IMG/VR virus record: IMGVR_UViG_3300010413_000160
Location: 1-37,494 of that record
From: a virus
Reading direction: 5' to 3' (one strand)
DNA: 37,494 bases
Shown: piece after piece, positions 1 to 37,494 of the stretch
Layout: every line of letters starts with the position of its first letter
Numbering within the stretch: position 1 is the first letter of the stretch
Program-made: the position numbers and the translations under genes
Notes under the pieces: model-generated
What the model saw: the letters and a program-made list of their open reading frames with translations, nothing else
What the model was told of the DNA's origin: nothing
Databases searched by the model: none

Positions 1-21
1 CGCGACGGTGACGGCGATGAA

Positions 22-240
22 ATGGCAGAGTTCGGTATGCCTACCACAGTACCAGATGTCGAGCACGACGTAGACTGGGAAGGAATAGTCAGAGAAATCA
101 ATAATATTCTAGTGCAAAACAACGTTACAAGCAGAACAATGCTGCACCACACGCGCAGCCTTGAAGATGTATGTAACGTTGTTAAGCGGCACGTGGACGT
201 GATGTTCAACACGCACGACCACGACACCAAGAACAAGTAA
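22..240 (+). CDS. Small phage protein upstream of the tail tube gene (start uncertain)
   Basis: I do not recognise this 72-residue acidic and His-rich protein. It lies directly upstream of the tail tube gene, where siphoviruses often carry small head-tail or tail-completion proteins, but nothing in the sequence proves that role. The frame stays open to base 1 (Arg-Asp-Gly-Asp-Gly-Asp-Glu before the first Met) and no ribosome binding site is visible, so it may be the 3' end of a longer gene cut by the window edge. Confidence 0.55.
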   Translation: MAEFGMPTTVPDVEHDVDWEGIVREINNILVQNNVTSRTMLHHTRSLEDVCNVVKRHVDVMFNTHDHDTKNK

Positions 241-257
241 TACTTACGGAGGGCAAT

Positions 258-1766
258 ATGGGTACTCCATTGAAAACCGCACACTCTCGTGTCTTTATGA
301 TCGAAGGACGGGCGCGCGGCGATCACCAACCTACTTACGAGTCTTGCCTCCGGATGACAGGTGTATCTCAGAGCTTTGGGGATATCGAACGGATTGAGAA
401 TCCAGACCCTTACGAGTATGGAAAATTCATAGAAATTGGTGAAGTCCGCGGTGCGATTGAGCGGGCTACTACCAGTTTGGAAGGGCGCTACGCCATCAGC
501 CTGATCAGTGATCTCCTCCGCCTTGCTACGAAAGGATGTGCGGTGGACGTTCAGGCTCACTTTGGCGCATGCACCGATCCGTCTGATTTCAACACCTTTG
601 AGAAAGTCCTGATTCTGGAGAGCGCTTATCTCACCTCGTATGACACGGAAGACCTCGGAGCACTGGCAAGCGGCGATAACGCGGCTGTAAATGAGACCGC
701 TGAAATCTCCGCAAAGCTGATATACGAGGCCGTACCGATGACGTACGGCGAGAAAGCCGGGACAATTATCACCAACGAGCTGATCGATGCCGCTCTGTGC
801 GACAGTGCCTCATGCGGTGACTGCCAGGACGAGTCCGATGGCTGCCAGAGAATTTATGCTATCTCTCTGCAGGCTGGTGGTTCTCCTTCTACACCACCTG
901 ATGTTGTTTTCACGCCGGATGGTGGAACGACATGGTACGCGCACGACATTGATACGCTCGGTGCTGCAGAAGACCCGTCAGGGATCGACTGCTTTGGCGA
1001 TTATGTCGTGGTTGTCTCGGCAGATACCGGCACACTTCACTACGCTCTTAAGAGCGAGTTCGAAGATTTGGTAGACCCGACGTTCACGGAAGTAGCGACG
1101 GGTTTTGCTGTGGGTGCTGGCGAACCGCAGGCTATCTTCGTTATCGGGAACACAGCTTTCATCGTCGGTAACGATGGGTACATCTACAAAAGCACAGACA
1201 TCACCGCTGGCGTTACTCAACTTGATGCCGGTACTGTGACTACATCAACACTGAATGACGTGCATGGCATATCTGAGGAAATGATTGTCGCGGTCGGTGA
1301 CAACGGCGATGTAGTGTATACAGAGAATGGATCGACTTTCTCCAGAACGACAACCGACCCGGTCGGCGTCGGCGTCAGCTTGAACTGCGTGTTCGTCAAG
1401 TCCAAGACAGAGTGGTGGGTTGGCTCGTCCGCTGGACGGCTGTACTACACTCTGGATGGTGGCGACTCGTGGAACGAGAAGGCATTTCCTGGCTCTGGGT
1501 CTGGCGTGGTGTATGATATCGAGTTCGCATCGGACTCGGTTGCGTTTCTGTCACACGCTACATCCACTCCAGCAGGGCGCATCCTTCGCAGTTTCAACGG
1601 CGGGTACTCTTGGAAACTCTCGCCTGAGAGAAGTGGTGCAACGATACCGGCCAATGATCGTATCAACGTTCTTGTACCTTGCAAGAACAATGTCAACTTT
1701 GTCGCAGGCTTTGGTCTCGCCGACAACGGTTCAGATGGTTACGCTGTAGTGGGTCTGTCTACGTAA
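258..1766 (+). CDS. Major tail (tube) protein fused to a beta-propeller with Asp-box repeats
   Basis: This 502-residue protein precedes the tail chaperone pair and the tape measure gene, which is the position of the siphovirus tail tube protein. About the first 190 residues look like the tube subunit. A short Cys-rich linker (CDSASCGDCQDESDGC) follows. The rest resembles a beta-propeller of the Ycf48/BNR type, with Asp-box-like turns TPDGGTTW (about residue 219), TLDGGDSW (about 398) and SFNGGYSW (about 445). Such domains bind sugars or proteins in other families; here it would decorate the outside of the tube. The start follows a GGAGGG ribosome binding site. The tube call rests mainly on gene order, whereas the propeller is visible in the sequence. 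A separate decoration protein is the alternative. Confidence 0.7.
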   Translation: MGTPLKTAHSRVFMIEGRARGDHQPTYESCLRMTGVSQSFGDIERIENPDPYEYGKFIEIGEVRGAIERATTSLEGRYAISLISDLLRLATKGCAVDVQAHFGACTDPSDFNTFEKVLILESAYLTSYDTEDLGALASGDNAAVNETAEISAKLIYEAVPMTYGEKAGTIITNELIDAALCDSASCGDCQDESDGCQRIYAISLQAGGSPSTPPDVVFTPDGGTTWYAHDIDTLGAAEDPSGIDCFGDYVVVVSADTGTLHYALKSEFEDLVDPTFTEVATGFAVGAGEPQAIFVIGNTAFIVGNDGYIYKSTDITAGVTQLDAGTVTTSTLNDVHGISEEMIVAVGDNGDVVYTENGSTFSRTTTDPVGVGVSLNCVFVKSKTEWWVGSSAGRLYYTLDGGDSWNEKAFPGSGSGVVYDIEFASDSVAFLSHATSTPAGRILRSFNGGYSWKLSPERSGATIPANDRINVLVPCKNNVNFVAGFGLADNGSDGYAVVGLST

Positions 1767-1781
1767 TAGAAAGGATTTTAG

Positions 1782-2315
1782 ATGACGGGCAATTCCAAAC
1801 CTAGTCCTGCTGTTTCACAGGCTAAGAAAAACTCTGTGAAATATGAGGCAATCGAAATGATTCTGGCAACTGGCGATGAGGCAATCCTGATGCCAGTATC
1901 AGCTTCTTTGATTGATGCTGTCACAAGTGAGATCAAAGACCCGGAAGTACCCAAGTGGTACAACAAGGAGGCTGACAGGGAAGAGGAGAACTACAACCAT
2001 CCCGCCTATCTGCAGGGACTTGATGACGCAAACCGCAGGCGTGGTATCGCCGCTCTTGATGCGATTGTTATGTTTGGCGTCGAGCTCGTGAATGGGCTTC
2101 CCGAGAATGACAAATGGTTGCAGAAGTTGAAATTCATGGAACGGCGTAATATGCTCTCTCTGAGTGGATACGATCTCGATGACCCGCTTGACCTCGAGTT
2201 TCTATACAAGAGGTTTGTGGCTGTAGATAACGCCACTGTCAATAAAGTCAGCGAACTTTCGGGGATTTCCTCACAGGAGGTCGCTAACATAGAGAACTCC
2301 TTTCAAGGTGACTAG
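1782..2315 (+). CDS. Tail assembly chaperone (gpG-like, upstream frame)
   Basis: This 177-residue mostly helical acidic protein sits between the tube gene and the tape measure gene. In siphoviruses that slot holds the chaperone (lambda gpG and analogues) that coats the tape measure protein before tube polymerisation. A GAAAGGAT ribosome binding site precedes the ATG. Its last codons (TCC TTT CAA GGT GAC TAG) overlap the next frame, as in gpG/gpGT pairs made by programmed frameshifting. The function is assigned from position and overlap; no conserved motif was identified. Confidence 0.65.
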   Translation: MTGNSKPSPAVSQAKKNSVKYEAIEMILATGDEAILMPVSASLIDAVTSEIKDPEVPKWYNKEADREEENYNHPAYLQGLDDANRRRGIAALDAIVMFGVELVNGLPENDKWLQKLKFMERRNMLSLSGYDLDDPLDLEFLYKRFVAVDNATVNKVSELSGISSQEVANIENSFQGD

Positions 2316-2562
2316 GTTTGGATTGCCTATCAGACAAATCCACGTAAAAGATTCGATAGACCCGCAAATAGGCTACAGCGAGAGCTTTGGCGAGATGGAG
2401 GCCGCTCACGCTGCGAACCTCAATCTCTGGGAGTGGGAACAAGGCACATACCCGAGGTGGTTCAAGGCGCGGGTAATTGCATGGTATAACATGCATAACC
2501 TCATCGAGCTGCATAAGCAGGACGCGTTGTCGCGAGCAATGAAAGCGCGTTCTAAGAGGTAG
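2308..2562 (+). CDS. Tail assembly chaperone, T-like extension (probably made by +1 frameshift)
   Basis: This 84-residue frame overlaps the end of the upstream chaperone and ends just before the tape measure gene. It contains a Trp-rich segment (LNLWEWEQGTYPRWFK) followed by a basic helix, compatible with the T domain of gpGT proteins. The only early start is GTG at 2308. The nearest Shine-Dalgarno (AGGAGG, 2275-2280) is 27 bases away, too far for efficient initiation. The frame is open upstream to a stop at 2290, so a +1 shift between about 2293 and 2312, for example on TTT-C at 2301-2304, would fuse it to the upstream protein. Independent initiation at GTG is the alternative. Confidence 0.6.
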   Translation: MTRFGLPIRQIHVKDSIDPQIGYSESFGEMEAAHAANLNLWEWEQGTYPRWFKARVIAWYNMHNLIELHKQDALSRAMKARSKR

Positions 2563-2566
2563 CGTT

Positions 2567-5500
2567 ATGGCTTTTCAGCGAGGCGGCATTGAGCTCATAG
2601 CCGGGAACGTAAGGGGATTTATAAGTTCTCTCGGCAAAGTCAACCGTGCTTACGACCAGATGAATAAGGCGGCGGGGAACGCTGCAAAACAAGTCACCAA
2701 GACTGGCGACCAAGTTACCGCGGCTAACCGCCGTATGGAACGAGCTCAGAACAACCTGATAAAAGCCCAATACGCTGAAGATAGCGCGTTGAAACGCCTT
2801 CAAATTGCAGAAGATAACTACAATAAAGAGCTAAGTAAAGGCGCAAAGGTTAACGCGGATAAGCTAATATCACTTGATCGTCTGGTTGGTATCTACGATA
2901 ACCAGTACAAATCAGCTTTACTGACGACAACAAACGCACAAGAGAGCCTTACGGCAGCTCAAGAGGCGGCAACTGCTGCACAGAACGCTAATACCGCAGC
3001 GATGGGTGCTGGAGCGGCATCTGCAAAAACAGCAAGCACAGTATTTGCAGTTCTTGGTGTTGCGGTAGCTGGTATAACAATCGCATTGGGCGCAGCTACT
3101 ATTGCGTGGCGTGCGTTCAGTTCCATTATCAGTTTCGGTATAGGTATCATCAATAAGCTGATCGGTGTCGTAAAGAGCGCAGCCCGTGGCATAATCAATT
3201 TCTTTTCGAGGGCGTTCTCGACAGCTCTTGGATTTGGCATTTTTGACTTGTTCCGCAATATATCATCTGGGATCAACAACATGGTCTCAGAGCTGGGGGA
3301 TGCAATCGGTTTCTTTCAGAGGCTAAGGATACAGCTTGAGGCGTTATCAGCCCGTGATATCGCACAAGAAACCCTGATACCGATGTCGGATGCTTTCAAG
3401 CTGGCAACAGATCGCGCCGAAGCCTTGGAAACGTGGATCAAAAACATAGCGGTCAGGACACCGTTTACAGCGCAAGGCATTGCTCAGACGTTAGCAATGG
3501 CAAACGCCATGGGTCTCACCATAGGCACGGCTAAACGTCTGACTGGCGCTGTGATCGATTTCACGTCTGCCATGGGTCTCACCGAAGACCACATGTACCG
3601 CATCATCTACAACTTCGGGCAGATGCTTGCACAAGGCAAGCTAAATGGTCGTGAGTTCCGCGACCTGGCAAACAGCTTTGTACCTGTCTGGAGGATGCTG
3701 GATAGGATGGCACAGCAGACAGGTAAGACGACAGAGGAGTTCAAGAAGCTGGCTTTTGAAGGCAAAGTGCCTGTTGAGGCGTTCTTCAATGAGTTTATCA
3801 GGCTGGCTGAAGAGGACTTTGCTGGTGCTGCTGGAAAGATGGCTCGTACGCTTACGGGTGTAGCAAACAACTTCCGTGACTTTATCCAGATCATTCTAGG
3901 CACGAGCGTGCTTGGGCCTGTAATGGATCGCATCGCGGAAAAGCTATCTAATGCTCTGGATTTTCTTTTGAGACCAGAGTTCCGTAGGGCTGCAGAGCAG
4001 ATAGGGCGCACACTCTTATCGGCTTTCACGCAGATCGAGGCAGGCGTCAACACTCTTGCCACATCGCTAGGTAAACTGGCAACAGCTTTTGGTATCGTTA
4101 CACCAGGCGCGATGGGCTTTTCAAGAGCTATCGCTTTTGTATCTATATTTATACGTAGAGTCATCGAACGTGTTGCACAGTTTGTAACAGGTCTGAGTAC
4201 GAACCTGAGCACGAATTTCCAGACGCTTGCCAAGAACTTCGCGACATGGGGGTACAACATTGTTGCATCGTTCGCAAAAGGTATGTCAGCAGCAATAAAG
4301 CTGATCGTTCTGGTCATAAACACGATTACAAGGATACTAACCTACTGGTTCAAAGGTCTTTCCCCGCCCAGGATCGCTCCAAACATTGATAAATGGGGCG
4401 CAAATATGATCTCGGAGTGGGTCAAAGGCTGGACAAAGTTTGACATCAGTGCCTTCTCTGATATCGCTGACACTGTTGAGTCTTTCCTGAGAAGTATAGC
4501 GTTCAAGATAGGCGGTAAGGATGAAGTGAATCTCATCCCACGCATCCTCGGTGCGCGGCAGACCATTGCTAATGCTATAAATGCTGTCAGAAAGGGCTTC
4601 TCTACGATAGAAGAGGCCGCAAGGAGGGTTGTCAGGCAGGTTGGAAACCTGACATCTGAATTCAAGGACTATATCATTGCTCTGTTTGACGTAGCTGCCT
4701 TAGAGAAGAAAGTCGCTGATGCAGCCAAGGACGTGGCTGATGCACAGAGTATTGTCGAGTCTGTTAACAAGCGCATAAAGATATCACAGGATGAGCTCAA
4801 TGCTGTCAACGAGAAATATGACAGCATACTAAAAGACCTCAACAACCAGCTACGGCAAGTTACAGAGGAATATGATGAGCAGCTAAGGCTGAACGAGATC
4901 AATGCCGCGATAGGCACTGGACTCCTGACAGACGCAGAGAAAGAGCGCCTTGAAATGGAGAAGCGGTCGATTGGTCTCAAACAGCAGATACGCACGGTAG
5001 AGGACGAGCGCGATGCCGCAGTAGACGCAATCGAGGCGCGCATTACAGCCTTGGAGGCCGAAAGGGATGCAGCTCAGTTACGCCAGGACGCGGCTGAGGC
5101 TGCCGAGCAGGCTGCACAAAACGAGCTGGACGCCGCGCAAGAACGCCTTGACCTCACGAAAGCGATTATCGATGAGCAGATAAAACAGAACGAGTTGATA
5201 CAGGATCAGATCAACTTGCTCAAAAAGTTGGCTGAGGCAAGTGCTAGTGGTGGAGCTGGCGCTATAGAGGACTTGAGCGAGGCCTTTGGCGATTTCGGCG
5301 ATACGCTCGAGACAGTTACAGGCAAGAGCAAGCTACTGATCTCTAAAATGAGGATATCAGTTGATAACTTTATCAAGGGGCTCGAAGGTATGTCTGGAGC
5401 TCTTGATCCTCTGACTGGCGAGGGTGGCGCTCTATCTCTGCTAAACGAGTCTATGACTGGTCTCTATAATGCGTTATTTGGCATCAGCACGGAAGTGCCG

Positions 5501-6580
5501 TTCTCGTCCGTAATCGGCCCTGCTGGAAATTTGTTTGCGGAAGCAGAGACGCCAGCCTCTAAATTTTCCGAGGCGGTAGATAAAATAGCAAAAGCCTTCA
5601 GCGATTTTGACTGGGATTCTTTTGCGGATGCTCTTGTAAAAATAGCTCAGACAATAGCCGATACAGACTGGACTAAGATAGCCGATGCCATCATTTCAAT
5701 TATTGATGCATTTGAAGAGTGGTCTGTTCTAGTAGCCGAAGAGGGGCCGGTTGTTGGCACTCTTGATACGATACACAAAAAATTCACCGAATATTTTGCG
5801 GAAGGCACTGGTCTTATACCTAACATCTTGCAAGGATTTTGGAATAGCACTTTGCTTGGCTGGACTATTCTAAAGCTGCTTCTTGTCGATAAGTCTATTG
5901 TGCCTGAAATGATGGAGGCAATCGACACGGTAATGAGAACTACTCTGGAAGACCTCCAGACGTGGTTCGACAACACATGGCTCGGGCAAATGGTGGGAAG
6001 TTTCACCACATTTATGACTGACTCTCTAACAGAATTTGAGACAGGTCTTGGCAACATAAAGACAGAATGGGAAACCAGGTTCGAGGGGTTCAAGACTTAT
6101 GTAAATGGCGTGTTCAACGATCCCGATGGTATTGTGGCAAAGGTAAAGACCGCTATGGATGGTCTAGCCACGTTCTTTGGTCTCAAAGGCACGCTTGCTA
6201 CGGCAATAATGTCATTTATAAACAATGTGCTCGACGCGCTCATATCAAAATTGGAAACAGCTTGGAACTGGATACTCAAAATAAAAGGTGCAAAGGGAAC
6301 GGAAAACACGGACGGCGGAAACTTCCAGCATGGCGGTATTGCGTTCAAAGGCACAAGGAACATCGTTGGAGAGAAAGGACGTGAGCTGTTTATACCGGCA
6401 CAAACAGGGCTTGTTCTCCCGAACTGGCTGACGGAGAGAATACTTGCGCCGCCAATGATGTCGCAGGGCGGCAATACGTACATCACGAATGTTGAAGTCA
6501 ATCCTAGCTACGCCAACATGCAGTCAGAGGCAAGCGTGTACTACGACGTGACGGCAGCACTTTCGGCAGCGAGGCGGTAA
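2567..6580 (+). CDS. Tail tape measure protein
   Basis: At 1337 residues this is the longest gene in the window. It sets tail length and helps DNA delivery. Residues 1-150 are helical and Ala/Gln-rich. Hydrophobic stretches follow at about 155-230. A tape-measure N-terminal domain lies at about 245-450, including the segment around MGLTEDHMYRIIYNFGQ and GKLNGREFRDLA. A long coiled coil rich in Ala, Glu and Gln spans about 705-880. The C-terminus has the familiar GGIAFKGTRNIVGEKGRELF pattern. The usual 0.15 nm per residue would predict a tail near 200 nm. The start has an AAGAGG site just upstream, and the stop overlaps the next ATG by one base. Confidence 0.95.
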   Translation: MAFQRGGIELIAGNVRGFISSLGKVNRAYDQMNKAAGNAAKQVTKTGDQVTAANRRMERAQNNLIKAQYAEDSALKRLQIAEDNYNKELSKGAKVNADKLISLDRLVGIYDNQYKSALLTTTNAQESLTAAQEAATAAQNANTAAMGAGAASAKTASTVFAVLGVAVAGITIALGAATIAWRAFSSIISFGIGIINKLIGVVKSAARGIINFFSRAFSTALGFGIFDLFRNISSGINNMVSELGDAIGFFQRLRIQLEALSARDIAQETLIPMSDAFKLATDRAEALETWIKNIAVRTPFTAQGIAQTLAMANAMGLTIGTAKRLTGAVIDFTSAMGLTEDHMYRIIYNFGQMLAQGKLNGREFRDLANSFVPVWRMLDRMAQQTGKTTEEFKKLAFEGKVPVEAFFNEFIRLAEEDFAGAAGKMARTLTGVANNFRDFIQIILGTSVLGPVMDRIAEKLSNALDFLLRPEFRRAAEQIGRTLLSAFTQIEAGVNTLATSLGKLATAFGIVTPGAMGFSRAIAFVSIFIRRVIERVAQFVTGLSTNLSTNFQTLAKNFATWGYNIVASFAKGMSAAIKLIVLVINTITRILTYWFKGLSPPRIAPNIDKWGANMISEWVKGWTKFDISAFSDIADTVESFLRSIAFKIGGKDEVNLIPRILGARQTIANAINAVRKGFSTIEEAARRVVRQVGNLTSEFKDYIIALFDVAALEKKVADAAKDVADAQSIVESVNKRIKISQDELNAVNEKYDSILKDLNNQLRQVTEEYDEQLRLNEINAAIGTGLLTDAEKERLEMEKRSIGLKQQIRTVEDERDAAVDAIEARITALEAERDAAQLRQDAAEAAEQAAQNELDAAQERLDLTKAIIDEQIKQNELIQDQINLLKKLAEASASGGAGAIEDLSEAFGDFGDTLETVTGKSKLLISKMRISVDNFIKGLEGMSGALDPLTGEGGALSLLNESMTGLYNALFGISTEVPFSSVIGPAGNLFAEAETPASKFSEAVDKIAKAFSDFDWDSFADALVKIAQTIADTDWTKIADAIISIIDAFEEWSVLVAEEGPVVGTLDTIHKKFTEYFAEGTGLIPNILQGFWNSTLLGWTILKLLLVDKSIVPEMMEAIDTVMRTTLEDLQTWFDNTWLGQMVGSFTTFMTDSLTEFETGLGNIKTEWETRFEGFKTYVNGVFNDPDGIVAKVKTAMDGLATFFGLKGTLATAIMSFINNVLDALISKLETAWNWILKIKGAKGTENTDGGNFQHGGIAFKGTRNIVGEKGRELFIPAQTGLVLPNWLTERILAPPMMSQGGNTYITNVEVNPSYANMQSEASVYYDVTAALSAARR

Positions 6581-7518
6581 TGGTACAGCTATACGAATTT
6601 ACTCAATATATCTCTCCAGATGGAGAAGTGTACAGATTTGAAACTGACGATAAGTTTCTGATCAGCGAAACTGGGTTCGGTATGCCGCCAATATCGTATA
6701 TAACACAGAGAAGCCCAATACAGCATGGTGAGACTGCGATAGACTTTCGCCTTAACCCGCGTGTGATACAGCTTGTCCATCGCAGGAACGGGTGCAGCCG
6801 TGAAGAATACTGGGCGAACAGGTCTGCTTTACTAAATGTTATTCGACCTAACAGGGCTAACTATTACGGAAGATCGTACCCGCCACTGTTACAACATGGT
6901 AAGCTACGCAAAATATTCAAAGATGGCTCGATGCGAGACCTTGATGTTGTAATCGAGCAAGGGCCGGAGTTTGTTGCAAGAGACCCATCAAGATGGGACG
7001 AATGGGCATTTACAGAGACACTGAGATTTATTGCTCACGACCCAATTCTTTATGACCCCGTTGAAAAGTCACAGGTCTGGACTCTTGCGCTAGACAGTGA
7101 GCTTGAGTTTGAAATAACATTCCCAATCAGGTTTGGTGATCAAGCAGTCAACACAAATACAGATATAACATACCTCGGCTCGTGGTTATCTTATCCAAGA
7201 TTTGTGATACAAGGCCCGACTACTGGTTTTTATATCGAGAACACGACGACTGAAGAGGTCTTGCGGTATACGAGAAGGATTGTAAACGGGGAGACTGTGA
7301 CAGTAGGTCTTGATTTTGGCAACAAGTCTATTGTTAGCAGTGTGAGCGGGAGTGTAATACGCTACTTGACTGACGATAGTGATCTGGCTACATTTCATAT
7401 TGCGCCTGACCCCGAAGCACCTTCTGGCGTAAACACATTTAACATTATTTTACCTGACCCTGTTTTCGGCACAACGGCAATAACAATGTACTGGTACGAC
7501 AGGTACATTGGCAATTAG
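6580..7518 (+). CDS. Distal tail protein (Dit-like)
   Basis: This 312-residue beta-rich protein starts on the last base of the tape measure stop codon, so translation is probably coupled. The gene after the tape measure normally encodes the distal tail hub, which joins the tube to the baseplate and fibres. The N-terminal half has the pattern of that family: an early strand with YRFET, the segment ISYITQRSPIQHGETAID, then FRLNPRVIQLVHRRNGCSRE, followed by a conserved RPNRANYY. The C-terminal half (about residues 180-312) looks like a galectin-like beta sandwich. The assignment rests on position and overall pattern. Confidence 0.75.
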   Translation: MVQLYEFTQYISPDGEVYRFETDDKFLISETGFGMPPISYITQRSPIQHGETAIDFRLNPRVIQLVHRRNGCSREEYWANRSALLNVIRPNRANYYGRSYPPLLQHGKLRKIFKDGSMRDLDVVIEQGPEFVARDPSRWDEWAFTETLRFIAHDPILYDPVEKSQVWTLALDSELEFEITFPIRFGDQAVNTNTDITYLGSWLSYPRFVIQGPTTGFYIENTTTEEVLRYTRRIVNGETVTVGLDFGNKSIVSSVSGSVIRYLTDDSDLATFHIAPDPEAPSGVNTFNIILPDPVFGTTAITMYWYDRYIGN

Positions 7519-7530
7519 AGGAGAGATAAG

Positions 7531-8421
7531 ATGACTGAGAATTCACGTTTTTGGGGTGGAACTTCTGTTGGTGACGCGACTGATGCGCCTTATTCAGACC
7601 TTGAGTTCGCTGTTTGGGCTGTCAACTTGCTCACATATGACAGGCGATACGAAGGGGTTGTCCATAAAGCAACAGCTCCTTACAGTAGCGAACTCGCGGT
7701 TTCAAATCCTGCTGGTACAACGATAAGAGTTGCCCCTGGAATAGCCTTTGTAAATGGAAGGTGGTACTCAAATAGTGCAAACATTGATACTGATGTCAAT
7801 GGTATGGGTACTGGTTATTACAATGTTGTTCTAAGGTCAGATGAGGGTGCTCAGACCATACGCGCAACCATACACGGCCCGCAAGCTGGAACGCCGCCTG
7901 CTGTTACACAGGATGCGTCTTACTGGGAGATTTCTATAGGCACATTCTACTTTGACGATGGGACAAACACTATCTCCAGCCTTACCGATACTAGAGACTA
8001 TATACCAACTACTCTCGCAAACACGCAACACATAGCAGATGATGCCGTAGACGATACAAAAGCGGGCAACAGAGTTCCGCAGTTGTACAGAAGGAAAGGT
8101 GGTCACAGTGATGACTGGGATGTTTATGGTGGAACGACCTATACACCCGGTGCGGTTAGGATGCAATGTGGTGTTTTCCCATTAACGATTGCTACTCCTG
8201 GAACAAGTGATGCTGTAACAATATCGTTTCCTGTTGCTTTTTCTTATCCGCCGATTGTATTTATCACATTACAAAGATCATTCAATTCACCACTGTGGCA
8301 CATACATGTCATAGATGGGAATACGACAACATCACAGTTCGATGTTTATGCAGACAGGGAAACAAATCCAGGTGTTGACCAAACTGCTTATATTGCATGG
8401 TTAGCAATTGGGCCTGAATAA
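7531..8421 (+). CDS. Tail fibre or receptor-binding protein with H-type-lectin-like C-terminus
   Basis: This 296-residue protein lies between the distal tail and Gp37-like genes. The first 150 residues look like a baseplate-attached fibre base, with segment VAPGIAFVNGRWY. The last 90 residues resemble an H-type lectin fold: the pair AVTISFPVAFSYPPIVFITL, a middle strand ending SQFDVYADRE, and a closing AYIAWLAIGPE. In other proteins that fold binds carbohydrate, often as trimers, so a role in host-surface sugar recognition is likely. The start follows GAGGAGAGATAAG. The lectin call is a pattern match by eye. Confidence 0.6.
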   Translation: MTENSRFWGGTSVGDATDAPYSDLEFAVWAVNLLTYDRRYEGVVHKATAPYSSELAVSNPAGTTIRVAPGIAFVNGRWYSNSANIDTDVNGMGTGYYNVVLRSDEGAQTIRATIHGPQAGTPPAVTQDASYWEISIGTFYFDDGTNTISSLTDTRDYIPTTLANTQHIADDAVDDTKAGNRVPQLYRRKGGHSDDWDVYGGTTYTPGAVRMQCGVFPLTIATPGTSDAVTISFPVAFSYPPIVFITLQRSFNSPLWHIHVIDGNTTTSQFDVYADRETNPGVDQTAYIAWLAIGPE

Positions 8422-9668
8422 TGGGTCAGTATTACGTTCTAGTCCGTGATACAGAAGGGGCAGAGCTTGCAGTAATAGACAACTACGTAAGCCTGTCTTT
8501 CCAGCACAAGCTAAACAGCGTTGGGCAGTTTAGCCTTGAGCTGATTGACGAGAGAGATGCTAACGGTGTTCTCCTTACAAGCGAAGATAAGATATCGCTG
8601 TTTGAGCTTGACGGTATTGTAGAGTTCTGGCGCTCAGACGCTATGGCTCAGCTTGGGTGGTATAGAGAGTTTGCTGGTCTATATAGAAAGATGACGCCAT
8701 CTATATCCAGTGATGGTAAGCGCACGGTCTTGCTGGAGGGATTTTGCCCTAATCATCTATTGTCCCGCAGGGTGATAGCATATAACACTGGAACGATCAA
8801 AGCAGACAAAGACGATACAGCAGATCAGGTCGTGTATGAGTATATTGACGAGAATTGTGGGCAAAACGCCACAGTAGCTAATGGAAGATACTGCGACCCT
8901 GAATATGGACAAGTGCCAGGAGACGAAGTTGATGCAGATGGAGTTATGCCTGAGTTTTATGTTGACGCTCCGGATGCGTACGATTTTGGCGATGGCAACG
9001 TAGTGGACTGGAGGGGCAGCAAGTCGTTTGAGAACCTTCTGGATGTCTTACAAGAGATAGCCGAGTTCGCAAATATTGATTTTGTTGTGCAGCACAGCAT
9101 AGACGCGTCAGGCATTACTGTATATCACTGTGAGATACATACAAACTGGATTGGAACAGACCGTACAGAAGACAGCATTGACGGCGATATTGAGCCTGTG
9201 ACATTTTCTGTCGGTCTTGGTACTCTGCAAGATGCGTCGCGCACGTATGACAGGTCACAAGAAGCAACGGTTGTGTTTGTTCTAGGTGGCGGCGACATGA
9301 GCACGCGATCTGTGCTGCCTGTAGAAAACACAACACAAATCGCAGCGTCTCCCTATAACAGAATAGAGGTCGCCAGAGGTGCATCTGACAACGAGTTTGT
9401 TTACCAGCTTAGAGATTACGGCAAAGCTGCCCTTGAAGAGATGGCGTATAAAGATGAGATATCTGCGAAAGTAATGCAGCAGTCTGTCCTGTCATATGCA
9501 AAACACTACTTTCTAGGCGACCATGTGCAGATAAGATTTCGTGACACGCTGATGGAGTATCGCATAACTGGTATCAATATATCTTATGCAAGCTCTGGTG
9601 AAGAAAGTATTGAGGTTGTCTTTGAGCGCAGGAAATCAACAAAGCCTGGTATAGAGTCGGACTTGTGA
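8421..9668 (+). CDS. Gp37-like tail protein (siphovirus ReqiPepy6 Gp37 family)
   Basis: This 415-residue protein begins with YYVLVRDTEGAELAVIDNY and continues with a strand pattern (SLSFQHKLNSVGQFSLELID) typical of the Gp37-like tail proteins of actinobacterial and Firmicutes siphoviruses. These are thought to form the baseplate hub in the role of tail-associated lysin or gp27-type proteins. The C-terminal part (about residues 330-400) has the closing hub strands, including LGDHVQIRFRDTLMEYRITG-type spacing. No peptidase or lysozyme domain was seen. The ATG overlaps the preceding stop by one base. Confidence 0.75.
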   Translation: MGQYYVLVRDTEGAELAVIDNYVSLSFQHKLNSVGQFSLELIDERDANGVLLTSEDKISLFELDGIVEFWRSDAMAQLGWYREFAGLYRKMTPSISSDGKRTVLLEGFCPNHLLSRRVIAYNTGTIKADKDDTADQVVYEYIDENCGQNATVANGRYCDPEYGQVPGDEVDADGVMPEFYVDAPDAYDFGDGNVVDWRGSKSFENLLDVLQEIAEFANIDFVVQHSIDASGITVYHCEIHTNWIGTDRTEDSIDGDIEPVTFSVGLGTLQDASRTYDRSQEATVVFVLGGGDMSTRSVLPVENTTQIAASPYNRIEVARGASDNEFVYQLRDYGKAALEEMAYKDEISAKVMQQSVLSYAKHYFLGDHVQIRFRDTLMEYRITGINISYASSGEESIEVVFERRKSTKPGIESDL

Positions 9669-9669
9669 T

Positions 9670-10791
9670 ATGGTTGACGTAATACGAGATATTGTAGAAA
9701 CAATCGAAGTTATGTCACAGCGTATACGTAGGCTGGAGGCGACAAACCCGCGCCTCAATCTTATTTCTGGTAATGAAGTAAACATTGGTGCAAATGGTGA
9801 TGAAAGACAGTTAAATATAACTGGTAGGGTAGAGATAGATGCAGATGTGTCTCCTCCGTCTGGGCTTGAGGCTGCTCTTACTGTAGACGCTAATGCGTAC
9901 AGTAACGCTGGTGGCTCTCAATGGGCATCTGTGTTTGCACGTGTATTCACTGTATCTGGTGAAAGCACACTGGATGAGCTTGGTGGATTTTACAATGCTC
10001 TATACCACGATAAGGGGTTTACACTTGCCGACTGGAAGGGTATAGAAACTGGTGGTGGTTTTGTAGATGGTGCTGGTAGCGTTGTAACACAGTTCACTGC
10101 TCTGGAAGCCAATATACCTACCGTTACTGGTGGTGGCTCTGTAGTAAACGCTTACGCTATCCGCATACCGAGCAAAGCTACTACTGGTATGACAAATGTA
10201 CGAGCAATATCTCAAGAGATTGCAAGCGCAGAGAGCTACTTTAGAGGGCCGATAAACATAGATAATGTTGCATCAGCTTTTGAAGCATACCGGGACGGCG
10301 GCAGTACAGTTATCAAAGCGAGTGTACATCAAAGCGCAGCAAACACTGGTGCAAGATTTAGGATGCAGTTCAGTCGCAATACAAGAGCGTCACCTAACGC
10401 GGTAAATTCAGGTGATTTAGTTGGTAGATTTGAGAGCTACGCATACATTGATGGAGATTATAGGCTTATCGGAGCACTTGAGAGCTATGTTGCTGGGACT
10501 CCTGGTGCTGGTAGCTACCCTGGAGATTGGTATTTCAGGCTCGTCAGTGACAGCGCAACGTCTTTAGGTACAAAAGCGATACTCAGCGAAGCTGGTGATT
10601 TGACCTTGGGAGCGACGAAACAAACTGGCGGTGTTGGTGGATTATATGCAGGTGTGGTTGCCGTAAAAGATGGTGTAACTGCACCCAGCGCGGTTGCTAA
10701 CATGGCGGTTATTTACGTAGACACCGCCGATGGTGATCTGAAAGTGAGGTTTTCAAATGGATTCATCGCAACAATCGCAGCCGATAGCTAA
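9670..10791 (+). CDS. Tail fibre-like structural protein
   Basis: This 373-residue protein opens with a short helix (residues 1-30) suited to trimeric coiled-coil attachment. A Gly-, Ser-, Ala- and Thr-rich beta-repeat body follows, and it ends with a strand pair (AVIYVDTADGDLKVRFSNGF) common at the tips of phage fibres and minor tail proteins. It follows the Gp37-like gene with one base between stop and start. No enzymatic motif is visible. Fibre is the best guess from composition and position. Confidence 0.6.
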   Translation: MVDVIRDIVETIEVMSQRIRRLEATNPRLNLISGNEVNIGANGDERQLNITGRVEIDADVSPPSGLEAALTVDANAYSNAGGSQWASVFARVFTVSGESTLDELGGFYNALYHDKGFTLADWKGIETGGGFVDGAGSVVTQFTALEANIPTVTGGGSVVNAYAIRIPSKATTGMTNVRAISQEIASAESYFRGPINIDNVASAFEAYRDGGSTVIKASVHQSAANTGARFRMQFSRNTRASPNAVNSGDLVGRFESYAYIDGDYRLIGALESYVAGTPGAGSYPGDWYFRLVSDSATSLGTKAILSEAGDLTLGATKQTGGVGGLYAGVVAVKDGVTAPSAVANMAVIYVDTADGDLKVRFSNGFIATIAADS

Positions 10792-10933
10792 GATTATAAT
10801 TACTAAGACAGAACTGCCAAAACTTGAGGGTAGCTGGACTGTCGGTGAAGTCAGGCTTGCTGTAAAGCTGTTGAGTGACTGGCTTGAGAATATTCATCTA
10901 ACAACTGGACAAGATGACGAAAAGAAAGACTGA
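10757..10933 (+). CDS. Small protein overlapping the fibre gene
   Basis: A 58-residue frame (starting MDSSQQSQPIAKIIITKTEL) begins inside the last 35 bases of the fibre gene and continues past its stop. GTGAGG lies about 6 bases before the ATG and can serve as ribosome binding site. The product is soluble, with a Trp-containing helix (VRLAVKLLSDWLENI). Small proteins between fibre and lysis genes are common in siphoviruses. The function is unknown. Confidence 0.6.
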   Translation: MDSSQQSQPIAKIIITKTELPKLEGSWTVGEVRLAVKLLSDWLENIHLTTGQDDEKKD

Positions 10934-10969
10934 TAATGGCTTTTTGTTCAACCAGGGGAAACTTACATA

Positions 10970-11221
10970 ATGGATTTCATCGCACTTTTCAAAGACTTTG
11001 GCTATCCTGCTATCGTCACAGGTGTTCTTCTGTGGATGATGAGCACCAAGATGGAAAAGCTGATCAGCTCAGTGATTGACTTGACGAGCGCGGTGAATGA
11101 GCTGAAAGCACTGATCAATGAGACAAGATCAGATGTGAAGGATAATCTGGCAGAGATAAAAGAAGTGAAATCGCTTGTAGGCAGCAGCAAAGAGCCTACG
11201 AAGAGGCGTACAGATGACTAA
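10970..11221 (+). CDS. Single-span membrane protein, YvrJ-like (lysis module)
   Basis: This 83-residue protein has one N-terminal membrane segment (about residues 8-24, FGYPAIVTGVLLWMM), then a charged helix or coiled coil (about 28-70). The pattern F-G-[YF]-P-x-x-V-T followed by a K-x-E-K-L segment resembles the small YvrJ family. BhlA/UviB-type holin-like proteins share the topology. Its position before the endolysin suggests a role in lysis or in regulating holin assembly. The stop overlaps the next start by 8 bases. Confidence 0.6.
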   Translation: MDFIALFKDFGYPAIVTGVLLWMMSTKMEKLISSVIDLTSAVNELKALINETRSDVKDNLAEIKEVKSLVGSSKEPTKRRTDD

Positions 11222-11621
11222 CGAGCAGATGTTCCAACTAGTGTTCAACGATCACGGTATCAGCACATTAGGGTGGATGTTCGCTGCTGCTATGGCTATA
11301 GGTTTTCTCTTAGACGAAGACGGCAGAAAAATCAGGACTTGGCTGTTTGTCATTTGTATGTATTTTGTTGTCCAAGAGATCGTACGCTATGATCTGTTCC
11401 AGAGGGTATCGCACAGCGCGCCTTTAGCTGTCGAGACAGTCAACGTTGTCATATGGCTGACGTACTCAGCTGGGCTTTGTTTAGGATGGGTGCTGTCGTA
11501 CTTCTCAAAGAAGAAAGGAAGGCAAGATTACAAACTGGCAAAGCAGAGAAATGGGGAGTACAATGGGGAAGATAAGCGTAACGCGCTGGATAAAGCGCAG
11601 GAAGATGAAAAAGCCGTGTAA
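11214..11621 (+). CDS. Multi-span membrane protein, holin candidate
   Basis: This 135-residue protein has three hydrophobic segments (about residues 18-33, 42-58 and 76-96) and a highly charged C-terminal tail (SKKKGRQDYKL and onward). That is the usual layout of a class I holin. It starts inside the end of the preceding membrane-protein gene and lies two genes upstream of the endolysin. No family was recognised. Confidence 0.55.
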   Translation: MTNEQMFQLVFNDHGISTLGWMFAAAMAIGFLLDEDGRKIRTWLFVICMYFVVQEIVRYDLFQRVSHSAPLAVETVNVVIWLTYSAGLCLGWVLSYFSKKKGRQDYKLAKQRNGEYNGEDKRNALDKAQEDEKAV

Positions 11622-11647
11622 GAGTAAGAGTAAAAGGAGAGATGCAA

Positions 11648-12049
11648 ATGAACGTAGAGATGATTCAACCGTGGCTTCAAGAAAGACTTCTGATGCTCGC
11701 GCTGATGGGCGCAGTAGCTCTGATTGATGTTATTCTGGCTGTCGTTGTAGCAGTACAGAATAAAGAGTTCAAGCTCGAAAAGTTGCCGGAGTTCCTGTTC
11801 ACGTTCGTAAAGTGGGGATTGGCATGGGTAGCTGCTGAGCTTATCCAGTTTTTGCCTACGCTGTTCGGAGTAGATGCTAACTTCTGGACTGAAATATTTG
11901 CTCAGTACACAGGCGGTGCGGTGTACGCTGGCGTTATGGTCAAGTACGGCGCAAGCATACTCGGTCACATTCAAGACACACAGAAATTACCTGATCGTGC
12001 AAGCAACGTGCTGACAAAGATCGGCATCCCACCGGACGCGCAAGGATAA
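11648..12049 (+). CDS. Holin-like membrane protein
   Basis: This is a 133-residue protein with hydrophobic segments at about residues 14-35, 50-68 and 88-105, and a polar C-terminus. It directly precedes the endolysin gene. Two in-frame ATGs exist. The one at 11648 is 8 bases from AGGAGAG, while that at 11642 is only 2 bases away, so 11648 is preferred. The layout resembles phage holins of about 130 residues. Two adjacent membrane proteins raise the possibility of a holin/antiholin pair or a two-component holin. Confidence 0.6.
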   Translation: MNVEMIQPWLQERLLMLALMGAVALIDVILAVVVAVQNKEFKLEKLPEFLFTFVKWGLAWVAAELIQFLPTLFGVDANFWTEIFAQYTGGAVYAGVMVKYGASILGHIQDTQKLPDRASNVLTKIGIPPDAQG

Positions 12050-12053
12050 TCAC

Positions 12054-13124
12054 ATGGCATTTGAAATAGATGTCACCACTCTTGCACCAGAAGAGCGCGA
12101 TTATGTCTCTCAGCTAGGTAAGATATCACGCCCGTTCTGGCATGACCCGTCAAAGCTGCCATATATCAGGCGCGTATACAATATCTACAACGTACTGACG
12201 CTTGCTGCGCGTGAGTGGGATGTGGTCGGTGTTGATATGTCAGCATGGCAGGGTGAGTGTGATTTCTCTCTGCTGTCACAGCTTGCCAGCTTTGTGCTGA
12301 TCAGATACCTGTACGGCAACGATTACTTTGACCCACGCGCTCCAGAGTACGTGCAGGGGTGCGTGGACTACAAGCTGCCGTACGGCGGGTACGGGTACGT
12401 CAAGCCAGGAAAGTCATACGACAAACAGACCAGCAATCTGAAACTGAAATACGACGAATTTTCGACAGATTATCAGGTGATCTACCCGATGGTGGACTTC
12501 GAGGAAACTGGCGGGTACGACAAGAACACCCTGAACAACTGGATGCAGAAATATTACATGAGACTGTGCTCTGCATTTGGATATGGGTTTGATAAAGATG
12601 GGTTGAAGCATTTTATGACCTATACGTCGCCTGGATTTCTCGACACAAAGATGCCGCTGACTGACTACATCAAGTGGACAAAGTTGGACGTTGCACACTG
12701 GACTACTGCACCAGAACCAATACGCCCGAAAGAGTGGTCTGTCCCTGACTTCCCGTGGATATTCTGGCAGGATGGTGTGTACGACTCAACAGGCTATGGT
12801 GTTCAATCAGCAAAGATCGACCACCAGCGGTACTGGGGTTCAAAGCAGGACTTCGCGAATGAGTTTGGTGTAGCTATCTCACCCCCGACTACGCCCACTG
12901 TACCAGCTTATATCAAGGTCAATGTGTCTTCGCTCAACGTGCGCGTTGTAGCAACCGACTCTGGCAACACACCGATTGCTGTTACGTACTACGGTAAAGT
13001 GTGGAAAACCACTGGTAAGTCACAGTGGGATACAGCAAACAGGGGTTGGTGGCTGGAAGTTTCAGATGATCATGGACAGCAACTATGGTTAGCAGGTTGG
13101 CTCTGTAAGGATGTCAGCCCATAG
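12054..13124 (+). CDS. Endolysin: GH25 muramidase with C-terminal SH3-like domain
   Basis: This 356-residue protein cleaves the glycan strands of peptidoglycan at lysis. The GH25 core spans about residues 55-275. It has the N-terminal catalytic-site strand GVDMSAWQG, the glycine-rich GGYGYVKPG, and the DxE catalytic pair in YPMVDFEET, followed by a substrate-lining WIFWQDG. A Thr/Pro linker (about 277-285) leads to an SH3-like wall-binding domain (about 287-356) with LNVRV. The last about 23 codons are AT-richer than the rest and have a diverged second copy at 13736-13804, beyond the HNH gene. The gene therefore seems to have received a new 3' end with that insertion. The last 36 bases overlap the antisense HNH gene. 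Confidence 0.9.
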   Translation: MAFEIDVTTLAPEERDYVSQLGKISRPFWHDPSKLPYIRRVYNIYNVLTLAAREWDVVGVDMSAWQGECDFSLLSQLASFVLIRYLYGNDYFDPRAPEYVQGCVDYKLPYGGYGYVKPGKSYDKQTSNLKLKYDEFSTDYQVIYPMVDFEETGGYDKNTLNNWMQKYYMRLCSAFGYGFDKDGLKHFMTYTSPGFLDTKMPLTDYIKWTKLDVAHWTTAPEPIRPKEWSVPDFPWIFWQDGVYDSTGYGVQSAKIDHQRYWGSKQDFANEFGVAISPPTTPTVPAYIKVNVSSLNVRVVATDSGNTPIAVTYYGKVWKTTGKSQWDTANRGWWLEVSDDHGQQLWLAGWLCKDVSP

Positions 13125-13661
13125 TTTTCTGTTGACGATCATGCTGATTGTAGAATCGTTTACACCATAAACTTCGGCAAGCTCTTTCTGTAGAGCTTTT
13201 CCAGAACGATAAGCTGATCTTATTTCAATAACTTGATCTGGGGTCAGCTTTACGTTATTCTTTGGTCTATTCAAGACGCGATACGAATGAATAGAATTTT
13301 GACTCTTTGTTACCCATTCTAAGTTTGATAGCCTATTGTCCGAGCGTATACCATTTTTGTGATTGCACTCCATGTTGTCTGGACATTTACCCAAGAAAGA
13401 TTCGAGCACTAACCTATGAACAACACATCTCCTTTCTATCCCGTTTTTACTCAGCCCTGTGTGTACATATCCTGAATGATGAATCCTACGTTTCAGTATG
13501 CGCTCTTTTTTATTAGTAACACAATCATTAATGATAATTTGCCTTGCCAAACTTTTTACACGCCCTAAATTGCTGACTTGATAACATCCTTCATAGCCAG
13601 CAATATCGCGCCATTCTTCAGTTTCTAATTCTTTTGGGGTAAAATTATATTCATCCATCAT
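13089..13661 (-). CDS. HNH homing endonuclease (NUMOD4 + HNH + C-terminal HTH)
   Basis: This 190-residue protein carries a NUMOD4 segment (EEWRDIAGYEGCYQVSNLGR, residues 15-34). An HNH_3 nuclease core follows at about residues 80-118 (VHRLVLESFLGKCPDN, then CNHKNGIRSDNRLSNLEWVT). A C-terminal helix-turn-helix (about 138-180) would read DNA. Such free-standing enzymes cut alleles that lack their own gene and spread by repair copying. AGGAG lies 4 bases before the first ATG and 7 before a second (13658), so either may be used. The gene is antisense to the endolysin and overlaps its last 36 bases. It is clearly AT-richer than the flanking phage genes. Confidence 0.9.
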   Translation of the reverse strand: MMDEYNFTPKELETEEWRDIAGYEGCYQVSNLGRVKSLARQIIINDCVTNKKERILKRRIHHSGYVHTGLSKNGIERRCVVHRLVLESFLGKCPDNMECNHKNGIRSDNRLSNLEWVTKSQNSIHSYRVLNRPKNNVKLTPDQVIEIRSAYRSGKALQKELAEVYGVNDSTISMIVNRKLWADILTEPTC

Positions 13662-13686
13662 GCTACTCCTATTAGCATTGTTGGTT

Positions 13687-13716
13687 GGTAAGAACGATAC
13701 TCAAGTCGTTCTTACC
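13687..13716. terminator. Perfect 11-bp hairpin, terminator or HNH leader structure
   Basis: GGTAAGAACGA (13687-13697) and TCGTTCTTACC (13706-13716) pair perfectly around an 8-base loop. On the plus strand the stem is followed by CTTTATTTTATC, so it can stop late transcription that runs through the endolysin. On the minus strand it lies in the 5' leader of the HNH gene, about 15 bases before its ribosome binding site, where such hairpins can limit expression. Confidence 0.65.
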
Positions 13717-13735
13717 TTTATTTTATCATATTTTG

Positions 13736-13804
13736 TGGTATCAGGTAGCTGATGAGCACGGTCAGGAATTGTGGCTTGCGGCGTGGTTGTGCGTGCCGCT
13801 GTAG
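13736..13804 (+). pseudogene. Orphan second copy of the endolysin C-terminus
   Basis: Beyond the HNH gene one frame encodes 22 residues ending in a stop: VADEHGQELWLAAWLC plus short flanks. They match the last residues of the intact endolysin, VSDDHGQQLWLAGWLC, without gaps, while nearly every third codon position differs. There is no start codon or ribosome binding site. It is best explained as the original 3' end of the endolysin gene, displaced when the HNH cassette arrived with its own replacement end. Base composition matches the GC-richer phage genes, unlike the replacement copy. Confidence 0.75.
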
Positions 13805-13825
13805 ATAAATTAAGCGAAATTTCCC
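13805..13825 (+). promoter_or_regulatory. Dispersed motif copy 1 (TTAAGCGAAATTTCCC)
   Basis: First copy of a motif found at least eight times in the window (core TTAAGCGAAACTTCACC). It begins one base after the orphan endolysin end and precedes the terminator, at the end of the plus-strand late unit. This copy carries T for C in the core and CCC for ACC. Confidence 0.6.
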
Positions 13826-13909
13826 GCACGGGGAGTTCAGTGACCTGGTGGCTCGACGAGCTGGGATAAGTCGGTGAAACATCGCACGATATATTTACAA
13901 GAGCAAGTC

Positions 13910-13935
13910 AAAAGCCCCTCGTTTGAGGGGCTTTT
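13910..13935. terminator. Bidirectional intrinsic terminator between convergent units
   Basis: AAAAGCCCCTC (13910-13920) and GAGGGGCTTTT (13925-13935) form a perfect 11-bp stem with a GTTT loop. A-run and T-run flanks let it act in both directions. It separates the late plus-strand operon from the minus-strand gene ending at 13955. Confidence 0.9.
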
Positions 13936-13954
13936 GTTGTCTGTTAGCTTTTCT

Positions 13955-14896
13955 CTACATCAACCACGCGTTCTCATCTGTCTCGTCGGTGTCATCTTTA
14001 CCGGCAAGAGCGATGATACGGTAGGTCATCGCAAGTGCTTCAAGTTTTGCGGCCTGGTCTTCAATAATTTCAAACAATCGTTTATCTTCCACCTCCTCTA
14101 ATCTGTTGGCAATCTCGTCCAGCAAAGCAAAACTGCGCTTACCGTTTTGCTCTATGCCCAAGATAACAATACCGTTGATCTCGGCTACAGAGTATACGCC
14201 ATCCGGCAGAGCGATTTTATCCGTTGAGTCCTCTGGTGCAATGAACGGGCGAGTGTATAAGTTTATCGGCGCGGATGGCTTGGATGCCATAGCAGCTTTA
14301 TAGTCCAGCATAGGCTGACCGAAGTACTCCATGTGCCTTTCAACGAACTGGGCTGTTGCATGATATGGGTTGTTTATATTCTCTATACCAGCATCGAAAT
14401 CCCCGCCACCGAAGAATTTTGGCGAGTGGACATTCCATCCGTCTCCGCCGTGATAGCTAACAAGCGGGTAAAAATTACCAACAATAGTTACACCGCCACC
14501 CAAGTTATCGTCCCAACTCTGAGAGCTCTTTACATTTTCTAAAGCCTCACACACGAAAGCATGTCTGCCAGCATTGTTACTGCCTTGAAATGTAACGCCT
14601 ACGACAACAGGCATGTGAGCTACCATTTCCCCGTCAAAACGGCGTGCAAACTTATGCTGTACTGTACTTGGAACAGCCGAAAAGTACGCCACAGACACAG
14701 ATGAAAAGTTTGCAATAGTGTTTACTTCTTGCGAGAAAAAAGCACGGCGCGGCTCTAAGAAGTCACCTTTCAAAGCATAACCTCCTATTTGCTCGATATC
14801 TACACCGCTGATAGCTTTTGCCCATACCTTTACCTGATCCTCTGGCGTATTGGATGACACGCTGACAGATAAAGAACCATCAAACAGTTTTGTCAT
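13955..14896 (-). CDS. Unknown phage protein, last gene of the minus-strand cluster
   Basis: I do not recognise this 313-residue protein. The first 180 residues are beta-rich with several Gly-rich loops (DDNLGGGVTIVGNFYPLVSY, SPKFFGGGDFDAG). Residues 215-255 look like a second small beta domain (ALPDGVYSVAEINGIVILGI). The C-terminus (about 260-300) is an acidic helix. The start codon overlaps the stop of the upstream Transposase_20-like gene by four bases (ATGA), so the two are translationally coupled and probably act together. It ends close to the bidirectional terminator. Confidence 0.8.
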   Translation of the reverse strand: MTKLFDGSLSVSVSSNTPEDQVKVWAKAISGVDIEQIGGYALKGDFLEPRRAFFSQEVNTIANFSSVSVAYFSAVPSTVQHKFARRFDGEMVAHMPVVVGVTFQGSNNAGRHAFVCEALENVKSSQSWDDNLGGGVTIVGNFYPLVSYHGGDGWNVHSPKFFGGGDFDAGIENINNPYHATAQFVERHMEYFGQPMLDYKAAMASKPSAPINLYTRPFIAPEDSTDKIALPDGVYSVAEINGIVILGIEQNGKRSFALLDEIANRLEEVEDKRLFEIIEDQAAKLEALAMTYRIIALAGKDDTDETDENAWLM

Positions 14897-15666
14897 GGCG
14901 GCGGTATGATGTCTGAGTGACCAAGCACGCTTTTCACATACGGTTCATTAGTGGGCAGTTTCTCCAGCTCGCGCCATTTCAGCCAGAGGTGCTGGAGAAA
15001 AATCTTGCGCATCTTGCGCATTGCAATCAGGTGTATGTGCATGTCTGTATAATCCCAAAGAGGCTTGCCGTCACGGCTTACAGCTTGCTTGCCAGTGTCG
15101 AGCATGCGCCGTTCTTTCTCCGGGTGGAGCTCTCGCTGTCGTTCTTTCTCCTGATAATAGATATCAGAGTACAGAGGTGTCTGCTGTTTGATAAACTGCT
15201 CACCTATAAGATAGCATAGGGTTTTCAGCGGACGAGAAAAGTGGGATTTTTCACCGGGTTTATTTCTCTCGGCTCTACCATCGATGACAGCATGACCAGA
15301 AAATCGCCATAGCTGTGACACATTATCGAACGATGATATGTCATCGATTTGAGCCAGCAGACCTGCGGCAAGTGCTCCATCTTTCAGTCCCTTGATCGAT
15401 GTAATCCAATCCCATATTGGCCCGACTCTCTTCGCATACGGTATCATCGTTTTCTTGGCGTTCTTCTTGATCTCTGTAAGCCACGTCGCGAACATTATCT
15501 CTGTCTGAGCATCAAGGTTACTGCGATTGTCTTTAGCTGCAGACAGGCGGTTCTTATGACGCACGATAAGGCGCGTCATTTCGTCATAGAGCTGGTAGGA
15601 TTGCCACAGCTCTGGGTGCTTGCGCGGCTTTGGCGCAGGCACATTGTTCTCTTTATCGTCTTTCAT
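14893..15666 (-). CDS. Lone Transposase_20-like (IS110-family C-terminal) domain protein
   Basis: This 257-residue protein resembles the C-terminal half of IS110/IS116/IS902 transposases. It has the helix-hairpin-helix-type segment WITSIKGLKDGALAAGLLAQ, then DDISSFDNVSQLWRFSGHA, then a helix LKTLCYLIGEQFIK, a YSDIYYQEK segment, and a terminal HIHLIAMRKMRKIF. The N-terminal RuvC-like DEDD domain of a real IS110 enzyme is absent. The usual catalytic-serine position after GH reads VIDGRAER, with no serine. No insertion-sequence ends were seen. It is therefore probably a DNA-binding relative doing a phage job, not an active transposase. Its start (good AAAGGAG site) lies just downstream of repeat array A, in the same orientation. 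Confidence 0.7.
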   Translation of the reverse strand: MKDDKENNVPAPKPRKHPELWQSYQLYDEMTRLIVRHKNRLSAAKDNRSNLDAQTEIMFATWLTEIKKNAKKTMIPYAKRVGPIWDWITSIKGLKDGALAAGLLAQIDDISSFDNVSQLWRFSGHAVIDGRAERNKPGEKSHFSRPLKTLCYLIGEQFIKQQTPLYSDIYYQEKERQRELHPEKERRMLDTGKQAVSRDGKPLWDYTDMHIHLIAMRKMRKIFLQHLWLKWRELEKLPTNEPYVKSVLGHSDIIPPP

Positions 15667-15693
15667 GGTTTGCTCCTTTCTTACGCATGATAA

Positions 15694-15874
15694 GTTTGGT
15701 TCACACTCGGTTACTGGCTCGCACGGAATTGTTGGGTTTCACGGTGTACCTGGCTCGCACTAGTTCTACGGTTTTCAAGTATTGAGTGGCTCGCGCAACA
15801 ACTTGGGTTTACATACTCAGATTGGCTCGCACTAATCGTATAGTTTCCACGCTGTAGATGGCTTATATGTGCTA
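15694..15874 (-). repeat. Tandem 36-bp array A: alternating 10-bp boxes every 18 bp
   Basis: Plus-strand box TGGCTCGCAC or a variant begins at 15715, 15751, 15787, 15823 and 15859, exactly 36 bp apart each time. A second box, GGGTTTCAC or variant, begins 17-18 bp before each one (about 15698, 15734, 15770, 15805 and 15841). The bases between boxes differ in every unit. On the minus strand, the sense of the flanking genes, the boxes read GTGCGAGCCA and GTGAAACCC. The array fills the gap between two minus-strand genes, starting at the stop codon of the upstream one (15872-15874) and ending before the Transposase_20-like gene. Arrays B and C share it. Confidence 0.9.
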
Positions 15875-16390
15875 CTCCAGCTCGCTCACCATCGCCTTGA
15901 TCTTGCGGATCAACAGGTCAGCGTTAGCCTTGACATCACCACCGTGACTGTGTATCTCCAGCAAACGCGGCCTGATGTAGCCTGGTACAACATCGCTCAG
16001 ATAGTGTTCAGCCATTTCAAGATGCTTCACGTCATCGAATCTGATGTACGACTTATCCTTGCTGTCCTCATTCTCGTTACCGACGCCAAGATACTCGCGC
16101 ATCTCAACCTCGCCGCTCTTAGTCTGCACCTTTACTTTGCGCCTGCTAATCTTTTGAGCGATACTTGCCTGTGCTCCTGATTGAACAAGCAGCTTGATAG
16201 GCGGGATGATATCAACGGCTTTGCCTAACAGCATGGATACAACCGTAGCACGCGCCACAACGCTTGACGATTTACCCTCGTCGAACGCCTTGGCAATATC
16301 ATCATCCGACTCGACCTCGATTTCCTCTTTCATGGCCTCGTCGCGCCAGTCAGAGTAATCCTGTGTGTCAGTCAACCTGTCGTTCGGCAT
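15872..16390 (-). CDS. Unknown phage protein
   Basis: I do not recognise this 172-residue soluble protein. It has an acidic N-terminus (residues 1-40), a helical middle with basic stretch KISRRKVKVQTKSGEVEMRE (about 80-99), and a C-terminal helical region (about 115-172). AAAGGAG lies 5 bases before the ATG. It follows the Pro/Gln-rich gene by 23 bases and ends where array A begins, so its messenger would carry the array. Confidence 0.75.
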   Translation of the reverse strand: MPNDRLTDTQDYSDWRDEAMKEEIEVESDDDIAKAFDEGKSSSVVARATVVSMLLGKAVDIIPPIKLLVQSGAQASIAQKISRRKVKVQTKSGEVEMREYLGVGNENEDSKDKSYIRFDDVKHLEMAEHYLSDVVPGYIRPRLLEIHSHGGDVKANADLLIRKIKAMVSELE

Positions 16391-16413
16391 ACAAACTCCT
16401 TTCTGCTTGTGAT

Positions 16414-17193
16414 CTACTTGTGAACGCGCACCACGTTGTAATACGTCCTGCCGTTCACGATCACTTTCTCCCAGTCAGCATACAGGGTAACGTTACCCCA
16501 GTGGCGCGGCTCGTATGCCGCGACAGGGACATCGAAATGGGCAACCGTAAAGCCTGTGTCAGCATCAAACACGCTGGCGACAGTTTGAGGATCGCGCGCA
16601 TCAGAGAACGGGTACTTGAATTTCCCGACGTAGTACTTCACACGCCGACCATTCCCATCGTCCATGATGACGATCTTGTTAAGAACGTCTGTGCCGCTGC
16701 TGTCGCCACCGGATGAGCTCTGTTGTGTTGCGCTTTGTGTCTGCTTCTGCCCTCCACCAACGGGTATGCCGGTTGCTTGTTCACCACCAACAGGAGGAGG
16801 CGTGATTGCTGGCTGGTTCGGCGATGGTTTCTGTTCGTACTTGCCGTATGTGCGGCTGTACTCATCAACCGTCTCGATGCCATAGCGCGATTTTGAATAG
16901 CGTAAACCGGCAATCATTTCATCCCACACCTCACGGAGGCTGTTGCCCCTGATTGTCGGGTGGAAAATAGCCCCTGTCTTTGGCGAATACACGGTTGTAA
17001 ACATCACAACACGCGCCTCCGGAAGAGGTTGTGTGCTTTTGCCCAATTCGTCCTCGAGAGCCTGAATGTACTTGCTTAGAGTAAGGTACTCCTCAGGGCT
17101 GAGGTTCTTAAGTTCTTCTTGAGCCTGTAAAATATCCTCTTGTGTGTACTCGCTGATCGGTTCAGGCTCAGGCTGCTGTTGCTGGTCGGTCAT
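16414..17193 (-). CDS. Unknown two-domain phage protein with low-complexity linker
   Basis: This protein has about 259 residues. An acidic helical N-terminus (about residues 1-115) contains the segment LKNLSPEEYLTLSKYIQALE. A Pro-, Gly-, Gln- and Ser-rich linker (about 120-168) follows. The compact beta-rich C-terminus (about 170-260) ends in VTLYADWEKVIVNGRTYYNV, and its strand order could suit an OB-like or SH3-like fold, but that is a guess. Of two adjacent ATGs, the second (17193) has the better spacing from GAGGTG. The start lies inside the end of the ribbon-helix-helix gene, so translation is coupled. Confidence 0.75.
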   Translation of the reverse strand: MTDQQQQPEPEPISEYTQEDILQAQEELKNLSPEEYLTLSKYIQALEDELGKSTQPLPEARVVMFTTVYSPKTGAIFHPTIRGNSLREVWDEMIAGLRYSKSRYGIETVDEYSRTYGKYEQKPSPNQPAITPPPVGGEQATGIPVGGGQKQTQSATQQSSSGGDSSGTDVLNKIVIMDDGNGRRVKYYVGKFKYPFSDARDPQTVASVFDADTGFTVAHFDVPVAAYEPRHWGNVTLYADWEKVIVNGRTYYNVVRVHK

Positions 17194-17419
17194 CATTCAC
17201 CTCGTTTTGTGAAATATAAATTTCCAGTTGCCGGTCATGGATATCACTCCACTCCGGGTACGCGAAAGGCAGGCCAGCCAAGAGTGCCTGACGTACTACA
17301 TCAGACATGCTGATCTGCCTCATCTGCGCTATCGAATTGAGCGCGTTTTTCATCGGCCTCGTAACGTTCAGGTCAAGCCTGGCGTCCATGGCGATGATGA
17401 CATTTTGAGCATCGGTCAT
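17168..17419 (-). CDS. Ribbon-helix-helix DNA-binding protein
   Basis: This 83-residue protein has the Arc/CopG-type pattern: a short strand RLDLNVT (about residues 14-20), helix MKNALNSIAQMRQ, turn, and helix MSDVVRQALLAGL. Dimers insert the strand in the major groove of operators. As first gene of the minus-strand cluster, facing a divergent promoter region with repeated sequences, it probably regulates that region or its own operon. The second ATG (17419) is 7 bases from AGGAGG and is preferred over 17425, which is only one base from it. Confidence 0.8.
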   Translation of the reverse strand: MTDAQNVIIAMDARLDLNVTRPMKNALNSIAQMRQISMSDVVRQALLAGLPFAYPEWSDIHDRQLEIYISQNEVNDDRPATAA

Positions 17420-17513
17420 ATACATACCTCCTTTACTTGTGGTTTTTATCCGATGTTATACACATTTTACCACATATTTATAGGAAGGGAGGTGTGGTTT
17501 TTATGGGATAATC

Positions 17514-17524
17514 GGTGAAGTTTC
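17514..17524 (-). promoter_or_regulatory. Dispersed motif copy 2 (minus strand, GAAACTTCACC)
   Basis: GGTGAAGTTTC on the plus strand is the reverse of the motif half GAAACTTCACC. The AT-rich left half (AAATTAAGC) is absent here. It sits between the two divergent start regions and is oriented with the minus-strand genes. Confidence 0.5.
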
Positions 17525-17575
17525 CCTGATTTCATGGGGAATTCACGGATTACTTATCTCAGACATTGATTTCTT

Positions 17576-17584
17576 TGTTATAAT
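17576..17584 (+). promoter_or_regulatory. Extended -10 promoter for the 17.6 kb operon
   Basis: TG-T-TATAAT is a perfect extended -10 element, 38 bases before the ATG at 17622. No good -35 hexamer is seen, as is common with extended -10 promoters. An RNA start near 17591 would leave a leader of about 30 bases with an AAAGGGAG ribosome binding site. Confidence 0.65.
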
Positions 17585-17621
17585 ATACGTGCTAATTTTG
17601 AAAAGGGAGACCAGATAGGAT

Positions 17622-18536
17622 ATGAGTACGATAAATACACGCATGTCACTGATCCATCACGGCAGCAAACCGTTTGACATCAAGAAGTTTATGCCTGTCG
17701 AAAATCAAGAGTACCGCAATAAGCCAACGGGTGGTCTGTGGGCTTCACCCGTCGGCGCAAGTTTCGGCTGGAAAGAATGGTGCATCCAAGAGAGTTTCCA
17801 TGTCAGCAAGCTGGATACATGGTTCAAGTTTGATATCGAGGGCTGGGTTTATAAGATTGACAGCATAGAAGATATGAAAGACATGTTTACCACTGTGAAC
17901 GGCGTTGTTCTGACAAGTCCCGACTTTGAAGAGCTGGTGGACAACGGCGTAGACGCGATCTGGCTAACGTTAAAAGGCGAGCGAGAAACGCGACTGTCTG
18001 TAACACGCCAAAACCTGTACGGGTGGGATTGCGAGTGCGTTCTGGTTCTCAACCCTGAGTGCATTATTATCAATGGCAAACACATCGTATGGGATATGCC
18101 TAAAAAAAAAGATATGTCAAATGGTTACACGTATCGACGGGGTGACGTTCTGGATAGAGCTGGGTCTGGACGACAACGACCAAATCCTAACGATGACCTG
18201 TGGTACGCGCTAGAATACAACCCCTCCCAGTCGTTCAACCACGACGAAGTAGTCAGTATTCTGGCTGAAGTGCCGGGTGAGAACGATGAGCTCTCGTGGT
18301 GGTGGGTGCTGGAGCTGACACGTGAGCGCTACATTCTCGTATCAGGCTGGTGTGACTTTACTGGATGGGATTGCCAGTCTGGTATAGAGGAGTATCCTAT
18401 TGTTGGCAATAAATATGACGCACCGTTATATGCGCCAGCATCGGAGGAATATACAGGGCGTACGATCCGGTCGAACCTGACAAAACAGCTATCGGGTACA
18501 CAGCCTAAATACACATACATGGAGAATAGGAAATGA
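17622..18536 (+). CDS. Unknown two-part phage protein with Trp-rich domains
   Basis: I cannot name this 304-residue protein. The first half (about residues 8-165) has the segment GGLWASPVGASFGWKEWC, a pattern I associate with uncharacterised phage and bacterial proteins. The second half (about 190-275) has WWWVLEL and the motif VSGWCDFTGWDCQSG, also seen in uncharacterised phage proteins. The gene therefore looks like a fusion of two usually separate small phage proteins. It is first in a plus-strand operon with its own promoter, and the next start codon overlaps its end. Host takeover or defence evasion is possible but untested. Confidence 0.75.
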   Translation: MSTINTRMSLIHHGSKPFDIKKFMPVENQEYRNKPTGGLWASPVGASFGWKEWCIQESFHVSKLDTWFKFDIEGWVYKIDSIEDMKDMFTTVNGVVLTSPDFEELVDNGVDAIWLTLKGERETRLSVTRQNLYGWDCECVLVLNPECIIINGKHIVWDMPKKKDMSNGYTYRRGDVLDRAGSGRQRPNPNDDLWYALEYNPSQSFNHDEVVSILAEVPGENDELSWWWVLELTRERYILVSGWCDFTGWDCQSGIEEYPIVGNKYDAPLYAPASEEYTGRTIRSNLTKQLSGTQPKYTYMENRK

Positions 18537-18757
18537 TGGTTACACATAGGGCATGCAAGCTGTCGTGGCTGATAAAAAAGCTGAACAAGATACTCGAGGA
18601 AGAGGGCGACATCCGTGTGTGGGTAGTCGGTGACATGGACTACCCGCTGGAGCTCGGTGGGCTTACACCAATGGTGCACGTGGCTGACAATGATTTCAAC
18701 AAGACCACGCGCGATTGGTCGGACACGCATACGGATAAAGTCCTTTACATAGGCTAG
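18533..18757 (+). CDS. Small unknown phage protein
   Basis: This 74-residue protein starts four bases before the preceding stop ends (ATGA overlap). An N-terminal helix (WLIKKLNKILEEEGD) is followed by strands around VWVVGDMDY and a final VLYIG. The layout (helix, then short strand with a D/P-rich loop, closing strand) is seen in many small uncharacterised phage proteins. The function is unknown. Confidence 0.75.
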   Translation: MMVTHRACKLSWLIKKLNKILEEEGDIRVWVVGDMDYPLELGGLTPMVHVADNDFNKTTRDWSDTHTDKVLYIG

Positions 18758-18770
18758 AAAGGATCGTAAT

Positions 18771-18899
18771 ATGGACAGGAAAACAAAAAATATGGTGGAG
18801 AATATACTCGTGGCTGTGTTCATAGTGATCGTTATAATAGTCACTGTGGCAATTGTGACTGGCACAATCAATGACCCTAACTGGCTGAGGCTGCCGTGA
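18771..18899 (+). CDS. Small single-span membrane protein
   Basis: This 42-residue protein has a basic N-terminus (MDRKTKN), one strongly hydrophobic segment (about residues 9-32, rich in Val and Ile) and a short polar tail. AAAGGATC lies 6 bases before the ATG. The stop overlaps the GTG start of the HNH gene. Small membrane proteins like this can act in superinfection exclusion or host membrane modification, but no family was recognised. Confidence 0.7.
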   Translation: MDRKTKNMVENILVAVFIVIVIIVTVAIVTGTINDPNWLRLP

Positions 18900-19426
18900 G
18901 CGAGAGATTATACGGACTTGAGCCTGTCAGAAGTCTGCCTGTTGACATGGAGGATATAGGCTATCTCTCACAGATCGCTGGTATCCTCTATCAAGGCAAC
19001 GGCGAGAACCTGTTACTGCTCTTGCCTGGTTCTGATTTCGATGCTTTGCGATACGGCAATGTGCTTGTGCATATGCCTGCCGAGAGCGAATGGGCGGCTA
19101 TCGTCAAAGCTACGGACAACCCCAACTATCTTGACACGTTGCGCAAAATATGGATGCGCAAAGCACAGAGGATTATTTCAGGGAAAGTTCAACAGATTAT
19201 CTGGAGGCGAGACGGGTTTACGTGCATGTACTGCGCGCAACAGATGGGTGACGTACAGCTCACTGTAGACCATTTCATGCCGCTAAGTTTAGGAGGTGAA
19301 GATAACGAGCACAACTATGTATCTGCATGTGTACGCTGCAACCGCGAGAAAGGTGCGATGCATCCGCGCGACTGGTGCGAATACAGATCGTTAGACTTTG
19401 GCTGGTTCGTGAAGTATTTAGGTTGA
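18896..19426 (+). CDS. HNH endonuclease (McrA-type Zn finger nuclease)
   Basis: The last 75 residues of this 176-residue protein form a classic HNH nuclease with a zinc site. After IIWRRDGFTCMYC come VDHFMPLSLGG, then NYVSACVRCNREKG. The two CxxC pairs (Cys in CMYC and CVRC) bind zinc and the DH of VDH is the catalytic region. Residues 1-90 are an unrelated N-terminal domain. It starts at a GTG overlapping the preceding stop. It could be a homing enzyme, a packaging-associated nuclease or a host-DNA-degrading enzyme. Its location among small early genes argues against packaging. Confidence 0.85.
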   Translation: MSERLYGLEPVRSLPVDMEDIGYLSQIAGILYQGNGENLLLLLPGSDFDALRYGNVLVHMPAESEWAAIVKATDNPNYLDTLRKIWMRKAQRIISGKVQQIIWRRDGFTCMYCAQQMGDVQLTVDHFMPLSLGGEDNEHNYVSACVRCNREKGAMHPRDWCEYRSLDFGWFVKYLG

Positions 19427-19438
19427 AGGGAGCGTAAA

Positions 19439-19600
19439 GTGAACCTAGAATTTGCAAGACAAATCCTGCCGTGGATCAATATCGGCATAGGCGTAGACTT
19501 GTTGCAGCAGGCTGGCTACCAATATTGTGTGGACGACTCCAGTGAGAGCAAGCTGGTACTCAAGGATATAAAGGGAGCGTCAATCGAAATCAATCTTTAG
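19439..19600 (+). CDS. Small unknown protein (GTG start)
   Basis: This 53-residue frame begins at a GTG, 8 bases from GAAGGGAG. It is soluble, with an amphipathic first half and a C-terminal pair of strands (KLVLKDIKGASIEINL). It fits snugly between the HNH gene and the small membrane-protein genes, without overlap. The function is unknown. Confidence 0.6.
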   Translation: MNLEFARQILPWINIGIGVDLLQQAGYQYCVDDSSESKLVLKDIKGASIEINL

Positions 19601-19615
19601 AGAAGGGAGGATACC

Positions 19616-19738
19616 GTGAAGGACGACACAAGGAGGCTGGTTTTATGGTCGTTACTGCTGGCGATAGGGAGTATCATCTGCTTGGCGGTGTCGGCGTGGC
19701 CCTTGGTTACGTTGGCGCGGTCATTGGTATCGCAATAG
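19616..19738 (+). CDS. Small membrane protein overlapping the next gene
   Basis: This is a 40-residue frame starting at GTG, 5 bases after GGGAGG. After a charged start (KDDTRRL) it has one hydrophobic segment (about residues 8-35). It overlaps the next gene in a different frame for 94 bases, and both frames give membrane segments and both have strong ribosome binding sites. Either could be the true gene. Coupled expression of both is possible. Confidence 0.45.
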   Translation: MKDDTRRLVLWSLLLAIGSIICLAVSAWPLVTLARSLVSQ

Positions 19739-19797
19739 TGAGCGTGCTGATAGCTGGCTTCGCGATATGGGATTGGCTGAACGGTTTTTACAGGTAG
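19645..19797 (+). CDS. Small membrane protein ending at array B
   Basis: This is a 50-residue frame starting at ATG, 8 bases after a perfect AGGAGG. It has one or two hydrophobic segments rich in Gly, Val and Ile (about residues 13-43) and ends in WDWLNGFYR. Its TAG stop lies inside the first degenerate box of array B, so its messenger would carry the array. It overlaps the 40-residue frame. Confidence 0.6.
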   Translation: MVVTAGDREYHLLGGVGVALGYVGAVIGIAIVSVLIAGFAIWDWLNGFYR

Positions 19798-20050
19798 CCA
19801 CACACCGAATGAAACCCATAGAAAATATGCGCGCCATAGGGCGTGTGAAACCCATTCAAAGGATGCGAGCCATAAGGAGAGAGTAACCCTATTTCGCTGT
19901 GCGAGTCATCCCCTGGCGTGAAAACCAGAAAGCCCGTGCGAGCCAATGTCGTGGCGAAAACCAATGTTCCTAAGCGAGCCGATTAAAATGTGACACCCAG
20001 ACTCCATTGTGCGAGCCGTAAATGATATGAATTCCAATATCCTGAGTGCG
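19791..20050 (+). repeat. Tandem 36-bp array B: alternating 10-bp boxes every 18 bp, seven units
   Basis: Box GTGAAACCCA or a variant begins at 19809, 19845, 19881, 19918, 19954, 19990 and 20027. Box GTGCGAGCCA or a variant begins at 19827, 19863, 19899, 19936, 19972, 20009 and 20046. Half-steps are 18 bp, sometimes 19. A first degenerate box, CAGGTAGCCA, begins at 19791 and includes the stop codon of the small membrane-protein gene. Bases between boxes are not conserved. The two boxes share the form RTG-NNA-NCCA, so they may derive from one 18-bp unit. It is followed at once by a terminator, so it is probably a transcribed 3' region. Confidence 0.9.
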
Positions 20051-20052
20051 GA

Positions 20053-20074
20053 AACCCCCTCAAACGAGGGGGTT
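20053..20074 (+). terminator. Intrinsic terminator after array B
   Basis: AACCCCCTC (20053-20061) and GAGGGGGTT (20066-20074) form a perfect 9-bp stem with an AAAC loop, followed by CTCTTTTAG. It ends the operon that starts at 17.6 kb. Confidence 0.85.
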
Positions 20075-20090
20075 CTCTTTTAGCCGGAAA

Positions 20091-20111
20091 AATAAATTAA
20101 GCGAAAGTTCG
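20091..20111 (+). promoter_or_regulatory. Dispersed motif copy 3 (AATAAATTAAGCGAAAGTTC)
   Basis: Third copy of the dispersed motif, 17 bases past the terminator. The AT-rich left half is complete. The right half has G for C (GTTC for CTTC). Confidence 0.6.
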
Positions 20112-20182
20112 TTAGCAGTGCAGCTCTTTGGGACTGCTTGGGGACGGGGTTGGCGCAGTGAAAATACTGCTTTGTGATCTGC

Positions 20183-20206
20183 TATATATTAAGCGAAACT
20201 TCACCG
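20183..20206 (+). promoter_or_regulatory. Dispersed motif copy 4 (TATTAAGCGAAACTTCACC)
   Basis: Fourth copy, matching the consensus across TTAAGCGAAACTTCACCG. It lies in the untranslated stretch before the nuclease and replication genes, an obvious place for an operator. Confidence 0.65.
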
Positions 20207-20451
20207 TTTTACCTGAAAAGGGGGTACATGTGGCGGTTTCAACATGGACACGCGGGGAAAAATCTGGTAGACTGTAAATAGTCAATCAAATGCAACGCAT
20301 AGCGACGTTGCGGGAGGCCGTGGCAAGCCTAAAAGTGCAATTTTTACAGGTTGGTTCTCACATGCCTGAGGTCGTACCGTACATTGCGCGCGGAATTGCC
20401 ACAGGCCACAGGCAGGTGAGAGGCAACCTGTTTGCTTTTCAGGGTGATGAC
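20207..20451 (+). other. GC-rich leader with several short hairpins before the nuclease gene
   Basis: This stretch has a GC content like the rest of the phage, whereas the gene after it is AT-rich. The downstream frame is open from an ATG at 20290 but has no ribosome binding site there. Self-complementary stretches are GCAACG/CGTTGC (20292-20311), TGCCTG/CAGGCA (about 20361-20416) and CAGGT/ACCTG (about 20414-20430). It may be a structured leader, or the remnant of another gene joined to the nuclease frame. Confidence 0.4.
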
Positions 20452-21090
20452 ATGACAATATATAAAAACAAAAAAACCGATACAGCAATCGCTCATACTT
20501 GTGCCTATGATGACAGAATGTTTCGAGACACTTTACGTAGTATCAAGGATATTGTCTCTGATGGTGAAAAAGTACATTTTGTCTTTGAGTTCCGAGACTT
20601 TTCTAAAGACAATCTAAAAGATATCGCAAATAAACTCGTGTGGTTGATGAGAAATGGCGATATCTTTGTTTATTTAACAACAAACAACGAGGAATCGCGT
20701 AATCTCATAAAGAAATTATCAAGCATAGAGAGCCCGATAGAACAGCTTTGCTGGGATTCTATTATGACATCACACAAGCATGGATTCCCGTGGTCTATGT
20801 TCGCTCATAGCGAGATCGAAACTCAATATCCTGTTGAAAAATACCGTATCGATATCGCGATGCCATCATTGAAAATTGCTATTGAATTAGATGGGCATGA
20901 TTATCATAAAACAAAACAGCAAAGAACGCATGATGCTAAAAAGGATAGAACATTATCCTTACTAGGGTGGCATGTAATTAGATTTACCGGAAGCGAAGTC
21001 TATAACAATCCAGTCAGTTGTGGTTATGATTTTGCAGAACTTCACAATATGGTAAAAACAGCAGAGCGAGGAGTTTACAATGAGCGTTAA
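20452..21090 (+). CDS. PD-(D/E)XK endonuclease, DUF559/Vsr-like (start uncertain)
   Basis: The C-terminal half carries a PD-(D/E)XK nuclease pattern of the DUF559/very-short-patch-repair type: SPIEQLCWDSI (first Glu), then ETQYPVEKYRIDIAMP (Asp), then KIAIELDGHDYH (Glu-x-Asp-Gly), and finally LSLLGWHVIRFTGSEVYNNP. Some such enzymes are homing nucleases, others repair or restriction enzymes. From ATG 20452 the protein has 212 residues, and AGGGTG is at 20441-20446. The frame is open upstream to 20290, which would add 54 residues without a ribosome binding site. Composition is AT-rich, as in the next gene, suggesting the two arrived together. Confidence 0.7.
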   Translation: MTIYKNKKTDTAIAHTCAYDDRMFRDTLRSIKDIVSDGEKVHFVFEFRDFSKDNLKDIANKLVWLMRNGDIFVYLTTNNEESRNLIKKLSSIESPIEQLCWDSIMTSHKHGFPWSMFAHSEIETQYPVEKYRIDIAMPSLKIAIELDGHDYHKTKQQRTHDAKKDRTLSLLGWHVIRFTGSEVYNNPVSCGYDFAELHNMVKTAERGVYNER

Positions 21091-22051
21091 GATAATGGGA
21101 ATGGTATGGGATTTAGAAATAGACAGCACACATAAACTTGTGTTGCTTGCGTATGCTGATCATGCCAGCCATGACGGGACTAACATTTATCCTAGCGTAT
21201 CAACAATAGCAAAGAAATGCTGCCTTAGCGAAAGAACGATTCAGCGTATCACAAGACAGTTAGAACAAGATGGCTATCTCGTTTCTGATAGCGATCAATC
21301 GGGCGGGAGAAATAAAACAAACCAGTGGCATATTCCATTAAAGGGTGACAAATTGACACCCTTTAAAAAAATAAAGGGTGTCAATCACGACACAAAAAAA
21401 CCGGAAAGGGTGACATCCGCGACATTAAAGGGTGACATAGCTATGTCACCCGAATCGTCATTAACCGTCAATTTAAACAACCATGAAAATATTTTTTCTG
21501 AAAAAGATAAAAACTATATCGATGGACTTCCACCAGAGGAATACTTTGATAGAGCGATAGAAAAACAACAGGAGGAATTATCGGAAAAGTTTGGAAATAG
21601 TTTTGGAAAAACAACACGGCATACAGCAGACTCAATAAGAGAAGGGGCGCATAGGTCAACTAAGTCATTTCAAGAAAATTCTAACGGCAAAGACAACAAG
21701 ATTGAAAATTTTATTCAAGGCATACCTGTTCATTTGCAAGACATTGCGAGAGCATATTACAACAGGAGTAACAACTTACCTATTAGTGATCAAGAAAAGA
21801 AGTTACATATCAAGAGTTTTGATGAACAGTATTTGAAAGGAATTACAGTGGATTCTATTCAAATGGCGTACAGTTATATGATAGACAGAAACATAGCTAT
21901 TGTCTCACCGAAGAGCCTGACTGGTATAGCAGGTTCGTTTGAGAGAGGAGAGCTCAAATTGGAAAAGCCAAATCATAAAAATAAACAAGAGGCGTTCCCT
22001 CTTGATGGCATGGTTAGCGCATCTGAATACCTCGCGGCGCGTGGGCGATGA
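21080..22051 (+). CDS. Replication initiator-like protein with winged-helix N-terminus
   Basis: Residues 1-85 of this 323-residue protein form a winged helix of the HTH_36 type (THKLVLLAYADHASHDGTNI, then PSVSTIAKKCCLSERTIQRI). Such domains occur in phage initiators and DnaD-like helicase loaders. A Lys-rich linker (about residues 88-125) contains six iterons at DNA level. The C-terminal part (about 205-300) is helical and could load the helicase. The next gene, overlapping by four bases, is the replicative helicase, supporting the role. GAGGAG lies before the ATG. The gene is AT-rich compared with its neighbours, which suggests a swapped replication module. Confidence 0.75.
   Translation: MSVKIMGMVWDLEIDSTHKLVLLAYADHASHDGTNIYPSVSTIAKKCCLSERTIQRITRQLEQDGYLVSDSDQSGGRNKTNQWHIPLKGDKLTPFKKIKGVNHDTKKPERVTSATLKGDIAMSPESSLTVNLNNHENIFSEKDKNYIDGLPPEEYFDRAIEKQQEELSEKFGNSFGKTTRHTADSIREGAHRSTKSFQENSNGKDNKIENFIQGIPVHLQDIARAYYNRSNNLPISDQEKKLHIKSFDEQYLKGITVDSIQMAYSYMIDRNIAIVSPKSLTGIAGSFERGELKLEKPNHKNKQEAFPLDGMVSASEYLAARGR
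21338..21451. other. Putative origin of replication: six iterons inside the initiator gene
   Basis: AAAGGGTG-A/T-CA occurs forward at 21340-21350, 21373-21383, 21405-21415 and 21428-21438, and inverted at 21353-21364 and 21443-21451. The last forward and inverted copies meet in a perfect 22-bp palindrome (21430-21451). The first two also face each other. An AT-rich stretch follows (about 21459-21515), as expected of an unwinding element. Iterons inside the initiator gene recall the lambda origin within gene O. Confidence 0.75.
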
Positions 22052-23346
22052 CTAAAATACCCTACTCACAGAACGCCGAAGAGGCACTGTTGGGATCAGT
22101 CATTATCGATCCGTCGTGCGCGCATCTGCTTGACCTGTCACCGTCTGATTTTTACATCCAGCGTCATAGCTGGATATGGGCGTCGGTCAGGTCTTTACAG
22201 GAAAGCGGTATCAACCCAGACTTTGTTACCCTGAGTGAAGACCTCGAAAAGAAGGGAAAGCTCGCTGAATTAGGAGGCCCTGCTTACCTGTCGTCTCTAG
22301 TTTCAAATTCTCACACCTCATCATTCAACGTTGAAAACTACGCCAATATCATCAAAGACCGCGCCGCGCGGCGTCGCATGCTGGAGATTGCGAACCGCAT
22401 GGCTAAGGCGGCGTACGATGAAGAGCAGGATGTATCGGATGTGTCCATCCAGAGCGCTCAGATGCTATCGTCCGTAACGCGTCCTGTCGGTGGCGCTCGG
22501 CATATCTCGGAGTATATATCCGCGCTGTATGATGACGTTGAAAACCGTGTGAACAACCCGAAAGATGTCTATGGTATGCAGACAGGGCTTGCTGACTTTG
22601 ACCGTATCACTGGCGGACTCCAGAAGTCGGAATCTGTTTATATTGCTGGTCGATCTGGTCTTGGTAAATCGATACTGGCTGTCCAGATGGGTGTAGGGAT
22701 GGCATCCGCTGGTCATCCAGGCGTTATCTACTCGCTTGAAATGGATGGGCTTGTTGTAACTCGGAGAATGATCTCTGCATTAGCTGAGGTCGAGACACGC
22801 AAGCTAAAGACAGGCTATCTCGAGGACGGTGACTGGCACAAATTTACCTCCGCTATTGAGTCAGCGGAACAGCTACCCATATTCCTGTCGGACGAGTCGT
22901 ACTGGACAACAGCGGGAATCAGGTCTGATCTTGCACGCCTCAAGATGACATACGGTATCGAGTGGTTTGTATTAGACTATCTCTACCTTATGTCAGACGG
23001 TATGGGTACGATGAGCATAGTGGATAGGACTGAAATGCTGTCCAGCCGTATCAAGCTGATGTGCAAGGAGTTCTGCCTGTCCGGTGTCACGATAAATTCC
23101 GTCACCAAAGAGGGTGATGTGCGTGGCTCTGAGCAGGTAAAACACGACGCTGATATTGTGTGCATGCTTATGGAACACAAGGCAGACAATACAACAAACT
23201 ATGTTGAGCTTGGAAACATGCGCACACTGCAGTTCAAAAAGGGCAGAGAGCTGGAAAGCAGCAACATATATATGCACCTGGTCAAACACGACCTGTATCC
23301 GTGGTTCTATTGCTTTGAACCAGAACCGAACGCGCAGCGTGTGTAA
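22048..23346 (+). CDS. dnaB: Replicative DNA helicase (DnaB family)
   Basis: This 432-residue protein unwinds DNA at the phage fork. The N-terminal DnaB domain is clear (YSQNAEEALLGSVIIDP, residues 6-22). The ATPase core has a Walker A motif (AGRSGLGKS, about 202-210), a following YSLEMDGLVVTRRMIS (H1a-type segment) and Walker B WFVLDYLYLM (about 306-315). The final third includes the arginine-finger region (RELESSN) seen in DnaB. Length matches bacterial DnaB (about 440-470). It is translationally coupled to the initiator-like gene. A dispersed motif copy lies just after the stop. Confidence 0.93.
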   Translation: MTKIPYSQNAEEALLGSVIIDPSCAHLLDLSPSDFYIQRHSWIWASVRSLQESGINPDFVTLSEDLEKKGKLAELGGPAYLSSLVSNSHTSSFNVENYANIIKDRAARRRMLEIANRMAKAAYDEEQDVSDVSIQSAQMLSSVTRPVGGARHISEYISALYDDVENRVNNPKDVYGMQTGLADFDRITGGLQKSESVYIAGRSGLGKSILAVQMGVGMASAGHPGVIYSLEMDGLVVTRRMISALAEVETRKLKTGYLEDGDWHKFTSAIESAEQLPIFLSDESYWTTAGIRSDLARLKMTYGIEWFVLDYLYLMSDGMGTMSIVDRTEMLSSRIKLMCKEFCLSGVTINSVTKEGDVRGSEQVKHDADIVCMLMEHKADNTTNYVELGNMRTLQFKKGRELESSNIYMHLVKHDLYPWFYCFEPEPNAQRV

Positions 23347-23357
23347 GCTGCCACGAG

Positions 23358-23380
23358 AAATAAATTAAGCGAAACTTCCG
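23358..23380 (+). promoter_or_regulatory. Dispersed motif copy 5 (AAATTAAGCGAAACTTCC)
   Basis: Fifth copy, 11 bases after the helicase stop. The core matches the consensus, but the final ACC is CCG. Confidence 0.6.
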
Positions 23381-23463
23381 TAGTTCAGCAGCGATCCGGA
23401 GAAAGTTGAGAAACTGGAGAAGAATCTTGTCGAGTTCGTGGTAGAATGGGGTAGGTATGTTAG

Positions 23464-23490
23464 CTTATGCGTTCTAGTTCTGAGCATAAG
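23464..23490 (+). other. Inverted repeat upstream of a zinc-ribbon gene
   Basis: CTTATGC (23464-23470) and GCATAAG (23484-23490) could pair over a 13-base loop. No T-run follows, so an operator or leader hairpin is more likely than a terminator. The rest of the 170-base gap before 23517 shows no clear promoter. Confidence 0.4.
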
Positions 23491-23516
23491 ATTGGTGACA
23501 GAAAGGAGCGTACTGT

Positions 23517-23735
23517 ATGCCAAGATACAGCAAAGAGTCTGTTCAGGCTCAGCGTGAGTTTTATGCAATAGCAGCTACACGCTACTACGAGATCGAGAAC
23601 ACGAAAAAGGCGGCTAGGACGGATTACTGTCCTGAATGTAAGAAAGTTAGAGATTTTTCGCGCAGAGAGGAGGGGGATTGGGAGTCGTTTACATGCCTGT
23701 CATGCGGGTATACGCACTCAGCGAGGACGCGCTAG
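23517..23735 (+). CDS. Small zinc-ribbon protein
   Basis: This 72-residue protein carries two CxxC pairs (CPEC, about residues 38-41, and CLSCG, about 60-64) and a basic helix before them. The spacing fits a zinc ribbon of the kind used to bind nucleic acid or RNA polymerase. GAAAGGAG lies before the ATG. It is the first gene after the helicase and is translationally linked to the next gene, a membrane protein starting at its stop. The function is unknown. Confidence 0.75.
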   Translation: MPRYSKESVQAQREFYAIAATRYYEIENTKKAARTDYCPECKKVRDFSRREEGDWESFTCLSCGYTHSARTR

Positions 23736-23935
23736 TGGAAACAAAGTACATATCGCGTATTCTCGTTGGCGTGTTCCTCGCAATGATATGGCTGGCTGGC
23801 CTGTTTACACTTCAGGCTTACACGCATGGACGCGTTGAGGACTGCTGGTTCTTTATACTGCCGCCTGTTGCGTATTTTTGCGGCTACTATGCTATGAAAT
23901 GGGCGCAGTTGATCGATGACGGAAGGGATGACTGA
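23735..23935 (+). CDS. Two-span membrane protein (GTG start overlapping preceding stop)
   Basis: This protein has 66 residues with two hydrophobic segments (about residues 6-28, ISRILVGVFLAMIWLAG, and 37-58, WFFILPPVAYFCGYYA). GAGGA is 7 bases before the GTG at 23735, which overlaps the preceding TAG. The frame also opens upstream to 23678 (TTG) and 23693 (ATG), but those starts lie inside the zinc-ribbon gene without a clear site. The function is unknown. Confidence 0.6.
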   Translation: METKYISRILVGVFLAMIWLAGLFTLQAYTHGRVEDCWFFILPPVAYFCGYYAMKWAQLIDDGRDD

Positions 23936-23937
23936 AC

Positions 23938-24330
23938 ATGAAAGCCGACTACAAAGATATCACCTCTCGTATTGACGAGAAGCCATCGTGGTACGACCAG
24001 AACGGCGTGCCGCGCTACGGTAAGTTTCACCCTGATAACTGCCCTGATATTTATGCTAACATGGTTGTGTTGATGCGCATTGAATGTCAGTCGTGCGGTA
24101 TGCCGTTCGATGTCGAGCTCCACAAGGATGATTACTTTGGTACTCACTTGGGTATTCCGCGCACGTGGCATTATGGAGACCCGCCAAGACACGGCCATTC
24201 TGGCGGCGTCAGGTGCGCGGGCGAGACCATGAACTGCATTGACATAGAGGTTCTAAAAGTCTACAAGCGCAACCACAACAAAAAATCGGGATGGGCGCGC
24301 GTCAAGGAATTGGAACAGAAGTGCAATTAA
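23938..24330 (+). CDS. Conserved phage protein, Cys/His-rich
   Basis: This 130-residue protein has the features of a widespread uncharacterised phage family: DITSRIDEKPSWYDQNGVPR at the N-terminus, then CQSCG, then HYGDPPRHGHSGG and the C-terminal MNCIDIEVLKV. The Cys and His residues could bind zinc. The function is unknown in the family as far as I know. It overlaps the start of the downstream methyltransferase. Confidence 0.8.
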   Translation: MKADYKDITSRIDEKPSWYDQNGVPRYGKFHPDNCPDIYANMVVLMRIECQSCGMPFDVELHKDDYFGTHLGIPRTWHYGDPPRHGHSGGVRCAGETMNCIDIEVLKVYKRNHNKKSGWARVKELEQKCN

Positions 24331-24983
24331 CGCACGAGTATATCAACAAGGTGGTTTGCGGGGATTGCCGCGATCTTTCGCTGAATATCCCTGACGAGTC
24401 AGTGGATATGATATTTACTGACCCTCTGTACCATGAAAAGCACCGCCATTATTACCGCTGGCTTGCGGAAACCGCCGTGCGTGTGCTGAAACCCGGTTCG
24501 TGGGCGTTTATCTACGGCGGTTGGGAAGAGAAAAGCTACTACGACCACCTGTGCATTGATGGATGGGAGCACCGCGTTACGATTGCGCTGGTCAACAAGG
24601 CTGGCTACCCGCGCTGGTGGTCTAAGAAAGTCATGGTGGGCTACAAACCCGTGTACGTATTCACGAAAGGAGCGCCGAGAAATGACAAATGGCAATCAAA
24701 CATCGCAGATAGTGACCGAATTGACAAACGCTATTCACGATATGGTCAAGGCATTGGCTTCGCTATTGAAAAGGTTGACATGTTTACTGAACATGGCGAT
24801 ATTGTCTTTGACCCGTTTTGCGGAGGCGGTCAGACAGCAGCAGCGTGCTCAATTCTTGAGAGGAATTTCATCACCTTTGACATTGAACAGTCTGCTTGTG
24901 AGATCGCGCGAGCCAGGTTGGACGATGCGCAACCGCCGATGACGGGCTTTGAGACCGCCATGCAGGCTAGGCTGATGGAGTAG
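24321..24983 (+). CDS. DNA amino-methyltransferase with DPLY motif (N6-adenine or N4-cytosine)
   Basis: This protein of about 220 residues has the catalytic motif IV near the N-terminus (DMIFTDPLYHEK) and the S-adenosylmethionine motif I near the C-terminus (DIVFDPFCGGGQTAAAC), an order typical of beta-class amino-methyltransferases. The usual (D/N/S)PP(Y/F) motif reads DPLY here, an unusual Pro-to-Leu change whose effect is unclear. The role is probably protection from host restriction. The start is uncertain: GTG 24321 overlaps the preceding stop, and an alternative lies at 24291. Its stop codon lies in the first degenerate box of array C. Confidence 0.8.
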   Translation: MQLTHEYINKVVCGDCRDLSLNIPDESVDMIFTDPLYHEKHRHYYRWLAETAVRVLKPGSWAFIYGGWEEKSYYDHLCIDGWEHRVTIALVNKAGYPRWWSKKVMVGYKPVYVFTKGAPRNDKWQSNIADSDRIDKRYSRYGQGIGFAIEKVDMFTEHGDIVFDPFCGGGQTAAACSILERNFITFDIEQSACEIARARLDDAQPPMTGFETAMQARLME

Positions 24984-25089
24984 CCAGACTTTTGTTGAAA
25001 CCCATATTGCGTGTGCGAGCCGCAATCCCCGCGAAACCCGAAACGTGTCTGCGAGCCGAATAAGATATGAAACCCAATTGTTGCGTGCG
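24977..25089 (+). repeat. Tandem 36-bp array C: alternating 10-bp boxes exactly every 18 bp
   Basis: TTGAAACCCA, GCGAAACCCG and ATGAAACCCA begin at 24995, 25031 and 25067. GTGCGAGCCG and CTGCGAGCCG begin at 25013 and 25049, with a last partial GTGCG at 25085. All steps are exactly 18 bp. A first degenerate box, GGAGTAGCCA, begins at 24977 in phase and includes the methyltransferase stop codon (24981-24983). Same two boxes as arrays A and B. Confidence 0.9.
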
Positions 25090-25091
25090 TT

Positions 25092-25108
25092 TTGTCAAAT
25101 TTTGACAA
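25092..25108. promoter_or_regulatory. Perfect palindromic operator candidate (TTGTCAAA T TTTGACAA)
   Basis: An 8-bp inverted repeat with one central base follows array C and lies 21 bases before the next gene start. TTGTCA and TTGACA halves also resemble -35 boxes. A dimeric repressor, possibly the LexA-like protein encoded two genes downstream, is a natural candidate to bind here. Confidence 0.6.
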
Positions 25109-25129
25109 TCAGATTAAGAAAGGATTAGC

Positions 25130-25336
25130 GTGGTTCAGACAGTGGCGGTAGAGGACAGCCGAGGCAAAAAGAGATATGTCCCGCTCAAGCAATGGATAAG
25201 CAGCGATTGTTCGTCACTTTATCTGTGCAACCAGTATGGGAAGTTCTGTCTCGGTATGCCAACCATCGATAGGTCTGAGATACGCGGTGCATGGTGTCAC
25301 AAAGAGAACCATGCAAACAGGTTCAAAAGGAGTTAG
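25130..25336 (+). CDS. Small unknown Cys-rich protein (GTG start)
   Basis: This is a 68-residue protein with four Cys residues (in SSDCSSLYLCNQYGKFCLG and WCHK) that could bind metal. AAAGGAT lies about 6 bases before the GTG. It is the first gene after the array C/palindrome region. The next gene starts 3 bases past its stop. The function is unknown. Confidence 0.6.
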   Translation: MVQTVAVEDSRGKKRYVPLKQWISSDCSSLYLCNQYGKFCLGMPTIDRSEIRGAWCHKENHANRFKRS

Positions 25337-25338
25337 GC

Positions 25339-25614
25339 ATGGCAAGGTTAGCGAAACAACCCACAAAAGATGCGGACGAGAGCCGTGACAGGCTGCTTGC
25401 TTTTTATCGGGAGTATTACGAGGAAAACGGCATACCGCCTACGTTGAGAGAGGTGGCTGACGCGTGTAATTTTTCGTCAACGTCTGTTGTGTACTACCAT
25501 TTAGGCATCCTGATAGACAGAGGGTTGATGGCGCGCACAGGGCGGTACAGGAGCAGCTACATACCAACTGGCTACAAGCTCACGAGAGAGGAGTCGGAGG
25601 ATGACGGTAGCTAA
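25339..25614 (+). CDS. LexA-like winged-helix regulator (DNA-binding domain only)
   Basis: This 91-residue protein matches the LexA N-terminal domain: RDRLLAFYREYYEENGIPPT (residues about 16-35), LREVADACNFSSTS, then VVYYHLGILIDRGLM. It lacks the protease domain of LexA and so cannot self-cleave. It may be a constitutive repressor or a competitor for host SOS operators. The ATG at 25339 is 6 bases from AGGAG and is preferred to a longer frame from 25291 lying inside the preceding gene. It overlaps the next start by 14 bases. Confidence 0.8.
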   Translation: MARLAKQPTKDADESRDRLLAFYREYYEENGIPPTLREVADACNFSSTSVVYYHLGILIDRGLMARTGRYRSSYIPTGYKLTREESEDDGS

Positions 25615-26128
25615 GTCTCCATCTGAAGTGAAGCTGTTTATTCATTCCAGCATTGGGATAGGCAAGCCTGAGGAATTTACAGTGACGCGCGGGGTGAAAG
25701 GCGCGGTCATCGGTGCGATAAACAAGCAGGTCGGGGACGATGAACACAGGCGCATGGTGCTTGCGTGGCTGTTTGATTCGCCTGAGGTTCAGATGTCAAC
25801 GAAGGGTTTGGACGATAACCAGTGGTGGGCTTTATACCAGTGGGTAGGTTTTTACCAGGACGAGAACGGTGAGTGGCGAAAGCGTCCTGAGTTTCCGTTG
25901 GAGGCGATGCTTGTTTTTACTGAGGCAGTGAAAGCGGCTGCATTTGACAACCAGATGAACGAGACAGACAGCATGCTGGAGCAGTCCGTGGCTTTCCTTG
26001 GCGGGGTTGCGACGAACACCAGTGACGCGCTCGTATATGACTATAACCCTGAGGTAAAAGCACCCGATGAATATTCGGTGAAACGTCGCGTGATTAAGTT
26101 TCTTGACGGCGACGATGATATTTTATGA
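25601..26128 (+). CDS. Unknown phage protein
   Basis: This 175-residue soluble protein was not recognised. It has an N-terminal beta-rich half with the stretch EFTVTRGVKGAVIGAINKQV, a Trp-rich helical middle (DDNQWWALYQWVGFYQDEN) and an acidic C-terminus. It begins inside the end of the LexA-like gene and ends at an ATGA overlap with the next frame. Its place between regulator and RusA suggests DNA metabolism, but this is inference. Confidence 0.7.
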   Translation: MTVAKSPSEVKLFIHSSIGIGKPEEFTVTRGVKGAVIGAINKQVGDDEHRRMVLAWLFDSPEVQMSTKGLDDNQWWALYQWVGFYQDENGEWRKRPEFPLEAMLVFTEAVKAAAFDNQMNETDSMLEQSVAFLGGVATNTSDALVYDYNPEVKAPDEYSVKRRVIKFLDGDDDIL

Positions 26129-26142
26129 GAAGGGATCGAACA

Positions 26143-26946
26143 ATGGATATGACAGAAGGTTATACAGATGAGAAAGGTAAGGAATTGGTCAGGCTGTGTA
26201 ACGCCTTTATCAGCAAAGAGATCGATGACCCTGAAAGCTATTTCATAAAGTGTGCCGAGCGCGCTGATTACAGGATAAATCATAATATAGTTGTCCCGTC
26301 GATTATCGACTTGACATTTGATGCGCTGATTGCTTTTGCAAACGGCGTTTCCCTTGAGCGCATGTCTGAGATTCTTGACGGTTACAAGAATCTCACTTTC
26401 GATATGTCATTTGAGCGTTTGTATGTAACAGGCAGGCTGTACGCTGCTCTGTCTGTGTTTATTGATGACGGCGCAAAGATACGTAAAATGTTGTGTGAAC
26501 ACATGGCATCGATAGCAAACATATCGGAAGCGGCCACTGAAATGGGCGCGATTATAGCTACCGGGCTAGAAATCGGTCTGGAACACGGTGTTCTGGATGC
26601 TCAGTATGTCAAAGACAAGCGCGATATATTTTTTGGTCTATTTGCTGACTGCGAGAGACATGTCAATAGCTACAGGACTGGTGCTCTCTTAGAGCTATCA
26701 AGTTTTGAGGATCAGCTTGTTATTGGTGCTGTATATACTTATTTTTTGGATACAGCCAACGAGAAGTACAACGCTCCAGAGGATAAACTTATCAACATGC
26801 ACGTTGAGTTTGACAAGTTACTCAGCGAGGTTGTTGAGCTTGTTGCTGGAAATGATGGTGTTGATAGCTCTCTTGATAACCTGTCGAGCTCGGCTGTAGA
26901 CTTTCTGGAAGGTATTGATGACAAACTCAAGAAAGGACTTACTTAG
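26143..26946 (+). CDS. Unknown helical phage protein
   Basis: This protein of about 267 residues is nearly all predicted helix, with acidic character. I do not recognise it. An upstream ATG at 26125 overlaps the preceding stop (ATGA), but ATG 26143 is better placed from AGAAGGGA. It ends two bases before the probable RusA start. Its codon use leans AT-rich relative to neighbours. Confidence 0.7.
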   Translation: MDMTEGYTDEKGKELVRLCNAFISKEIDDPESYFIKCAERADYRINHNIVVPSIIDLTFDALIAFANGVSLERMSEILDGYKNLTFDMSFERLYVTGRLYAALSVFIDDGAKIRKMLCEHMASIANISEAATEMGAIIATGLEIGLEHGVLDAQYVKDKRDIFFGLFADCERHVNSYRTGALLELSSFEDQLVIGAVYTYFLDTANEKYNAPEDKLINMHVEFDKLLSEVVELVAGNDGVDSSLDNLSSSAVDFLEGIDDKLKKGLT

Positions 26947-26947
26947 G

Positions 26948-27364
26948 GTGGTCTTGCCGTGGCCGGATAGAGACCTGTCGCCCAACGCCCGTGTTCACCA
27001 CATGGTAAAGTACCGCGCCAGCAAGCAAGCCAAGGACGATGCGTACCTTGCCACGTTGGCTGTTATCAAGAGTGATGGCTGGTCTGTTGATGATGACAGG
27101 TATTTTGTGTTCAGGCATTTCTTTCCGCCTGACGACAAGAGACGCCGTGATGAGGACAACATGGTGGCATCGTGCAAAGCCTACCAGGACGGTGTGTTTG
27201 CTGCCATGGAGATAGACGACAGCCGTATTGCCATGTCAATCAATTCTATCGGGCGTCCGTGCGAGGGTGGGCGTGTCGAGTTTTGGATACGCCCACTGAC
27301 ATCCAAGTGGGATCAATTTCTAAGGGAGCTGCAGGGTGACGACCAAGTGTTTCGCTCAGGCTGA
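26948..27364 (+). CDS. rusA: RusA-family Holliday junction resolvase
   Basis: This protein of about 138 residues has the RusA pattern: an N-terminal LPWPDRDLSPNARVHH, the acidic DDKRRRDEDNM (two catalytic Asp residues in the D-x-x-N area) and KAYQDGVFAAMEIDDSRI with the second acidic site. RusA cuts branched DNA, which phages need before packaging. GTG 26948 gives the usual family N-terminus and follows the preceding stop by one base. An ATG at 26918 is an alternative. The last 29 bases overlap the truncated methyltransferase start. Confidence 0.85.
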   Translation: MVLPWPDRDLSPNARVHHMVKYRASKQAKDDAYLATLAVIKSDGWSVDDDRYFVFRHFFPPDDKRRRDEDNMVASCKAYQDGVFAAMEIDDSRIAMSINSIGRPCEGGRVEFWIRPLTSKWDQFLRELQGDDQVFRSG

Positions 27365-27422
27365 CGCCAAACTGATACCTCTGGCTGATGAGAGCGTGCA
27401 TTTTGTATGCACGTCCCCGCCG
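27336..27422 (+). pseudogene. Displaced N-terminus of a DNA methyltransferase
   Basis: A GTG start with GGGAG 7 bases upstream encodes 29 residues ending AKLIPLADESVHFVCTSPP. The frame then runs into the antisense homing-endonuclease gene and soon stops. A diverged second copy of the same segment is at 28194-28277, at the front of the methyltransferase body. The break falls exactly after TSPP of the catalytic motif TSPPY. This is the original 5' end, left behind when the LAGLIDADG cassette entered. Confidence 0.8.
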
Positions 27423-28133
27423 TCAAGCGCGTGTATAAGGCCCTGTCTTGTGATAAATTGGAGTTCCATTTATGCCAATCTTGTTCAACTCTTTGCACTC
27501 TAGCCACAGTCGTTCACGCCATTTTATTAGGTCATATGGCAACTGGTTTGGTTTTAGGTTTTTGTATATCTCACAAAAACTACGAGGTATTCTTGCTTTC
27601 TGAGTATGGGAATTGTGATCGGTTGGCAAACATGGTACTAATCCTTTATGTATTGCTTGATAAATGCCACTGTGGTGAGTATATCCTATGATGGCGTTAG
27701 CTTCGTTTGTGGTTATTAACTCTTCGGTTTCAGGCCATGATGGGTATTTTAATTCGTACCAATATAATGCTGACCGATATTTTTTGTCTCTTGTAGAGCT
27801 TAGTTCTAATAAAATTAATGCCTGCTTTTTTTTCACGCGTAAGTATGGCAAAAGTGCTTCACAAGCTCGGTATGATTGTTCGCATGTGACTTGCCAAGAC
27901 CATAGCTGTTTAGAGTTATTTGTTTGTTGTTTTGTTAAGAAATGCGCTCCTCCAAATACTCCTTTTAGCAACGATGGAATGTCATCAGTTACTTGTTTCA
28001 AGCCAATTAAGCCAAAATACGAATCGCTTACCATGTCCCCTCTAATTCGTTTTCTTTGGCTTGATTTCTTTAGAGATATATGCCCATCACTATCGATTGC
28101 TCCTGCTAAATATGACAATATATACTTATCCAT
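27423..28133 (-). CDS. LAGLIDADG homing endonuclease inserted in a methyltransferase gene
   Basis: This 236-residue protein begins MDKYILSYLAGAIDSDGHIS, a clear LAGLIDADG motif whose acidic residue binds catalytic metal. A second conserved segment is LLPYLRVKKKQALILLEL (about residues 95-112). The C-terminal part may add DNA contacts. A single motif suggests it works as a homodimer or carries a diverged second motif. ATG 28133 follows GTGAGG; the frame extends upstream without a ribosome binding site. The stop codon abuts the last TSPP codon of the split methyltransferase. The gene is antisense to its target and AT-rich relative to the phage, and has its own promoter. Confidence 0.9.
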   Translation of the reverse strand: MDKYILSYLAGAIDSDGHISLKKSSQRKRIRGDMVSDSYFGLIGLKQVTDDIPSLLKGVFGGAHFLTKQQTNNSKQLWSWQVTCEQSYRACEALLPYLRVKKKQALILLELSSTRDKKYRSALYWYELKYPSWPETEELITTNEANAIIGYTHHSGIYQAIHKGLVPCLPTDHNSHTQKARIPRSFCEIYKNLKPNQLPYDLIKWRERLWLECKELNKIGINGTPIYHKTGPYTRA

Positions 28134-28164
28134 CTTTATCCTCACTTTAGTAGTATGCATAAAA

Positions 28165-28173
28165 ATTATATCA
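28165..28173 (-). promoter_or_regulatory. Extended -10 promoter for the LAGLIDADG gene
   Basis: On the minus strand the sequence reads TG-A-TATAAT, a perfect extended -10 element, about 32 bases before the ATG at 28133. It lets the nuclease be expressed independently of the plus-strand operon. Confidence 0.6.
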
Positions 28174-28193
28174 TATAAAGGAGGTGATGCCAA

Positions 28194-29004
28194 ATGAAGG
28201 CTTATGCTGTTGCAGATGCACAGTTAATACCACTGGCGGACTGTAGTGTTCACATGATCATTACAAGTCCGCCATATTAACTACAACGCGAAGTTGGAGT
28301 ACAGCTTTTGGCACAGTTATCAGTTGTATCTGGATTGCATGTGGCTGGCTATGAATGAGTGCTACCGTGTTCTATGTCCTGGTGGCCGGATCGCGGTGAA
28401 TGTTCCGCAAGGGTATGACAGACCCGGCAATGGTGGCTACAAGACAATTGATTCTGATTTTGTGGGTATTATTCAAGGTCAAGGCTTTGAACTGCGTGGA
28501 CATATTGTATGGCACAAGCTCGGCATGTCACCGCAAGGGCGTGGCACAGCATGGGGGAGCTGGAAGTCACCGTCAGACCCTTCGCTCAGGGATATCCACG
28601 AGGTTATCATCGTAGCTCATAAAGAGTCGTCAAAGATGCCTGTCACGGGCGAGATCACGATAGACAGGCAGACGTTTCTTGACTCAACAAAGTCCGTATG
28701 GGACATCCTGCCGGTGTCGTCTCACTGGCATCCTGCTCCGTTCCCTGACGAGATACCGCGCAGGCTGATTGAGCTGTACACATTCTCAAACGCTGTTGTC
28801 CTTGACCCGTTCTGTGGTTCTGGTACGACAGCGCGCGTGGCTGCAGCGCTCGGCAGGATTGGCGTAGGCTTAGACCTGCGCGCTGACTACCTCAAACGCG
28901 CTGACGCGGACAGGATAGATTTAGAACACTGGGTTCGTGGCATCGGGATCAGGCTACCTGAGCCAGAACAGCCGCTTCCGTTATTTAGAAAGGGATCGAC
29001 ATGA
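28194..29004 (+). CDS. Beta-class DNA methyltransferase with TSPPY motif, one base out of frame
   Basis: A strong AAAGGAGGTGAT site and ATG open a replacement N-terminus (ADAQLIPLADCSVHMIITSP, then PY) that stops at TAA 28278-28280. The body continues in the +1 frame as NYNAKLEYSFWHSYQLY, CYRVLCPGGRIAVNVPQ and VVLDPFCGSGTTARVAAALG (S-adenosylmethionine motif I). Joining the two needs one base less at TATTAAC (TATAAC would read Tyr-Asn) and gives about 269 residues, a normal size for an N4-cytosine or N6-adenine enzyme. Either the gene is broken, or the base is an assembly error, or ribosomes shift +1 at UAU UAA C. Without the shift, the body has only a TTG start at 28294 and lacks the catalytic motif. 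Confidence 0.8.
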
Positions 29005-29195
29005 ACATTGTAACCAATGTTGACATCCTCAGGATGGCTCAGCAGCTCGAGAGGCAGGGGAAAGAGTTCGATGCTTACTTTTACTACCTGCAGGCTGCTG
29101 ATCTGTACGAGGCTGTACAGATGTACGACATGGCTGACAGGTGCAGGAGAACGGCTAAAGAAATGTCTGATGCCGAGGACGACAAAAATCGATGA
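29001..29195 (+). CDS. Small helical protein between two methyltransferases
   Basis: This 64-residue protein has two helices in a TPR-like arrangement (AYFYYLQAADLYEAVQMYDM, then ADRCRRTAKEM). It starts with an ATGA overlap to the preceding stop and ends with a four-base overlap to the C5 methyltransferase. GAAAGGGATC precedes the ATG. It may be a partner of a neighbouring methyltransferase; no family was recognised. Confidence 0.7.
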   Translation: MNIVTNVDILRMAQQLERQGKEFDAYFYYLQAADLYEAVQMYDMADRCRRTAKEMSDAEDDKNR

Positions 29196-29863
29196 AACTT
29201 CTCGATTTATTCTGTGGTGCAGGCGGTTCAGCAGTCGGATACTCTCGGGCTGGTTTTGATGACATCACGGGGATAGACCTCAAACCGCAACCAAATTACC
29301 CCTTCAGGTTCATTCAGGGGGATGCCGTGGAGTATCTGGTGGATTATGGATACAAATATGATTTTATTCACGCATCGCCTCCGTGTCAGGCGTACTCTAT
29401 TGGTGCTATCCTGCGTGGCTCTGCGCACAAACATCCGCAGTATGTTGATTTAGTGCGGGAAATCCTTAAGGTCTTAGAAAAGCCCTATGTGATAGAGAAC
29501 GTGCCTGGTGCGCCGATAGAAAAGACGACCATGCTGTGCGGCACGATGTTTGGTCTCAAGCTGATACGCCACAGGCACTTTGAAATCTACCCGTACACGC
29601 TGGTACTCACTCCGCCGTGCAACCACGATGGTACTGTTCCTAACGGTGATTTTGTCACCGTGGCCGGGCATGGCGGTGACAACAAAGCTGGCAACTATTC
29701 ACTGGAGTCGTGGAGTGATGCAATGGGCATTTATTGGATGACCAGAAAGGAGGAGTTAGCAGAGGCAGTTCCGCCAGCGTACACAGAATACATAGCCACG
29801 CACATTTTGAAATATGTGAAATTTCCACGGATTTTTGACGAAGCGATACAGGAACAGCGATAG
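29192..29863 (+). CDS. dcm: DNA (cytosine-5) methyltransferase
   Basis: This 223-residue protein has motif I DLFCGAGGSAVGYSRAG, motif IV with the catalytic Cys in ASPPCQAYS (about residues 66-74) and motif VI VIENVPGAP (about 100-108). The end (about 165-205) carries the late motifs of the family in short form, so the target-recognition part is small, as in other compact phage enzymes. It probably marks phage DNA against restriction. It overlaps the preceding gene by four bases. Confidence 0.9.
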   Translation: MKLLDLFCGAGGSAVGYSRAGFDDITGIDLKPQPNYPFRFIQGDAVEYLVDYGYKYDFIHASPPCQAYSIGAILRGSAHKHPQYVDLVREILKVLEKPYVIENVPGAPIEKTTMLCGTMFGLKLIRHRHFEIYPYTLVLTPPCNHDGTVPNGDFVTVAGHGGDNKAGNYSLESWSDAMGIYWMTRKEELAEAVPPAYTEYIATHILKYVKFPRIFDEAIQEQR

Positions 29864-30122
29864 TGGGTAAAAAATTACAGGCATGGCAGGTAACACGCGT
29901 TACCTCGGGCGTTTACAGGGTTTTAGAACAGGAGAATAACTTTGACTGGCATATTTGAAAAGGTACGGACACAACTGCTCACAGGATGCCCTTATAGGTC
30001 TTGGGTACAAAGTTGTGTACTCAACAGGAGACCGCAACGAGTACACCCGCGTTTACAGGAACGGAGACGCGGCGTTCACAATCAACGTAAAGGACAAAAG
30101 ACATGAACGAGCTGCAGATTGA
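29863..30122 (+). CDS. Small protein in two frames (possible frameshift), uncertain
   Basis: GTG 29863 overlaps the preceding TAG and opens 31 residues (ending LEQENNFDWHI) before a stop at 29956-29958. A different frame, 29955-30122, then gives KRYGHNCSQDALIGLGYKVV and YSTGDRNEYTRVYRNGDAAF, which reads like real protein, but its only start is a TTG with no site. A third frame (29942-30106, TTG with AGGAG 8 bases ahead) gives an Arg-rich, less protein-like product. A single gene of about 87 residues with a frame shift near 29950 is the simplest explanation, but a pseudogene or assembly error is equally possible. Confidence 0.4.
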
Positions 30123-30849
30123 CGACGCCGTGGCTGCGCGTGTTTTTGCCACGGTGCATTTCACAAACAAGCAGATTGTATCTGAGGAATACCAGAACCA
30201 GTTGATGTACTGGCGTGACATGTTCCGTATAGGCCAGTTCAACATTGGTGACATAGCCAATGATGTGATTATTGATTGCGCGATGCGTGGCATCGCGGTC
30301 AACCACGACAGGATAGATGAGGCGATTGGCAGCTTTTGCGGCAAAACAGGCAGGACTGTGAGGTATTACAGGGAGACGGCAGGGTTCTTTCCCAAAGAAA
30401 TCAGGCGAAAATACGACATGCTGCCGTTCTCTCACTTTGTATTTGCGAGGACGATGGGCAAGAGGTGGGAAGAGGTGCTTGACTACGCGGCTCATGCGCC
30501 GAACATGACCGAAAAGGGACTACAAGCCCATTTTCTGCACGAATCGCCAGGTGGCATCGCACTTTTTTCTGACGAGGAGGCGCGAGGTCTGGCGGATTCC
30601 GACTGTGAAACGCCTTTAGGGAGCGCGGATGCCCAAAAAATAATAAGCGAAATTTCACCACGTATTCCCGCGTCGTACAGCCAGCAAGCAAAACTAAGGG
30701 CTATCTCGGCTTTTGCCGCATCGCTGGATGGAGTCATATCGCTCGTAGAGTCGTCGAACGCACCCGCTGACATTAAGGCTGTCTTGGTTGACGCCCTTGA
30801 GGTACTCAAGAAGCACCTGCCCGAAGTACTCAGATCAACCGTGATATAA
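30103..30849 (+). CDS. Unknown phage protein, possibly DNA-binding
   Basis: This is a 248-residue mostly helical protein. The segment TGRTVRYYRETAGFFPKEIR, then KYDMLPFSHFVFARTMGKRW (about residues 83-125), looks like a helix-turn-helix region and reminds me of uncharacterised proteins in other phages and plasmids. Residues 200-245 form a Leu- and Ala-rich helical tail. A copy of the dispersed motif (30638-30660) is embedded in its coding sequence. Its end overlaps an extended -10 element. It is the last gene of the large plus-strand unit. Confidence 0.75.
   Translation: MNELQIDDAVAARVFATVHFTNKQIVSEEYQNQLMYWRDMFRIGQFNIGDIANDVIIDCAMRGIAVNHDRIDEAIGSFCGKTGRTVRYYRETAGFFPKEIRRKYDMLPFSHFVFARTMGKRWEEVLDYAAHAPNMTEKGLQAHFLHESPGGIALFSDEEARGLADSDCETPLGSADAQKIISEISPRIPASYSQQAKLRAISAFAASLDGVISLVESSNAPADIKAVLVDALEVLKKHLPEVLRSTVI
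30638..30660 (+). promoter_or_regulatory. Dispersed motif copy 6 (AATAAGCGAAATTTCACC), inside a gene
   Basis: Sixth copy, in frame with coding sequence (ISEISP). Preservation of the motif within coding DNA argues for a DNA-binding role. It has T for C in the core. Confidence 0.55.
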
Positions 30850-30850
30850 T
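30842..30850 (+). promoter_or_regulatory. Extended -10 promoter at the end of the last plus-strand gene
   Basis: TG-A-TATAAT overlaps the stop codon of the gene before it. A transcript from about 30857 would contain only hairpins and no gene, so it may drive a small RNA. Confidence 0.45.
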
Positions 30851-30873
30851 GCCCATGCTCCCTATTACGCTGA

Positions 30874-30906
30874 GGCAAGCACGCGTTTCGCCCGCGCGTG
30901 CTTGCC
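30874..30906 (+). terminator. 12-bp hairpin after the plus-strand unit
   Basis: GGCAAGCACGCG (30874-30885) and CGCGTGCTTGCC (30895-30906) pair perfectly around a 9-base loop. No T-run follows, so it is a weak terminator, an RNA end protector or part of a small RNA. Confidence 0.6.
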
Positions 30907-30910
30907 GTGC

Positions 30911-30936
30911 TTAATAAATTAAGCGAAACTTCACCA
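30911..30936 (+). promoter_or_regulatory. Dispersed motif copy 7 (AATTAAGCGAAACTTCACC)
   Basis: Seventh copy, full match to the consensus across AATAAATTAAGCGAAACTTC and the following ACC. It lies 4 bases past the 12-bp hairpin, between convergent units. Confidence 0.65.
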
Positions 30937-30980
30937 TCTCGCAGCCAGGCGAGCCGGGATGGCAGGCTGCTGTTTTATTC

Positions 30981-30991
30981 GGTGAAGTTTC
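30981..30991 (-). promoter_or_regulatory. Dispersed motif copy 8 (minus strand, GAAACTTCACC)
   Basis: Eighth copy, on the minus strand, facing copy 7. GTGAA-GT-TTCAC around it is a near-perfect palindrome. It points the same way as the minus-strand genes that end at 31087. Confidence 0.55.
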
Positions 30992-31050
30992 ACTCTATTT
31001 ACACAACATTCTTGCTCAGATACGGCTAATTTTCGCAAACAGGCACAAAA

Positions 31051-31082
31051 AAAAGGGACGCGGAGTTTTCCGCGTCCCTTTT
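31051..31082. terminator. Bidirectional terminator between convergent units
   Basis: AAAAGGGACGCGGA (31051-31064) and TCCGCGTCCCTTTT (31069-31082) form a perfect 14-bp stem with a GTTT loop and A/T-run flanks. It ends the minus-strand operon and insulates the plus-strand one. Confidence 0.9.
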
Positions 31083-31086
31083 GGGC

Positions 31087-31530
31087 TTACTCGTCCTCGT
31101 CCTGCCGTTGCGTCTTGCACTTCACAAGGACTTCTGATGCTGGCCCACCGAACAGCTTGGAGTACGTGGGCGGGTTGTCCCATCCGTTATCGTGCGAAGC
31201 CTCGTACACGTCAATCGTTGGCTCTTTCATACCTTCTTCGCCCTTGACGATGTACAGGTACTCCTCGCTGACATCGCGCGTCTGTGCTGGCATAAGGTAG
31301 ATATTTCCCGGCCCATCCTTGAAGTGTGCTACTACCTGGGCTGCGAGGCAGTCCATGCCGTTAGCTACCTTCTTGTGTTCAGCTCCGAGTCCGTTGACGA
31401 CGTTCATGCCTGACAGGAACTCAGCCAGTTCAGCGCCGTGTCCCTCAGGATACCCGTCGTACTGCCGGTACATGACAGCGATCTCGCGTTGCCGCTCATC
31501 GATGAACGTTGTAATACTACGCGTCCCCAT
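31087..31530 (-). CDS. Conserved protein of unknown function (MGTRSITT... family)
   Basis: This 147-residue protein begins MGTRSITTFIDERQREIAVM followed by YRQYDGYPEGHG. That start is shared by a widespread family of uncharacterised phage and bacterial proteins. The conserved Tyr/Asp/His-rich segment (about residues 20-32) could be functional. AGAGGAGG precedes the ATG. The start overlaps the end of the clamp-like gene by 14 bases. Last gene of the minus-strand operon. Confidence 0.8.
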   Translation of the reverse strand: MGTRSITTFIDERQREIAVMYRQYDGYPEGHGAELAEFLSGMNVVNGLGAEHKKVANGMDCLAAQVVAHFKDGPGNIYLMPAQTRDVSEEYLYIVKGEEGMKEPTIDVYEASHDNGWDNPPTYSKLFGGPASEVLVKCKTQRQDEDE

Positions 31531-32125
31531 CTTGAGCCTCCTCTACGTCATCGCCTGTCTCATCGGTTGCGTCCACTGGGATAGATTTGGGCTTTACCCT
31601 CTGGTCATAGGTGGGCATCCAGCGTTCCTTGTCGAGAGTGTTGTTGTGCATGGGCATCACGATAGCATATCCCAGCTTACCGCCCTTAATTAACCCTTGG
31701 ACAACCACTGGAGTCGTGACGACTTGTTCATTGCCGTATAAGGATATGATTACGCTGGTATCCTCATTTGGCATACCGCTTATCGCGTTGAACAAGAGCT
31801 TCGGATTGATCGTCAGGACAGTACGTGGCTCATCTGTCATAAGAACATCGCGGAAATCCGGGTACGTGTTGTAATCCAGCTCTGATTGGTCAACGACAGC
31901 GACGTTGCCCTCCAGTCTGATGTTGTACAGACCATCCTCGAGCGGCTCGTCAAACGGTTGCGTATCCAAGGCGTGCATAATGAAACCGTCCGTGGCTGTC
32001 ATCTGATCGCCTTTCACATGGACGCACTCCAGTAAAGGCCGGTAGCTGTCCTTATCCAATGCTTTCAGCAGCCATGCAAGAGCTGCTTTGTTGCTTTTAT
32101 CCAGTTCGAAGTACTTAGTTTCCAT
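31517..32125 (-). CDS. Sliding-clamp-like protein (DNA polymerase III beta type)
   Basis: This 202-residue protein has clamp-like signatures: RPLLECVHVKGDQMTATDGF near the N-terminus, then YPDFRDVL, a domain start INPKLLFNAISGM, and the final strand YAIVMPMHNN, resembling the VMPM ending of the beta clamp. It is about half the length of bacterial DnaN (about 370), so it would have two rather than three domains and perhaps form a trimer. An acidic tail (about 180-202) follows the clamp part. It would tether polymerase to DNA. The leader GAAAGGAGCAAGATT before the ATG is shared with the gene starting at 33998. Confidence 0.65.
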   Translation of the reverse strand: METKYFELDKSNKAALAWLLKALDKDSYRPLLECVHVKGDQMTATDGFIMHALDTQPFDEPLEDGLYNIRLEGNVAVVDQSELDYNTYPDFRDVLMTDEPRTVLTINPKLLFNAISGMPNEDTSVIISLYGNEQVVTTPVVVQGLIKGGKLGYAIVMPMHNNTLDKERWMPTYDQRVKPKSIPVDATDETGDDVEEAQDGDA

Positions 32126-32144
32126 AATCTTGCTCCTTTCTTGT

Positions 32145-33083
32145 CTAATAAACCCAAAACGTGCCGCAGTCGAGGCACAACATTGAGCCAGGGATAGAGT
32201 TTACATGTCGATGCCGCCTTGTGTTCATATCCCCCAATGTACAAAGACCGGCATCCCAGTTCTCCTCGTACAGAGTATCAGCGGTCAGGAACTCGACGCC
32301 CACGCCAGCACACCAGTCTTTGCTCAAGTCATAGTTTCTGGTGTACTTATAGTGTATGGCATCAATGTCAAAAGCACCTGTTTCTAGCGGCAGTGTGATC
32401 TTAGCGCCGTCAAACCGTCTTTCTTCTCCAGCGCCATCGTTCTCGAACACGACCATCGGGTCTGTGAACCTGACGAACTCCTTGTCATCGCCAATTTGCA
32501 TCAGGTCGTACACCTCCTGTCCCCGTGCGGCAAAGAAGATTTTCAGGTTACAGACCCAGTCCAGTTGTGCTAACATTGATGTGAGCAAATGATCCCACTC
32601 GTTGCCGATACTAAGAGCATCCCTTGCTGCAGCCACATCTTTGTTGATAAGCTCGATACGGTTGTGATTCGAACCGTATTCCCACTCTAAATCAACATCG
32701 TACGAGAACACGATATAGCCAGTATTCTCAACCAGTTGATAGAGGATATCGTGGCTTTTGTCGCGCCATCTGATACTATCTCTGAGCCATTCCTCGTGTT
32801 CCTCTATTAGTTCGGCTGCCTCGCCTTGGTAGAGCCCATATACATTCGACACGTCACGCGCTAGCTCATTGAGTATATCTTGCTCAGCGTGCCACGCCTG
32901 GTCATCATATGTTTCGTAAATGAGCTGGTCGAGTTTATCAAAGTTCTGTGTTCTGATGGCTTCTTCTACGTAATCTAAATGGCCAGACAGGTCATCGCGG
33001 TAATCGACATAGCGCAATTGGACATCTTGTGGCAGCAGGGCTTCAATGTCTCTTGCCGTTGGCGATCTCTTGCTATTCTTCAT
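32145..33083 (-). CDS. Unknown acidic phage protein with C-terminal CxxC
   Basis: I do not recognise this 312-residue acidic protein. The N-terminal 120 residues are helical (segments QLIYETYDDQAWHAEQ and LIEEHEEWLRDSI). The middle is mixed, with YIVFSYDVDLEWEYG. The end has the pair HRHVNSIPGSMLCLDCGTFW, a possible half zinc site. GAGGTGAG precedes the ATG. The start overlaps the end of the zinc-ribbon gene upstream by 11 bases. Confidence 0.75.
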   Translation of the reverse strand: MKNSKRSPTARDIEALLPQDVQLRYVDYRDDLSGHLDYVEEAIRTQNFDKLDQLIYETYDDQAWHAEQDILNELARDVSNVYGLYQGEAAELIEEHEEWLRDSIRWRDKSHDILYQLVENTGYIVFSYDVDLEWEYGSNHNRIELINKDVAAARDALSIGNEWDHLLTSMLAQLDWVCNLKIFFAARGQEVYDLMQIGDDKEFVRFTDPMVVFENDGAGEERRFDGAKITLPLETGAFDIDAIHYKYTRNYDLSKDWCAGVGVEFLTADTLYEENWDAGLCTLGDMNTRRHRHVNSIPGSMLCLDCGTFWVY

Positions 33084-33519
33084 CGCTCACCTCGTCGTCA
33101 TTGAAACGCTCGTAATTATCGCTGTCGATAGCGATCTGGAGGCTGTACTTTGCTGACCTATGCACAATTTCGGCAAGAACGTAACCATCTGTCCATTGCT
33201 CTTTGCAATCCAGGCACTTCACTTGGGCTGTCATCGACTCTGGATCGATGGTATCGGCTGTGAGGTTACTGCTCTTGCAGAACGGGCAGTGACGCCCATT
33301 GTCGCTGATATATTCCTCAGCCCTGTGATCAAGCAACACTCCTGGTTCAGCCTCAAGTTCGGCTTTCAGGTCTTCGTCGAACACATCATTGGCGATATCA
33401 GCGATATCGCGCAGCATCCTGATTGCCTCGGTCAGCTCAAGATCGTGGTACTGTCCCATGTTGTCTAACCTTTGGTCGAGATACTCTTCGACCTTGCTTA
33501 CGGCTTCTGTGATCTTCAT
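33073..33519 (-). CDS. Zinc-ribbon protein
   Basis: This 148-residue protein has a helical N-terminal half and a ribbon with HCPFCKSSNL and KCLDCKEQW (about residues 80-115), two CxxC pairs that bind zinc in similar proteins. An acidic C-terminus follows. ATG 33519 has AAAGGAG at proper spacing. A longer frame from 33600 lies over the intergenic hairpins and has no site. The function is unknown. Confidence 0.75.
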   Translation of the reverse strand: MKITEAVSKVEEYLDQRLDNMGQYHDLELTEAIRMLRDIADIANDVFDEDLKAELEAEPGVLLDHRAEEYISDNGRHCPFCKSSNLTADTIDPESMTAQVKCLDCKEQWTDGYVLAEIVHRSAKYSLQIAIDSDNYERFNDDEVSDEE

Positions 33520-33543
33520 GTTATGCTCCTTTCGTGTTGAATT

Positions 33544-33588
33544 TCTGGATAAATACCAGATCAGGCTGCTGGATAAATTCCAGCAGCC
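33544..33588 (-). other. Two tandem hairpins with matching loops
   Basis: GGCTGCTGG (33564-33572) and CCAGCAGCC (33580-33588) form a 9-bp stem with loop ATAAATT. TCTGG (33544-33548) and CCAGA (33556-33560) form a second stem with loop ATAAATA. They lie 3 bases apart between two minus-strand genes. No T-run follows on the minus strand, so RNA processing or protein binding is more likely than termination. Confidence 0.6.
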
Positions 33589-33596
33589 TCCATCTG

Positions 33597-33998
33597 TCAT
33601 CTATTCAGTTGTAATGGCAGCCATGCCCGTTCACAGCGTATTGGCTGTTTGACGATCACACCAGCGTATTTATCGCCGTATACCATACCTTCGAAGAACT
33701 TGGCATCCATCGGTACGCCTGTGCTGAAAGTAGGCGGGTTATCGCTGATGATGCTCAGGTTATATGGGATTTCGTCCACCCACAATGTTCCAGCAAGCTC
33801 ACCGAGCTCACTAATGGCTGCAGGTGGATTGTCCCAAATCACGGTGATAGAACCGCAAGCCTCAGCCACCTTTGGGTCTTCCCATGACTGCGCGAGCGCG
33901 TCCGCGACCCAAAAGAAAGCCGCAACCATCATAGCTGCGACTATAGCCGAAACCAACAGGATGATAAACATCCGTGCATAATCCGAGTTTTTACGCAT
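33597..33998 (-). CDS. Membrane-anchored or secreted phage protein
   Basis: This 133-residue protein has one hydrophobic segment (about residues 10-31, MFIILLVSAIVAAMMVAAFF) after a basic start, then ADALAQS, which could be a signal-peptidase site. The remaining 100 residues are beta-rich and would face outside. No family was recognised. The leader GAAAGGAGCAAGATT before the ATG is identical to that of the clamp-like gene. Confidence 0.7.
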   Translation of the reverse strand: MRKNSDYARMFIILLVSAIVAAMMVAAFFWVADALAQSWEDPKVAEACGSITVIWDNPPAAISELGELAGTLWVDEIPYNLSIISDNPPTFSTGVPMDAKFFEGMVYGDKYAGVIVKQPIRCERAWLPLQLNR

Positions 33999-34020
33999 AA
34001 TCTTGCTCCTTTCGTGATAG

Positions 34021-34458
34021 TCAACTTTTCTTTTTGCCCAATTTCATAGACGACAATATCCCTGTACTCACTATGGCAAATGCCGCAGCTTGCCAGAACG
34101 TGAATACAGGAAACGGTGAGAAGAACCTGTTCAACCCACCTGTCAGCGCCCATATGTCCAGTGCAATTCCAGCCACAATGGCGAACAGATATACTGCGAC
34201 TGTTATGCACGAATCCGTGTTATCCGGCAATTCTTTGTCGTTTATCATAAAAACGACAAGCAAGCTGAATATCATCATAAGTATGGCTGGCAGGGCAATC
34301 GCGACCCACTGGATCACGAACATACCGACCATATACACGGCGATAGTCAGGAGGATGCCAGCAAATTCACTCCCGTTATACACAGGCCACTGGACACCAA
34401 ACACAGCTATTGCGACGATCAGGCAAAGACTGTTGACCGTAACGCTTCTTACACTCAT
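34021..34458 (-). CDS. Multi-span membrane protein
   Basis: This 145-residue protein has four hydrophobic segments (about residues 7-22, 33-50, 55-74 and 85-104) and a fifth near 115-135, ending in a basic SMKLGKKKS. ATG 34458 follows AAAGGAG at good spacing; a longer frame from 34506 starts within the palindrome region. No family was recognised. Confidence 0.7.
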   Translation of the reverse strand: MSVRSVTVNSLCLIVAIAVFGVQWPVYNGSEFAGILLTIAVYMVGMFVIQWVAIALPAILMMIFSLLVVFMINDKELPDNTDSCITVAVYLFAIVAGIALDIWALTGGLNRFFSPFPVFTFWQAAAFAIVSTGILSSMKLGKKKS

Positions 34459-34487
34459 TACACACGCTCCTTTCATGTTGTTAAATG

Positions 34488-34517
34488 ACAACAGGACGGT
34501 GTACACCGTCCTGTTGT
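34488..34517. terminator. Perfect 30-bp palindrome
   Basis: ACAACAGGACGGTGT (34488-34502) is followed at once by its exact reverse complement (34503-34517). As RNA it forms a 13-bp stem with a GTAC tetraloop. It lies between two minus-strand genes, so it may stop or protect the messenger of the VWA gene. A U-run is not obvious (TCATTT follows). It may also be a dimer-binding DNA site. Confidence 0.65.
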
Positions 34518-34535
34518 ATTACCCGATATTACTGG

Positions 34536-36083
34536 CTAGTCGTACTCAGCCTTGATGATGTTGGTCACGAGCTGTTCCACGATATCGGCTGCGGCATCTT
34601 CAGTGAACGAATTGCGGTCAACCTCGATGATCATATCCGCGTCATCGTCCAGACTGCCACCCCAACCACTCCCGTAGTAACCGCCCTTGATCTTGACAAC
34701 CATCAACCTTGCACCTGTGGCTTCCTTGGTGTTTCGCACGAGCTCGAGAGTATCATCACTGACTCGACACTCATCATCCGTGATGAACAGGATATCAGCG
34801 CCCTGAATTCCAGCCTCTCTGAACTCGTTGATTTGCTGGCACGCGTACTCCAGCGCGTCGTCGAAATTTGTACCACCAGCAGACGCCACACCTGCCCACT
34901 TGACGTGTTCTCGCCAGTCGTTCTCGCTGGACACCGTCAGCTCTTTATCGACCTCAGATTGAAAGAATGTCAGCCGATATTTGCGGTCGATCACCTGGTC
35001 GTCGTCCAGAAGGGCTTTTGCGATACCGACCGCCACAGCTTTCGCTATGGTCAGATCGCCGTCGCTCATACTCCCTGATCTGTCCACCATACAGGCAAAG
35101 CTACCGCTCTTCTTACCTTCGAACTTAGGTTTCCAGCCCAAGAGTCCACCGCTCATCAGGGATGCGATGGACTTGGCTCTCAGGTAAGGTGGTGCTCCAG
35201 ACGTGATATATGCTCTGGACAGCGGGAACAGGCGGTGTATATCTTTGGTCAGCATCGGCTCACTCACAGCACCCGTGTAGCTGGCTCTGATTGACTCGAT
35301 GCTTCTCGCGGCGACACCTTTCATTCGCCCGATATACTCAGCGATATCCTTCATGCGCCCACCTGCCATATCGACAAGTTTGAGCACTTCATCGCTTTCC
35401 TCGAAACTGATCTCGCCTGGCTCAATACCCCAACCTTTCATAACAGCGGCGACCTCTTCGCCTTTCTCGCCAGCTTTCCGTGCTGCAGCTTTGACCATAC
35501 CTTGAGCAAGAGGGTTCTTCTGCATCTTTTCGAGCTGTTCAACAGCTTGCTGTGCTGCTTGCTGTGCTTGCTGCCGTGCTTGCTCTGCTTTCTCGAACTC
35601 CTCGTCTGCGGCTTCATCGTCGCCCTGTTCCGCCGCTTCTGCTGCGTTCTTGTAGTGTTCGACAGCCTGTTTTTCAAGGTCGTCAGCTTCGTCTTGCTTC
35701 TTCAGTGCGTCCTGAAGTGCGTCCTCTGTTGAGAGCGTTTCCCACAGAACGCCAGCCGCGGCTAGCGCGGCTGGCATATTGCCCACAGTCTCAGTCTTGC
35801 TTTGCTGGAAGTCCGGCAAACTCATTGTCCAGTCGATCAGCGTCTTATTGACCTGACGATCAGGGCTGACGGTCTCTGCTGTTTCGACCGTATGGCGATA
35901 CAGCGAGAAGAACGCGTCCCCGACCAGGTCAATCATAGCGTCTGATTCAGGCTTGCTGACGGTCGTTGCTCTGATCAGCTTTCCAAGCGCTCGCTCGTGC
36001 ATGCTTGTCAGGATGACAGGAGTCTTAGGCGAACATGGAACTCGCCACAGACCAGTGATCTCATCCTTCTCGAAATCGGTCAT
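34536..36083 (-). CDS. VWA-domain protein (CobT/ViaA-like) partner of the AAA+ ATPase
   Basis: This is a 515-residue protein. The C-terminal von Willebrand factor A domain (about residues 320-500) has the metal-site motif DRSGSMS (about 331-337), GGTNFDDA (about 396-403) and ITDDE (about 433-437), all expected for a metal-ion-dependent adhesion site. A long Ala/Gln/Glu-rich coiled coil lies at about 125-195. It follows the MoxR-like ATPase gene by nine bases. Such pairs (RavA-ViaA, CobS-CobT) remodel or chelate; in phages their target is unknown. AGGAGG precedes the ATG. Confidence 0.85.
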   Translation of the reverse strand: MTDFEKDEITGLWRVPCSPKTPVILTSMHERALGKLIRATTVSKPESDAMIDLVGDAFFSLYRHTVETAETVSPDRQVNKTLIDWTMSLPDFQQSKTETVGNMPAALAAAGVLWETLSTEDALQDALKKQDEADDLEKQAVEHYKNAAEAAEQGDDEAADEEFEKAEQARQQAQQAAQQAVEQLEKMQKNPLAQGMVKAAARKAGEKGEEVAAVMKGWGIEPGEISFEESDEVLKLVDMAGGRMKDIAEYIGRMKGVAARSIESIRASYTGAVSEPMLTKDIHRLFPLSRAYITSGAPPYLRAKSIASLMSGGLLGWKPKFEGKKSGSFACMVDRSGSMSDGDLTIAKAVAVGIAKALLDDDQVIDRKYRLTFFQSEVDKELTVSSENDWREHVKWAGVASAGGTNFDDALEYACQQINEFREAGIQGADILFITDDECRVSDDTLELVRNTKEATGARLMVVKIKGGYYGSGWGGSLDDDADMIIEVDRNSFTEDAAADIVEQLVTNIIKAEYD

Positions 36084-36092
36084 GGCATCCTC

Positions 36093-37241
36093 CTAGCTCA
36101 TTGGGTCTTCGCCCTTGACTGCTTTCGCAAAGGCTTCCTGAATCTCGCCGATTGCACGGGTGATGCGGTCGTCCTCGCCGAGTCTCATCTCGTCCTGGAG
36201 CACCCGCAGCTCACGCATGTTCTCTGACAGCAGCTTACCAAGTTTTGTGGCTGCAGCTTGCTTGCTTATGTCTTCGCTGAGCACATCCTTGTACGCCTGG
36301 TATGCTTTGTACTTGAGGCCCTCGATAGCTGTCTGGACTGGATCGCTGACAGCGTTGCATACCTGAGCCCACATACGAGCCATCTTGATGTCAGTTAGCG
36401 GATAAGCCCACTGCAGACACCTGCGTGCATCAGCCGGTACTTCGCTGAAATCAGCATTGCCAGATATCCAGTAGCCCATCCTGAACAGTACGTTCATCCA
36501 TTGGTCTGTGCGCCGTGGGTTCATGTCGAACTTTGCAACCAGATGCCCTTTATCATCAACAAACCCCTTGATCGCTTCCTGAGCGAGGCTTTCGATGACA
36601 TCGACAACGGCTCTGATAGCTTTCGCTCCTGGACGCGCGGCGCGGATATCCTGAATGTCGTTCCAATCAGGAAGCCCGTCACCGATATCCAGCAGTTGCC
36701 CGAATCCATTCATCTGGTTCATCGCTACAGAGCGCCAGTCCAGCATGATATCTTGCATCCACACCCACAGCCCGAAGCGGTCTCTGAGGGCTTCCGTACG
36801 CTCCGTGGTGGCCGTAAAGTTGCTTGTTGCCCATACCACAGGAGACAGGTCGCCCATTTTCTTGAACCTGTTCATGGCGTGCAGGATAGGATCGAAAGCC
36901 GGATCCATGCTGCGGAAAAGCTCGTCGCAAATCACAACCTTCGCGTTGGGATCGTTCACAGTACCGTCAACGATACGGCGCGACACAGGCGGATTACCGA
37001 GCAGCGCGGCGATGTCGTAGTGACCTTCTACGATCTCGGGCGGAGTTGTGGGCTCGAACTCGAGGAACACTTTGCGCTGTGGTTCAAACATGGCTTCTGC
37101 CATGATCTCAGCGATAGTGGTCTTACCGAACCCAGGAGGCCCGATGAGCATGCAGTGGACACCACTGACTCCGCTGGCTATTAGTGCAAGTTTTGTGTCC
37201 TGAATGTACTGACCTTGGAACTTGCCGTTGGTATTACTCAT
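36093..37241 (-). CDS. MoxR/CobS-like AAA+ ATPase
   Basis: This 382-residue protein has a Walker A motif (GPPGFGKTT, about residues 34-42), Walker B with VVICDELFRS (about 105-114), a sensor-1-like WATSNFT (about 140-146) and an arginine-finger-like ALRDRFGLW. That is the MoxR/RavA type. It probably forms a hexamer working with the VWA protein encoded next to it. ATG 37241 follows AAAGGAG at good spacing; the frame extends to 37259 but without a site. Gene order AAA+ then VWA matches known pairs. Confidence 0.88.
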   Translation of the reverse strand: MSNTNGKFQGQYIQDTKLALIASGVSGVHCMLIGPPGFGKTTIAEIMAEAMFEPQRKVFLEFEPTTPPEIVEGHYDIAALLGNPPVSRRIVDGTVNDPNAKVVICDELFRSMDPAFDPILHAMNRFKKMGDLSPVVWATSNFTATTERTEALRDRFGLWVWMQDIMLDWRSVAMNQMNGFGQLLDIGDGLPDWNDIQDIRAARPGAKAIRAVVDVIESLAQEAIKGFVDDKGHLVAKFDMNPRRTDQWMNVLFRMGYWISGNADFSEVPADARRCLQWAYPLTDIKMARMWAQVCNAVSDPVQTAIEGLKYKAYQAYKDVLSEDISKQAAATKLGKLLSENMRELRVLQDEMRLGEDDRITRAIGEIQEAFAKAVKGEDPMS

Positions 37242-37259
37242 TACACACACTCCTTTCAT

Positions 37260-37350
37260 GTTGCTGATAGATTAAGCCTGCCACTTCAGTGCGAGTAGGC
37301 TAGCTCTCGCAGACCCTAACGTTGCATTACAACGCAGGGGTTTCGGCTTG
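37260..37350 (-). other. Intergenic region with two hairpins
   Basis: TGCGAG (about 37291-37296) and CTCGCA (about 37307-37312) can pair, as can CGTTG (37320-37324) and CAACG (37330-37334). The stretch is the leader of the AAA+ gene on the minus strand. It holds no gene that I can support. Confidence 0.45.
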
Positions 37351-37494
37351 TTATTCGTCCATCCATACTTCAAGCGGGCCTCGTGAATTGCATGCTACAT
37401 GCGGGCCTGTGTGTCCATATTCTCTTGAGCAATACCACTTAAGATTGGATTTGTCATGGCATGGATTTGCACCGAGCTCACGTTTTCCGTTTCG
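37351..37494 (-). CDS. Small Cys/His-rich protein, cut by the window edge
   Basis: The minus-strand frame from the window end to a stop at 37351 encodes 47 residues with PCHDKSNLKWYCSREYGHTG and PHVACNSRGPLEVW. The Cys and His residues suggest a metal site, and the HTGPHVAC-type segment is familiar from small phage proteins. The N-terminus is outside the window. Confidence 0.65.
   Translation of the reverse strand, partial: RNGKRELGANPCHDKSNLKWYCSREYGHTGPHVACNSRGPLEVWMDE

Follow-up and report, generated by a model that had tools for sequence, protein, structure and literature searches.

The question raised by this locus is how a gene for a homing-type nuclease came to lie between an intact endolysin gene and a second copy of the 3' end of that gene. 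The locus was analysed in a virus record taken at its full length of 37,494 bases, hereafter called the window. An ORF on the plus strand at 12054-13124 encodes a GH25 endolysin (Glyco_hydro_25, E 4.7e-13; endolysin PHROGs), the terminal residues of which are WWLEVSDDHGQQLWLAGWLCKDVSP followed by a stop codon. It is preceded by a small ORF that is weakly holin-like, with a score under the Pfam cut-off, and no SH3 match was found in Pfam for the C-terminal part of the lysin. On the minus strand, an uninterrupted NUMOD4-HNH homing-type endonuclease gene at 13089-13661 constitutes an ORF separate from the lysin and overlaps the last 36 bases of the lysin gene in antisense orientation. Its product of 190 residues is a full-length NUMOD4-HNH protein, in which both domains scored over the cut-offs (HNH_3, E 1e-16; NUMOD4, E 4.4e-16). 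The second copy (LWYQVADEHGQELWLAAWLCVPL and a stop codon) lies on the plus strand at 13733-13804 without the upstream coding part of the lysin, and is referred to below as the stranded end, since it appears to be the original one. The end in current use, a putative replacement, was delimited by codon comparison with the second copy and occupies 13050-13124 on the plus strand, stop included.

Two terminator-like hairpins were predicted in this region. The hairpin at 13687-13716 on the plus strand (12 pairs with a T-rich tail, z -5.3) is located between the start of the HNH gene and the stranded end; it is either a plus-strand terminator, which would stop lysin transcripts ahead of the stranded end, or a 5' leader hairpin of the HNH mRNA on the minus strand. 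The bidirectional hairpin at 13909-13936 probably marks where the lysis operon originally ended. Just past the lysis region, a minus-strand gene at 14893-15666 matches the transposase-annotated PHROG phrog_4285 (E 5.5e-40).

When the lysin was searched against its own record, two matches were obtained, the lysin itself and the second copy (E 2.4e-6). Over 19 aligned codons (13050-13106 versus 13736-13792), the residues were identical at 13 of 19 positions, and the first, second and third codon positions matched in 12, 17 and 6 of the 19 codons, respectively, which is a coding pattern. The ORFs, the self-search and the residue identity confirm the two copies, their order and their strands as described in the initial annotation. 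That annotation had also stated that the wobble positions differ almost throughout and had suggested that the used end is recoded. The difference at the third position is real, but it does not go beyond saturation. Among the codons for the same residue, excluding Trp and Met, 2 of 10 were identical compared with 3.55 expected if codons were drawn independently at the frequencies used by this phage (P 0.24), and when the seven loci described below were pooled, 31 of 95 codons were identical compared with 37.7 expected (P 0.08). Because codon identity is not significantly below chance, the wobble divergence between the copies is neutral saturation without excess. A special recoding is not supported by these counts; in a sister locus, L199, the end in use looks like a normal allele from a different phage lineage. 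A further statement, that the used copy is AT-rich like the HNH gene, fails for overall composition, in that the GC contents of the used end (13047-13124), the lysin body, the HNH gene and the stranded end were 0.49, 0.50, 0.38 and 0.59, respectively, but holds for the third positions. At discordant third positions in the window, A/T in the used end was paired with G/C in the stranded end seven times and the opposite was seen once, and across the seven loci the A/T shift was toward the used ends by 48 to 25 (binomial P 0.0095, with sites that are non-independent).

In phage databases, 2,024 records match NUMOD4/HNH genes. The flanks of HNH genes were surveyed in a non-random sample that consisted of the best 80 of at least 584 viral matches to an alignment of six HNH sequences, 17 phage records (5 that had contributed to the alignment and 12 picked by hand from match lists), and additional HNH genes within the same records. 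The score was the best same-strand translated match between the 150 bases on the left and on the right of an HNH gene, plus 45 bases inside it, and left and right flanks paired across different loci were used as controls. In a first pass, 86 loci were reduced to 79 by dropping 7 near-duplicates, and the 77 with enough flank included six outliers. Of 197 loci in the union set, 194 contained HNH places; these numbered 200, of which 198 had flanks and 111 were non-redundant. A duplicated gene end was found at 7 of the 111 non-redundant NUMOD4/HNH places, the window included, with flank scores of 120 (L199), 96 (L044), 93 (window), 87 (L089), 62 (L099), 57 (L070) and 50 (L079). Control pairs with the first HNH gene of L105 were removed for a clean count, because its adjoining second HNH gene inflates the controls. 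None of the remaining 11,990 pairs, the top one of which scored 55, reached any of the top six loci, and 4 reached L079. With the L105 pairs included (n=12,210), the scores of L199, L044, the window, L089, L099, L070 and L079 were reached by 1, 1, 1, 1, 14, 20 and 45 controls, respectively. L079 is borderline by score, yet both of its copies stop at the same residue. L146, with a score of 47 equalled by 19 controls, was left out of the count, and the high long-flank scores of L098, L092, L163 and L133 look like low-complexity or off-frame matches.

The survey also brought up other arrangements. In L105 (2986-4073), two tandem NUMOD4-HNH genes are flanked by large ORFs that resemble, by eye, a DNA polymerase III-type gene in two pieces. 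An HNH-like frame runs antisense within the annotated terminase large subunit gene of Escherichia phage BUCT618 (L131, 1001-1672), and an unannotated HNH gene is situated between Lysin A and Lysin B of Mycobacterium phage Inventum (L133, 1884-2483), with no credible duplication in its flanks.

At the six other loci with a duplicated end, genes were named from the sequence by eye unless they were annotated. L089 is a second lysin case, in which a CHAP-like lysin is followed by the HNH gene and then by the stranded end KRERNIRQVQAFINLIG with its stop codon. The target in L079 is an ORF within a virion gene cluster, with the stranded end VQFIYRNLNNLS and a stop codon; the target in L099 is helicase-like, and its stranded end is fused in frame with the C-terminus of the HNH protein. 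The L199 target is annotated as 'putative HNHc nuclease' in relatives. L044 (terminase-like target) and L070 (dUTPase-like target) are mirror forms, in which a stranded gene start lies before the HNH N-terminus or is fused to it and the intact gene starts anew afterwards. The HNH gene is co-oriented with its target at these six loci and antisense in the window only, and the target gene is whole at each of the loci. DNA searches with L089 and L079 matched only fragments within or close to HNH genes, and no empty site was obtained. The helicase-like ORF of L099 (262-2994, 910 aa) carries, as judged by eye, an apparent intein-like insertion directly after a GDDMGLGK motif.

The origin of both ends was examined at L199, which belongs to a staphylococcal-type prophage (record IMGVR_UViG_2802429502_000001). 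A megablast search with the L199 region yielded 47 phage records, 43 of them of Staphylococcus, and eight relatives were compared with L199. In five of the eight (Pel11, SpT5, SNUABM-J, StB20 and BE01), the right-hand alignment resumes at L199 base 1862, exactly where the stranded end begins; this alignment starts at 1861 in SAP3 and at 1883 in SAP_1432 and phi 11. On the left, alignment breaks off at 1184 (Pel11), 1217 (SpT5 and SNUABM-J), 1221 (StB20), 1101 (BE01), 1172 (SAP3) and 1285 (SAP_1432 and phi 11). The two pieces almost adjoin on the Pel11 sequence (1305, then 1316), where 10 bases correspond to 677 in L199. The stranded end of L199 agrees with HNH-less Pel11 at 30 of 31 residues. 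Over the 31 duplicated codons, 8 of 9 phages were more similar to the stranded end than to the used end (for example, 80 versus 55 of 93 nt in Pel11 and 85 versus 50 in SAP3), including two near ties (61 versus 58 in SAP_1432 and 62 versus 58 in phi 11). The used end was closer only to vB_SepS_459 of S. epidermidis, with 75 of 93 nt compared with 58 for the stranded end. Along the used gene, identity to Pel11 drops from 0.97 to 0.58, and at codons 161-220 identity to vB_SepS_459 is 0.77-0.85, compared with 0.67 or less to all other phages. Since the used end is like that of vB_SepS_459 and the stranded end like those of the relatives, the former is most simply regarded as a natural allele of another lineage and the latter as native. 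What the initial annotation had proposed for the window, a cassette that brought its own gene end, keeps the target whole and strands the old end, was thus demonstrated in this sister locus by means of its HNH-less relatives. The L199 gene is also mosaic at codons 81-140, with a switch toward SAP3 near codons 101-140 where no HNH gene is present, and part of the pattern is therefore due to general phage recombination and is not confined to HNH genes. In SAP_1432 (L205, MZ570582, 1694-3144), the same nuclease gene is followed by another kind of HNH gene, judged AP2-like by eye, and the C-terminus of this HNH protein itself (KALKGEDNGRNIVDKT and a stop codon) is similar to the end of the native phi 11 nuclease, as if an end-swap had occurred independently at this nuclease gene.

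No close relatives of the window phage were found among phages by window DNA or lysin protein, in viral or genome contigs by the lysin, in viral contigs by a neighbour protein or the HNH protein, or in genome contigs by a Dit alignment. None of 23 records from a plasmid search covered 80% of the lysin, the cassette as a unit was not found in a second genome, and the 3 matches of a sequence-pattern search for relatives were all due to chance once translated. Because no close HNH-less relative was found, we infer insertion in the window by analogy with L199. By the same analogy, in which the foreign tract is graded, the foreign tract in the window may start upstream of 13050. Distant kin were obtained as 8 loci via the tape measure protein and 13 loci via the Dit alignment, which partly overlap. 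A GH25 gene was present in 6 of 16 kin records, other lysins were present in most, and the C-terminus of the window lysin alone matched one of the 16 records weakly (E 0.005), away from the GH25 gene of that record. Tandem ends in uninserted relatives, named in the initial annotation as the finding that would speak for an ordinary duplication, were not seen: the lysins of the distant kin L031 and L032 have a comparable single end segment each, with no tandem copy after it (ORFs read by eye and alignment). These single ends argue weakly against a pre-existing duplication, because the two lysins are just 18 and 22% identical to that of the window.

Taken together, the duplication that flanks the HNH gene, its recurrence at 7 of 111 places, the origins of the two ends in L199 and a layout like that of the yeast WHO model described below suggest, with a probability of roughly 0.8, that the window cassette is a free-standing HNH homing element by which the end of the target gene is exchanged. 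Points against it are the antisense orientation of the HNH gene, seen in the window alone, an insertion history taken from L199 and not from a close HNH-less relative, the additional mosaic tract in the L199 gene, and a cassette not found as a unit in a second genome. In such a homing cycle, the HNH nuclease would cut HNH-less lysin alleles near codon 333, and repair of the break would copy the cassette from a carrier phage, with one homology arm in the lysin body and the other in the stranded old end and the DNA downstream of it. The recipient would retain its own 5' part of the lysin and gain the diverged 3' end of the donor together with the HNH gene. The donor end would keep the enzyme whole and, through its sequence difference, would probably be resistant to cutting, while the old 3' end of the recipient would be displaced behind the HNH gene, where it may act as the right-hand homology in later rounds. 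The sequences show the arrangement in the window, its recurrence at six other loci and, in L199, where both ends came from; cutting, resistance and transfer by the HNH element are inferred. The immunity of the used end to HNH cutting that was put forward initially is plausible.

Homing nucleases are often borne by introns, and an HNH gene inside an intron of a gene in pieces would make the distal copy a real exon. This is hardly credible for the window, in which no Rfam match for group I or II catalytic RNA was obtained at gathering thresholds in 11500-15000, the proximal copy is complete and carries a stop codon, the nuclease gene is antisense, and a terminator-like hairpin precedes the distal copy. 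The presence of two copies would also be expected if the SH3-like end of the lysin had been duplicated in tandem in one lineage and the HNH gene had been inserted between the copies later. The single ends in L031 and L032, the divergence of the copies as far as saturated codons permit, and the match of the two ends of L199 to different phage lineages make such a history very improbable.

It is rather unlikely, on the other hand, but less so, that ordinary mosaicism produced the locus, with illegitimate recombination joining a diverged lysin end to an HNH gene and leaving the stranded end as a passive scar outside any homing cycle. The further mosaic switch in the L199 gene away from an HNH gene is in line with it, and nuclease genes are reported at the boundaries of genetic exchange between phages in the part of that report available to us (PMC10448857). 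The duplication, however, lies directly at the HNH borders in 7 of 111 places, the break in L199 is at one base in most relatives, and the target gene is whole at each locus, all of which argues against ordinary mosaicism.

The layout itself is known from yeast WHO elements and from fungal mORFs; what differs here is an unrelated nuclease and its occurrence in phages. In the sections of the WHO report at hand (PMC7282813), these elements are described from Torulaspora and Lachancea yeasts. According to the model given there, the nuclease cuts a sensitive allele and the donor repairs it, which gives a chimera in which the 5' part of the recipient is joined to the resistant 3' end of the donor, and the displaced 3' end serves as right-hand homology for later rounds. 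Common to both systems is a target gene with a replaced 3' end and the old end behind the nuclease gene, as seen in the window by layout and, for the origins, via L199. In contrast, the WHO proteins, as described in those sections, resemble inteins, carry a zinc finger and home during meiosis, with FBA1 as the main target, whereas NUMOD4-HNH proteins in phages have several target genes and two phage loci show a mirror form at the 5' end. The window nuclease is neither a WHO-type intein-like/zinc-finger fusion nor a LAGLIDADG or GIY-YIG protein. Fungal mitochondrial mORFs with foreign C-termini (Allomyces atp6; Glomus atp6, atp9, cox2 and nad3) likewise combine, in the excerpts available, a foreign C-terminus in use, a mobile nuclease gene and a downstream native C-terminus that matches relatives, but they involve LAGLIDADG or GIY-YIG nucleases and organelle genomes, and some are in phase with the gene (PMC3630166). 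Another fungal case has C-terminal duplications beside nuclease genes, according to the portion available (PMC6279837). In T4-like phages, intronless homing by free-standing endonucleases is classical beside target genes. It shares with the window element a phage setting, a free-standing nuclease gene adjoining its target and transfer by break repair, but no displaced gene end is described in the available passages, and cut sites can be hundreds or thousands of bases off the nuclease gene (PMC2988022, PMC6083498). The window element is a variant of intronless homing which, as far as its sequence indicates, is WHO-like in its working but is not a member of the WHO family. In a partial literature search with few subscription papers, which included accessible parts of PMC10448857, PMC12724721 and PMC8351571, no paper was found in which a phage nuclease substitutes a gene end and leaves the former end stranded.

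Beyond the window, it appears likely that phages hold widespread end-swapping HNH homing elements, each with a resistant replacement 3' end (5' in the mirror form) and a displaced end as homology arm. They would be an independently arisen prokaryotic counterpart of WHO elements that targets lysins, a terminase, a replication-module nuclease and other genes and drives the exchange of gene-end alleles between lineages without splicing. If this is true, it would be a third way, after introns and inteins, for homing nucleases to occupy phage genes harmlessly, and it would explain HNH genes lodged at gene ends and the sudden allele switches nearby. The similar layouts in several unrelated phages suggest recurrent spread without breaking the host gene. 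The strategy would become testable in phages, in which crosses take hours. In addition, displaced ends would mark past cut sites, and the recognition sites of uncharacterised HNH nucleases could thus be read from genome sequence.

Follow-up and report, generated by a model that had tools for sequence, protein, structure and literature searches.

A TIGR-TasA system with scattered guide arrays in a tailed phage

TIGR-Tas systems were first described in 2025 by Faure et al. (PMC12045711), with the array of Flavonifractor plautii (FpTIGR) as an example. In the dual-repeat type of TIGR array the first edge repeat is truncated at its 5′ end, the last edge is truncated at its 3′ end, and a terminator is present (PMC12045711). 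The same study measured guides of 36 nt for TasA, TasR and TasH, reported a ParB-like partner of tasA, and described a target geometry that includes 3′ overhangs of 8 nt and a C-5 rule; it left the natural targets, the job of the nuclease-less TasA and the guide-cutting enzyme as open questions. Here we compare these systems with a locus in a 37,494-nt stretch of viral DNA (IMG/VR record IMGVR_UViG_3300010413_000160), the whole of which is referred to below as the window. We took a TIGR array to be two alternating repeats of 8-12 nt with variable spacers of ~9 nt in a 36-nt unit, and this is what the window contains: dual-repeat arrays, a nuclease-less Nop-domain Tas gene behind array A, and two further arrays, B and C, on the other strand at distances of 4 and 9 kb from tasA (Table 1). 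We are highly confident that this is a TIGR-TasA system of a tailed phage, in which the arrays are guide-RNA arrays for an RNA-guided DNA-binding TasA.

Table 1. Positions of the arrays and neighbouring features within the window.
Feature	Coordinates	Strand	Remarks
Gene downstream of tasA, 313 aa	13955..14896	-	start overlaps tasA stop; no family found
tasA, solo Nop-domain Tas protein, 257 aa	14893..15666	-	no nuclease domain; directly downstream of array A
Array A	15684..15863	-	five predicted tigRNA units; directly upstream of tasA; last edge truncated to TGCG
Unit A1	15863-15828	-	
Unit A2	15827-15792	-	
Unit A3	15791-15756	-	
Unit A4	15755-15720	-	
Unit A5	15719-15684	-	
Conserved partner gene, 172 aa	15872..16390	-	likely partner; upstream of array A and tasA
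Rest of apparent tasA operon	16414..17425	-	260-aa protein and 85-aa ribbon-helix-helix protein
50-aa ORF	19645..19797	+	TAG stop 19795-19797 overlaps first edge of array B
Array B	19796..20049	+	seven predicted tigRNA units
Rho-independent terminator-like hairpin with T-rich tail	20053..20083	+	hairpin 20053-20074; after array B
N6/N4 DNA methylase gene, 230 aa	24291..24983	+	TAG stop 24981-24983 overlaps first edge of array C
Array C	24982..25089	+	three predicted tigRNA units

A first-pass annotation of this DNA had placed three arrays of alternating boxes at these sites and on these strands. Indeed, a two-box chain finder recovered all three, with scores of 79 (A), 117 (B) and 50 (C) against a maximum of 20 in 20 first-order-shuffled windows. 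Read on its own strand, each array alternates an edge box, TGCGAGCCA, with a loop box, TGAAACCCA, in 18-nt steps, and the occasional 19-nt steps already reported for array B were located at 19900-19919 and 19991-20010. The alternation therefore stands as annotated, but the boundaries shift: the boxes are best taken as 9-mers separated by variable 9-nt spacers (10 nt in a few cases) rather than by 8-9 variable bases, and the G that precedes a box is a mere 50-56% preference at the last spacer position. Edge and loop boxes carry UG at the start (box D) and CCA at the end (box C), with some of the boxes in the window diverging from this pattern. The UG...CCA repeat ends, the A-rich loop, the 9-nt spacers and 36-nt unit, the truncated end edges, the terminator, the solo Nop-domain Tas protein adjoining an array and the phage carrier are all shared with dual-repeat TIGR-TasA systems such as FpTIGR. 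The window differs from these in that two of its three arrays are distant from tasA, on the other strand and at the ends of unrelated genes, in that each array has just 3-7 units, and in that the boxes are more degenerate. The first-pass annotation knew of no described element of this form; such a form was published in 2025 as the dual-repeat TIGR array (Faure et al.; PMC12045711). CRISPR arrays likewise hold variable guide spacers between repeats, but they have one repeat type of 25-36 nt, spacers of similar size and Cas genes, whereas the window has two alternating 9-nt repeats and split 9-nt spacers, which rule out a CRISPR array, and no Cas genes were seen. An Rfam search returned no family. 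A coding repeat was also considered and dropped, the arrays being non-coding as first described.

The protein encoded behind array A passes the NCBIfam model NF052498, 'TIGR-Tas system RNA-guided endonuclease', with 154 bits against a cut-off of 100, and its phmmer matches include TasR (9mty, 1.2e-28) and TasH (21kl, 6e-10); in PHROGs its family is listed as phrog_4285, 'transposase'. Its AlphaFold model (pLDDT 86.5) resembles the cryo-EM structures of TasR (Z 21.5) and TasH (Z 18-20). The system thus shares its repeat logic and a homologous Nop and coiled-coil fold (Z 18-21) with TIGR-TasR (9MTY) and with TIGR-TasH of Salicola phage CGphi29 (21KL, 9W04), from which it differs in lacking their N-terminal RuvC or HNH nuclease. 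The protein begins ~15 residues before the Nop core, it aligns in sequence to 9mty from residue 100 on only, and neither sequence nor fold revealed an N-terminal HNH or RuvC domain in it. Therefore the protein is TasA, and neither TasH nor TasR. A related RNA-binding Nop-like fold is also found in the IS110/IS621 bridge-RNA recombinases (Z ~15 against IS621), but TasA of the window has no DEDD recombinase domain and is accompanied by arrays rather than by a single bridge RNA. SnoRNPs, too, have the Nop fold and C and D boxes, and the model weakly matches chains of the 90S pre-ribosome in structure, which could be taken to mean that the arrays encode box C/D-like guides for an RNA target, for modification or RNA binding, instead of DNA. 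We regard this as very improbable, since DNA is what TasR and TasH act on and RNA was not cut by TasR (PMC12045711), and since the family searches of the window turned up no fibrillarin-like methyltransferase partner.

In all three arrays the first edge is truncated at its 5′ end and the last box is truncated to TGCG. The same pattern was observed across 47 arrays, in which first edges retain positions 5-9 alone (AGCCA; 77-91% per position) and last edges retain positions 1-4 alone (TGCG; 83-87%). From this pattern of truncation we predict a cut at TGCG^AGCCA, which would yield guides of 36 nt (5+9+9+9+4), as were measured for TasA, TasR and TasH (PMC12045711). The window would accordingly encode 15 such guides, five in array A, seven in B and three in C. 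A terminator is clear after array B only; array C is followed by a weak AT hairpin, and array A runs into tasA.

The boxes of the window carry ~1.0-1.5 mismatches per box, as compared to 0-0.8 in most relatives, which puts them among the more degenerate of the set; part of the guides may thus be inactive. The loop boxes of units A2 and B3 are damaged. Such degeneracy could mean that the arrays are decaying relics, with TasA perhaps acting on some guides and arrays B and C no longer working. This seems unlikely to us, given that the register, the truncated ends and the terminator are kept, that most units retain TG and CCA, and that the tasA reading frame is intact.

The arrays were originally described as starting at stop codons. 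This is so for arrays B and C, which open with TAGCCA, the TAG being the stop of the preceding gene and lying inside the first box, so that the first guide is predicted to start at the second base of this stop; for example, the 5′ end of the first predicted guide of array B is the A of AGCCA at 19796. At array A the stop codon (15872-15874) instead lies 8 nt ahead of the first guide-proximal AGCCA. All three arrays point with transcription, as had been noted. When orientation and stop-codon phasing were tabulated in relatives, the arrays again ran with transcription and the phasing recurred: of 59 non-duplicate arrays, 32 have their first spacer preceded, at a distance of ≤30 nt, by the stop codon of an ORF of 40 codons or more. 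Nine of these 32 stops fall at exactly -6 (TAG-CCA) or -7 (TAA-GCCA, TGA-GCCA), for a binomial p of ~1e-4 if offsets are assumed to be uniform. Moreover, about half of the arrays are immediately followed by a ribosome-binding site and start codon, indicating that arrays sit inside operons. The simple reading of the stop-codon overlap is compactness, in that a box can supply the stop while ribosomes are kept off the guides. A bolder proposal is that the phage has TIGR arrays distributed among unrelated genes, at their 3′ ends, for use in trans, with maturation at T^AG-CCA cutting the mRNA within its stop codon, so that making a guide and silencing that mRNA would be one event; we consider this improbable.

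Upstream of array A and tasA lies a 172-aa gene whose homologues, seen in eight related records, lie in this position each time and occurred nowhere else in the sequence searched, making it a likely partner of tasA. The arrangement resembles the tasParB-tasA operons of Faure et al. (2025), in which a conserved small gene also shares an operon with tasA and the array lies between the two. The 172-aa protein may correspond to the ParB-like partner in those operons, but it had no ParB match by Pfam, PDB sequence or Foldseek fold search. It gave no significant Foldseek match of any kind, nothing in Pfam, NCBIfam or PADLOC, and in VIA weak matches to winged-helix regulators with Z up to 5.3, which is not above noise. 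The same apparent operon includes the ribbon-helix-helix gene, and phages commonly have direct repeats close to their replication genes, both of which would suit a reading of the arrays, raised earlier in part, as iterons or as a partition/centromere site to which the ribbon-helix-helix protein or another phage protein binds. That reading finds no support and we judge its chances to be negligible: two alternating boxes, freely variable 9-nt spacers, strict orientation with transcription, a terminator, truncated ends and, in relatives, arrays closely linked to tas all argue against it, and homologues of the ribbon-helix-helix gene are absent from the 36 related records and from five genome contigs. 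The companion suggestion of a function at the RNA level was right as to the level, but the arrays appear as guide precursors and not as tandem protein sites on 3′ regions.

The first-pass annotation had also proposed a search of related phages, and here the arrays do recur. While a close protein search of IMG/VR with TasA alone found nothing, the repeat pattern found relatives instead: 41 stretches of IMG/VR viral contigs contain edge-9-loop-9-edge as an exact pattern, and the same repeats are carried by at least 36 viral records. The pattern was also present in five GTDB contigs, whose labels are Smithella, Planctomycetota, Euryarchaeota and Thermoplasmatota. In GenBank there were no near-identical phages, and the tail protein had no match among GenBank phages. 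Protein search gave a Tas match in 29 of the 36 viral records with repeats, and a profile search showed that most tas genes share their strand with an array no more than 50 nt away. Distances above 4 kb between array and tas were confined to the window and two relatives, G002 (22-27 kb, same strand) and G033 (5.4 kb, opposite strand). Scattering of arrays is therefore the less common arrangement, but it is not unique to this phage.

From the published geometry, the expected target of a guide is spacer A, then 0-2 bases, then the reverse complement of spacer B. With this geometry, none of 487 distinct guides matched the 1.24 Mb of these phages exactly or with one mismatch. Two-mismatch counts resembled those for wrong geometries (five geometries, gaps 0-2, self and relatives), which is chance level. 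Similarly, own-genome 18-bp matches at 2, 3 and 4 mismatches numbered 1, 15 and 165, against 1.2, 13.9 and 145 expected. The 15 guides of the window gave one exact 18-mer among 50,697 phage records, in an unannotated stretch of Pseudomonas phage Bise; with E = 6, it was taken as chance. A scan of IMG/VR returned two matches for guide C1 (gap 2) and none for A4, and for two guides of the relative G016 it returned six contigs at three sites in unrelated genes and none, respectively; these matches are scattered and near chance, and were not accepted as targets.

One could suppose that the TIGR-TasA system regulates the phage's own genes, its guides directing TasA to sites in the phage genome. Binding to self by a nuclease-less TasA would not be lethal, and single 9-nt spacers are indeed ~25% more frequent in their own genome than permuted spacers are (444 vs 356 ± 22). 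Yet there is no 18-bp self target, no close A-B spacer pairs occur on the same genome, and the single-spacer excess is scattered, unpaired and fits genome word usage, so that we hold self-regulation to be a decidedly poor prospect. The target search excludes frequent self-targeting.

The most likely role of TasA is to bind foreign DNA without cutting it, a view that draws on what has been published on the biochemistry of TasR and TasH and on the absence of a nuclease domain. By analogy with the published family (PMC12045711), the arrays would be transcribed on the mRNAs of the preceding genes and then cut into tigRNAs, and a TasA dimer would bind one tigRNA. Within an 18-bp DNA target (A, then the reverse complement of B), spacer A would pair with one strand and spacer B with the other, which would unwind and bend the target DNA. 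TasA would then act by occupying or bending its target, most likely to stop a competing mobile element from being transcribed or replicated. The same TasA would be loaded in trans from arrays B and C, and the stops at the array starts, which the AGCCA box can provide (TAG-CCA, TAA-GCCA or TGA-GCCA), would keep ribosomes off the guides. The form of the arrays has been known since 2025, and this is another TIGR-TasA system, here with scattered arrays. What the locus and its relatives contribute is a negative target search speaking against self-targeting, arrays that would work, if at all, in trans, a predicted cut at TGCG^AGCCA, a recurring overlap with stop codons, and a conserved partner gene.

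The two published types of TIGR array, dual-repeat and stem-loop, are bridged within a single TasA clade. In L176, an array-bearing sequence with a close TasA relative, the loop is constant (TGATACCCA) and the edge is replaced by variable long palindromes, which fold with z-scores of -5.1 and -3.2; this array is intermediate between both types. Judged by the look of the sequence, the units of L172 appear similar. A second TasA clade (L041, L021, L026, L034, L010, L006, L009, L012 and L035; alignment A2) has the same array repeats as the window, and its Nop protein is interrupted near its centre by a zinc-finger-like CxxC...CxxC insertion.

A protein family with an invariant DW near the N-terminus was found, in the sequence searched, only directly upstream of an array and tasA. 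No fold could be assigned to this family, which is possibly a DNA-binding partner of TasA.

Features of the window and of related records (L and G handles)
Feature	Location	Strand	Remark
Partner family, window	15872-16390	-	directly upstream of array and tasA
Partner family	L004:3984-4526
Partner family	L014:7068-7619
Partner family	L020:8518-9186
Partner family	L023:97-627
Partner family	L032:3084-3620	-
Partner family	L165:9263-9880
Partner family	L172:9040-9600
Partner family	L176:8743-9492
Stem-loop-type units	L176:9480-9780
Similar-looking units	L172:9600-9770
Array segments (L075-L078)	G002, 44-49 kb and 67-72 kb
Array region (L106)	G016:2744-3202
Array region (L114)	G019:2177-2509
MoxR-type AAA ATPase-like and VWA-domain-like genes, adjacent	34536-37259	-	by eye
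DNA methyltransferase 1	24291-24983	+	Pfam
DNA methyltransferase 2	28294-29004	+	by eye
DNA methyltransferase 3	29192-29863	+	by eye
Probable homing endonuclease, NUMOD4/HNH_3	13089-13661	-
Probable homing endonuclease, LAGLIDADG-like ORF	27423-28193	-	by eye only

Elsewhere in the window, two ORFs are probable homing endonucleases, and two neighboring genes look like a phage-borne pair of MoxR-type AAA ATPase and VWA-domain protein; the gene at 34536-36083 matches a PHROG of unknown function. This one phage also carries three DNA methyltransferase genes, one recognized by Pfam and two by eye.

Among related records, G002 has a very large TIGR complement of at least nine array segments, some lying 22-27 kb away from tas. 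In two related phages, G016 and G019, a 189-nt array block is 98.9% identical while its flanks are 83-92% identical; internal units show gains or losses, and single-base differences separate a few of the spacers. This pattern suggests that the guides are under selection or were exchanged recently, rather than acquired end-on as in CRISPR.
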